The notes: generated by a model from the letters alone, not told the origin. A stretch of DNA of 41,934 nt from Actinomycetota bacterium (GCA_016870245.1 VGCA01000005.1:1-41934); one strand, 5' to 3'. Shown: positions 1 through 41,934, counted from the stretch's first letter. Translations and numbers: made by a program.

Positions 1-188
1 CCCGGCCCGTCGCCCGCGGCCGTGCCCTCGCCGCCGGGACCCGTGCCGGTGCCGCCCCCGCCGCCGCTGCCACCCGCCACCGTGGCCACGGGGATGACGA
101 GCGCCCCGTCGTGCTCGAACGGCGTGCCGAACACGCGGCCCACCTCGATGCTGTCGTTGGCCTTGGCCAGCAGCTCGTGGATCTCCAT
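1..188 (-). CDS. GerW/YtfJ-like protein (C-terminus beyond window)
   Basis: This is the N-terminal 62 residues of a protein cut by the window edge. It starts MEIHELLAKANDSIEVGRVF and continues with a 'GTPFEHDG..VIPVATVAGG' stretch. It then enters a Gly-rich run. This opening is typical of the GerW/YtfJ sporulation-protein family, small proteins also widespread in non-sporulating actinobacteria, where their role is unclear. The start is fixed by a strong Shine-Dalgarno (CCAGGAGGGA) just before the ATG. The next gene upstream on this strand stops about 45 nt away, so co-transcription is possible. The family call rests on recognising the N-terminal pattern only. Confidence 0.75.
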   Translation of the reverse strand, partial: MEIHELLAKANDSIEVGRVFGTPFEHDGALVIPVATVAGGSGGGGGTGTGPGGEGTAAGDGP

Positions 189-233
189 GGTCCCTCCTGG
201 GTGCGGTGGACGGTGCCGGGCGTCCGCCGGCGC

Positions 234-1256
234 CTACGCGGGTGCGGTGGCCGAGCCGCCCTTGGCCTTGTACTGCTCCGACCACTCCTTCGGCGGCGGA
301 TCGGCCCGATGGGGCCCTGCGCCGAACATCCGGGGCACCTCGCCCTTGAGGTCGCCGACGGTCCAGCCCCGGTCCTCGCGGCGAATGGCCTCACGGGCCT
401 GGAAGGTCGCCACGTGCTGGATCAGCCCGCCGCTGACCGTGAACGCCTGCCCGCTGATGAACTGCGCGTAGGGCGATGCGAGGTAGCAGACGAGCTCGGC
501 GATGTGCACCGGGCTCTGGTTGTCGAACTGGGCCTGGGCCAGGGCGGCGTTGCGGGCCGTGCGCCAGCCCACCGCGGCGAGCCGGGTCCGGGCTCCGGGC
601 AGGATGACGTTGGCGGTCGCGCCGATCGGTGCGAGCTCGGTGGCGATCGCCTCGGTGAAGGCCAGGCAGCCGGCCTTCGCCGCTGTGTAGTTCGACTGCC
701 CGGCGCCGGCCATCAGCAGCAGCCCGGTGGAGGTGTTGACCACCCGGCCGTAAGGGGCGCGACCGGCCTTGTGCTCGCTGCGCCACCACCGGGTGGCGGG
801 GGCGGTCACGCAGAACGTGCCCTTGAGGTGCACGCGGATGACGTCGTCCCACTCGTCCTCGGCCAGGTTGAACACCATGCGCGGGCGGCCGAAGCCGGCG
901 TTGTTCACCACGACGTCGATGCGGCCCCACTCGTCGAGCGCCCGCTGGATCACGGCCTCCCCGCCGGCCGCCGTGGAGATGTCGTGGTCGTCGGCGACCG
1001 CCTCGCCGCCCGCGGCCCGGATCTCGGCGACCACCCCGTCGGCCGGGGTCTCGTCGGTGGCGGAGCCGTCGGTCGCCACGCCGAGGTCGTTGACGACGAC
1101 CTTGGCGCCGTACGCGGCGAGACGCATGGCGTGGGCACGGCCGATCCCGCGGCCGCTGCCGGTGACGACGGCGACCTTGCCGTCGAGGAAGGTGTCGGGC
1201 TCGCGGGCCGCGCTCGGCTCCAGATACCCCGACTCGGACTCGCGGTGCTCGGACAT
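234..1256 (-). CDS. SDR family NAD(P)-dependent oxidoreductase
   Basis: This 340-residue protein is a classical short-chain dehydrogenase with an N-terminal extension of about 25 residues and a longer than usual C-terminal tail. The cofactor motif TGSGRGIG is at residues 32-39 and NNAG at 118-121. The catalytic Ser176, Tyr190 and Lys194 are in place (YTAAK). Such enzymes oxidise or reduce hydroxy/keto groups, often on acyl-CoAs or steroids; the substrate cannot be read. I chose the ATG at 1256 because a GAGGGGGG Shine-Dalgarno precedes it and the protein upstream of it is low-complexity Arg/Ser/Pro. It is divergent from the MBL hydrolase, sharing a 71-nt gap. A TANNNT box (TACGGT, minus strand, 1298-1303) may be its -10. 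Confidence 0.88.
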   Translation of the reverse strand: MSEHRESESGYLEPSAAREPDTFLDGKVAVVTGSGRGIGRAHAMRLAAYGAKVVVNDLGVATDGSATDETPADGVVAEIRAAGGEAVADDHDISTAAGGEAVIQRALDEWGRIDVVVNNAGFGRPRMVFNLAEDEWDDVIRVHLKGTFCVTAPATRWWRSEHKAGRAPYGRVVNTSTGLLLMAGAGQSNYTAAKAGCLAFTEAIATELAPIGATANVILPGARTRLAAVGWRTARNAALAQAQFDNQSPVHIAELVCYLASPYAQFISGQAFTVSGGLIQHVATFQAREAIRREDRGWTVGDLKGEVPRMFGAGPHRADPPPKEWSEQYKAKGGSATAPA

Positions 1257-1327
1257 GCGCTCTCGTTCCCCCCTCTGCGAGCATGTGGACCGGCTCGACC
1301 GTATCGGGCCCGAGGGGGAGGGGGCAC

Positions 1328-2206
1328 ATGTCGGAGCTGCAGTGGGTGATCGGGACGGCGTCGGTGACCTGCGTCGCGGAGCAGGACGCCGAGATCCCGG
1401 CGAACGCATTCTTCCCGAGCGCCGCCGACGCGGTGCTCGCGGCGCACGCGGACTGGCTCCAGCCCTGGGCGGCCGGCCCCGACGCGACGGTGAAGATCGT
1501 GATCCAGGCCCTGTGCGTCGAGTCGGAGGGGCGACGGATCGTGGTCGACACCTGTGTGGGGCAGCGACCGCTCCCCGAGTTCTTCGCAGGCATGGCCAAC
1601 GACGGCTCCTTCCTCACCGCGCTCGCGGATGCCGGGTTCGCGCGTGAGGCCGTCGATGTCGTGATCTGCACCCACCTCCACTTCGACCACGTGGGCTGGA
1701 ACACGATGTGGGACGGCGACCGCTGGGTGCCGACGTTCCCGAACGCGCGCTACGTGCTCGCGCGCCCGGAGTACGAGCACTGGCGCGACGCGACCGAGGA
1801 GGTGCGGGCCGCCGGCTCGGCGGTGACGTTCGCCGACGCGGTGACCCCGCTGTTCGACTTCGACGTGGTCGACCTAGTCGACGTCGACCACGCCGTGACC
1901 GACGAGGTATCGCTCACCCCGACCCCCGGCCACTCGCCCGGGCACGTGTCGGTGCGCATCCGCTCGGGCGGCGCCGAGGCCCTGATCACCGGGGACTGCG
2001 TCCACAGCCCCGTGCAGCTGGCCGAGCCCGACTGGTTCACCCTCGTCGACAGTGACACCGAGATGTCGACGGCGACCCGACGCGCCCTCGTCGCCGAGTG
2101 CCGCGACCGCGACGTGCTCGTGATCGGCACCCACTTCCCGCCGCCCACCGCCGGCCACGTCGTGTCGACGCCCGACGGCGGCGTGCGCTTCCGGCCGCTG
2201 ACGTGA
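1328..2206 (+). CDS. MBL-fold metallo-hydrolase
   Basis: This 292-residue protein belongs to the metallo-beta-lactamase fold. The metal-binding motif H116-x-H118-x-D120-H121 (THLHFDH) is complete, followed by GHSPGH, GDCVHSP and a late GTHFPP histidine, the order expected for a two-metal MBL hydrolase. Relatives include N-acyl homoserine lactonases and other lactone or thioester hydrolases. A catabolic lactonase is plausible here but is inference. The ATG at 1328 has a long purine-rich SD (GAGGGGGAGGGG). The next gene starts 4 nt after its stop, so the two are probably co-transcribed. Confidence 0.88.
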   Translation: MSELQWVIGTASVTCVAEQDAEIPANAFFPSAADAVLAAHADWLQPWAAGPDATVKIVIQALCVESEGRRIVVDTCVGQRPLPEFFAGMANDGSFLTALADAGFAREAVDVVICTHLHFDHVGWNTMWDGDRWVPTFPNARYVLARPEYEHWRDATEEVRAAGSAVTFADAVTPLFDFDVVDLVDVDHAVTDEVSLTPTPGHSPGHVSVRIRSGGAEALITGDCVHSPVQLAEPDWFTLVDSDTEMSTATRRALVAECRDRDVLVIGTHFPPPTAGHVVSTPDGGVRFRPLT

Positions 2207-2210
2207 CTTC

Positions 2211-2750
2211 GTGACCCGGGTCCTCGCCTGGGTGGGTGGGGTGCTGACGGTGGTGGCCGTCGGCACGGGTGCGTACGTCGCCTACCGCTACCGGCCCGAC
2301 GCCACGGGGTTCGTGTTGGGCATGCAGCGCCTGCACGCGATCTCCTCGATCGCGCTCGCCCTGGTGATCGTGGTCGGGCTCGCGGCTCTGGTCTGGGAGC
2401 GCCGCCCGGACCGCCGCCACGGGATACCTGCGTTCGTGGTGACCGCGGTGATCGCCGTGGTGCTCGTCGTCGAGATCCGGCTGGGGTGGAGCCTCGCCTG
2501 GGACCAGGTGGTCATGTCCGAGGTCATCGGTGGCGCCACGCTGCGACGTGTGCAGGGCGTGCTCCTGCGCGACCTCCCGATCGAGGCACTGCGCGTCGAC
2601 GCCGTCGAGCACGGGGTCGACGGGTTCCGGCGCCGGGTCTGGGCCCACCTGCTCGTGCTTCCGGTGATCGCCGGCCTCGGCATCGCCTTCGTCGTCGTCT
2701 GGACCCGCCGCTTCGCGAACCCCGGCGCCCGGCCCTCGCGGGACGACTGA
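2211..2750 (+). CDS. Four-helix membrane protein of unknown function
   Basis: This 179-residue protein starts with GTG, 4 nt after the MBL hydrolase gene. It has about four hydrophobic segments, near residues 4-26, 42-62, 72-90 and 144-164, with a polar stretch between the third and fourth. His42 at the edge of the second segment and His146 in the fourth could be haem ligands, as in small b-type cytochromes, but I do not recognise a family and this is speculation. It converges on the ligase gene at 2814-4466. Confidence 0.7.
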   Translation: MTRVLAWVGGVLTVVAVGTGAYVAYRYRPDATGFVLGMQRLHAISSIALALVIVVGLAALVWERRPDRRHGIPAFVVTAVIAVVLVVEIRLGWSLAWDQVVMSEVIGGATLRRVQGVLLRDLPIEALRVDAVEHGVDGFRRRVWAHLLVLPVIAGLGIAFVVVWTRRFANPGARPSRDD

Positions 2751-2758
2751 GCCGGCGC

Positions 2759-2772
2759 GGCCCGCCCGGGCC
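2759..2772. terminator. Possible hairpin between convergent genes
   Basis: GGCCC-GCCC-GGGCC inverted repeat in the 63-nt gap between two converging genes. It has no T-run, so termination is only a guess. Confidence 0.3.
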
Positions 2773-2813
2773 CGGACGGCCGGGACCACGCAGCCGGTGA
2801 CGCTCGCGCCCCG

Positions 2814-4466
2814 TCAGCCGACGTCGAGCGCGGCGAGGCGGCCGTGGCGTTCGAACTCGGCGTGCAGCGCCGCTCGGTCGGCGTCGGTCATCCGCTGCAG
2901 CGGCGCACCCTTGCCCGGTCGCCAGAACACCGGCTCGGTGGTGTCCCAGCGCTCCCGGCGCAGCTGGCGCTTGACCGGCTTCTGGCTCTCGGTCACCGGC
3001 ATGTCCTCGGTGACACGGACGTAGCGCGGTGACCACTTCGTGCCGAGGTCCGTCTGCTCGCCGAGGAACTCGTCGAAGTCCTCCGGGTCGAACTCGGTGC
3101 CCGGCTTCACGAGGATCGTGGCCATCACCTGGTCGCCCACCTCCTCGTCGGGGACGGCGAACACGGCCGCGAGCACGACGGAGGCGTGGCGGGCGAGGAT
3201 GCGCTCGATCGGGGCCGCGGCGAAGTTCTCTCCGTCGACCCGGATCCACTCGAAGTCGCGGCCTCCGAAGTACATGTACCCGGCGTCGTCGCGGTAGCCG
3301 AGATCGCCGGTCCAGTACCAGCCGTGGCGGATCCGCTGCGCGTTGGCCTCGTCGTTGTTGTAGTAGCCCTCGAAGCCCCTCGCCCCGTTCTTGTTGACGA
3401 TCTCGCCGATGCACTCGTCGGGGTTGAGGAGACGGCCCTGCGCGTCGAAGACGGCCCGGGGCATCTCCACGAGCGTGTCGGGGTCGAGCACGACGATCCC
3501 GTCGGCCGGCATGCCGAGCGCGCCCTTGGGCATGTCGTCGCTGCGGGTCACGTTCGCCCCGCCCTCGGTGGAGCCGTAGCCGTCGACCACCGCGCAGCCG
3601 AAGCGGGCGGCGAACCGATCGATGTCGAGGTCGGCGGCCTCGTTGCCGAACGCGATCCGCAGTGGGTTGTCGGCGTCGTCGGGCTGCTCGGGGGTGGCGA
3701 GGACGTACGAGAGCGGCTTGCCGACGTAGTTCACGTAGGTGGCCCCGTACCGGCGCACGTCGGGGAGGAAGCCCGACGCGGAGAAGCGGCGCCGGACCGC
3801 GGCGGTCGCGCCGGCCAGCACCCACGGGCAGAACGCGGTGATCACCGCGTTGGAGTGGAACAGCGGCATGACCATGTAGAAGACGTCGTCGTCGGTCAGG
3901 CCCATGTTGGTGCTGAGGACCGTGGCGCTCATCACGAGCCGGCGCTGCGAGAGGACGCACGCCTTGGGCGCACCGCTCGTGCCCGACGTGAACAGCAGGT
4001 TGTAGATCCCGCCCTCGTCGATCGCGGTCTCGGGGGGCGGGGCGTCGGCGTAGGGGTCGAGGGCGGCGAGGGAGTCGGGCTCGTCGACGACGAGGACGTG
4101 TCCGTGGGCGTCGCCGAGGTCGAGGCCGTCGAGCAGCGACAGGTGGCGCTCCTCGGTGACCACGATCTGGCAGTCGGTGTGGGTGATGTCGCGCGCCAGC
4201 TCGGCGCCGCGCCGGGTGGGGTTGATCCCCACCAGGACCGTGCCGGTGAGCGCGGTCGCGCCGAGCCACATCAGGTACTCGGGCGTGTTGTCGAGCAGCA
4301 CGCCCACGTGGGGCGGCGCGCCGGCGGGCAGGTGGTCGACCAGGTAGGCGGCCCGCTGCGCACAGGCGCGCACGTACTCGTCCCAGGTCCACTCCTGGTC
4401 CTCGAAGCGGATCGCGACGCGGGTGTTCCCGGCGTGCTTCACGAGGTGCTCGGCGACGGTCGCCAT
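2814..4466 (-). CDS. AMP-forming fatty acyl-CoA synthetase (FATP/FadD6-like)
   Basis: This 550-residue enzyme of the ANL superfamily would activate a carboxylic acid to its CoA thioester through an acyl-adenylate. The AMP-binding P-loop LLFTSGTSGAPK is at residues 157-168. YGSTEGG supplies the adenine-site motif, WYWTGDLGY the hinge-proximal Asp, and QKPVKR near the C-terminus a candidate catalytic Lys. The overall pattern (a GEIVNKN segment and a short C-terminal domain ending soon after the Lys) resembles the fatty-acid transport protein/very-long-chain branch. The ATG has a near-perfect SD (CCGGAGGAAT). It is monocistronic as far as seen, with a repeat-rich region upstream. Substrate is inferred only as a fatty or steroid side-chain acid. 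Confidence 0.88.
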   Translation of the reverse strand: MATVAEHLVKHAGNTRVAIRFEDQEWTWDEYVRACAQRAAYLVDHLPAGAPPHVGVLLDNTPEYLMWLGATALTGTVLVGINPTRRGAELARDITHTDCQIVVTEERHLSLLDGLDLGDAHGHVLVVDEPDSLAALDPYADAPPPETAIDEGGIYNLLFTSGTSGAPKACVLSQRRLVMSATVLSTNMGLTDDDVFYMVMPLFHSNAVITAFCPWVLAGATAAVRRRFSASGFLPDVRRYGATYVNYVGKPLSYVLATPEQPDDADNPLRIAFGNEAADLDIDRFAARFGCAVVDGYGSTEGGANVTRSDDMPKGALGMPADGIVVLDPDTLVEMPRAVFDAQGRLLNPDECIGEIVNKNGARGFEGYYNNDEANAQRIRHGWYWTGDLGYRDDAGYMYFGGRDFEWIRVDGENFAAAPIERILARHASVVLAAVFAVPDEEVGDQVMATILVKPGTEFDPEDFDEFLGEQTDLGTKWSPRYVRVTEDMPVTESQKPVKRQLRRERWDTTEPVFWRPGKGAPLQRMTDADRAALHAEFERHGRLAALDVG

Positions 4467-4522
4467 GGGATTCCTCCGGAGTTGTGTCTCTCAGCTCCCC
4501 GGCGGATCTCGAACTACGCCGA

Positions 4523-4539
4523 CCTCCCCGCCGGGGAGG
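4523..4539. repeat. Perfect inverted repeat CCTCCCC-GCC-GGGGAGG
   Basis: A 7-bp stem with a 3-nt loop lies 57 nt upstream of the ligase start codon on the minus strand. It could be an operator, a leader hairpin for the ligase mRNA, or a shield against read-through towards the repeat array. Confidence 0.5.
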
Positions 4540-4618
4540 ATCGGTGGCCGCTCGGGGAACTGGAGCGCGGACGCGGCGGCCACCGCTTCGGGCATGCCCC
4601 TGTTCTAGTTCGTTGGCC

Positions 4619-4624
4619 TACGCT
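4619..4624 (+). promoter_or_regulatory. Possible -10 box (TACGCT) ahead of the repeat array
   Basis: TACGCT lies 8 nt before a GTG at 4633 that opens a 114-codon ORF through the repeat array. The spacing is like that of other leaderless starts in this window. No clear -35 is seen. Confidence 0.35.
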
Positions 4625-4632
4625 CCTGCGTC

Positions 4633-4977
4633 GTGACCCCCCGACGTTCGGAGCGGAGCGACCCAAGATATGGAGCGCAGCGTGCGGTGCACAGGCGGTC
4701 GGATGACGAGCGGGACCGGGAAGCGAGCGGAGCGACCCAGAGATTTGGAGCGCAGCGTGCGGTGCGGAGGCGGTCGGATGACGAGCGGGACCGGGAAGCG
4801 AGCGGAGCGACCCAGAGATTTGGAGCGCAGCGTGCGGTGCGGAGGCGGTCGGATGACGAGCGGGACCGGGAAGCGAGCGGAGCGACCCAGAGATTTGGAG
4901 CGCAGCGAGCGTGCGGAGGCGGTCGGATGACGAGCGGGACCGGGAAGCGAGCGGAGCGACCCAAGATATGGATCTGA
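4633..4977 (+). CDS. Possible repeat-encoded leader ORF (25-residue repeats)
   Basis: This 114-codon ORF starts with GTG, 8 nt after a TANNNT box, and runs through the 74-75 nt tandem array. Because the inner unit is 75 nt, the array encodes a 25-residue repeat (..RRSDDERDREASGATQRFGAQRAV..) rich in Arg, Asp and Glu. Its stop lies just inside the next gene, whose ATG is at 4968, so translation of the two could be coupled. No known domain is seen. All three plus-strand frames stay open for much of the array, so an open frame alone is weak evidence. It may be a leader ORF, a real small repeat protein, or non-coding repeat. Confidence 0.25.
   Translation: MTPRRSERSDPRYGAQRAVHRRSDDERDREASGATQRFGAQRAVRRRSDDERDREASGATQRFGAQRAVRRRSDDERDREASGATQRFGAQRACGGGRMTSGTGKRAERPKIWI
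4651..4972 (+). repeat. Tandem repeat array, four 74-75 nt units plus a partial fifth
   Basis: Units begin with GAGCGGAGCGACCC at 4651, 4725, 4800, 4875 and 4949, giving spacings of 74, 75, 75 and 74. The second and third units are nearly identical. The first boundary and the partial fifth share AAGATATGGA, while boundaries two to four read AGAGATTTGGA. The fourth unit loses one base in its GCAGCGAGCG segment. The final partial unit ends on the start codon of the amidohydrolase at 4968, and the equivalent ATG exists in the first unit at 4670. With the flanks it occupies the only gap above 300 nt in the window (4467-4967). Confidence 0.93.
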
Positions 4978-6107
4978 TCATCGACGTCGACGCCCACGTG
5001 ACCGAGCCCGGCTCGCTGTGGCTCGACCGGCTCCCGTCGAAGTGGCACGACCGCGCGCCCCGGATGATCCGGGGCGACGACGGCAAGGACCGGTGGTACG
5101 TGGCCGGGGGAGAGGTCATGCTCACCGTCGGCCACACCGCCACCGCCGGCTGGCCGGCGCCGTTCCCGGCCGCGCCAGCGACGTTCGAGGAGACCCCGGC
5201 CGCGGCCCATGACCCTGTCGCCCGGCTCGCGCTCATGGACGACATCGGGATCGCCGCGCAGGTGCTGTACCCCAACGTCGGCGGTTTCGGGAACCAGGCC
5301 TTCCTCGCGATGGACGACGACGCGCTCCGGCTCGCGTGCGTGCAGGCGTACAACGACTGGATCACCGAGTGGGCGGCGGCCGACCCGGCCCGGCTGCTGC
5401 CCACGACCGCGGTGCCGTTCTGGGACATCGACGCCACCGTCGCCGAGGTCGAGCGGGGCGCGGCCATGGGGCACCGGGCGATCCTGTTCTCGGGCGAGCC
5501 GCAGCGCTTCGGCCTCCCCCTGCTCGGCGACCGCCACTGGGACCCGCTGTGGCGGGTGTCGGCCGAGACCGGCAACCCGATCTCGTTCCACCTCGGCGGC
5601 GGCGACTTCACCGGCCCGTTCACGCCCGAGCGCATGGCCGCGCACGGCATCGGCCCCACCTACGTGAAGGCCACCGTGCAGCTGTTCATGGACAACGGCG
5701 TGCAGATCCTCGACCTGCTGCTGTCGGGGGTGCTGCCCCGCCACCCCGACACGAAGTTCGTGTCGGTCGAGAGCGGGATCGGCTTCCTGCCGTTCGTGCT
5801 CGAGGCGGCCGACTACGCGTTCGGCGAGGCCGCGGTGCGCCGCGAGCGTCCCGAGTTCGAGCTGCTGCCGAGCGACTACTTCCACCGGCAGGTGTACGGC
5901 TGCTGGTTCTTCGAGCAGGTGGCCCTGCAGCGCCTCGTCGACAAGATCGGGGCGGGCAACATCCTCTTCGAGACCGACTACCCGCACCCCATCTGCCTGT
6001 ACGGCAACGTCCGGGAGAAGATCGACGCCGCCCTCGGCGACGCCGACCCGGCGCTGCGTCGCCAGCTCCTCTTCGACAACGCCGCCGCCTTGTACAAGGT
6101 CGCCTGA
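4968..6107 (+). CDS. Amidohydrolase family protein (amidohydrolase 2)
   Basis: This 379-residue TIM-barrel hydrolase or decarboxylase opens with MDLIIDVDAHVTEP, the first-strand metal motif (D-x-H) of the amidohydrolase-2/ACMSD-like group. It ends with the FETDYPHP signature carrying the late catalytic Asp. Relatives act on aromatic or heterocyclic acids or cyclic amides; the substrate here is unknown. The ATG at 4968 was chosen because the conserved first strand begins directly after it. The only upstream Shine-Dalgarno-like sequence is the purine-rich repeat unit itself (GAGCGGAGCG). It is followed 89 nt later by a paralogue sharing the overall motif order. Confidence 0.87.
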   Translation: MDLIIDVDAHVTEPGSLWLDRLPSKWHDRAPRMIRGDDGKDRWYVAGGEVMLTVGHTATAGWPAPFPAAPATFEETPAAAHDPVARLALMDDIGIAAQVLYPNVGGFGNQAFLAMDDDALRLACVQAYNDWITEWAAADPARLLPTTAVPFWDIDATVAEVERGAAMGHRAILFSGEPQRFGLPLLGDRHWDPLWRVSAETGNPISFHLGGGDFTGPFTPERMAAHGIGPTYVKATVQLFMDNGVQILDLLLSGVLPRHPDTKFVSVESGIGFLPFVLEAADYAFGEAAVRRERPEFELLPSDYFHRQVYGCWFFEQVALQRLVDKIGAGNILFETDYPHPICLYGNVREKIDAALGDADPALRRQLLFDNAAALYKVA

Positions 6108-6179
6108 CCCTTCTCGGCGCGGACTGCCGTCGGACGGCGGCCGGGGCAGCGGGGGCGGGTTGCGTGGGTGAGGCGAGGG

Positions 6180-6193
6180 TGACACCGTTGTCA
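6180..6193. promoter_or_regulatory. Inverted repeat TGACA-N4-TGTCA (possible operator)
   Basis: The 14-nt dyad TGACACCGTTGTCA ends 3 nt before the start codon at 6197. Its position would let a bound repressor block transcription, or a hairpin mask the start. The regulator is not identified. Confidence 0.4.
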
Positions 6194-6196
6194 GGT

Positions 6197-7390
6197 ATGG
6201 AGACGAGTGAGCTGTTCCACGACGCCGCCTCGATCGACTACCCGATCCTCGACTGCGACGCCCACGTCAACGAGCCGCCCGACACGTGGACGGCGCGGGT
6301 GCCGGCCAAGCTGCGCGACCGGGCCCCGAAGGTGCTCCACCGCGACGACGGCGACTACTGGTCGTTCGACGACGGCGCGAGCATCCGACCGGTCGGGCTG
6401 ACCGCCACCGCGGGCAAGTCGTTCCTCGACTTTTCGCCGGTGGGTGGCACCTACGCCACCATGCGGCCCGGGTCGTTCGACACCAAGGCCCGCCTCGCCG
6501 ACATGGACGTCGACGGGATGTGGCTCCAGGTGCTGTACCCGAGCGTCACGCTCTTCGGCGCCAAGGTGTACGGCTCCGACCCCGAGCTGCAGCTCGCGTG
6601 TGTGCGGGCCTACAACGACTGGCTCGCCGAGTTCTGCGAGGGCTCCGACGGCCGGCTGATCGGGCAGGCGATCCTCCCCACCACCGGGGTCGACGACATG
6701 ATCGCGGAGACCACCCGCTGCCTCGAGCTGGGCCACCGCGGCGTGGTGATCTCGTCGTTCCCCAACGGCGGGCTCGAGCCGCTCCCCGAGGACGAGCCGT
6801 TCTGGGCGCTGGCCCAGGAGACCCGCACGCCGGTGGCCGTCCACATCGGCTCCTTCCTGCCCACGATCGGCACCGCGGCGGGTGCGAAGCCACCCACCAT
6901 GGACGTGAAGCAGTTCATGGGCGCGGCCGGCGCCACGAAGTCGGGGTCGCAGACCCTGCCGGTGGTCAGCCAGCTGCTGTTCTCCGGGGTGTTCGAGAAG
7001 TACACCGAGATCGACCTGCTCCTCGTGGAGTCGAACATCGGGTGGATCCCCACGCTGCTCGAGCAGACCGACGACATGTTCTACCGCTACCGGTTCTTCA
7101 CCCACGGCGACGACATGCAGGTCACGCCGAGTCGCATCTTCCATCGCAACTTCTGGGCGTCGTTCATGCTCGACACCGTCGGCATGGACCTGCGTCACCG
7201 GCTCAACGTCGACCACCTCATGTGGTCGAGCGACTACCCGCACACCGGGTGCGACTGGCCCAACAGCCGCATCACGATCGAGCGCAACTTCCGCGGCGTG
7301 CCCAAGGTCGAGGTGAAGAAGATGCTGCACGACAACTGCAAGCGGCTCTACAAGCTCGACCACGTCCCCGACCGCGTCCCGCACCTCTGA
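6197..7390 (+). CDS. Amidohydrolase family protein (amidohydrolase 2)
   Basis: This 397-residue paralogue of the preceding gene has the same plan. DCDAHVNEPPDTW near residues 17-29 carries the first metal ligands, and WSSDYPHTGCDWPNS near the C-terminus carries the late Asp. The central part (LADMDVDGMWLQVLYPS, YNDWLAEFC) matches actinobacterial amidohydrolases found in catabolic clusters. I chose the ATG at 6197, which begins just upstream of the conserved strand and follows a dyad symmetry. It is followed after 11 nt by an SDR gene, so the two are probably one operon, perhaps hydrolysis or decarboxylation followed by oxidation of the product (inference). Confidence 0.88.
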   Translation: METSELFHDAASIDYPILDCDAHVNEPPDTWTARVPAKLRDRAPKVLHRDDGDYWSFDDGASIRPVGLTATAGKSFLDFSPVGGTYATMRPGSFDTKARLADMDVDGMWLQVLYPSVTLFGAKVYGSDPELQLACVRAYNDWLAEFCEGSDGRLIGQAILPTTGVDDMIAETTRCLELGHRGVVISSFPNGGLEPLPEDEPFWALAQETRTPVAVHIGSFLPTIGTAAGAKPPTMDVKQFMGAAGATKSGSQTLPVVSQLLFSGVFEKYTEIDLLLVESNIGWIPTLLEQTDDMFYRYRFFTHGDDMQVTPSRIFHRNFWASFMLDTVGMDLRHRLNVDHLMWSSDYPHTGCDWPNSRITIERNFRGVPKVEVKKMLHDNCKRLYKLDHVPDRVPHL

Positions 7391-7401
7391 TCGGGGGAGC
7401 G

Positions 7402-8184
7402 ATGGGCAGCGGGCGACTCGCCGGCAAGGTCGCGCTCATCACCGGCGCGGCGCGGGGCCAGGGCGCCGCCGAGGCCCGGCTGTTCGCGGCCGAGGGCGCA
7501 CGGGTGCTCCTCGGCGACGTGCTCGACGACGAAGCGGCTGCCGTCGCGACCGAGATCGGCGACGCCGCGGTGTCCCGTCACCTCGACGTCACGAGCGACG
7601 ACGACTGGCGGGCCGCCCTCGACGACGTCCGGGCGCGGTGGGGCGCGCTGCACGTACTGGTGAGCAACGCCGCGACGTTCACCCGGGCCCGGCGCATCAC
7701 CGACATGCCGGCCGACGAGTACGACCGCGTGCTCGCGGTCAACCAGACCGGCGTGTACCGCTCCGTGCACCACTGCGCGCCGCTGATCGCCGAGAGCGGC
7801 GGCGGCGCGATCACGTTGGTGTCGTCGGTCAACGGGCTGCTCGGCTCGCCGGGCGCCGCGGCGTACACCGCGAGCAAGTTCGCGGTGCGGGGCATGGCCA
7901 AGGTCGCCGCCCTCGAGCTGGGCCCGCTCGGCATCCGGGTCAACTCCCTGCACCCCGGAGCGATCGACACCTACATGATCTCGCCGCAGGTCTTCGGTGG
8001 GGTCGACGTGCGGGACAACATCGGCTCCACGCTGCCGCTCGGCCGGGTCGGCACGCCCGAGGAGGTGGCCGAGCTGGCCCTGTGGCTCTCTTCCGACGCC
8101 GCCTCCTACTGCACCGGCGCCGAGTTCGTGTGCGACGGCGGCATGACGGCCGGGCCCTTCCGATCACGCGCCACGAATGCGTAG
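7402..8184 (+). CDS. SDR family oxidoreductase (3-ketoacyl reductase / HSD type)
   Basis: This 260-residue classical SDR has the cofactor motif TGAARGQG near residues 14-21, SNAA in place of the usual NNAG, a catalytic Ser in SSVNG, and Y-T-A-S-K. The C-terminal CTGAEFVCDGG is the usual substrate-loop/dimer signature. The closest style is 3-alpha/20-beta-hydroxysteroid or 3-oxoacyl reductases. The ATG has a GGGGGAGC Shine-Dalgarno and begins 11 nt after the amidohydrolase stop, so co-transcription is likely. Confidence 0.9.
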   Translation: MGSGRLAGKVALITGAARGQGAAEARLFAAEGARVLLGDVLDDEAAAVATEIGDAAVSRHLDVTSDDDWRAALDDVRARWGALHVLVSNAATFTRARRITDMPADEYDRVLAVNQTGVYRSVHHCAPLIAESGGGAITLVSSVNGLLGSPGAAAYTASKFAVRGMAKVAALELGPLGIRVNSLHPGAIDTYMISPQVFGGVDVRDNIGSTLPLGRVGTPEEVAELALWLSSDAASYCTGAEFVCDGGMTAGPFRSRATNA

Positions 8185-8217
8185 CGGCGTGACTGCGACG
8201 GGAAAGTAGGCCCGCGA

Positions 8218-8223
8218 TACCGT
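8218..8223 (+). promoter_or_regulatory. -10 box TACCGT, leaderless spacing
   Basis: TACCGT lies 7 nt before the GTG at 8231, so the transcript would begin at or next to the start codon. It probably serves the SDR relic, MFS and amidohydrolase unit. Confidence 0.45.
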
Positions 8224-8230
8224 GCGCTCC

Positions 8231-8371
8231 GTGGGTGATGGTCAGGTGCGGTTCGACGGGTCGGTGGTGGTCGTCACCGGCGCCGGACGCAACCTCGGCC
8301 GGGCCGACGTCCTCGACGAGATCGTCGACGGCGTGATGCCCGAGGATGTCGACGGCACCATGCCCGCATGA
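8231..8371 (+). pseudogene. Relic of an SDR gene, 46 codons, internal part lost
   Basis: This GTG-started frame encodes 46 residues. The first part reads VRFDGSVVVVTGAGRNLGRA, the unmistakable first strand and glycine-rich cofactor loop of an SDR. It then jumps to a short acidic tail (DVLDEIVDG..MPA) with no catalytic Tyr/Lys region. A complete SDR needs about 250 residues, so an internal deletion is the simplest reading. Its TGA overlaps the ATG of the transporter (ATGA), and a TANNNT box precedes its GTG. It may persist as a translated leader that couples ribosomes into the transporter gene. Confidence 0.7.
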
Positions 8372-9663
8372 CCGACGCGGAGCGGCGGTCGGGCACCTCG
8401 TTCCGGGTCCTCCGGAACCGTGACTTCGCGGTCTTCTGGTCGGCCGCGCTCGTGTCGAACACGGGCAGCTGGATGCAGACGATCGCGGTGCCGTTCGTCG
8501 TGTTCCAGATGACGAAGTCCACGGCGTGGCTCGGCTTCGCCGCGTTCATGAACTTCGTCCCGGCGATGATCGCGGGCCCGTTCGGCGGCTCCTACGCCGA
8601 CCGGCACTCGCGCAAGAGGATCCTGCTCGTCACGCAGACGATGATGATGATGCTCGCGTTCGCGCTGTGGGGCATCTGGGTCGCCGGGGTGGCGACGCCC
8701 GGGCTCATCGTCGGCATCGTGTTCGTGTCGGGGTTCGTGGGTGGCGTCAACATCACCACGTGGCAGGCGTTCGTCACCCAGCTGGTCGACGAGCACGAGC
8801 TGGTCGACGCGGTGCGGCTCAACTCGATGCAGTTCATGGGCGCCCGCGCCTTCGGGCCCGCCATCGCCGGATTCGTGCTGGCGTACTCCGGGGCCGCGGC
8901 CGCGTTCCTCCTCAACGGCGTGTCGTTCCTGCTCGTGCTCGGCGCGCTCGTGGTCGTGCACCCCCGTCCCCAGGAGTACTCCGGCGACACCGGCCACGTC
9001 CTCGTCCACCTGCGGGAGGGCTGGCGGGTGATGCGGGCGCGCACGTCGCTCTACCTGCCCACCCTGATGATCGGCATCGTGTCGCTCCTCGGCACCTCGG
9101 TGATCCAGCTCGCGCCCGCCATGGCGAAGGACATGTTCGACGTCGGTCGCGGCAAGTACGGGCTCCTCGTCGCCGCGTTCGGGCTCGGCGCGGTCACAGG
9201 GTCGGTGGTCATCGCGTTCATCGCCGACCGGATGTTGCGGTCGTTCGTCGCGTCGGTGGGCATCGTCGGGCTGGCCGCGGGCGTGATGGCGCTCGGCCTC
9301 GCCCCCGTCTACGCCGTCGGGGTGGCGGCGATGTTCTTCATGGGGCTGACGTACCTCCTGCTCGCGACGTCGCTCAACACGGGCGTGCAGGCCCGCGTGG
9401 AGGACGAGTTCCGCGCGCGCGTCATGGCCATCTACCTCTCGTCGCTGCTCCTCGGCGTGCCGCTCGGCGCGCTGGTCCAGGGAAAGGCGGCCGAGCTGGT
9501 CGACCTGCGGGTGGTCATCGTCGTGTCGGGCGCGCTGCTCCTCGCCTTCGGCGTGTACACGATGGTTCGGTACGCCCGGCTGCGGCCGCTCGACGAGTCG
9601 CTCGTCGCGGTCGAGATCACCGGTGAGCTCGGGCTGCCGCCCGCGGTCGCCGGGGCCGACTGA
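8368..9663 (+). CDS. MFS transporter (enterobactin-exporter/TMS type)
   Basis: This 431-residue integral membrane protein has about 12 hydrophobic segments. After a cytoplasmic start the sequence FRVLRNRDFAVFWSAALVSNTG is typical of the MFS_3/EntS-like branch. The loop between helices 2 and 3 carries the MFS motif A (GGSYADRHSRKR). A second related loop (IADRM) follows mid-protein. It would move a small molecule, as exporter or importer, across the inner membrane. Its ATG overlaps the stop of the SDR relic, and the amidohydrolase follows 1 nt after its own stop. Transport of a compound handled by that hydrolase is a reasonable inference. Confidence 0.88.
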   Translation: MTDAERRSGTSFRVLRNRDFAVFWSAALVSNTGSWMQTIAVPFVVFQMTKSTAWLGFAAFMNFVPAMIAGPFGGSYADRHSRKRILLVTQTMMMMLAFALWGIWVAGVATPGLIVGIVFVSGFVGGVNITTWQAFVTQLVDEHELVDAVRLNSMQFMGARAFGPAIAGFVLAYSGAAAAFLLNGVSFLLVLGALVVVHPRPQEYSGDTGHVLVHLREGWRVMRARTSLYLPTLMIGIVSLLGTSVIQLAPAMAKDMFDVGRGKYGLLVAAFGLGAVTGSVVIAFIADRMLRSFVASVGIVGLAAGVMALGLAPVYAVGVAAMFFMGLTYLLLATSLNTGVQARVEDEFRARVMAIYLSSLLLGVPLGALVQGKAAELVDLRVVIVVSGALLLAFGVYTMVRYARLRPLDESLVAVEITGELGLPPAVAGAD

Positions 9664-9664
9664 C

Positions 9665-10480
9665 ATGGCCGGCGACCGCGTGGTCGACAGTCACGTGCAC
9701 GTGGTGAGCGACGACCTCGCGCGCCACCCGCTGCGGCCCGGCGTCGCGACCAATCCGTGGTACCTGGAACACCCCTGCTCGGGGCCGCAGCTGCGCGGGC
9801 TCATGGCGGAGGCGGGCGTGGATCGTGCGGTGCTGGTGCAGGGGGTCGGCGCCTACGAGTACGACAACGGCTACGTCCTCGAGGCCGCGGCGGCCGCGCC
9901 CGGGATCTTCACGCCGGTGGTGTGTGCCGACCGGCGGGCCGACGACCCCGTGCGCGATCTGCGCACGCTGCTCGGCGCGGGCGCTCGCGGCTACCGGTGG
10001 TTCTGCGTGCACGACGACCACCGGGTGGAGGAGCCCCGGGTCCTGTGGGACGCCCTCGCCGCGGCCGAGGTGCCGGTCGTCCCCACGTTCATGCCCGACG
10101 GGCTCGAGTCCTTCGCCCGCGTCGCGACCACCTACCCGGGCCTGCGGTTCGCCGTCGACCACGTCGCGTTCGTCGACTTCGGCCCGGGCATCCCGGACGC
10201 GCTGGGCGCCCTCGCACCGTTGCGAAACGTCTACCTCAAGGTCTCGACCCACGCGCTGCACACGGTCGCGGCACACGGCGATCCCGCCGACGCGGTGGCC
10301 GCGCTGGCCGCGGCGTTCGGCGGGCGGCTCCTGTGGGGCTCCGACTGGTCGCAGACCCACCACGCGCCGTATCCCGAGATCGTGGAGGAGGGGCGGCGGG
10401 CCGCCGCCAAGCTCTCCGACGCCGACCGCGCCGCCTACCTCGGGGCCAACGCCCTCACCCTCTGGCCCGAGCTCACCTGA
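9665..10480 (+). CDS. Amidohydrolase family protein
   Basis: This 271-residue compact TIM-barrel hydrolase starts MAGDRVVDSHVHVVSDD with the D-S-H-V-H metal motif. Later motifs are the FAVDHVAF strand and LLWGSDWSQTHH, which holds the catalytic Asp. It resembles the amidohydrolase-2 lactonase group (PDC/4-sulfomuconolactonase-like). Lactone hydrolysis is plausible but unproven. The start lies 1 nt after the transporter stop, so expression is surely linked. The gene ends directly against the repeat/hairpin element. Confidence 0.86.
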   Translation: MAGDRVVDSHVHVVSDDLARHPLRPGVATNPWYLEHPCSGPQLRGLMAEAGVDRAVLVQGVGAYEYDNGYVLEAAAAAPGIFTPVVCADRRADDPVRDLRTLLGAGARGYRWFCVHDDHRVEEPRVLWDALAAAEVPVVPTFMPDGLESFARVATTYPGLRFAVDHVAFVDFGPGIPDALGALAPLRNVYLKVSTHALHTVAAHGDPADAVAALAAAFGGRLLWGSDWSQTHHAPYPEIVEEGRRAAAKLSDADRAAYLGANALTLWPELT

Positions 10481-10481
10481 C

Positions 10482-10600
10482 GATGCGCTTCTCACCGTCG
10501 ATCCCGGCCCCGACGATGCGCTTCTCACCGTCGATCCCGGCCCCGACGATGCGCTTCTCACCGTCGATGCCGACCTCGGATCGACGGTGAGAAGCGCATC
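10482..10600. repeat. 21-nt-arm repeat/hairpin element, copy A (3 direct + 1 inverted)
   Basis: A 21-nt sequence containing GCGCTTCTCACCGTCGAT occurs at 10482-10502, 10515-10535 and 10548-10568 with a strict 33-nt period (21 + 12 spacer). An exact inverted copy follows at 10580-10600. The element lies between the stop codons of two converging genes, beginning 1 nt after the plus-strand stop and ending 6 nt before the minus-strand stop. A second copy with the same architecture lies at 28911-28996. Confidence 0.95.
10548..10600. terminator. Putative bidirectional terminator hairpin (copy A)
   Basis: The last direct arm and the inverted arm form a perfect 21-bp stem with an 11-nt loop in RNA from either strand, placed between convergent genes. 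No U-tract follows, so the mechanism (factor-dependent, or stem alone) is open. Confidence 0.6.
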
Positions 10601-10606
10601 GGGGGG

Positions 10607-11824
10607 TCAGGTGACGGTGCCGGCGACCTTGAGCTCGATGAGCTCGTCCCACGTGTACCCGAGGTCGAGCAGCACCTCGTCGGTGTGCTCACCGTGGCTC
10701 GGCGCCGGCCGCAGCTCGTGCGCGGCGCCGTCGAACTGGGCGGGCGCGCCCACGAGGTCGTAGTCGCGACCGTCGGCGTCGGTGACCACCTGGATGTAGC
10801 CGTTGGCGACGACCTGGTGGTCGCGCTTGAGCTCCGGTGCCCGCTGCACGGGTGCCCACGCGCCCGACAGGGTGGTGAACGCCTCACGCCACTCGTCGAG
10901 GGTCCGGGCGCGGAACGCCTCCTTCAGCACGTCGACGCACTCCTCGCCGTGCTCGGCCCGCACCGCCGCGTTCGCGAAGCGCGGGTCGTCGATGAGGTCG
11001 GGCCGCCCGAGGTGGGTGCACAGGTCGGGCCAGAACCGGTCGGCCTGCATCATGTTGAGGAACACGAAGCGGCCGTCCTTGGTCGGATAGTTGGCCACCA
11101 GCGGGTTGCCGCCCCGGCCGCCGGCGAACCGGAGCACGTCGTCGAGCCCGAGGGCGCCGCTCATGGCGATGTCGCCCTGGAGCTGCCACATGCCGGTGTT
11201 GAGCAGCGAGATGTCGACCACCCGGGCCACTCCGGTGCGCTCCCGCTCGAACAGCGCGGCGGCGATGCCCCCGGCGATCGCCATCCCGCCCATCACGTCG
11301 CCGATCGCGGGCCGGGCCCCCAGCGGCTCGGTGAGCTCGGCGGGGCGCAGGGTGTCGGCCATCCCCGCGCGGGCCCAGTAGGCGGTGCCGTCGAACGCGG
11401 CCTTGTCGGCGTCGGGGCCGTGCGCGCCCTGCCCGTGGCCGCGCACGTAGATCACGTCCGGGTTGTCGGCCCGGATGTCGTCGACGTCGATGCGTAGCCT
11501 GCCCCGCACCGACGGGAGCATGTTGGTGAGGAACACGTCTGCCGTCGCGACCAGCTTCGCGAGGACCGCCCGCCCCTCCTCCGACGCGATGTCGAGGCCC
11601 ACGCTGCGCTTGCCCCGGTTGGGCACCTGCATCATGAAGTCGCCGGCGCTGCCGGCCCCCGGCATGACGCCGAGCGCGGCGAGCCCACGTTGAGGGTCAC
11701 CGGTGACCGGGTGCTCGATCTTGAGCACGTCGGCGCCCCAGTCGGCCAGGATCGCCCCGGCCGCGGGCACGAAGGTCCACGAGGCGACCTCCACCACTCG
11801 CACACCGCGCATCGTCTCGGTCAC
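10607..11824 (-). CDS. Family III CoA-transferase (CaiB/BaiF)
   Basis: This 405-residue enzyme would move CoA between carboxylic acids. It begins MRGVRVVEVASWTFVPAAGAILADWGADVLKIE, the family's nucleotide-binding start. The catalytic aspartate is visible as Asp176 in AIGDVMGG. The start codon is GTG at 11824, chosen over an ATG four codons later. The SD GGGAGGAAC is well spaced for it, and the GTG overlaps the frameshift-corrected stop of the upstream SDR (GTGA). It is the last gene of a three-gene unit with that SDR and a zinc alcohol dehydrogenase, suggesting alcohol to aldehyde/acid to CoA ester processing (inference). Confidence 0.9.
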   Translation of the reverse strand: MTETMRGVRVVEVASWTFVPAAGAILADWGADVLKIEHPVTGDPQRGLAALGVMPGAGSAGDFMMQVPNRGKRSVGLDIASEEGRAVLAKLVATADVFLTNMLPSVRGRLRIDVDDIRADNPDVIYVRGHGQGAHGPDADKAAFDGTAYWARAGMADTLRPAELTEPLGARPAIGDVMGGMAIAGGIAAALFERERTGVARVVDISLLNTGMWQLQGDIAMSGALGLDDVLRFAGGRGGNPLVANYPTKDGRFVFLNMMQADRFWPDLCTHLGRPDLIDDPRFANAAVRAEHGEECVDVLKEAFRARTLDEWREAFTTLSGAWAPVQRAPELKRDHQVVANGYIQVVTDADGRDYDLVGAPAQFDGAAHELRPAPSHGEHTDEVLLDLGYTWDELIELKVAGTVT

Positions 11825-12665
11825 GGAGTTCCTCCCGTCCTCGCGTACCAGTTGGACATCATCTCGATCATCGGCACCAGGTTGGCCGCCCGGTGCCGGA
11901 CGAGGTCGGCCGCGGCGTGCGGCATGAACAGCTCGACTCGTCGCGCTCGACCTGGCGCAGCATCGCCCGGGCCAGCACCGGCGCGGGGATCACCTCGCTG
12001 CTGTCGGACGTGTCGGCCACCGAGTCGTCGGCGTCGACCCCGGGCTCCAGCCCGATGAGGGCGGGGTACACGAGGTGGAAGCGCACGCCGCCGGTCCACT
12101 CCTCGGTGGCGAGGGCCTCGAACCAGGCCGACAGCGCCGCCTTCGTCGCCGCGTAGGCCGACTCGCCGGGCGACGACATCTGCTTCGCCATCGACGACAC
12201 CGCGACCACGTGCCCCGAACCCTGCGCGAGCATCGCCGGGAGCAGCGCGCGCGTGAGGCGCACCGGCGACAGGTAGTTGACCCGCACGAGGTACTCGACG
12301 TCGTCCCACGGCGTGTCGAGCGCGCCCGCGTGGTAGTTGGACAGCGCCGCGTTGTGGATCAGCACGTCGACCCCACCGAGCGCCGCCGTGGCGTCGGCCG
12401 CGAACCGGTCGACGGCCTCGAGGTCGGCGAGGTCGACCGTGAACGCCACGGAGTCGGGGGAGTGCCGGCGCGCGTCGGCGAGCACGGCGTCGAGCAGCTC
12501 GGTGCGGCGCGCGCACATCGCCACGACCGCACCCGCCTTCGCCAGCTCGTGGGCGAGCGCGGCGCCGATGCCCGACGACGTGCCGGTGACGACGACCCGC
12601 GTCCCGGTCCAGTCGAAGTGCGCGGTGGGATCGGTGCCGGTGGTGGCGCCGGTGCCTGCGGCCAT
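11821..12665 (-). pseudogene. SDR family oxidoreductase with a C-terminal frameshift
   Basis: The reading frame from ATG 12665 gives a full SDR core (TGTSSGIG, HNAA, and YAATK). After QVERDE, near 11937, it turns into Ser/Cys/Arg nonsense ending at 11868. The neighbouring frame instead continues VELFMPHAAADLVRHRAANL and stops at 11821, overlapping the GTG of the next gene. That tail matches the (V)YVPAWF..VAKNKAQN-type tail of the related SDRs at 16174 and 17118. One lost base in a GG pair (GACGAGGTC to GACGAGTC) explains it. Corrected length is 281 residues. It could be a true pseudogene, programmed slippage, or a sequencing error. Confidence 0.82.
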
Positions 12666-12669
12666 CGGG

Positions 12670-13917
12670 CTAGCTGCCGCGCTGGTCGAACGCCACCTTG
12701 ATCGCGCCGGTGTCGCCCTGGGTGGCGAGCGACGTGAACGCGTCGCGCCACTCCTCGAGCCGGTACGTGTGCGTGAGCATCGGGCTCAGGTCGACGCGAC
12801 CCGACGACGCGAGGTCGAGGTAGTGCTGGATGCCGTGCTGGCGCACGCCGTCGACCTCCTCGAACCCGAACGCGTTGGAGCCGACCCAGGACAGCTCCTT
12901 GAAGTAGAGCGGCGTCCACTCCCAGGCCATCGGTCCGTGCACCCCGGCCTTCACGATCGTGCCGCGGGCACGCAGCACCCGTGACGCGACCTCGAGGGTC
13001 TCCTTGCGGGTGATCGTGTCGTACACGACGTCGATGAAGCCCGGGAACGCCATCGGCATGGGGTTGTCGCCGCGGAGCACGCCGCCCGACCACTCGGCGA
13101 TCTCCTCGATCAGCTGCTTCGCCGGCTCGTGCGCGAACACGCGGTGCGCGCCGAGCGCCTTGGCGAGGTCGGCCTGCGACGCGAAGCGGGCGATCACGCC
13201 GACCTCGACGTCGGGGTACAGCGTGCGCAGGATCGCGGTCGCGCAGCTGCCGAGCGCGCCGGCGCCGTACACGATCACCTTGCTCCCCGGCTGCGGCGCG
13301 TGACGGGTCACCGAGTGCAGCGACACCGCGAACGGGTCGGCGAACACCGCGAGCTCGTCGGGCATCGAGTCGGGCACCTTGAACAGCATCGAGTCGTGGG
13401 CGACCATGTAGTTCGCGTAGCCGCCCGGCAGGTCTCTCGACGTGCCGATGTGGATCCCGGGCGCGAGCGGGCCGTCGGTGAAGTGCCAGCACAGGCTGAG
13501 GTCGCCGATCTCGCACGCGGGGCACACCGGCGAGATGCCCCGGGGTGCGCAGGAGAGCCACGGGTTGAGCACCACCCGGTCGCCGACGGCGAGGCCCTGG
13601 GCCTCGGGGCCCACCTCCACCACGTCGGCCACCACCTCGTGCCCGAGGATCTGGGGGAACGAGGAGAAGTCGATCATGGGGTTGGTGGGCAGCTCCCTCG
13701 AGGTCGCCGACCCCCAGTCCATGAACACCTGCTTCGCGTCGGAGCCGCAGATGCCCGTGAGGCGCGGCTTGATGCGGACCCAGTCGGGGCGGGGCAGCGG
13801 CGGGTCCTCCACCTCCACGAGACCCATCGGCGTGTTGGCCAGCCCGTCGAGGAGCGGGTTGCCGGTCGGGGCGGCGTCGGTGGGCTCGGGGGCCACCCCG
13901 TAGACGAGGGCCTTCAT
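12670..13917 (-). CDS. Zinc-dependent alcohol dehydrogenase (MDR family)
   Basis: This 415-residue medium-chain dehydrogenase has the catalytic-zinc ligands Cys57 (GICGSD) and His93-Glu94 (LGHE). A structural-zinc cluster appears as Cys123, Cys132, Cys135 and Cys143. The cofactor-binding glycine motif is VYGAGALG. It would oxidise an alcohol or reduce an aldehyde with NAD(P). The ATG has an AGGAG ribosome site. The SDR starts 4 nt after its stop, so the three minus-strand genes form an operon. The SOS-type palindrome 71 nt upstream lies in the shared divergent region, so LexA could in principle affect this operon too. Confidence 0.9.
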   Translation of the reverse strand: MKALVYGVAPEPTDAAPTGNPLLDGLANTPMGLVEVEDPPLPRPDWVRIKPRLTGICGSDAKQVFMDWGSATSRELPTNPMIDFSSFPQILGHEVVADVVEVGPEAQGLAVGDRVVLNPWLSCAPRGISPVCPACEIGDLSLCWHFTDGPLAPGIHIGTSRDLPGGYANYMVAHDSMLFKVPDSMPDELAVFADPFAVSLHSVTRHAPQPGSKVIVYGAGALGSCATAILRTLYPDVEVGVIARFASQADLAKALGAHRVFAHEPAKQLIEEIAEWSGGVLRGDNPMPMAFPGFIDVVYDTITRKETLEVASRVLRARGTIVKAGVHGPMAWEWTPLYFKELSWVGSNAFGFEEVDGVRQHGIQHYLDLASSGRVDLSPMLTHTYRLEEWRDAFTSLATQGDTGAIKVAFDQRGS

Positions 13918-13982
13918 CGGGACTCCTGGGTGACGTGGGCGTCAGGTGCCGCGCATCGTAAACCAGTTCCGGGAATCGGGCT

Positions 13983-14010
13983 TGCAGTCGAACGTACGTT
14001 CGAGTATGCT
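13983..14010 (+). promoter_or_regulatory. Putative promoter enclosing a LexA box
   Basis: TTGCAG (13983-13988) and TATGCT (14005-14010) are 16 nt apart and bracket the SOS box, so a bound repressor would cover the promoter. The -35 match is modest. Confidence 0.5.
13988..14003. promoter_or_regulatory. LexA (SOS) box
   Basis: TCGAACGTACGTTCGA is a perfect 16-nt palindrome matching the actinobacterial LexA consensus TCGAAC-N4-GTTCGA. It lies 98 nt upstream of the HNH gene start at 14102. Confidence 0.85.
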
Positions 14011-14101
14011 GGCCGCAGCGTTCCACTTCCCCGTGTGTCGCTCCGAGATCCAGCGGTTGGTGCCGGTGGGTCCGGATCCGAGGTGCGTCCGGGGAGGTGT
14101 G

Positions 14102-15247
14102 ATGTCGTCAGCGCAGGGCTCGGCCCGGCAGGTGCGTGAAGCCGTCGACGCCGCGATGGTGGTGGACCGGGCGGGGTGGTCGGGGGCGGCGCGTTCGGCG
14201 GAGGTGGTGGAGCTGCTCGCGGCCCGGGAGCGGCTCGACGCCCTGGTGCACGCGGCGGTCGGCGAATGGGACCGCGATGCGGCGTGGGCATTGGACGGGT
14301 CGGTGTCGCCGGTGGCGTGGCTCGCCCACCGGACGCCGGTGACCCGGCAGGACGCGGCGACGTTGGTGCGCTCGGCGCGCCACGTCGCCCGGCACGAGGT
14401 CACGGCGAAGGCGTTGGGTGCCGGCGATATCTCAGTCGCGCACGTGCAGGTCGCGGCGCGGGCGGTGAAGCACCGGGAGGACCTCTACGAGCAGCACGAA
14501 GACGTGCTGCTCGACGCCGCGCGCGCGTTGGATCCGTCGGCGTTCCGGGCGGCGATGGCGCACTGGCGACGCTGCGCGGACGCGGTCGACGACCACGACC
14601 GAGCCGTGAAGGAGATCACGGGCAGCTACCTCGACATCGTCTCCACGTTCGAAGGCGTCGGCCACCTCGACGGTCGTCTCGATGCCGTGTCGACGGCGAC
14701 GCTGGTCCGGGTCCTCGACCGCATGGAGCCGCCCGACGGCTTCGACGGCATCGCCGCACCCCGCACCCGCGCGCAACGCCGGGCCGATGCACTCGTGCGC
14801 CTCGCGTCCGGTGAACGACCACCGCCGATCAACCTCGACATCACCGTCGACATCGACACCCTCGCCGGCCGCCCGAGCCCCGACCTGGAGCACGGCTGCT
14901 GTGAGATCGCGGGCTCCGGGCCCGTCTCGCCCGCCGTCGCCGCCATGCTCGCCTGTGACGCCGCCATCGGCCGCGTGATGATGCGAGGCAGATCCGAGGT
15001 CCTCGACGTCGGACGCCAGACCCGCATGCTCAACCGGGCGCAGCGCCGGGCGCTCGGGATCCGCGACGGTGGCTGCGTCGAACCCGGCTGCACCGCCCCT
15101 GCGGAGTGGTGCGACGCCCACCACATCGTCCACTGGACCGCCCACGGCCCCACCAACCTCGCCAACCTCGAGCTCCGCTGTCGCCGCCACCACATCCTCC
15201 AGCACCAACGCGACCTCCAGGCCGCCCTCGCCCGAAGACAGGAGTGA
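14102..15247 (+). CDS. DUF222 / HNH endonuclease domain protein (13E12 repeat family)
   Basis: This 381-residue protein has a helical DUF222 region (about residues 15-280), with the usual RQDAATLVRSAR and QRRADALVRLA segments. The C-terminal HNH nuclease domain carries CxxxxC, then C-DAHHIVHW..G..N..N..L..R.HH. Proteins of this type are abundant in actinobacteria. In mycobacteria several 13E12-repeat genes are LexA-regulated, which fits the perfect SOS box upstream. The ATG at 14102 has a strong SD (GGGGAGGTGTG). An upstream in-frame ATG at 13946 is rejected because it would translate through the promoter and LexA box. Role in DNA damage, mobility or neither is not settled. Confidence 0.9.
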   Translation: MSSAQGSARQVREAVDAAMVVDRAGWSGAARSAEVVELLAARERLDALVHAAVGEWDRDAAWALDGSVSPVAWLAHRTPVTRQDAATLVRSARHVARHEVTAKALGAGDISVAHVQVAARAVKHREDLYEQHEDVLLDAARALDPSAFRAAMAHWRRCADAVDDHDRAVKEITGSYLDIVSTFEGVGHLDGRLDAVSTATLVRVLDRMEPPDGFDGIAAPRTRAQRRADALVRLASGERPPPINLDITVDIDTLAGRPSPDLEHGCCEIAGSGPVSPAVAAMLACDAAIGRVMMRGRSEVLDVGRQTRMLNRAQRRALGIRDGGCVEPGCTAPAEWCDAHHIVHWTAHGPTNLANLELRCRRHHILQHQRDLQAALARRQE

Positions 15248-15262
15248 GCGCCGCCGGAGAGA

Positions 15263-15628
15263 TCAGTCGTCGCGGTGGCGCCACTGGAACCAGGTGACCG
15301 CCACGAGCAGGATCAGGTCGACGATCGCGAAGGCCACCAGCACCGCGCCCACCAGGTCCCAGACGAGCGTGTCCTGGGCGAACGCGAGCGCAGCGAGGAG
15401 CGCCGCGCCGAGCATGGTCGTGGTGCGGTAGGCGACGCCCCACGCGGCCCGCACCGGGGTCTGGCGCGGCCGTGGCCCGTCCGCCCGCCCGCCCGTCGCG
15501 GTGCCGACGGCGCCGACTCCCGGGTGGTCGGTCGGCTGGTCTTCCGGGTGGCCCGCCGAGTGGCCTTCCGGGCCGCCCGTGGAGCGGCCTTGCGGATCGG
15601 CACCGGGGTCGGGCGCGCCCACGCTCAT
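15263..15628 (-). CDS. Small membrane protein with disordered N-terminus
   Basis: This 121-residue protein has a Gly/Pro/Asp/His-rich, probably disordered first half (residues 1-60). One or two membrane segments follow, at about 72-84 and 88-113, with a charged end (RHRDD). I do not recognise a family. Its ATG overlaps the stop of the VOC gene (ATGA), so the two are translated together. The tail lies 15 nt from the stop of the converging HNH gene. Confidence 0.7.
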   Translation of the reverse strand: MSVGAPDPGADPQGRSTGGPEGHSAGHPEDQPTDHPGVGAVGTATGGRADGPRPRQTPVRAAWGVAYRTTTMLGAALLAALAFAQDTLVWDLVGAVLVAFAIVDLILLVAVTWFQWRHRDD

Positions 15629-15981
15629 CCCGGCCGCTTGACCACGCAGAACTCGTTGCCCTCGGGGTCGGCCATCACGTACCAGACGTGGCCGTGGCCC
15701 TCGACCGGGTCGGGATCGACCCGGTGGGCACCGAGGTCCTCGAGGCGGACCACCTCCGCGGCGAGGTCCTCCACGTGCACGTCGAGGTGCATCCGGCTCT
15801 TGGCGACCTTCGGCTCGGTGACCTCCTGCAGCACGAGCATCGGCTCGGTGTCGTCGGGCGGGAGCAGCGGCCAGAACTCGTCGTGGCGGCCGCCGTCCTC
15901 GTAGCCGAGCGCCTCCGACCAGAACTGCGCGAGCCGGGCGGGGTCGTTGCAGTCGAGGGTGATGGTCAGCCGGGGGCCCAT
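15625..15981 (-). CDS. VOC family protein (glyoxalase-like)
   Basis: This 118-residue single-module vicinal-oxygen-chelate protein begins LTITLDCNDPARLAQFW and closes with MADPEGNEFCVV, the family's paired beta-alpha-beta-beta-beta ends. The HLDVHVEDL segment supplies a metal-ligand candidate. Members include glyoxalases, dioxygenases and resistance proteins. This short type is usually a glyoxalase/bleomycin-resistance-like protein of unknown substrate. The ATG at 15981 starts just before the first conserved strand. It is divergent from the SDR at 16174 across a 192-nt region. Confidence 0.85.
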   Translation of the reverse strand: MGPRLTITLDCNDPARLAQFWSEALGYEDGGRHDEFWPLLPPDDTEPMLVLQEVTEPKVAKSRMHLDVHVEDLAAEVVRLEDLGAHRVDPDPVEGHGHVWYVMADPEGNEFCVVKRPG

Positions 15982-16102
15982 CGCCCCATGCTCCCACGTT
16001 CTCGTGCGGGACCCGGCCGGACCCGGCTCGACCCGCCTGGCCCAGGGGAGCGACGCCCGGACTTGACGCCGACGCCCGGTATGGGAAGCCTGCGCACCGT
16101 AG

Positions 16103-16149
16103 GTGAACGGCGGACGGTCCCGGCGGGGCCACGAACGACCGCCGTTCAC
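16103..16149. repeat. 11-bp inverted repeat upstream of an SDR gene
   Basis: GTGAACGGCGG (16103-16113) and CCGCCGTTCAC (16139-16149) form a perfect 11-bp stem with a 25-nt loop, ending 24 nt before the start codon at 16174. It could be a leader hairpin or a two-half operator. Confidence 0.6.
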
Positions 16150-16173
16150 GCATCCACGAGTGGGGGGAACCAC

Positions 16174-16980
16174 ATGGCACCGGGACTCGAGCCGAGGGGC
16201 TCTCGCATCCTGCTGACCGGAGCGTCGTCGGGCATCGGCGCCGCGCTGGCCGTCCGGCTCGCGTCGGAGGGCGCCGTCCTCGGCCTCGTCGGCCGCAACG
16301 AGCAGCGGCTCGCCGCCACCCTCGCCGCCGTGCGGGAGCACTCGCCCGAGTCGCGCATGTGGCCGGTCGACCTCTCCGACTGGGGTCAGGTCGACGTGCT
16401 CGCCGCCACCGCCATCACCGAGCTCGGTGGCGTCGACGTGCTCGTCAACAACGCCGGCATCCCGAAGCACAAGCACGTGACCGCCCTCACGCCGGAGACG
16501 GCCGACGAGGTCATGCGGATCAACTACAGCTCGCCGGTCCGGCTCACGCTGCGGCTGCTCCCGCACATGGTGGAGCGGGGCTCGGGCCGCATCGTGATGG
16601 TGTCGTCGGTCGCGGCCACGCTGTCGTCGCCGGGCGAGGGTGCCTACGACGCGTCGAAGGCGGCGCTGTCGGTGTTCGCCGAGGCGATGGCGATCGACGT
16701 GTGGGACCTCGGCCTCCGGGTCAACATCGTGTACCCGGGCGTGGTCGACACGCCGTTGTTCCTCGTGCCCGACAACGACCCCCTGTCGCCCGACATCGAG
16801 AAGATCCCCGTCGACGAGTTCGTCGACGGGATGATGGCCGCGCTCTATGCGGACGAGCTCCAGGTGTACGTGCCGGCATGGTTCGAGGGCGTCGCCAAGA
16901 ACAAGGCCCAGAACGTGGGCGCGTTCCTCGAGGGGTCGGTCAACTGGATGCGCCAGCAGCGCGAAGCCGGCCACGCCTGA
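16174..16980 (+). CDS. SDR family oxidoreductase
   Basis: This 268-residue SDR has TGASSGIG at residues 15-22, NNAG, a catalytic SSV and Y-D-A-S-K. Its C-terminal tail (QVYVPAWFEGVAKNKAQNVG) is shared in pattern with the SDRs at 11821 and 17118, so the three form a paralogous group. The tail resembles that of a mycobacterial-type SDR set of unknown substrate. The ATG is preceded by a GGGGGGAA Shine-Dalgarno. An inverted repeat lies in its leader. A second member follows 137 nt downstream. Confidence 0.9.
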   Translation: MAPGLEPRGSRILLTGASSGIGAALAVRLASEGAVLGLVGRNEQRLAATLAAVREHSPESRMWPVDLSDWGQVDVLAATAITELGGVDVLVNNAGIPKHKHVTALTPETADEVMRINYSSPVRLTLRLLPHMVERGSGRIVMVSSVAATLSSPGEGAYDASKAALSVFAEAMAIDVWDLGLRVNIVYPGVVDTPLFLVPDNDPLSPDIEKIPVDEFVDGMMAALYADELQVYVPAWFEGVAKNKAQNVGAFLEGSVNWMRQQREAGHA

Positions 16981-17117
16981 GTCGGCGCCCACGGGACCGA
17001 CATGAGGGAGCATTGCGACCGATAGATGCTGTCCCGGAGAGCCGAGCGTGTGCGGCGGACCCGAGACGGGGGAGGAAGCGTCCCAGCCGGGTCGCGCCAC
17101 ACAGGGGAGGGAATGCA

Positions 17118-17879
17118 ATGAGCCGGACCGTGCTCATCACCGGGGCGTCGTCGGGGATCGGGGCCGCGCTGGCGCGCCACCTCGCCGCGCAGGGCGACAC
17201 CGTCGGACTCGTGGCTCGGCGGGAGGACCGCCTGGCCGAGGTGCTCGCGGAGTGCACGCCCGGCGCGCCCGACTCCGCCATGTGGGTGGCCGATGTCGGC
17301 GAGCGCGACGCCGGGCAACGGATCATCGACACCGCGTGGGACCACTGGGGCGGGATCGACGTGCTGGTGAACAACGCCGCGATCCCGGGCGTGCGGCCCG
17401 TCATCCGGGCCACCCCCGACGAGGTGGAGCGGGTGATGGACGTCAACTTCCACGCGCCCGTGCGCCTCGCGCTCGCGGTGCTCCCGAGGATGCTCGAGCG
17501 GGGGAGCGGCACGATCATGAACGTGTCGAGCCTCGGCGGGCGCCTCGGCATTCCCCGGGAGTCGGCGTACTGCGCGAGCAAGTTCGCCATGTGCGGCTGG
17601 ACCGAGGCGGTGAAGCTCGATCTCTGGAACACGCCGATCAAGGTCAAGCTGGTGATCCCCGGCGCGGTCGACACCGAGATCTGGGACAAGCCCGACGAGG
17701 AGGGCGCGGCGTACGACGGGCCGAAGGTGCCGGCCGCCGAGGTCGCGGCCGACATGGCCGCCGCGCTCGACGACGACGGCTTCGAGTACTACCTCCCCGA
17801 CATGAAGGGGATCGCGGTGTTCAAGGCCAACGACATCGACACCTACATGAAGGGTTCGATGGACGCGATCGGCTCCTGA
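17118..17879 (+). CDS. SDR family oxidoreductase
   Basis: This 253-residue SDR has TGASSGIG at residues 8-15, NNAA, a Ser in SSLGG and Y-C-A-S-K. The tail (FEYYLPDMKGIAVFKAND) is of the same type as the upstream SDR, making the pair tandem paralogues. The ATG has a GGGGAGGG Shine-Dalgarno. The 137-nt gap upstream probably holds its own promoter, but I see no clear box. It converges on the PhyH-like gene. Confidence 0.9.
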   Translation: MSRTVLITGASSGIGAALARHLAAQGDTVGLVARREDRLAEVLAECTPGAPDSAMWVADVGERDAGQRIIDTAWDHWGGIDVLVNNAAIPGVRPVIRATPDEVERVMDVNFHAPVRLALAVLPRMLERGSGTIMNVSSLGGRLGIPRESAYCASKFAMCGWTEAVKLDLWNTPIKVKLVIPGAVDTEIWDKPDEEGAAYDGPKVPAAEVAADMAAALDDDGFEYYLPDMKGIAVFKANDIDTYMKGSMDAIGS

Positions 17880-17936
17880 TCGCCGGATCCGGACGCTCGA
17901 GGTGTGGCGCACCCGCGCCTGCGAGCGCGTGGTGGG

Positions 17937-18821
17937 TCAGAGCTCGCCCCGCTGGAGGAGGTCGACGGGGTCCTGCATGCGGACCATGCCGAGGTAGCCG
18001 CCGCCGCGGCCGATGGAGTCGTGGATCGCGTAGCCGAGCAGCTCCTGGGCCTCACGGGGGAGCGTTGCCGCATACGCGGGCGGTGCCGAGAGGTAGTTGT
18101 TCTCCTCGGTGCGCAGCCAGCCGAGTGTGTAGCTGAGGTGCGCGGCCCGGCGGGGGATGTCGGTGACGTTGGACCCGCCGGCGTGGATCGTGCCGCCCGA
18201 GTAGATCACCGCGGAGCCGGCCGGCATCTCGGCGTACGCGATCTGGTCGGGCTCCACCGGGGTGGCCATCTGCTCCACGGCCGGGAGCCCCCGGTCGGCC
18301 CAGGTGTGGCTGCCCGGGACCACGCGGGTGGCGCCGTTGTCCTTGGTGAAGTCGACGAAGGCGATCACCGACGCCACCTGCAGCTCCGGGTGCGGCCAGG
18401 GCACGTCGTTCCACACCAGCTCGTCGCGGTGCATCCACTGCTCCTCGGCGCCGGGGCCCCGCTGGAGCCAGTGACCGAGGTTGAGCTGATAGCGGGAGCA
18501 CGACGGCAGGAGGATCCGGTCGCACAGCGCGAGGTAGAGCGGGTGGCACATCACGTCGACGGCGAAGGTGCGCGACAGGCCCGGCACCCCGGCGACCTGC
18601 CGGGTGTTGGGCCCGTGGAACGCCGACATCACGGGGTTGAAGAGGCTCTCGTCGGGGTCGGCGGCCGCGACCGACGCCGCGACCTCGTCGTTGACCCGTT
18701 CCACCACGGCAGCCGCGAGCAACCCCTCGACGATCACCACGCCGTCGAGGGCGATCGTGGCGGCGACGGCGTCGGGGTCGGCGAGCGCGGCGTCGAGCGA
18801 GTAGCGGGTGACGGTGGCCAT
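17937..18821 (-). CDS. Phytanoyl-CoA dioxygenase (PhyH) family protein
   Basis: This 294-residue protein has the Fe(II)/2-oxoglutarate oxygenase triad, His131-x-Asp133 (WMHRDEL) and His213 (TIHAGGSN). PRRAAH a little later supplies an Arg for 2-oxoglutarate. Members hydroxylate acyl-CoAs or small metabolites next to a carbonyl, which fits a lipid-catabolic setting. The start at 18821 has a -10-like TAGCGT box 6 nt upstream, so the mRNA is probably leaderless. The YtcJ-like amidohydrolase lies 85 nt further up and is transcribed the same way. Confidence 0.88.
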   Translation of the reverse strand: MATVTRYSLDAALADPDAVAATIALDGVVIVEGLLAAAVVERVNDEVAASVAAADPDESLFNPVMSAFHGPNTRQVAGVPGLSRTFAVDVMCHPLYLALCDRILLPSCSRYQLNLGHWLQRGPGAEEQWMHRDELVWNDVPWPHPELQVASVIAFVDFTKDNGATRVVPGSHTWADRGLPAVEQMATPVEPDQIAYAEMPAGSAVIYSGGTIHAGGSNVTDIPRRAAHLSYTLGWLRTEENNYLSAPPAYAATLPREAQELLGYAIHDSIGRGGGYLGMVRMQDPVDLLQRGEL

Positions 18822-18827
18822 TCCCCG

Positions 18828-18833
18828 ACGCTA
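18828..18833 (-). promoter_or_regulatory. -10 box TAGCGT, leaderless spacing
   Basis: TAGCGT on the minus strand is 6 nt before the ATG at 18821, so transcription would start at or beside the start codon. Confidence 0.5.
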
Positions 18834-18906
18834 GACCACGGCCCCGACCTGCGTTCTGGCGCCGCTCGACGGCGCATCTCGCGGTCCGGCGGTGCGAGGA
18901 GGGGCG

Positions 18907-20442
18907 TCAGGAGGAGACGAGGGCGCCGCGCTTGTATGTCTGGAGGACCCGGGCACCCGTGTCGGCCCGGTCGAGCACCACGAGGTCGGCGAGCTTTCCC
19001 GGCGTGATCGAGCCCCGCTCGTGCTCCTGGCCGCCGGCGTAGGCGGCGCCGACGGTGTATGCCTCGAGCCAGTCGGTGAACGGGACCGACTGCTCCGGCT
19101 CGAAGTCCTTGCCCGACGCGGTGCGGCGCAGCACGCCGAGGTCAGCGCCCCACACCGGGCTGCTCGGCGCGCACGGGTCGTCGCTCGACCCCGCCAGGCG
19201 CACGCCGGCCCCGGCGAGCCCGGCGAACGCGAGCCAATGGTGGTCGTCGAAGCGCACGCCGCTGGCCTGCTCGCCCACGTGCTGCACGAAGCCGGGCTGC
19301 ACCACGGCGACGGCGCCGAGGTCGGCGAGCGCCCGCCACTGCGCGGGGCTGGTGACGCCCGCGTGCTCCACCCGGAACCGGTGGTCGACCCCGGGGTGGC
19401 GCCGGGCGATCACCCCGGCGGTGTCGATCATGGCCTGCACCCCGGCGTTGCCCATGGCGTGGACGCCGATGCGGAAGCCCCGGTCGGCGGCCTGCACCGC
19501 GTGCTCTTGGAGGTCGCCGAACAGGGTGCCGAGTCGGAACGGCCGGCCGCCCACACGCGCGTCGAGCGCAATGGCCACGCCGCCGTCGGCGAACAGCTTC
19601 ACCGCACCCACCCGGAAGCGGTCGTCGCCCTCGCCGGTGGGCGGACCGTCGAGCCGGGCGGTGTGCTCGTTGAGCAGCAGCGCGGCGGGGTGGGGCATGC
19701 CCACCACGTCGACGGGCAGGGTGCCGGCCCGGACCATCGTGGCGAACAGCGCCTCGGCCTCGGGGGCGCAGGCGGCGTCGTGCACGCAGGTGATCCCCTC
19801 GGCGAGCAGGGCCCGGGCCCGGTCGGCCACGTGCTCCGCCCAGCGGTCGGGATCGGTGAAGTCCGCCATCGACCGGGCGTGGGCGACCGACCACGCCTGC
19901 TCGACCAACATGCCGGTGGCCTCGCCCGAGCCGTCACGCGCGATCTCGCCGGCGGGCGGGTCGGGGGTGTCGCGCCCGATGCCCAGCGCGTCGAGGCCGG
20001 CCGTGCTCACCACGCACTGGTGCAGTGTGTAGTCGGCGACGATCACCGGGCGGTCGAGCCCGGCGGCGTCGAGGTTGTGGCGGGTGATGCCGGCGCCGGC
20101 CCCCATGAGGTCGATCCCCTGGCAGCGCACCCACGCGGTGTCGGGCCACGCGGCAGCCTGCGCGTGGATGGCGGCGACCAGGGTGTCGCGGTCGCCCACG
20201 CCGCGCACGTCGTGCCACTGGGGGTGCAGCGCCGACACGGAGAGGTGGTTGTGCGCGTCGATCAGCCCCGGGACGAGCACGCCGCCGGCGAGGTCGACGA
20301 CCTCGGCGCCCGCGACGTCGGGGCGCGTCAGCAGCTCCCGACCGCCGACTGCGACGATTCGCCCGCCGTCGACCACCACCACCTCGGCGCCCGCGGTCGC
20401 GCCGTCCATCGTGAGGACGGTGCCGCCGGTGAACGCCCGCAC
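18907..20442 (-). CDS. Amidohydrolase family 3 protein (YtcJ-like)
   Basis: This 511-residue protein has the amidohydrolase-3 plan. A beta-sandwich N-terminus leads to the metal motif His64-Asn-His66 (GLIDAHNH). VKLFADGG, GVHAMGN, FRVEHAG and the late SSDDPCAP Asp region follow. It ends with a second beta-sandwich strand (GKLADLVVLDR). YtcJ-like enzymes hydrolyse formamides or related amides; the substrate here is unknown. The start is GTG at 20442, 4 nt after the stop of the TMEM254-like gene, so it is the last gene of that operon. Confidence 0.88.
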   Translation of the reverse strand: MRAFTGGTVLTMDGATAGAEVVVVDGGRIVAVGGRELLTRPDVAGAEVVDLAGGVLVPGLIDAHNHLSVSALHPQWHDVRGVGDRDTLVAAIHAQAAAWPDTAWVRCQGIDLMGAGAGITRHNLDAAGLDRPVIVADYTLHQCVVSTAGLDALGIGRDTPDPPAGEIARDGSGEATGMLVEQAWSVAHARSMADFTDPDRWAEHVADRARALLAEGITCVHDAACAPEAEALFATMVRAGTLPVDVVGMPHPAALLLNEHTARLDGPPTGEGDDRFRVGAVKLFADGGVAIALDARVGGRPFRLGTLFGDLQEHAVQAADRGFRIGVHAMGNAGVQAMIDTAGVIARRHPGVDHRFRVEHAGVTSPAQWRALADLGAVAVVQPGFVQHVGEQASGVRFDDHHWLAFAGLAGAGVRLAGSSDDPCAPSSPVWGADLGVLRRTASGKDFEPEQSVPFTDWLEAYTVGAAYAGGQEHERGSITPGKLADLVVLDRADTGARVLQTYKRGALVSS

Positions 20443-20446
20443 GGGC

Positions 20447-20746
20447 TCAGCCCTCGAGGAGGCGGGCTTCCTCGCGCTCGGCGAGGAGCTCGTGGAGCGC
20501 GATCAGCGACGGGAAGCCGACCGCCAGGGTCTGCAGGCCCCACTTCCAGGCGGCGTCGTCGAGGCCCTCGCGCGTCGCGGTGCGGTAGGCGTAGCCGGCC
20601 TCGACCACGTGGGTCACCACCGCGGCGCCGAACACCAGGCGCGTGAGCTTCGACTTCTTGCGGGCGGCGATGATCCCGTTGGCGACGAGTCCGCCGAAGT
20701 TGGAGACCCACCACATGGGGGCCACGGGAACGAAGGTCGGCTGCAC
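20447..20746 (-). CDS. TMEM254 / DUF4499-like small membrane protein
   Basis: This 99-residue membrane protein has about three hydrophobic segments. The pattern H-x2-E-x2-YA, then W-x-LQT, then G-x2-SL-x2-L near residues 46-84 matches what I recall of human TMEM254 (DUF4499). The start is GTG at 20746, chosen for its AGGAG Shine-Dalgarno. It is followed 4 nt later by the amidohydrolase and preceded 47 nt upstream by the OB-fold gene. Function is unknown. It may organise or feed substrate to the adjacent thiolase/OB-fold complex (inference). Confidence 0.72.
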   Translation of the reverse strand: MQPTFVPVAPMWWVSNFGGLVANGIIAARKKSKLTRLVFGAAVVTHVVEAGYAYRTATREGLDDAAWKWGLQTLAVGFPSLIALHELLAEREEARLLEG

Positions 20747-20793
20747 GCGGGTCTCCTGGGCTGGGGGAGCGGGGGTCCGCCGGGGACGGAACG

Positions 20794-21291
20794 CTACGCG
20801 GGGACGAACAGCGGCGCGGTCACCGAGCCGTCGACCCCGGTGAAGGCGATCTCGCGGAACGTCACCGTCACGGGCATGTCGAAGGTGAGGTCGGCCGGAT
20901 CGCAGTCGACCATCCGGGTGGGCACCCGCACCGCGGGGTCCTCCTCGAGGGCGACGAGCGCGGGCACGTAGGGGACCATGTCGGCGAACTGGGGGAGGAA
21001 CGGGTGGGCGACGACCACCCACGAGAACAGGGTGCCCCGGCCGCTCACCTCGGACCACGAATAGGGCTCCCCGTCGCAGTACAGGCACGTGGCCTTCGGG
21101 TACCAGCGGTAGCGCCCGCAGGTGTCGCACACCGGGATGCGCAGCTCGTGGCGGTCGGCCGCGGCCCAGAACTCGGCGGTGTACGGCCAGGTGACGTCGG
21201 GCAGGGGGAAGGTGGACCGGGTGATGTGCCCCTCCACCCGATGCGAGGTCTCGTCCGTCTTGACCTTGGGCTTCGGGGTCGACGCGGTCAT
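20794..21291 (-). CDS. OB-fold/zinc-ribbon protein (DUF35, ChsH2-like)
   Basis: This 165-residue protein carries a rubredoxin-like zinc ribbon (Cys-x2-Cys, 10 residues, Cys-x2-Cys in CDTCG..CLYCD) followed by an acyl-CoA-binding OB fold (GTLFSWVVVAHPF and later strands). These DUF35 proteins act as partners of thiolase-fold enzymes or hydratases. An example is the steroid side-chain aldolase Ltp2 with ChsH2. The thiolase-like gene is immediately upstream, 4 nt away, so a complex with it is very likely. The ATG was chosen because it follows that stop directly. Confidence 0.88.
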   Translation of the reverse strand: MTASTPKPKVKTDETSHRVEGHITRSTFPLPDVTWPYTAEFWAAADRHELRIPVCDTCGRYRWYPKATCLYCDGEPYSWSEVSGRGTLFSWVVVAHPFLPQFADMVPYVPALVALEEDPAVRVPTRMVDCDPADLTFDMPVTVTFREIAFTGVDGSVTAPLFVPA

Positions 21292-21295
21292 CGGA

Positions 21296-22507
21296 TCAGC
21301 CCTTCGTGAGCACGAGCGTGGAGCCCTGCGGGCCGGTGTAGCCGCCGTACACGCCGACCTCGCAGTCGGCCACCTGGGCCGCGGCCTCGCCCCGGAGCTG
21401 GCGCACCACCTCCACGACGTGCGAGATCCCGAGCACGTAGGCGTGGGAGAGCATCCCGCCATGGGTGTTGTGCGCGAGCTTGCCGGAGTCGTAGTGCAAC
21501 GTGTCGCCGGCCACGAACTCGCCGCCCGCGCCCTTCTCGCAGAACCCGCTGTCCTCGATCTGCATGAGCGTGACGATGGTGAACGGGTCGTAGCAGGTGA
21601 ACAGGTCGACGTCGGCGGGCGTGAGCCCGGCCATCGAGAACGCGGCCGGCGCCGAGAACACCGACGGCGTCGACGTGAACGCCGGCTGCTGTGCCCAGTG
21701 GGTGCCGGTGTACGCGTTGCCCATCCCCAGGCCGGCCACGATCGCCGGCCGCTTCGGGGCGTCGGCCGCCCGCTCGGGCGTGGTCATGATGTAGGCGCCG
21801 CCGCCGTCGGAGATGAGGCAGCAGTCCTCCTTGCGGAACGGGTCGACGAACTTGGGCGACGCGAGGTACCGCTCCATCGACAGCGGCTTCTCGTGCATCA
21901 CCGCCTCGGGGTTGAGGTTCGCGTGCCGGCGGCAGGCCACCGCGATCGCGCCGAGCTGCTCCTCGGTGGTGCCGAAGTCGTGCATGTGCCGGCGGGCGAT
22001 CGTCGCGAAGTACACGGGCTGGGGGAACCAGCCGAGCGGGATCTCGAGGTTCTGCTTGAACAGGTCCTGCGCGTGGGCCTCACCCGGCCCGCCGGTCATC
22101 TCACCCCGTTGAGTGGCCCAGGCAACGCCGAAGGTGTTGAGCACGTACGTCGCGCGCCCGTCGCGCAGTGCCTCGGCCGCGTGGTACGGCGCGGTGGCCG
22201 CGCCCACGGTGCCGCCGCCCCGCTTCGACTCCCAGATGTCGTGGCTGGTGCCGAAGTACTCGTGGAACGCGGCAACGCCGAACTGCTCGGGCATCGGCGA
22301 GTACATGAGCCCGTCGATGTCGGTGGGCTCCAGGCCGGCGTCGGCCAGGGCGCGTTCGACGGCCTGACCGACGATCTCGGTGGTGGTGCGGCCCGACGCC
22401 TTCGACATGTCGGAGTCGCCCACGCCGCAGATCGCGACCTGCCCGTTCACGTCGGCGAAGTCGGTGGCGTAGCCCCACTCGCCCGGTTCGATGGCCATGT
22501 GCGTCAT
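21296..22507 (-). CDS. Thiolase-fold protein lacking the catalytic Cys (Ltp2-like)
   Basis: This 403-residue thiolase-superfamily protein of the SCP-x/lipid-transfer branch keeps the fold (EIVGQAVERALADAGL, THGG near the C-terminus, GGYTGP). At the place of the nucleophilic-Cys loop it reads SKRGGGTVGAA (about residues 94-104), so the thiolase Cys appears missing. That is a feature of the Ltp2-type retro-aldolases, which split side-chain hydroxyacyl-CoAs and need a DUF35 partner. That partner is encoded next to it. Aldolase rather than thiolase activity is therefore my preferred reading. Its ATG overlaps the CoA-transferase stop (ATGA). Confidence 0.83.
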   Translation of the reverse strand: MTHMAIEPGEWGYATDFADVNGQVAICGVGDSDMSKASGRTTTEIVGQAVERALADAGLEPTDIDGLMYSPMPEQFGVAAFHEYFGTSHDIWESKRGGGTVGAATAPYHAAEALRDGRATYVLNTFGVAWATQRGEMTGGPGEAHAQDLFKQNLEIPLGWFPQPVYFATIARRHMHDFGTTEEQLGAIAVACRRHANLNPEAVMHEKPLSMERYLASPKFVDPFRKEDCCLISDGGGAYIMTTPERAADAPKRPAIVAGLGMGNAYTGTHWAQQPAFTSTPSVFSAPAAFSMAGLTPADVDLFTCYDPFTIVTLMQIEDSGFCEKGAGGEFVAGDTLHYDSGKLAHNTHGGMLSHAYVLGISHVVEVVRQLRGEAAAQVADCEVGVYGGYTGPQGSTLVLTKG

Positions 22508-24849
22508 GCCCCCTTCGGGGTCTCGCCGATGATGCCGATCTCGCGCAGGCGGGCGAGCTCCGCCGCGTCGAGCCCGAGGATGCCGCCGAGCACCTCGTCG
22601 TTGTGCTGCCCGAGCGTGGGCGCCGGGCGGCGCAGCCACGGTGCGGTGATCCCCGCGAACCGCCACGGCGCGTTGGGGACCTGCACCGGCCCGGTCACCG
22701 GGTGGTCCTCGGTCTCGAAGAACCGGCGGTGGTCGAGCTGGGGGTTGAAGCGGATGTCGCGGCCGTCGCACACGTAGCCCGCCGGCACGCCCGCGGCGCA
22801 CAGCTCCTCCGACAGCACGCGGGCGTTGCGGTCGGCCGTCCACTCGCCGAGGTGGGCGTCGAGCCGGTCGTGCGCGGCGCGTCGCCCGTCGGCGGTCGCG
22901 AGCTCGGGATCGGCCGCCCAGGCGGGGTCGCCCAGGAACCGGCGCAGCGCGTCCCAATGCTCGTCGGTCGCGACGGCGATGGCGACCCACTCCTCGTCGC
23001 CCGCGCAGCGGTACACGCCCTGCGGCGCGCTCACCGGGCCGCGGTTGCCGTCACGGGTGAGCAGGGTGCCCGACGCCTGGTGCTCCACGAGCACCTCGGC
23101 CGCCGCGTTGAGCGCGGCCTCGATCATCGTCGCCTCGACCAGTCGGCCGTCGCCGGTGCGATCGCGCTCGCGCAGCGCGAGGATGGTGGCGAGCACCGCG
23201 TGGGCCCCGGCGAGCGGGTCGCACGCGCCCCGGTGCAGCACCGGCGGTCCGTCGGCCCACCCGGTGACCCAGGCCATGCCGGTGATCGACTCCATCGTCT
23301 GCGCGAACCCGGTGCGCTCGCGCCACGGGCCGTCGAGCCCGTAGGCCGGCATGCGGGTCATCACCAGGCGGGGGTTGGCCTCGTGCAGCACGTCGAAGGT
23401 GAGACCGAAGTTGTCCATCACCCGGGGCGTGTAGTTCTCGATGAGCGCGTCGGACTCCGCCGCGAGGCGGAGCAGCAGGTCCTTGCCCTCCTCGCGGGTG
23501 AGGTCGAGCGTGATGCCCCGCTTGGTGTTGTTGGCCCCGTGGAAGATGAAGCCCCACTCGTACCACTGCTCGGTGGGGGGCTGCTTCGTGGCGGAGTAGC
23601 GCATGAGATCGGGCCGGGTGACCGACTCCACCTTGATCACGTCGGCGCCGAGCAGGGCGAGCAGGTGCCCGCCCGCCGGCCCGGCCCACCACGCCGTGAG
23701 GTCGAGGATCCGCACGCCGTCGAGGGGGAGTCGCCGGTCGCCGGTGGGGGCGGTGCGATCCCGGGGGTGCCAGTCGATCGTGCCCGCGTGCTCGCCGAGC
23801 GCGGGCGCCTTCGCGAACGGCCGGGGCTCCACACCGGAGATCTTGTACGGAGCCCGGGGCTGCACGAACCGGCCCGACGGCGACGGCACGAACGCGCCCC
23901 GCACCTGGAAGTGGTCGAAGGTGGTGACGGTCGCGCCGTTGCCCACCGGGCCGCTCGGGATGCGCAGCTCCTCGGCCTCGGCCAGCACCTGCGCGCTCGG
24001 TCGGGGCGTCGTGTACTCGTGGGCCATGGCGAGGAACTCGTCGCGTCCGGCCCAACGGCTGGGGTGGCGGAACCAACGCTCGTCGTCGAGCAGGTCGGGG
24101 CGGCCGATGAGCACCATGAAGTCGCTGAGCTGCTGGACGCTGTTGGTGGTGAAGCACACGTAGCCGTCGGCCGTCGGCTCGATCGAGGGCACCTCGACCG
24201 TGCGGGTGGGCCGCACCGGCGGCGGCCAGCCGACCATGTCGGCCATCAGCGCCGTGTAGGTGTTCATGGTGAGCGACATCACCGCGAGCAGCGCGACGTC
24301 GACGTGCTCGCCATGGCCGCTGCGCTGGGCCTCACGCAGCGCGGCGGCCGCGGCGACCGCCGCGTAGACGCCGCCGACCCACTCGCCCATGCGCCCGCCC
24401 GCGTAGAAGGGCGGCGCGTCGGGCAGTCCCCGGCCGGCGATCGACCCGCACTCGGCCTGGATCGTGAACTCGGTCGCCGGACGGTCGCGCCAGGGCCCGT
24501 CCTGGCCGAACGGGCTGATCGACACCACCACGAGCGACGGGTTGCGCTCCAGGAGCGGCGCGACGGGGAAGGTGCCCGGCGCCGCGTCGTGCACCACGAT
24601 GTCGGCGTCGACGCAGAGGTCCACCACCTCGGGATCGGTGATGGTGCCGACGATCCCACGCTTGGTGGTGTTGCAGAACTCGAACAGCGCGCCCGTGCCC
24701 TGGGCCGCCGACGGGCCCCAGCGCCGCAGCGGGTCGCCGGCGGGCGGCTCGACCTTCACCACGTCGGCGCCGGCGTCGGCCAGGAGCTTGGTGCAGTACG
24801 GCCCCGCGATCTCGGTCGACAGGTCGACCACCCGGATTCCGTCGAGCAC
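22504..24849 (-). CDS. Tandem-fused family III CoA-transferase
   Basis: This 781-residue protein contains two complete CaiB/BaiF-type halves. The first starts LDGIRVVDLSTEIAGPYC and spans about residues 1-370. The second starts LDGVRILDLTAWWAGPAGG near 385. The second half has the expected catalytic Asp544 (GACDPLAG). The aligned place in the first half reads GRMGEWVGG, with Gly where Asp should be and Glu156 next to it, so the first half may be inactive or altered. Native enzymes are interlocked dimers, so the fusion may mimic a heterodimer. The start is GTG at 24849 with a GAGGGGGGACA Shine-Dalgarno; the longer upstream frame is Arg-rich and unlikely. It leads the operon with the thiolase and OB-fold genes. 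Confidence 0.88.
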   Translation of the reverse strand: MLDGIRVVDLSTEIAGPYCTKLLADAGADVVKVEPPAGDPLRRWGPSAAQGTGALFEFCNTTKRGIVGTITDPEVVDLCVDADIVVHDAAPGTFPVAPLLERNPSLVVVSISPFGQDGPWRDRPATEFTIQAECGSIAGRGLPDAPPFYAGGRMGEWVGGVYAAVAAAAALREAQRSGHGEHVDVALLAVMSLTMNTYTALMADMVGWPPPVRPTRTVEVPSIEPTADGYVCFTTNSVQQLSDFMVLIGRPDLLDDERWFRHPSRWAGRDEFLAMAHEYTTPRPSAQVLAEAEELRIPSGPVGNGATVTTFDHFQVRGAFVPSPSGRFVQPRAPYKISGVEPRPFAKAPALGEHAGTIDWHPRDRTAPTGDRRLPLDGVRILDLTAWWAGPAGGHLLALLGADVIKVESVTRPDLMRYSATKQPPTEQWYEWGFIFHGANNTKRGITLDLTREEGKDLLLRLAAESDALIENYTPRVMDNFGLTFDVLHEANPRLVMTRMPAYGLDGPWRERTGFAQTMESITGMAWVTGWADGPPVLHRGACDPLAGAHAVLATILALRERDRTGDGRLVEATMIEAALNAAAEVLVEHQASGTLLTRDGNRGPVSAPQGVYRCAGDEEWVAIAVATDEHWDALRRFLGDPAWAADPELATADGRRAAHDRLDAHLGEWTADRNARVLSEELCAAGVPAGYVCDGRDIRFNPQLDHRRFFETEDHPVTGPVQVPNAPWRFAGITAPWLRRPAPTLGQHNDEVLGGILGLDAAELARLREIGIIGETPKGA

Positions 24850-24957
24850 TGTCCCCCCTCGGTCGCGCCGTCGGCCTCGGCGCGGGCGGCCGGCGCCGGG
24901 CCGTTCGTGCGTGCGGATCATGGCACCGGCCCCGGGACGGTCGCCAAGCGCCCCGGG

Positions 24958-26121
24958 TCAGCGGCTCCCTGCCGCGCGGCGGGCCTCCCGCACGACGGCG
25001 CGCTCGAGCCGGGTGGTGTCGATGGACGACTCGTCGGCCTGGTTGGTCGCGATCGTGAACGCGAGGTCGCGGTCGGGGCAGGCGTAGGCAACCGTGCCCC
25101 AGAAGCCGGGGTGGCCCCAGCAGGGGACCCCGGCGATCCGGTACCGGAACAGGCCGAGCGCCCCGCCCTCGGCCCGGCCCGGGCGCGAGACCGTCCGCAT
25201 CGTCTCGAGCGTGGCCGGGTCGGCGAAGACGTCGCCGTCGAAGAGGGCACGGAAGAAGGTGGTCACGTCGCCGACGGTCGACACCAGTCCGCCCCCGCCG
25301 TAGAGGTCGTAGGAGGGGTGCAGCGTGGCGCCGTCGAACTCCCGCCCGTCGTACTGGTGCGCGAGCGGCGGGAGACCCGGCGGGGCGGCTTCCAGCGCCT
25401 CCCACCAGGTGTCGGCCAGCCCGAGCGTGTCGAAGTCGAGCACGGTGCGGACGGCCGTGCCGATGTCGACGCTGGTGGACCGCTCGATGATCTCGCCGAG
25501 GAGGACGTAGCCGGTGTCGGAGTAGTGGAACTTGGCGCCGGGCGGGGCGAGGGGCTCGCCGTGGTCCACCGCGAGCCGGACCTGCTCCTCCCGCGTCCAC
25601 AGGTGTGACGGATCGGCAGCAGTGCGGGCGTCGTACGCGGCGCTGCTCGCGTAGTCGAAGAGGCCTGCGGTGTGGCCGAGCAGCTGGCGGACGGTGATCC
25701 GGTCGATGGGGTAGCGGTCGGCGGCCAGGATCGCCGCGGTCCGGGGCGACAGGAGGGTGTCGATCGGGGCGTCGAGGTCGAGGCGGCCCTGCTCGGCCAG
25801 CTTCAGGGCCGTCGCGGCGACGAAGGTCTTGGTGACGCTGGCGATGCGGAACGGCGTGTCGACGGTGAGTGGCCGTTTCGTCGCGACGTCGGCGTACCCG
25901 GCAGCCACCGCGAGGGCGAGCCCGGGTGCCCGCGCGTCCACTGCCTCGCCGGGCATCTCCGGATGGTCGCGCAGGTCGCGGGCCACCACCGCCGCGACGC
26001 GTGTGTCGGGCGCGTCGCGCGTGTCGGGCGCGTCGCCGGCGGCGCCGGCCGGGGCTGCAACCGCGCCGGTGAGCGCGAGCAGCCCGACCACGGCCAGGAG
26101 TCGTCCGCCGTCGCCGGGCAC
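24958..26121 (-). CDS. Secreted serine hydrolase (beta-lactamase class C fold)
   Basis: This protein of about 387 residues begins with a signal-peptide-like segment (RLLAVVGLLALTGAVAAPAGA). It then has Ser95-x-x-Lys98 (SVTK), the Tyr motif YSD and a late HPGFWG in place of KTG. This is the penicillin-binding-protein/esterase branch of class C beta-lactamases, so an esterase or amidase outside the membrane is likely. A duplicated DAPDTR hexapeptide follows the signal. I prefer GTG 26121, 7 nt after a TACGGT box, over GTG 26130, which overlaps that box. It is divergent from the Gfo/Idh gene. Confidence 0.85.
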   Translation of the reverse strand: MPGDGGRLLAVVGLLALTGAVAAPAGAAGDAPDTRDAPDTRVAAVVARDLRDHPEMPGEAVDARAPGLALAVAAGYADVATKRPLTVDTPFRIASVTKTFVAATALKLAEQGRLDLDAPIDTLLSPRTAAILAADRYPIDRITVRQLLGHTAGLFDYASSAAYDARTAADPSHLWTREEQVRLAVDHGEPLAPPGAKFHYSDTGYVLLGEIIERSTSVDIGTAVRTVLDFDTLGLADTWWEALEAAPPGLPPLAHQYDGREFDGATLHPSYDLYGGGGLVSTVGDVTTFFRALFDGDVFADPATLETMRTVSRPGRAEGGALGLFRYRIAGVPCWGHPGFWGTVAYACPDRDLAFTIATNQADESSIDTTRLERAVVREARRAAGSR

Positions 26122-26128
26122 GAGGTCC

Positions 26129-26134
26129 ACCGTA
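26129..26134 (-). promoter_or_regulatory. -10 box TACGGT, leaderless spacing
   Basis: TACGGT on the minus strand lies 7 nt before GTG 26121. Confidence 0.5.
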
Positions 26135-26191
26135 GGCCCTCCACCGAGGGTTCGGCGGGTCGGGCTCGTCGGTGCAGGTGGGGACGCTCGC

Positions 26192-26197
26192 TACGCT
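26192..26197 (+). promoter_or_regulatory. -10 box TACGCT, leaderless spacing
   Basis: TACGCT lies 7 nt before GTG 26205, mirroring the divergent box at 26129-26134. Confidence 0.55.
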
Positions 26198-26204
26198 CCG
26201 GCTC

Positions 26205-27221
26205 GTGACTCCACTGCGCATCGGGATCCTCGGGGCGTCGCGCATCGCGCCGACCGCCGTGCTGGAGCCCGCGGCGAAGATCGACGGCGTCGAGGTGGTG
26301 GCCGTCGCGGCCCGGGACGCCCGGCGGGCCGAGCACTACGCCCGCAAGCACGGGATCTCGTCGGTGCACGCGTCGTACGAGGCGCTGGTGAGCGACCCCA
26401 CGATCGACGCCGTCTACAACCCGCTGCCCAACGGCCTCCACGGTCACTGGACCATCGCCGCGCTCCGGCAGGGCAAGCACGTGCTGTGCGAGAAGCCGTT
26501 CACCGCCAATGCGGAGGAGGCCCTCGCGGTGAAGGCGGTCGCCGACGAGACCGGCCTCGTGGTGATGGAGGCGTTCCACTGGCGCTACCACCCGCTCGCC
26601 GACCTCGTGGTCGCACTCGTGCAGGAGGAGGCGATGGGCCGGGTCCAGCACATCGAGGCCCGGGCGATCATCCCGTACTTCAAGCCCGGTGACATCCGCT
26701 TCGACCTCACCCTCGCCGGTGGCTCGCTCATGGACATGGGGTGCTACGCCGTGCACCAGGTCCGCACCGTCGCCGGCGCCGAGCCGGCGGTCGTGCGGGC
26801 GACGGCGAAGGAGAAGTCGCCGGGGATCGACCGATGGATCCGAGCCGGCCTGCGTTGGCCCGACGGGCGCACCGGCCGCATCACCGTGGCGATGTACAGC
26901 CTGGCCCGCCCGATGATCGACCTGCGGGTGCAGGGTGACTTCGGCCTGCTGTCGGTGCTCAATCCCACGCGGCCCCACAGCTTCAACCGGGTGAGTCTCA
27001 AGCTGCGTGAGCGGAAGCTGGGCGACGAGCCCCGCCGGCAGATGGTCAAGGGCGAGGGGAGCACGTACTGGTACCAGCTGCGAGCGTTCCACGCCGCGGT
27101 GCGCGAGGGTGGGCCGGTGCTCACCCCGCCGGCCGACTCGGCGGCCAACATGGCCCTGATCGACGCCATCTACACCGCGGCCGGGATGCTGCCGCGCCTG
27201 CCCACGCCGGTGGGGACGTGA
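26205..27221 (+). CDS. Gfo/Idh/MocA family oxidoreductase
   Basis: This 338-residue NAD(P)-dependent dehydrogenase opens with an N-terminal Rossmann motif (RIGILGASRIA) and has the family's CEKPF Lys motif (about residue 95-100). The C-terminal alpha/beta domain shows GGSLMDMGCY. The nearest group is dihydrodiol/xylose-type dehydrogenases, acting on sugars, inositols or cyclic diols. The substrate is unknown. The GTG at 26205 follows a leaderless-type promoter and directly precedes the Rossmann strand. Its stop overlaps the start of the alpha/beta hydrolase (GTGA), and the hydrolase in turn overlaps the Nudix gene, so the three form a tight operon. Confidence 0.9.
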   Translation: MTPLRIGILGASRIAPTAVLEPAAKIDGVEVVAVAARDARRAEHYARKHGISSVHASYEALVSDPTIDAVYNPLPNGLHGHWTIAALRQGKHVLCEKPFTANAEEALAVKAVADETGLVVMEAFHWRYHPLADLVVALVQEEAMGRVQHIEARAIIPYFKPGDIRFDLTLAGGSLMDMGCYAVHQVRTVAGAEPAVVRATAKEKSPGIDRWIRAGLRWPDGRTGRITVAMYSLARPMIDLRVQGDFGLLSVLNPTRPHSFNRVSLKLRERKLGDEPRRQMVKGEGSTYWYQLRAFHAAVREGGPVLTPPADSAANMALIDAIYTAAGMLPRLPTPVGT

Positions 27222-28183
27222 GCGCGCCGGATCAGGGCGGTCCGGGGCCGGAGGCGCCCGGCGTGGGCGACGCGGGCACGTTCGTCCGCACCGACGTCGA
27301 GTTCTCGGCGCGCGACGGCACGGTGCTCCGGGGCTCGCTGTACCGGCCCGCCGGCGCGTCGGCCGGCGCACCGGTCGCGGGCGTGGTGATGGCCCATGGC
27401 TTCTCGGCCACGAAGGAGATGGGTGTCGAGCAGATGGCCGACGCGCTCGCCGCGGCCGGGTTCGCGGTGCTCGCCTACGACCACCGCAACCTCGGCGCGA
27501 GCGACGGCGAGCCGCGCCAGGAGATCGACATCTGGGCCCAGGCCCGCGACTACCGCGTCGCGTTCGAGCGGCTGGCGGCCGAGCCGGGGATCGACGCCGA
27601 CCGGATCGCGCTCTGGGGGTCGAGCTTCAGCGGGGGAGAGGTGCTCGTGGTGGGGGCGGCCGACCGGCGGGTCGCCGCGGTGGTGGCCCAGGTGCCCTTC
27701 GCGGGGATCGCGGAGGACTACGACGACGACGAGCTGGCGGCGTGGCCCGTCCTGCGCGACGCGCTCCTGGCCGGCACCCCGGGCGATCCCGTCGACCCGT
27801 TCGGGCCCATCCCGGTGGTCACCGAAGTGGCGGGCGAGCCCGCGTTCCTCGGTCAGCCGGAGTCGTGGCGCTGGTTCGCCCAGTGGGGCGACCGACCCCG
27901 GTCGCGATGGTGCAACGAGGTCACCGTGCGCAACGACGGCGGCCCGTTGTCCTTCGACCCGGGGCTCGCGGCCGCGCACGTCTCGCCCACGCCGCTGCTG
28001 ATGATCGTGGCCGACGAGGACCGGGTCGCCCCGGCCAGCATCGCGCTGGCGGCATTCGCCCGGGCCGGCGAGCCGAAGGAGCTCGTGATCGAGCCCGGCG
28101 ACCACTTCGTGCCGTACGACGGCGAGGGGTTCGCCCGCGCCCGCGACGCCACCATCGCGTTCCTGAGGAGGCATCTCGGATGA
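27218..28183 (+). CDS. Alpha/beta hydrolase (dienelactone hydrolase-like)
   Basis: This 321-residue alpha/beta hydrolase has the oxyanion-side motif AHGFSATKE and a nucleophile elbow GSSFSGG at residues 134-140. The elbow reads G-x-S-x-S, with Ser136 as nucleophile and Ser replacing the final Gly of GxSxG. The late Asp lies in VADEDRVAP and the His in PGDHFVPY. It would cleave an ester, lactone or thioester. The start GTG overlaps the upstream stop and the stop overlaps the Nudix ATG, so translation of the three is coupled. Confidence 0.88.
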   Translation: MSAPDQGGPGPEAPGVGDAGTFVRTDVEFSARDGTVLRGSLYRPAGASAGAPVAGVVMAHGFSATKEMGVEQMADALAAAGFAVLAYDHRNLGASDGEPRQEIDIWAQARDYRVAFERLAAEPGIDADRIALWGSSFSGGEVLVVGAADRRVAAVVAQVPFAGIAEDYDDDELAAWPVLRDALLAGTPGDPVDPFGPIPVVTEVAGEPAFLGQPESWRWFAQWGDRPRSRWCNEVTVRNDGGPLSFDPGLAAAHVSPTPLLMIVADEDRVAPASIALAAFARAGEPKELVIEPGDHFVPYDGEGFARARDATIAFLRRHLG

Positions 28184-28893
28184 CCGAGCACGCGTCGCGC
28201 CTGGAGGCGTGGTTCCGTGACAACGAGCCCGACGAGTCGATCGTCCCCGCCGCGACCGTCGTCATCGTGCGCGACGGCGCCGACGGCATCGAGACGCTGA
28301 TGCTGCGCAAGAACTCGAAGCTCGCGTTCGGCGGCATGTGGGTGTTTCCCGGCGGCCGGATCGACGCCGAGGACATGGAGGGCGCGCCCGACGCCGAGAC
28401 CGCCGCGCGCCGGGCCGCCGCGCGCGAGGCGGTCGAGGAGGCGGGGATGGCCGTCGTGGTCGAGGAGCTGGCGTGGTTCGCGCACTGGACCCCGCCGGCA
28501 CTCGCACCCCGGCGGTTCGCCACCTGGTTCTTCGTCGGACCGGCCGCAGCCGACCATGTCGTGACGATCGACGGTGGGGAGATCCACGACTCCGACTGGA
28601 TGCGTCCCGCCGACGCGCTCGTGCGCCGCGATGCGGGAGAGGTGGAGCTCGCCCCGCCCACGTGGATGACGCTGCGCTACATGAGCGACTTCGCCCACGT
28701 GGCGACGCTCATGGCCGACGCCCACGCCCGGGACCCCGAGGTCTACGAGACAACCATCGTGAAGGGCGACGACGGGCTGGTGGCGATGTGGGCCGGCGAC
28801 GCCGGCTACGAGGCCCAGGACCCGTCGCTCCCCGGCCCCCGTCACCGCCTCCACATGAGCCGCACCACCTGGACCCTCGACCGCACCATCTGA
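28180..28893 (+). CDS. Nudix hydrolase (NUDT19-like, insertion in the Nudix box)
   Basis: This 237-residue protein has the Nudix core, PGGRID (residues 57-62) and REAVEEAG (82-89). More residues separate them than the standard G-x5-E-x7-RE spacing, as in NUDT19/RP2-type proteins with an insertion in the box. Some of these hydrolyse CoA or its thioesters, which would suit this CoA-rich region (inference). The C-terminal part is long for the family core and ends in HMSRTTW. The ATG overlaps the previous stop, and the repeat/hairpin element begins 17 nt after its own stop. Confidence 0.86.
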   Translation: MTEHASRLEAWFRDNEPDESIVPAATVVIVRDGADGIETLMLRKNSKLAFGGMWVFPGGRIDAEDMEGAPDAETAARRAAAREAVEEAGMAVVVEELAWFAHWTPPALAPRRFATWFFVGPAAADHVVTIDGGEIHDSDWMRPADALVRRDAGEVELAPPTWMTLRYMSDFAHVATLMADAHARDPEVYETTIVKGDDGLVAMWAGDAGYEAQDPSLPGPRHRLHMSRTTWTLDRTI

Positions 28894-28910
28894 CGCCCCC
28901 CACCCGCGCC

Positions 28911-28996
28911 GATGCGCTTCTCACCGTCGATGCCGCCCGTGCTTATGCGCTTCTCACCGTCGATGCCGCCGACGTATCGACGGTGAGAAGCGCATC
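28911..28996. repeat. 21-nt-arm repeat/hairpin element, copy B (2 direct + 1 inverted)
   Basis: The same 21-nt sequence as at 10482 appears at 28911-28931 and, with one changed end base, at 28944-28964 (again a 33-nt period). An exact inverted copy lies at 28976-28996. The gap to the minus-strand stop codon is again short and reads CGGGGGTCAGG-like, as in copy A. It too separates converging genes. Confidence 0.95.
28945..28995. terminator. Putative bidirectional terminator hairpin (copy B)
   Basis: A 20-bp perfect stem with an 11-nt loop between the Nudix gene and the converging SDR gene. Stem and loop lengths match copy A. No U-tract is present. Confidence 0.6.
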
Positions 28997-29001
28997 GGGG
29001 G

Positions 29002-29829
29002 TCAGGGGATGGGGGAGCCGTCGAGGTTCCTGGGGGTGATGCCGAGCTCGGCGAGCAGGGGGCCCGAGAGCACGATCCGCCCGGTGAGCACGGCGGGGTC
29101 GGTGGTGCACAGCGCGAGGATCGCCTCGACCATGACCTCCATCGGCTCGACCAGAGCGGGGTTGCGGGCCATGAGGTCGGCCACGAGCGCGTCGGCACCC
29201 GGGGTGCGCACCGCGGCCACCGGCGCGACCGAGTTCACCGCGATGCCGTCGGCGTACAGCTCGCTCGCGAGTCCGGTCGTGTACCGCTCGAGCGCCGCCT
29301 TCGACGACCCGTAGGTCGCCGCCGTGGCGCCGACCGACTGCCCGGCCGGGAACGGCGGGCCCGCGGGGTGACGGGAGGTCACGCTCGACACGTTGACGAT
29401 CCAGCCCGCGCCCTTCGCGCGCATCCCGGGGATCACCCCTTGCGCGAGGTCGATCGGCGCGTGCACGTTGAGCTCGTACATCACCCGTCGGCGCTTGAGC
29501 GAGATCTCCGGCGTGGGGAGGTAGAACGCGGCCGCCGCGTTGTTGACGAGGATGTCGACGGGCCCGAGCGCGGCCTCGGTTTCCGGAACGATGCGGGCCC
29601 GATCGTCGCCGTCGGCGAGGTCGGCCACGATCGCGACGGCCCGCCCGCCCGCGGCCTCGATCCGCTGCACCGTCTCGCGCAGCGAGCCCTCGAGGGTCGG
29701 GTGTGCGTCGGCCGTGCGCGCGGTGACCGCGACGGCCGCCCCCTCCGCCGCGAGGCGGTACGCGACGGCCGCGCCGATCCCGCGGCTCGCCCCGGTGACG
29801 AGTGCGACCTTGCCCTCGCAGGTGCCCAT
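29002..29829 (-). CDS. SDR family oxidoreductase
   Basis: This 275-residue SDR has TGASRGIG near residues 13-20, NNAA, a catalytic Ser in SSVTS and Y-G-S-S-K. The C-terminal part differs from the other SDRs in the window, lacking the usual GG-containing end and reading LAELGITPRNLDGS, so it is not a close paralogue of the 16174/17118 pair. The ATG at 29829 follows a GGGGGCGG purine-rich stretch. It lies 74 nt downstream of the NTF2-like gene on the same strand, so the two may be co-transcribed. Confidence 0.9.
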   Translation of the reverse strand: MGTCEGKVALVTGASRGIGAAVAYRLAAEGAAVAVTARTADAHPTLEGSLRETVQRIEAAGGRAVAIVADLADGDDRARIVPETEAALGPVDILVNNAAAAFYLPTPEISLKRRRVMYELNVHAPIDLAQGVIPGMRAKGAGWIVNVSSVTSRHPAGPPFPAGQSVGATAATYGSSKAALERYTTGLASELYADGIAVNSVAPVAAVRTPGADALVADLMARNPALVEPMEVMVEAILALCTTDPAVLTGRIVLSGPLLAELGITPRNLDGSPIP

Positions 29830-29903
29830 CGCGGCCGCCCCCGACTAGCTGTCCGACTCCACCCGCTGCGTCACCTGGGGTCGCGGGCTCCCGGTCGTCG
29901 TCA

Positions 29904-30371
29904 TCAGCTCGCTCCCGAGGCCTGCTCGGCCACTCGCTTCTTCGCCGCCAGCCAGCCCTTGATCATCGCCCCGAACTCGACCGGGTTGTAGATGTCCTCC
30001 TCATAGGAGAACAGGCCGTCGCCGGCGTAGTGGAGCTTGGTCCAGTTGATCTCGCGGTGGACGCTTCCGTCGCCCGGGTCGCGCATCACGTTCCAGATCG
30101 CGCAGATGACCCAGCCCTGCTCCTCGTCGATCACGTACCAGTCGGCGGGGAAGTCGATCATGTCGCAGTTGATCGGCTCGCTCATGGTCGCGGAGATCCA
30201 CTCGAGGATCTGCGGGCGACCCTCGAAGCGCCCGTAGTGGTGCTCGTAGTACTGGGCGTCCTCGGTGAAGCACTCGGACCACTGCGTCCAGTCGCCGGTG
30301 GCGCAGGCGTGCTCGGCGGCCGCCTGGAACTTCTTGAACGCGGCGTCGATCTCGTCGCGGGTGTAGCTCAT
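29904..30371 (-). CDS. NTF2/SnoaL-like protein
   Basis: This 155-residue cone-fold protein (NTF2/SnoaL/ketosteroid-isomerase superfamily) has the characteristic start FKKFQAAAEHACATGDWTQW..F.EDA, a central strand region with a conserved W, and YNPVEFG near the end. In steroid and polyketide clusters such proteins are isomerases, cyclases or hydratases, but many have no known reaction. The ATG has a strong GAGGGGGAGACG Shine-Dalgarno. A TAGCGT box (minus strand, 30403-30408) may be its -10. Confidence 0.82.
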   Translation of the reverse strand: MSYTRDEIDAAFKKFQAAAEHACATGDWTQWSECFTEDAQYYEHHYGRFEGRPQILEWISATMSEPINCDMIDFPADWYVIDEEQGWVICAIWNVMRDPGDGSVHREINWTKLHYAGDGLFSYEEDIYNPVEFGAMIKGWLAAKKRVAEQASGAS

Positions 30372-30554
30372 CGTCTCCCCCTCGGAACCGGAATCCCGCC
30401 GGACGCTAGTCGCACCGGACCGGCGCTTCGTCCGACGGCGGTGCCGGGTCGCTCGGCGAGCCGCGCCGCCGCGCCGCCCGGCACGTCCACGGCACGACCG
30501 CGGCACGACCGCGGACCGCGCCGCGCTCGGGATGCGCACTCGACCGCGTGCCCC

Positions 30555-30560
30555 TACGAT
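30555..30560 (+). promoter_or_regulatory. Possible -10 box TACGAT of the MFS gene
   Basis: TACGAT lies 24 nt before the GTG at 30585, leaving room for a short leader with a GAGGGGGA Shine-Dalgarno at 30570-30577. Confidence 0.4.
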
Positions 30561-30584
30561 CGGCGCACCGAGGGGGACAGCCAC

Positions 30585-32168
30585 GTGACGACGGGGGGAA
30601 CGGGCAGCACAGGGGTTGCGCCCGTCCCGCGCGCGGTGTGGATCGTGTTCGGCGGGTTGATGATCGGCAACGCCCTGTCGTCGCTCGACACCACGATCGT
30701 CGCCACCGCGTCGCCGACCATCGTCGGCGACCTCCACGGCATCAGGGAGCTGTCGTGGCTGGCGACCGCGTACCTCCTCACCGCGATGGCGAGCACGCCG
30801 CTGTACGGCAAGCTGGGCGACCTCTACGGCCGCAAGCGGATCTTCCTGTTCGCGCTCGTGGTGTTCATGGTCGGCTCGATCCTGTGCGGCATGGCGCAGT
30901 CGATGGGGCAGCTCATCGGGTTCCGGGCGGTGCAGGGCCTGGGCGCGGGCGGGCTGATGTCGCTCCCGTTCGCGATCCTCGGCGACCTCGTGCCCACCCG
31001 TGACCTCGCGAAGTTCATCGGCTACTCGAGCATTGTGTTCCTGGTGTCGAGCGTGGGCGGCCCGATCCTCGGCGGGATCTTCTCCGAGCACCTGTCGTGG
31101 CGGCTCGCCTTCTACATCAACGTGCCCCTCGGGCTCGTGGCGATCTACGTCGTGGGTCGCTACCTGCACGCCCCGGTGAAGCGCACCGAGCACAAGGTCG
31201 ACTACCAGGGAGCACTGCTGCTCGTCGCTGCGATCACCTGCTTCGTGCTCCTCACCGACTGGGGCGGCACGAAGTACGGGTGGGTGTCCACACCGATCCT
31301 CGGTCTGGGTGCGGCCACCGTGCTGTTCGCGGTGATGTTCGTGTTCCGGGAGCGCCGCGCGCCCGAGCCGGTGCTCCCAGGGCGCATGTTCCGCACGGGC
31401 ACCGCCAAGCTCGCCGCGGGGCTCAACTTCGCGACGGGTCTCGCGTTCTGGCCGGCGCTGTACTTCTCCGCCGCGTTCCTGCAGTACGTGCACGGCGTGA
31501 GGCCGGGCGTCGCCGGGCTCTACGTCGCGCCGTTCATGGTCGGCGCGGTCGGCGGCAACCTCGTGTCGGGCCGGGCGATCGCCAAACGGGGCACATACCG
31601 CAAGTGGCCGATCGCCGGTGGCGTCTTCTGCATCGCCGGTGGGGTCCTACTCGGCGTCTCCCAGACCGACACGTCGCTGGTGGTCATGCTGGGCGGCGCG
31701 GCGATCGTCGGCTTCGGGGTGGGCTTCACCATGCAGACGGTGCTGCTGGTGGCGCAGAACGAGGTGGAGCTGCGCGACATCGGCGTGGCCACGTCGACCA
31801 GCTTCCTCGCCCGGCAGATGGGCGGGACGATCGCGCTGGCGGCACTCGGCGGGCTGCTCAACAACCGCCTCGCCCACTGGATCCCGCGCCTGACCCCGGC
31901 CGACGCGGACCTCGACCTCGAGTCGCTGCGCGGAACCCCGCAGAAGATCCGCGAGCTCGCTCCCGCGGTGGCCGACGGCGTGATCGAGTCGTTCTCCCGG
32001 TCGCTGTCGGTCGTGTTCTGGTGTCTCGTCCCGGTCGGGATCGTGTGGCTCGTGCTGGCCCTGATGCTGCCCGATCGGCCGCTGCGCTCCGACGACGTCG
32101 TCGAGCTCGACGCCCGCGACGACACCGGGCTCGCCGCCACCGCCCTGGAAGGGCACGGCGGGTTCTAG
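30585..32168 (+). CDS. MFS transporter, DHA2 (14-helix) family
   Basis: This 527-residue transporter has the DHA2 hallmark LDTTIVATASPTI in the first helix, motif A GKLGDLYGRKR after helix 2, and a motif-C-like GPILGGIFSEHLSWR. Its length and about 14 hydrophobic segments fit drug:H+ antiporters. It probably exports toxic hydrophobic compounds or pathway intermediates. The start is GTG at 30585 with a well-placed Shine-Dalgarno. It is divergent from the NTF2-like gene across 213 nt and converges on the first LLM gene. Confidence 0.9.
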   Translation: MTTGGTGSTGVAPVPRAVWIVFGGLMIGNALSSLDTTIVATASPTIVGDLHGIRELSWLATAYLLTAMASTPLYGKLGDLYGRKRIFLFALVVFMVGSILCGMAQSMGQLIGFRAVQGLGAGGLMSLPFAILGDLVPTRDLAKFIGYSSIVFLVSSVGGPILGGIFSEHLSWRLAFYINVPLGLVAIYVVGRYLHAPVKRTEHKVDYQGALLLVAAITCFVLLTDWGGTKYGWVSTPILGLGAATVLFAVMFVFRERRAPEPVLPGRMFRTGTAKLAAGLNFATGLAFWPALYFSAAFLQYVHGVRPGVAGLYVAPFMVGAVGGNLVSGRAIAKRGTYRKWPIAGGVFCIAGGVLLGVSQTDTSLVVMLGGAAIVGFGVGFTMQTVLLVAQNEVELRDIGVATSTSFLARQMGGTIALAALGGLLNNRLAHWIPRLTPADADLDLESLRGTPQKIRELAPAVADGVIESFSRSLSVVFWCLVPVGIVWLVLALMLPDRPLRSDDVVELDARDDTGLAATALEGHGGF

Positions 32169-32188
32169 GTGTTCCCGGCCGGGTACAG

Positions 32189-33133
32189 CTAGAGCTCGGG
32201 GGCGAGGGAGGCGAGGAGCTCGTGGGTGCGGCGCATCGAGTCGACTCGGGCCTCGGGGTCGGCGCCGAGCGCGAACACCGTCGCCGCGAGGTCGGTGACG
32301 CCCGCGTCGCGGAACGACGCCAGCTGCGCGGTCACCTCGGCCTCGGTGCCGACGACCGCCACGTCGGCCGGCCCGGCGGCGTCGCCCGTCGCGAGGATGC
32401 GCTGGTAGGTGGGGATCGCCTCGTAGACGGCGAACACCTTGGCCGCCCGCTCCCGCGCCTCGGCGGCGTCGTCGCACACGCACACGGGCAGGCCCGCCAC
32501 CACCCGGGGCGCGGCCCGGCCCGCCTCCATCGCACCGTCGTGGAGGTGGGGCACGACGTGCTCGGCCACCGAGCGGGTGTCGGTCATCCACGTGATCGTC
32601 CCGTGGGTGCGGCTCCCGGCCAGGCGCAGCATCTTGGGCGCCAACGCGGCGAGCAGCACGGAGACGGGGGCGCCACCCGGTACGTCCAGGAGGGCGTTGA
32701 CCCGGTACTCGCCGCCCTCGTAGTGCACCTGTCCGGGGCCGGCGAACGCGCGGTCGAGCACCTCGAGGTACTCGCGGGTGTTGGTGTACGGCTTCGCATA
32801 GCTGAGGCCGTGCATGTTCTCGATCACGACCGGGTGCGACGGCCCGATCCCCAGCGCCAGGCGCCCGCCGCACGCGGCCTGCACCGACAGTGCCTGCTGG
32901 GCCATCGCCAGCGGGTGACGGGGATAGGTCGGCATCACCGCGGTGCCGAGCTCGATGCGCTCGGTCACCTGCGCGGCGAGCACCAGCGCCGTGAGGCCGT
33001 CGAGGCTCCACGGGATGTGGGGGACCCACGCGCTGGTGAACCCCTGCTCCTCCACCCAGCGGGTCCGCTGCTGCAGCTCGTCGACGCCGGTGCGCTCGCC
33101 GCCGGTGTCGGACACGAAGATCCCGATCCGCAT
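32189..33133 (-). CDS. LLM-class (F420-type) flavin oxidoreductase
   Basis: This 314-residue protein belongs to the luciferase-like monooxygenase fold. It shows MRIGIFVSDTGGE at the start, the typical LGTAVMPTYPRHPLAMAQQALS strand-helix and LALGIGPSHP. The branch is typical of F420-dependent actinobacterial enzymes acting as reductases or dehydrogenases rather than monooxygenases. The ATG at 33133 has a perfect AGGAGGTGA Shine-Dalgarno. A second LLM gene lies 48 nt upstream in the same direction, so they are likely an operon. Confidence 0.88.
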   Translation of the reverse strand: MRIGIFVSDTGGERTGVDELQQRTRWVEEQGFTSAWVPHIPWSLDGLTALVLAAQVTERIELGTAVMPTYPRHPLAMAQQALSVQAACGGRLALGIGPSHPVVIENMHGLSYAKPYTNTREYLEVLDRAFAGPGQVHYEGGEYRVNALLDVPGGAPVSVLLAALAPKMLRLAGSRTHGTITWMTDTRSVAEHVVPHLHDGAMEAGRAAPRVVAGLPVCVCDDAAEARERAAKVFAVYEAIPTYQRILATGDAAGPADVAVVGTEAEVTAQLASFRDAGVTDLAATVFALGADPEARVDSMRRTHELLASLAPEL

Positions 33134-33181
33134 CGGGTCACCTCCTCGTTGCACGGTCGCGCCGGCGGGACCGGACGCGCC

Positions 33182-34192
33182 TCAGGGATGGAAGCCCGCC
33201 ACCACCTCGGCGAGGGTCTCGGGGTCGGTGGTGTACGGCATCGACAGGCCGACCCGGTCGACGGTGCCCGCGTATCGGGCCTCGAGCGCCGTTGCGATCT
33301 CGCCCGGCGCGGCGCGCACCACGAGCGTGTCGACGACCTCGTCGGTGAGCAGCGCCGGGAGGTCGGCCCAGCGGCCCTGCTTCGTGAGGGCGTTGAGCTC
33401 GGTCTGCAGGTCGCCCCAGCCGTGCGCGTCGAGCGTCACCCGGTAAGCCGGGGTGGAGCCGTAGAACGCGAGCAGCATCCGCACCCCGGTCTCGGCCTGC
33501 TCGAGCTCCTCGTCGGTGCGGCCGGTGGCGACGATCGGGCAGGCGTGCACGACGAAGTCGTCGCGCGCACGTGCGGCCTCGAGCAGCCCGGCCTCCACCG
33601 CGGGGGCCACGTGGTCGGCGATGTAGGTGCCGGAGTGGAACGGGTGGATCAGCAGCCCGCCCGCGATCTCGCCGGCCAGCCGGCACATGCGGGGGCCGAG
33701 CCCGGCGAGCCAGACCGGCGGCGGGCCGTAGGGGTTGGGGCCGGGGTCGAACATGGGGGTCATCAGGGTGTGGTGGTAGTGCTCGCCCCGGTACTGGAGG
33801 GGCGTGCCGTCCTGCCAGGCGGTCTGGATGGCCCGGATGGCGAGGATGAGGTCGCGGACCTGGCCGACGGGGGAGCCCGACCACGCCATGGAGTACCGGT
33901 TCTCGATGTGGGGACGGATCTGGGTGCCGACGCCGAGCACGAACCGACCGTGGGACATCGCCTGGAGGTCGTTGGCCGTGACCGCGAGGTCCATCGGGCT
34001 GCGGGCGAAGGCGACCGCGATGTTGGTGAGCAACGTGATGCGCGACGTGTGCTCCGCGGCCGGGACCAGTGGGAGGAACCCGTTGTGCGCGGCCTCGGCC
34101 GAGTACACGCCGTCGGCCCCGATCGCCTCGACCCCGGCGGCCCGGGCCGCCGCCCCCTCGATGCGCGGGCCCAGGTAGACGTCGACCTCCAC
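33182..34192 (-). CDS. LLM-class (F420-type) flavin oxidoreductase
   Basis: This 336-residue luciferase-like protein has the TIM-barrel pattern MEVDVYLGPRIEG, TLLTNIAVAFARSPMDLAV and FVLGVGTQIRPHIENRYS, close to F420-dependent actinobacterial oxidoreductases. The start is GTG at 34192, chosen because TATGGT lies 8 nt upstream and the first strand begins right after it. It is divergent from the NTF2-like gene with only 33 nt between the starts, so the two may be co-regulated. Confidence 0.87.
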   Translation of the reverse strand: MEVDVYLGPRIEGAAARAAGVEAIGADGVYSAEAAHNGFLPLVPAAEHTSRITLLTNIAVAFARSPMDLAVTANDLQAMSHGRFVLGVGTQIRPHIENRYSMAWSGSPVGQVRDLILAIRAIQTAWQDGTPLQYRGEHYHHTLMTPMFDPGPNPYGPPPVWLAGLGPRMCRLAGEIAGGLLIHPFHSGTYIADHVAPAVEAGLLEAARARDDFVVHACPIVATGRTDEELEQAETGVRMLLAFYGSTPAYRVTLDAHGWGDLQTELNALTKQGRWADLPALLTDEVVDTLVVRAAPGEIATALEARYAGTVDRVGLSMPYTTDPETLAEVVAGFHP

Positions 34193-34206
34193 GACCGGTC
34201 ACCATA
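34193..34206. promoter_or_regulatory. GACCGGTC palindrome and -10-like box in a 33-nt divergent gap
   Basis: GACCGGTC (34193-34200) directly precedes the minus-strand start. TATGGT (minus strand, 34201-34206) follows it as a possible -10. A regulator here could affect both divergent genes. Confidence 0.35.
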
Positions 34207-34225
34207 ACGGCATGGAGCCGAGACC

Positions 34226-34771
34226 ATGAGCAGCGAGATCGACGACCTGCGGACCCGGATCGAGCGCATCGAGGCCACCGAGCAGATCCGCCAGCTCGCG
34301 GCCCGCTACGCCCTGGCCCTCGACAGCCGTGACGTCGACGCGCTCGTCGCGCTGTTCGTCCCCGACGTGATCGCCGGCGACGGCCGCCAGGGCCGCGCGG
34401 CCCTGGCCGAGTGGTTCGATCCGGTCCTGCGGCCCTACGGGATCACGTTCCACCTGATCGGGAACCACATCATCAAGTTCGACGACGACGACCACGCCAC
34501 CGGCGTCGTGTACTGCCGGCCCGAGCACGAGGTGGGCGACGACTGGATCGTCATGCCCATGCAGTACTGGGACCGCTACGAGCGGCGCGACGACTGCTGG
34601 TACTTCAAGAGCCGCAAGCCGTTCGTGTTCTACGCCGCCGACGTTCTCGAGCACCCCCTGCGGGTCGACGACCGGTTCCGCTTCCCCGGCAACCCCATGC
34701 TCGACCGGGCCGAGCTCCCCGAGCGCTGGGCGACCTGGCAGACCTTCTGGGCCCGCACCGGCTCCGAGTGA
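34226..34771 (+). CDS. NTF2/SnoaL-like protein
   Basis: This 181-residue member of the NTF2/SnoaL superfamily begins with IRQLAARYALALDSRDVDALVALF, the first helix and Asp region of SnoaL_4-type proteins. It then has THIIKFD-like and YWDRYERRDDCWYFKSR strands. Possible reactions include hydration, isomerisation or dehydration of a steroid- or polyketide-like acyl intermediate, but none can be fixed. The ATG has a GGAGCC ribosome site. It is divergent from an LLM gene and converges on the AMP-ligase at 34837-36393. Confidence 0.82.
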   Translation: MSSEIDDLRTRIERIEATEQIRQLAARYALALDSRDVDALVALFVPDVIAGDGRQGRAALAEWFDPVLRPYGITFHLIGNHIIKFDDDDHATGVVYCRPEHEVGDDWIVMPMQYWDRYERRDDCWYFKSRKPFVFYAADVLEHPLRVDDRFRFPGNPMLDRAELPERWATWQTFWARTGSE

Positions 34772-34773
34772 CT

Positions 34774-34807
34774 CCCCGTCTGGCGTCGCCAGGTCGACCC
34801 ATCGGGG
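34774..34807. terminator. Possible nested hairpin between convergent genes
   Basis: CTGGC-GTC-GCCAG (34780-34792) lies within an outer CCCCG/CGGGG pair (34774-34778 / 34803-34807), in the gap between two convergent genes. Confidence 0.35.
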
Positions 34808-34836
34808 ATCCGGTGACGCCGGACGAGTGGTGAGGC

Positions 34837-36393
34837 TCAGCCGACGCCGCGGTCCTGACCCTCCCAGTACGGGGCGCGCAGGTCGCGCTTGAGGATCTTC
34901 ATCGCGCCCGAGAGGGGCAGCGGGTCGGTGCGGAACTCCACCGACTTGGGGACCTTGTAGCCCGCGATCCGCTCCTTGGCGTGGGCGACGATCTCGTCCT
35001 CGGTGAGGGTCGTCCCCTCGGCCGGCACGACGATCGCGTGCACGGCCTCGCCCCACTGTTCGCTGGGGATGCCGATCACCGCGACCTGGGCCACGCCCGG
35101 GTACGTCGCGATCGCGTTCTCCACCTCGACGGAGTACACGTTCTCGCCGCCGGTGACGATCATGTCCTTCACCCGGTCGACGAGGAACAGGTAGCCGTGG
35201 TCGTCGAGGTAACCGGCGTCGCCGGTGTGGTACCAGCCGCCGCGGAAGGCCTCGGCCGTGGCCTCGGGCTTGTTCCAGTACTCCCGCATGTACATGCCGC
35301 CGCGGGCGCACACCTCGCCGGTCTCGCCCGGGGCCACCACGTTGCCCTCCTCGTCCTGGATCGACACCGTGACCCCGCGCAGGGCCCGACCGGCCGAGCG
35401 CAGGAGCGGGCCGCCCTCGCGGTGCTCGCGGGGACCGAGGCTCGTGAGCAGCGCCGAGCTCTCCGTCATCCCGTAGCCCTGGTAGAGGCCGAGGTCGGGG
35501 TACAGCGCCAGGAGCTGCTCGAGCAGCGCGACCGGCATCGGCGAGGCGCCGTAGGTGAGCGTGCGCAGCGACGCCAGCTTCTCGGGGCTGAAGCTCGGGT
35601 GCTGGAGCAGCATGCCGATCATCGTCGGGACCATGACGGTGGTCGTCACGCCGTCGCGGGCGATGACGTCGAGCACCTGCTCGGGGTTGAACAGCGGGAT
35701 GAACGTCGACGTGGAGCCGGCGGCCGGGATGCCGAGGACGCCACCCATCGATGCCGCGTGGAACATCGGCGTCTGGTGCAGGTAGACGTCGGTCTCGTCG
35801 AAGTGCCACTGCATCAGCGCGTGGTAGAGGTTGAGCATCTCGGCCCGCTGGTCGAGCAGCACACCCTTCGGGAGGCCGGTGGTCCCGCCGGTGTACATCA
35901 GGATGACCGGGTCGTCCTCCTCGGGCTCGTCCGGGACGGTCGCCGCGCCGGCGGCGATCAGGTCCTCGTACTTCACGTCGTGGGGGGCGTCGCCCTCGCC
36001 CACGAGGACGACGGTCTCCACGCCGGCCGCGGTCTTCACCTGGTCGATGACGTTGGCGAACCAGGCGTCGACGAACACCACCCGGGCGCCGGAGTCGAAG
36101 AGGATGTACTCCAGCTCCACCGGCGCGAGCCGCAGGTTCAGTGGGTTGATGATCCCGGCGCCGAGGAACGCGGCGTGGTACTGCTCGAGGTACTGGTGCC
36201 CGTTGAGGGTCATCACCGCGAACCGGTCAGCCCGCTCCACGCCGAGGTCGTGCTTCAACGCGTGCGCGAGCCGGAACACCCGCTCCACGTGCTCGCCGTG
36301 GGTCGACCGGTAGTCGCCGTCGATGATCATCTCGCGGTCGTGGAACCGCTCGAGGCTCGGCAGCAGCTGCCGGTGGTAGACGAGCTCCTTCAT
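34837..36393 (-). CDS. AMP-forming acyl-CoA synthetase (FadD-type)
   Basis: This 518-residue ANL enzyme has the P-loop ILMYTGGTTGLPKG, the adenine motif YGMTE, WYHTGDAGY, and near the C-terminus GAMKILKRDLR with the probable catalytic Lys. The overall layout matches the medium/long-chain fatty-acid:CoA ligase group common in actinobacteria. The ATG at 36393 has a GGGAGGATC Shine-Dalgarno. The next ligase upstream stops 19 nt before, so the two are an operon of two different acid:CoA ligases, probably acting on successive or alternative acids. Confidence 0.9.
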   Translation of the reverse strand: MKELVYHRQLLPSLERFHDREMIIDGDYRSTHGEHVERVFRLAHALKHDLGVERADRFAVMTLNGHQYLEQYHAAFLGAGIINPLNLRLAPVELEYILFDSGARVVFVDAWFANVIDQVKTAAGVETVVLVGEGDAPHDVKYEDLIAAGAATVPDEPEEDDPVILMYTGGTTGLPKGVLLDQRAEMLNLYHALMQWHFDETDVYLHQTPMFHAASMGGVLGIPAAGSTSTFIPLFNPEQVLDVIARDGVTTTVMVPTMIGMLLQHPSFSPEKLASLRTLTYGASPMPVALLEQLLALYPDLGLYQGYGMTESSALLTSLGPREHREGGPLLRSAGRALRGVTVSIQDEEGNVVAPGETGEVCARGGMYMREYWNKPEATAEAFRGGWYHTGDAGYLDDHGYLFLVDRVKDMIVTGGENVYSVEVENAIATYPGVAQVAVIGIPSEQWGEAVHAIVVPAEGTTLTEDEIVAHAKERIAGYKVPKSVEFRTDPLPLSGAMKILKRDLRAPYWEGQDRGVG

Positions 36394-36412
36394 CGGGATC
36401 CTCCCTGCGCGG

Positions 36413-37951
36413 TCAGCGTCTCGCGGCATCTGCCGCAGTCAGGTCCGCCCACCGTCGGGCGAGCGCATTCTTGTCCAACTTGCCCACTGCCGTCACCGGC
36501 AGGTCGTCGACGACCACGACCCGATCGGGGGCCTTGTAGTCGGCGATCCGCTCCGTGCACCACGTCCGCAGCACCTCGCTCGCGAGGGCGCCTCCGGATT
36601 CGTGAATCATATAGCCGGGCTCGACGGCGGGGTCGGGCACCACGAAGGCGACGCCGATCTCACCCAGCACCGGGTCCGGGCCGCCGATCACGGCCGCCCG
36701 CGCGATCGCGGGGTGCTCGGTGAGGACCGCCTCCACCTCGGTGGGATACACGTTGTACCCGCCCCGGATGTACATCTCCTTGAGCCGTCCGGAGAGCACG
36801 AGGTTGCCGTCGGGCCGCAGGCGGCCGAGGTCACCCGTGTGCAGCCACCCGTCGGGGTCGATCGCGGTCGCGGTGAGGTCGGGATCGCGCCAGTAGCCGC
36901 GCATCATGGCGGGCGACCGGCAGACGACCTCGCCCACCTCGCCGGCGGGGAGCGGCCGGCCGGCCTCGTCGACGATCCGCAGGTCGACCTCGGCGCGGGG
37001 CCGCCCCACGGTGGTCGCGACCACCTCGTCGGGGTCGCCGATCACGGTGCCGGAGATCACGCCGGCCTCGGTCTGCGAGTAGCCGTTGAGCACGGGCACG
37101 CCGAGCGACTCGCGCATCCGCCTGATCAGTTCGGGCGGCGCAGCGGCCGCGCCCGACGCGACGATCCGCAGGTGGGAGAGGTCGGCGCCGTCGACGTCGG
37201 CCCGGTCGAGGAGCAGGGCCCACTGGGTGGGGACGCCGGTCATCATCGTCACCCGCTCCTCGATGGCGACCCGCAGCGTCCCGGCGGCCGACCACGGCTG
37301 CGGGGCGATCACGAGGGTGACCCGGTTCTGGGTGAAGTTGTGGACCCAGCCCATGTAGCCCAGGTGGGGGAACGGAAGGCTGAACAGCGCTCGGTCGCAC
37401 GGCGCGCTCATGTCGGTGGCGTTGCGGGCGATCGCCGCCATCGACGCGTGCGTGTACACCGCGCCCTTCGGTACCCCGGTGGTGCCACTGGTCCAGATGA
37501 TGCAGACGGGGTCGGCGGGGTCGAGGGACGGGAGTCCGGGTGGGGGCGGGGCGGCGAAGGCCTCCTTCAGGGCCTCCACCGGGAGCACCGCGCCGGTGTC
37601 GACGCCCGGCGGGAGGGTGGCGCCGTCGCCCACCACGGTGACCGCGGGCGCGGTGCGGGCGACGATGCCGGCCTGCTCGGCCGGGCCCAGGCGGAGGTTG
37701 ACCGCCGAGGTGATCGCACCCACCCGGGCCGCGCCGAAGTAGCAGGCCGCGAACTTGATCGACGTGGGCACCATGAGGCAGACCCGATCGCCGGGGCGCA
37801 CCCCGTGGTCGAGGAGCGTGGCGGCGAAGCCGTCGGCCACCCGGTCGAGCCAGGCGTAGGTGGCCCGCTTGTCGTCGTGGACGTAGGCCTCGCGCTCGGG
37901 CTCCTCGACGGCCGCGGTGCGCAGGAGGTCGGCGAGAAGGGGCGTCGCCAC
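36413..37951 (-). CDS. AMP-forming acyl-CoA synthetase
   Basis: This 512-residue ANL enzyme has the P-loop CIIWTSGTTGVPKG, GYSQTE, WLHTGDLGR and the late Lys in TAVGKLDKNALA. The sequence is distinct from the ligase downstream, and I cannot give the acid it activates. The start is GTG at 37951, chosen because TACGGT lies 7 nt upstream and the family's first helix begins right after it. The longer frame adds an Arg/Pro-rich stretch and is unlikely. It faces the ligase at 38115 in a divergent pair. Confidence 0.9.
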   Translation of the reverse strand: MATPLLADLLRTAAVEEPEREAYVHDDKRATYAWLDRVADGFAATLLDHGVRPGDRVCLMVPTSIKFAACYFGAARVGAITSAVNLRLGPAEQAGIVARTAPAVTVVGDGATLPPGVDTGAVLPVEALKEAFAAPPPPGLPSLDPADPVCIIWTSGTTGVPKGAVYTHASMAAIARNATDMSAPCDRALFSLPFPHLGYMGWVHNFTQNRVTLVIAPQPWSAAGTLRVAIEERVTMMTGVPTQWALLLDRADVDGADLSHLRIVASGAAAAPPELIRRMRESLGVPVLNGYSQTEAGVISGTVIGDPDEVVATTVGRPRAEVDLRIVDEAGRPLPAGEVGEVVCRSPAMMRGYWRDPDLTATAIDPDGWLHTGDLGRLRPDGNLVLSGRLKEMYIRGGYNVYPTEVEAVLTEHPAIARAAVIGGPDPVLGEIGVAFVVPDPAVEPGYMIHESGGALASEVLRTWCTERIADYKAPDRVVVVDDLPVTAVGKLDKNALARRWADLTAADAARR

Positions 37952-37958
37952 GGGCGGG

Positions 37959-37964
37959 ACCGTA
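37959..37964 (-). promoter_or_regulatory. -10 box TACGGT, leaderless spacing
   Basis: TACGGT on the minus strand is 7 nt before GTG 37951. Confidence 0.5.
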
Positions 37965-38042
37965 ATCGACCGGGCACCGGGCGAGGGCCCGCGACGGCGT
38001 GGCACGCGGTCCGGGGCACCGGGCGCGGACGAGCCGGAGGGC

Positions 38043-38073
38043 TAGATTTCGGCGCTCGTCGGGTTCCCGACGA
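38043..38073 (+). promoter_or_regulatory. TAGATT box followed by an 18-nt palindrome
   Basis: TAGATT (38043-38048) is a possible -10. A perfect dyad TCGTCGGG-TT-CCCGACGA (38056-38073) begins about where the transcript would start, about 40 nt before the ATG at 38115. This is a good place for a repressor operator. Confidence 0.5.
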
Positions 38074-38114
38074 CTCCCACCGACCGACCGTCGAGAACCA
38101 CCCGAGGTGCAGCC

Positions 38115-39674
38115 ATGGCCGGGCCCGTCATCACCGACTACGTCAGCCTCTGGGACCTCATCGAGCAGCGGGCCGCGCGCACCCCCGACCACGTGATCGC
38201 CTCCGACGAGGACGGTCGGGAGCTCACCTGCGCCGGCTACCGCGACCAGGCCCTGAAGGTCGCCGCGGGCCTCCAGGCGCTGGGCGTCGGCAAGGACGTC
38301 AACGTGTCGTGGCTCCTCCCCACCTGGCTGGAGTCGTTCGTGCTCGTGGGCGCGCTGGCCCGACTCGAGGCGATCCAGAACCCGATGCTGCCGATCTACC
38401 GCGACAGGGAGGTCCGGTTCATCACCCAGCAGACGGGCGCGAAGCTCATCGTCACCCCGTCGGTGTGGAAGGGCTTCGACTACGAGGCGATGTGCCGCGA
38501 GGCCGCGGCCGAGAAGCCCGACCTCCAGGTGCTGGTGTGCGACAAGGTGCTCCCCGAGGGCGACCCCGCGACCCTGCCGCCGTTCACCCCGGTGCCCGAC
38601 GCCGCGTCGGCGCCGATCCGCTGGATCTTCTACTCCTCGGGCACGACCGCCGACCCGAAGGGCGCGAAGCACACCGACCCGTCGGTGCGGGCGTCGGCCG
38701 ATGCCATGACCGACAGCCTGTCGCTCACCGACGACGACGTGTTCGGCCTCGTGTTCCCGTACACGCACATCGGCGGGCAGACCTGGACGTTCTCCGCGCT
38801 GATGTCGGGCTGCAAGCTCGTCTTCATCGAGGCGTTCGTGCCCGCGACCGCGATCCCGGTGATGCAGGAGGAGCGCATCACGGTCGCCGGCGCGGGCACG
38901 CCGTTCCACATGGCCTACCTCGACGCCCAGCGCGCGCTGCCTGCGGGAGAGGTGCTGTTCCCCGAGGTCCGGGTGTACTGCGGCGGCGCGTCGCCCAAGC
39001 CGCCCCAGCTCCACTACGACATCGTGGCGGAGATGGGCGACAGCGTCGGCATCTGCTCGGGCTACGGCCTCACCGAGTTCCCGATCGCCACGATGGCCTA
39101 CATCTCCGACGTCGACGAGGAGCTCGCCCACACCGAGGGCCGCCCCGGACCCGACGTGCGGATCAAGGTCGTGACCCTCGACGGCCGGGTCGCCGGCCCG
39201 GGCGAGGAGGGCGAGATCCGCACCAAGGGCCGCCAGATGTTCAAGGGCTACGTCGACGCCTCGCTCGACGAGAAGGCCTGGGACGAGGACGGCTGGTTCC
39301 ACACCGGCGACCTCGGCTACCTCAACGACGCGGGGAACATCGTGATCACCGGTCGGCTGAAGGACGTCATCATCCGCAAGGGCGAGAACATCTCGGCGAA
39401 GGAGGTGGAGGACCTCCTCTTCACCCACCCGAAGATCGCCGACGTCGCGGTGATCGGCCTGCCCGACCCCAAGCTGGGGGAGCGGTGCTGCGCGGTGATC
39501 CAGCCCGCCGATCCCGCCGACGCGCCAACGCTCCCGGAGGTCTTCGAGTTCTGCAAGGCCGCGGGCTTGATGACCCAGAAGATCCCCGAGCAGATCGAGA
39601 TCGTCGCCGTCCTGCCCCGCAACCCCGCCGGCAAGATCCTCAAGAACGACCTGAAGCAGGCCTACGGGGCCTGA
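38115..39674 (+). CDS. AMP-forming acyl-CoA synthetase
   Basis: This 519-residue ANL enzyme has the P-loop WIFYSSGTTADPKG, SGYGLTE, WFHTGDLGY and NPAGKILKNDL with the catalytic Lys. It resembles the actinobacterial ligases that activate cyclohexane- or steroid-type acids, but the acid is unknown. The P-loop carries SSGTTADPKG rather than the usual TSGTTG-x-PKG. The ATG at 38115 has a GAGGTG Shine-Dalgarno. The hydrolase start is 36 nt after its stop, with its own promoter-like box. Confidence 0.9.
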   Translation: MAGPVITDYVSLWDLIEQRAARTPDHVIASDEDGRELTCAGYRDQALKVAAGLQALGVGKDVNVSWLLPTWLESFVLVGALARLEAIQNPMLPIYRDREVRFITQQTGAKLIVTPSVWKGFDYEAMCREAAAEKPDLQVLVCDKVLPEGDPATLPPFTPVPDAASAPIRWIFYSSGTTADPKGAKHTDPSVRASADAMTDSLSLTDDDVFGLVFPYTHIGGQTWTFSALMSGCKLVFIEAFVPATAIPVMQEERITVAGAGTPFHMAYLDAQRALPAGEVLFPEVRVYCGGASPKPPQLHYDIVAEMGDSVGICSGYGLTEFPIATMAYISDVDEELAHTEGRPGPDVRIKVVTLDGRVAGPGEEGEIRTKGRQMFKGYVDASLDEKAWDEDGWFHTGDLGYLNDAGNIVITGRLKDVIIRKGENISAKEVEDLLFTHPKIADVAVIGLPDPKLGERCCAVIQPADPADAPTLPEVFEFCKAAGLMTQKIPEQIEIVAVLPRNPAGKILKNDLKQAYGA

Positions 39675-39698
39675 CGTCGGAGCGGGGAGGCACGCCCG

Positions 39699-39704
39699 TA
39701 GCCT
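39699..39704 (+). promoter_or_regulatory. -10 box TAGCCT, leaderless spacing
   Basis: TAGCCT is 6 nt before the GTG at 39711. Confidence 0.55.
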
Positions 39705-39710
39705 GCCCGG

Positions 39711-41168
39711 GTGCGCGTGCGACGACTGGTCCTCCTGCTCGTGGCCGCCGGGCTGCTCGCCGGGGCGCTCCCGGGGGCGGCGGGGGCCCGGACCGACGCC
39801 GGCGGGACCCTGCGCTGGCGGTCGTGCGGCGGCGGGTTCGAGTGCGCGACGCTCACCGTTCCCTGGGACGACGCCGCCCCCGGCGGGCCCTCCGTCGACC
39901 TCACGCTCGTCCGCCGGCCCGCCCGCGACCAGGAGGGTCGCATCGGCTCGCTCGTGCTCAACCCCGGCGGTCCCGGTGGCTCGTCGGTCGAGTTCGTGCG
40001 GAGCGTCGCCGGTCAGCTGCCGGACGCCCTGCAGGACCGTTTCGACATCGTGGGGTTCGACCCGCGGGGATCGGGCCGGAGTGACCCCGTGGAGTGCGGG
40101 TACGACATGGCCGAGCTCTACGCGCTCGACTTCTCCCCCGACGACCAGGCGGAGCGCAACGTGCTGGTCGCCGGCATGCAGGACTTCGTCGATGCCTGCG
40201 TCGCGGCCAACGGCGAGTACCTCCGCCACGTCTCGACCGACGACACGGTGCGCGACCTCGACAAGGTTCGGGCCGCGCTGGGTGACGAGCGGCTCACCTT
40301 CCTCGGCTACTCGTACGGCACCTACATCGGCGCGAAGTACGCCGCGGCCTACCCCGACCGCGTGCGGGCACTGGTGCTCGACGGTGCCGTCGACCCGTCG
40401 ATCTCCTCGAAGGACATGCAGGTGCAGCAGGCCGCCGGCTTCGAGGGCGTGCTCGACGGCTTCCTGGCCTGGTGCGCCGAGCACCGCCGCTGCGCGTTCC
40501 ACCGCGACGGGCGGACGGCCCGGGCGTTCGACCGCCTGGCGGCCCGCATCGACCGCGAGGGCCTGCCCGTTCCCGGCACCCGACGCACGCTGTCGGGCAC
40601 CGAGTTCGAGCTCGGCATCGGGGCGATCGGCTACGAGGGCCGGGCCGGCTACGACTACCTCGGCGAGGCGCTCGACGCGGCGGATCGGGGCGACGGCGCG
40701 GCGATGGCCGACCTGTCCGACTCGTACACCGAGCGCAACGCCGACGGCTCCTACGGCGCCATCCAGGACGCGTTCCTGGCGATCTCCTGCGCCGACGGGC
40801 CGGCACCCGGCACCGTGGCCGACGTGGCCGACATCGAGGCCGCGGCCGCATCGGCGGCGCCGCGGACGGGTCCCGGAATCGTCAACAACTCGCTCGCCTG
40901 CGCGCTCTGGCCGTTCCCGGGGAAGGCCGCCGCCCCGGTCTCGGCACCGACCGCGCCCCCGATCGTGGTCATCGGCACCCGGCGCGACCCGGCCACGCCC
41001 TTCGCGTGGGCGAAGTCGCTGGTGGCCCAGCTCGGCGGCGACGCGACGCTCATCAGCGCGCCCGGGGCCCAGCACACCTCGTTCGGGCTCGGCAACGCCT
41101 GCGTCGACGGCGCGGTGACCCGCTACCTCGTCGACCTCGAAGCCCCGACGAAGACCCTCGTCTGCTGA
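39711..41168 (+). CDS. Secreted alpha/beta hydrolase (tripeptidyl aminopeptidase-like)
   Basis: This 485-residue protein starts with a signal peptide (RRLVLLLVAAGLLAGALPGAAGA, cleavage near residue 26). It then shows the TAP/SlpD-type layout: LNPGGPGGSS oxyanion region, GFDPRGSGRSD, and the nucleophile Ser201 in GYSYG. The late Asp is in GTRRDPATP, and the His in GAQHTSFG. Paired cysteines are present, as in secreted actinobacterial peptidases. It would remove short N-terminal peptides or hydrolyse esters outside the cell. The GTG start follows a leaderless-type -10 box. Most of its neighbours are CoA enzymes, so a direct link to them is not apparent. Confidence 0.88.
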   Translation: MRVRRLVLLLVAAGLLAGALPGAAGARTDAGGTLRWRSCGGGFECATLTVPWDDAAPGGPSVDLTLVRRPARDQEGRIGSLVLNPGGPGGSSVEFVRSVAGQLPDALQDRFDIVGFDPRGSGRSDPVECGYDMAELYALDFSPDDQAERNVLVAGMQDFVDACVAANGEYLRHVSTDDTVRDLDKVRAALGDERLTFLGYSYGTYIGAKYAAAYPDRVRALVLDGAVDPSISSKDMQVQQAAGFEGVLDGFLAWCAEHRRCAFHRDGRTARAFDRLAARIDREGLPVPGTRRTLSGTEFELGIGAIGYEGRAGYDYLGEALDAADRGDGAAMADLSDSYTERNADGSYGAIQDAFLAISCADGPAPGTVADVADIEAAAASAAPRTGPGIVNNSLACALWPFPGKAAAPVSAPTAPPIVVIGTRRDPATPFAWAKSLVAQLGGDATLISAPGAQHTSFGLGNACVDGAVTRYLVDLEAPTKTLVC

Positions 41169-41199
41169 GGCGGAGGAGACCTCCCCGAAGCGGGCTCAC

Positions 41200-41205
41200 T
41201 AACCT
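41200..41205 (+). promoter_or_regulatory. -10 box TAACCT
   Basis: TAACCT lies 9 nt before the ATG at 41215, so the transcript would have no or a very short leader. Confidence 0.4.
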
Positions 41206-41214
41206 GCGGCGGCG

Positions 41215-41934
41215 ATGGACCTTCGCTACTCACCGTCCGACGAGGCCTTCCGGGCCGAGCTGCAGGCGTGGCTGGCGGCCACCCTGCCGACGCTCCCGCC
41301 CGAGCCCCCCCGGGACGACTGGCCCGCGCGCGTCGTGTACGACACCGACTGGCAGAAGCGGCTCTTCGACGCCGGCTACGCCGGGATGTCGTGGCCCAAG
41401 GAGTACGGCGGGCGAGACGCGCCGCCGAGCGAGCAGCTGATCTTCCTCGAGGAGTGCTCCAACGCGAAGGCGCCCTACGTGGGCGTCAACTTCGTCGGCA
41501 CCCTGCACGCGGGCCCCACGATCATCGCCGAGGGCACGCCCGAGCAGAAGGCGAAGCACATCCCCAAGATCCTCCGGGGCGACGAGGTCTGGTGCCAGTG
41601 CTTCTCGGAGCCCGACGCCGGCTCCGATCTCGCCGCGCTGCAGACCCGCGCGGTGCGCGACGGCGACGACTACGTCGTGACCGGGCGCAAGATCTGGTGC
41701 TCGTTCGGGCAGGTCGGTGAGTACGGCGAGCTGCTCGCCCGCACCGACCCCGACGTGCCGAAGCACAAGGGCATCTCCTGGTTCATCCTCCCCATGGACC
41801 TTCCCGGCATCGAGATCCGGCCCATCGAGACCATCCTCGGCTCCTCCGAGTTCTGCGAGGTGTTCCTCGACGAGGTGCGGGTGCCGGCGGAGCAGATGGT
41901 GGGTCAGGAGAACGACGGCTGGCGGGTCACCAAC
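41215..41934 (+). CDS. Acyl-CoA dehydrogenase family protein (C-terminus beyond window)
   Basis: The first 240 residues are visible. They show the helical N-terminus (MDLRYSPSDEAFRAEL), the WPKEYGGRDA loop, and the FAD/substrate motif CFSEPDAGSDLAALQT. A beta-domain segment GRKIWCSFG precedes the DEVRVPAEQMVG start of the C-terminal helical part. This is the flavin enzyme of beta-oxidation-like desaturation, in the actinobacterial branch often paired as a heteromer in steroid catabolism. Only one subunit is visible here. The gene runs off the window, so the catalytic Glu cannot be checked. Confidence 0.88.
   Translation, partial: MDLRYSPSDEAFRAELQAWLAATLPTLPPEPPRDDWPARVVYDTDWQKRLFDAGYAGMSWPKEYGGRDAPPSEQLIFLEECSNAKAPYVGVNFVGTLHAGPTIIAEGTPEQKAKHIPKILRGDEVWCQCFSEPDAGSDLAALQTRAVRDGDDYVVTGRKIWCSFGQVGEYGELLARTDPDVPKHKGISWFILPMDLPGIEIRPIETILGSSEFCEVFLDEVRVPAEQMVGQENDGWRVTN

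Follow-up and report, generated by a model that had tools for sequence, protein, structure and literature searches.

A putative CoA-transferase-linked retro-aldolase operon built on a thiolase-fold protein without a nucleophilic cysteine in an actinobacterial genome

In the papers and structures that we found, characterised aldolases with a thiolase fold and no nucleophilic cysteine are of two kinds only, Ltp2 and Sal, and both act on steroid side chains. In Ltp2 of Thermomonospora curvata (TcLtp2), solved with ChsH2(DUF35) (6ok1), Tyr294 of a YDHF motif is the base, Tyr344 is the acid and His296 lies in the oxyanion hole; in Sal of Comamonas testosteroni (CtSal), solved with Shy(DUF35) (9myr), catalysis involves Tyr302 and Cys304 (PMC12329534). 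A third system, the bbs operon, combines a two-part, one-Asp family III CoA-transferase (BbsEF, 9fn0) with a thiolase fold and a DUF35 protein (BbsAB benzoylsuccinyl-CoA thiolase, 7pxp). The CoA that BbsEF transfers in this toluene pathway comes from succinyl-CoA, which the thiolase forms anew when beta-oxidation yields benzoyl-CoA and succinyl-CoA (PMC10818641).

Here we compare these systems with an operon in the window, the whole 41,934-nucleotide stretch of actinobacterial DNA that was analysed. The original prediction described four genes in one operon with tight junctions and a CoA-transferase in the lead, and we found them placed as it said, all on the minus strand (Table 1). The transferase and thiolase genes overlap by 4 nt (ATGA), the thiolase and DUF35 genes are 4 nt apart, and 47 nt separate DUF35 from the TMEM254 gene. 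In the window's genus the operon extends further, into an Amidohydro_3 gene; three of its genomes have this gene 2-4 nt behind TMEM254. It is present at locus L063, and at locus L064 it is followed, in the same order as in the window, by a PhyH gene at a distance of 9 nt, compared with the wider gap in the window. The PhyH gene is probably part of the window operon. The beta-lactamase-fold gene upstream of the unit had no tblastn match at the relatives' loci and was not counted as part of it.

Table 1. Features of the window discussed in the text
Feature	Position	Strand	Details
Tandem (fused) family III CoA-transferase, 781 aa	22504..24849	-	GTG start at 24849, stop ends 22504; PF02515 x2
Cys-less thiolase-fold protein, putative retro-aldolase, 403 aa	21296..22507	-	PF22691; Y306 (YDPF), H349 (NTHGG), Y357 (HAY), Y390 (CxG site)
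DUF35 protein (zinc ribbon + OB fold), stand-alone, four Zn-type Cys; putative thiolase-fold partner	20794..21291	-	PF12172 (zf-ChsH2), PF01796 (OB_ChsH2_C)
TMEM254-family protein, 99 aa, four predicted helices	20447..20746	-	PF14934, E=1.7e-14
Amidohydro_3 family hydrolase, next operon gene in the window's genus	18907..20442	-	PF07969; 4 nt past TMEM254
PhyH-family Fe(II)/2-oxoglutarate dioxygenase, co-directional	17937..18821	-	PF05721; 85 nt past amidohydrolase
Single CoA_transf_3 gene, accessory, outside operon	10607..11824	-	PF02515
Amidohydro_2, MFS_3 and Amidohydro_2 genes, accessory	4911..10480	+	PF04909, PF05977, PF04909
Beta-lactamase-fold gene upstream of unit	24958-26130		

The best PDB sequence matches of the thiolase-fold protein were 4u4e, TcLtp2 and CtSal. 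Modelling of this protein had been proposed as a check, and the AlphaFold2 model (mean pLDDT 90.7) found the Ltp2-ChsH2(DUF35) aldolase as its top Foldseek match (6ok1, TM 0.84/0.89). In alignments, the two catalytic tyrosines of TcLtp2 correspond to Y306 (Tyr294) and Y357 (Tyr344) of the window protein, and His296 is replaced by P308; the oxyanion hole must therefore differ. Residues Y306, D307, P308, F309, H349, H355, Y357 and Y390 are invariant in the 24 clade members aligned, all of which have YDPF and none the YDHF of Ltp2. Across these 24 sequences, with identity down to ~60%, the YDPF, THGG, SHAYVLG and YGGYT motifs are nearly or fully invariant.

The claim that the protein lacks a nucleophilic cysteine held throughout the clade, as none of the 24 members has a cysteine at either the nucleophile or the CxG position, and GGGTVGA stands in the window protein where thiolases have CASGG. 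A catalytic cysteine elsewhere in the alignment had been named as evidence that would speak against the prediction. The only invariant cysteines of the clade are C230 and C323, and because both are also present in Ltp2, where neither is a thiolase nucleophile, such a residue is not indicated. A plain thiolase, whether SCP2-type or degradative, was rejected because the nucleophilic cysteine is missing.

The reading of the protein as a putative aldolase is thus supported by alignment and model, and we weighed it against another acyl-CoA enzyme acting on carbon-carbon bonds, for example a decarboxylase or a PhlABC-like acyltransferase with DUF35 as a structural partner. PhlABC and the benzoylsuccinyl-CoA thiolase do have the fold and a DUF35 partner in common with the window protein (Foldseek), and the combination of YDPF with Y390 is unlike any characterised enzyme in the alignment. 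However, both aldolase tyrosines are invariant in the clade, and the nucleophilic cysteine on which thiolases of the same fold depend is absent; PhlC, too, uses a nucleophilic cysteine. We regard this alternative as unlikely.

The window's genome carries 31 thiolase-fold genes and about as many DUF35 stretches. In a maximum-likelihood tree, one group (support 100/99) of 30 rows comprises Cys-less proteins, mostly with YDxF motifs. Within it, Sal is placed with C213 and C272, TcLtp2 with C83, and 4u4e with C4, C65 and C102. The orthologues of the window protein fall together with it in a clade of their own (100/100), on a stem of 0.79 and apart from all characterised aldolases. The Ltp2-like C83 gene lies elsewhere in the same genome, where DUF35, acyl-CoA dehydrogenase and MaoC genes precede it in an igr-like set, and the Sal-like C213 and C272 are also copies from this genome, so the window protein cannot be counted as either the Ltp2 or the Sal of its genome.

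Individual comparisons draw the same lines. Like Ltp2-ChsH2(DUF35), the window pair has a thiolase fold without the nucleophilic cysteine, both catalytic tyrosines and a DUF35 partner gene, but the window protein is only 32% identical to Ltp2 and has YDPF instead of YDHF; its DUF35 partner is stand-alone rather than MaoC-fused, there is no ChsH1/ChsH2 or acyl-CoA dehydrogenase, and a CoA-transferase leads. With Sal-Shy(DUF35) it has in common the Cys-less thiolase fold, the first tyrosine of YDxx and the DUF35 partner, whereas Sal has YDCY with the catalytic Cys304, and Gln352, where the window protein has Pro308 and Tyr357. The thiolase-like protein 4u4e from Sphaerobacter thermophilus, although the best PDB sequence match and likewise devoid of the nucleophilic cysteine (YDSF), belongs to another clade and has THPG where the window protein has HAYV.

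The original prediction had likened the pair to Ltp2/ChsH2 retro-aldolases in steroid side-chain degradation. The likeness itself stood, given the Cys-less fold, the two tyrosines, the adjoining DUF35 gene and the nearest solved structure, but the link to steroids was not supported. The unit could still be a third branch of sterol or bile acid side-chain aldolases in addition to Ltp2 and Sal, in which the CoA-transferase stands in for an acyl-CoA ligase, as the two steroid aldolases are the closest to it among characterised structures, and Sal-like proteins as well as an igr-like Ltp2 locus are present in the genome. Yet those copies already provide the Ltp2 and Sal functions, from whose clades the window protein is excluded, and it has proline at the oxyanion histidine. 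No MaoC or acyl-CoA dehydrogenase gene was found among the annotated neighbours of the unit in the loci examined, nor any MaoC gene within 4 kb of the window thiolase gene. The recurrent neighbours across the order are instead Amidohydro_2, MFS_3 and single CaiB genes: Amidohydro_2 and MFS_3 gene kinds are conserved flanks of the unit in loci of the window's family (f1) and of f10, and a CaiB cluster lies beside it in eight loci outside f1. A steroid role, weakened by the igr-like locus elsewhere and the missing MaoC and acyl-CoA dehydrogenase genes, seems quite unlikely to us.

The leading gene encodes two CoA_transf_3 domains in one polypeptide. In all 21 aligned sequences the position of the catalytic Asp is occupied by Glu in the N half (GEW, GEF or TEY/TEW) and by Asp in the C half (DP). 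Transferases at linked loci of other families follow the same one-Asp pattern, always with the Asp in the C half. The best PDB match of the C half was the BbsF chain (9fn0_B); for the N half the BbsE chain (9fn0_A) was the second match, and BbsE also has no Asp at this position in the alignment. The window transferase therefore resembles a BbsE/BbsF-type pair joined in one chain, with a putatively inactive N half and a putatively active C half. The unit differs from the bbs operon in that its transferase is a single polypeptide, its thiolase lacks the nucleophilic cysteine and no dehydrogenase or hydratase genes stand alongside.

Thiolase-fold orthologues (E<=1e-85) were present in 34 of the 58 genomes of the order. 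In a phylum sample of 396 genomes, with at most four candidates per genome scored, only the window's own genome had a match at E<=1e-75. The near relatives that carry a name come from uncultured Acidimicrobiia and further actinobacterial MAGs. Conservation of the gene neighbourhood, another check that had been proposed, was evident: DUF35 adjoins the thiolase gene wherever the sequence extends far enough, and 26 of the 31 assessable loci have an adjoining tandem CoA-transferase. Within the genome, by comparison, only two of the 31 thiolase-fold genes, the window's (C5) and C23, directly adjoin a tandem transferase, so the gene set is no chance neighbourhood. On the contig of C23, a Cys-less thiolase of the YDHF type likewise stands with DUF35 and a tandem CoA-transferase; in this second set the Glu/Asp pattern of the window transferase was not seen in the alignment.

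Two gene orders occur. Family f1 has transferase, thiolase, DUF35 and TMEM254, and families f6, f9, f10 and f12 have thiolase, DUF35 and transferase, sometimes with an Amidohydro_2 gene between the last two; 4-nt overlaps recur in both. At loci with the second order, the transferase shares only ~35-44% identity with that of the window, and the coupling has therefore outlived much divergence. So constant a companion, together with the loss of both thiolase cysteines, might suggest that the thiolase-fold protein is catalytically dead and forms, together with DUF35, a scaffold that binds the transferase. Against this, an inert scaffold would not need active-site motifs that are near-invariant over 24 sequences, and in five of the 31 loci thiolase and DUF35 are retained although no transferase adjoins them. 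We consider a scaffold role very unlikely.

The DUF35 protein matched 9myr_B, 6esq_E and 6ok1_B in the PDB, and it may contact the thiolase-fold protein in the window unit. The assignment of the small membrane protein to TMEM254 is well above the Pfam threshold (PF14934, 54.3 bits against a cut-off of 23); H46, E49, Q72-T73 and P79-S80-L81 are invariant, and a search with its AlphaFold2 model (pLDDT 93.4) gave no usable PDB match. In f1 its gene lies directly behind DUF35, usually with a 4-nt overlap, and at one locus (L075) it stands beside a tandem transferase without a thiolase orthologue. Elsewhere in the order and phylum, no TMEM254 gene was seen beside the unit in the ~3-kb loci examined, the neighbours of other TMEM254 genes had no common theme, and we found nothing relevant in the TMEM254 literature. 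As a core part of the unit TMEM254 was therefore rejected outside f1, to which the linkage is limited. The fused transferase and the membrane protein had both been put forward as additions to the described arrangement; the first is real and recurrent, the second a lineage-specific extra. Our guess is that TMEM254 acts in f1 as a membrane anchor or tether for the complex.

We propose, as the best explanation and with about equal chances of being right or wrong, that the operon is a CoA-transferase-primed retro-aldolase module. In it, the fused transferase would use a small acyl-CoA as donor and load its CoA onto a carboxylic acid that probably already bears, or receives, a beta-hydroxyl; no gene that makes such a hydroxyl is conserved across the order, and PhyH occurs in the window's genus only. 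A Cys-less thiolase-fold dimer flanked by DUF35 would then cleave the C-alpha/C-beta bond, with Y306 accepting the hydroxyl proton and Y357 protonating the enolate, to give a ketone or aldehyde and a short acyl-CoA. This predicted aldolase activity is consistent with both the alignments and the structural model. In f1, TMEM254 may keep the complex at the membrane. By analogy with the recycling of succinyl-CoA by BbsEF in the toluene pathway, the short acyl-CoA could serve as the CoA donor of the next round. A bolder version, which we think rather improbable, is a self-priming module in which the released acyl-CoA activates the next acid through the fused transferase, allowing ATP-free cleavage of hydroxy-acid chains without hydratase or dehydrogenase, perhaps on a membrane-held substrate.

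Judged by sequence, the window unit appears akin to the Ltp2/Sal-type DUF35 aldolases, with a CoA-transferase as a new partner, and it suggests an unstudied, hydratase-free form of carbon-chain cleavage. The window's genome alone has many more uncharacterised Cys-less thiolase-fold members. Because the window clade is well defined, has a fixed set of partners and allows sharp residue predictions, it would be a good entry to the question of whether such aldolases act beyond steroids and without a hydratase, and the fused one-Asp transferase provides a handle on the substrate.

Tandem transferases are also found apart from this unit. The mycobacterial fused CoA-transferase Rv1866 is said to be a tandem family III enzyme of similar length; a literature search on Rv1866/Rv1867 and on the pairing of a transferase with an Ltp2-type protein returned nothing relevant. 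Plasmid-borne tandem transferases of Rhodococcus had no thiolase or DUF35 gene nearby. A plasmid-borne tandem transferase of Variovorax is followed downstream by two further CoA-transferase genes, a thiolase-family gene and an OB-fold gene.

In the window's genome (3.36 Mb), the thiolase fold is represented by 31 genes, CoA_transf_3 by 38 stretches and DUF35 by about 31. From the alignment, many of the thiolase-fold proteins lack the Cys and carry a YDxF motif. A second transferase, thiolase and DUF35 set lies on contig C23, where it is surrounded by genes for Amidohydro_2, carboxyltransferase, SDR and thioesterase proteins. The Glu/Asp pattern (Glu in the N half and Asp in the C half at the catalytic Asp position) was not seen in the C23 tandem transferase when aligned. 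The same genome holds an igr-like set on contig C83, and the Ltp2-like protein of this set grouped in the tree with TcLtp2, the aldolase of Thermomonospora curvata.

Loci and neighbouring genes with their coordinates
Feature	Location	Coordinates
Tandem CoA-transferase, Cys-less YDHF-type thiolase, DUF35 (second set)	Contig C23	L053:5468-9516
DUF35, acyl-CoA dehydrogenase, MaoC, Ltp2-like protein (igr-like set)	Contig C83	L048:1-3302
DUF35, amidohydrolase-like, tandem transferase (consecutive)	Frankia sp. AgB1.9	L088:4302-8403
Two luciferase-like monooxygenase and two AMP-binding ligase genes	Window	32189-38005

The tandem transferase of Frankia sp. AgB1.9 is 52% identical, and no thiolase match was present in the 12.5 kb of sequence at this locus. 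CAMDCC010000146.1 (L090) is titled as a Bifidobacterium breve MAG; this title is probably wrong, since the record agrees in contig number, in length and in the position of its match with contig C146 of G010, whose genome belongs to the same family as the window, f1. Within the window, the monooxygenase and ligase genes are additional catabolic neighbours.
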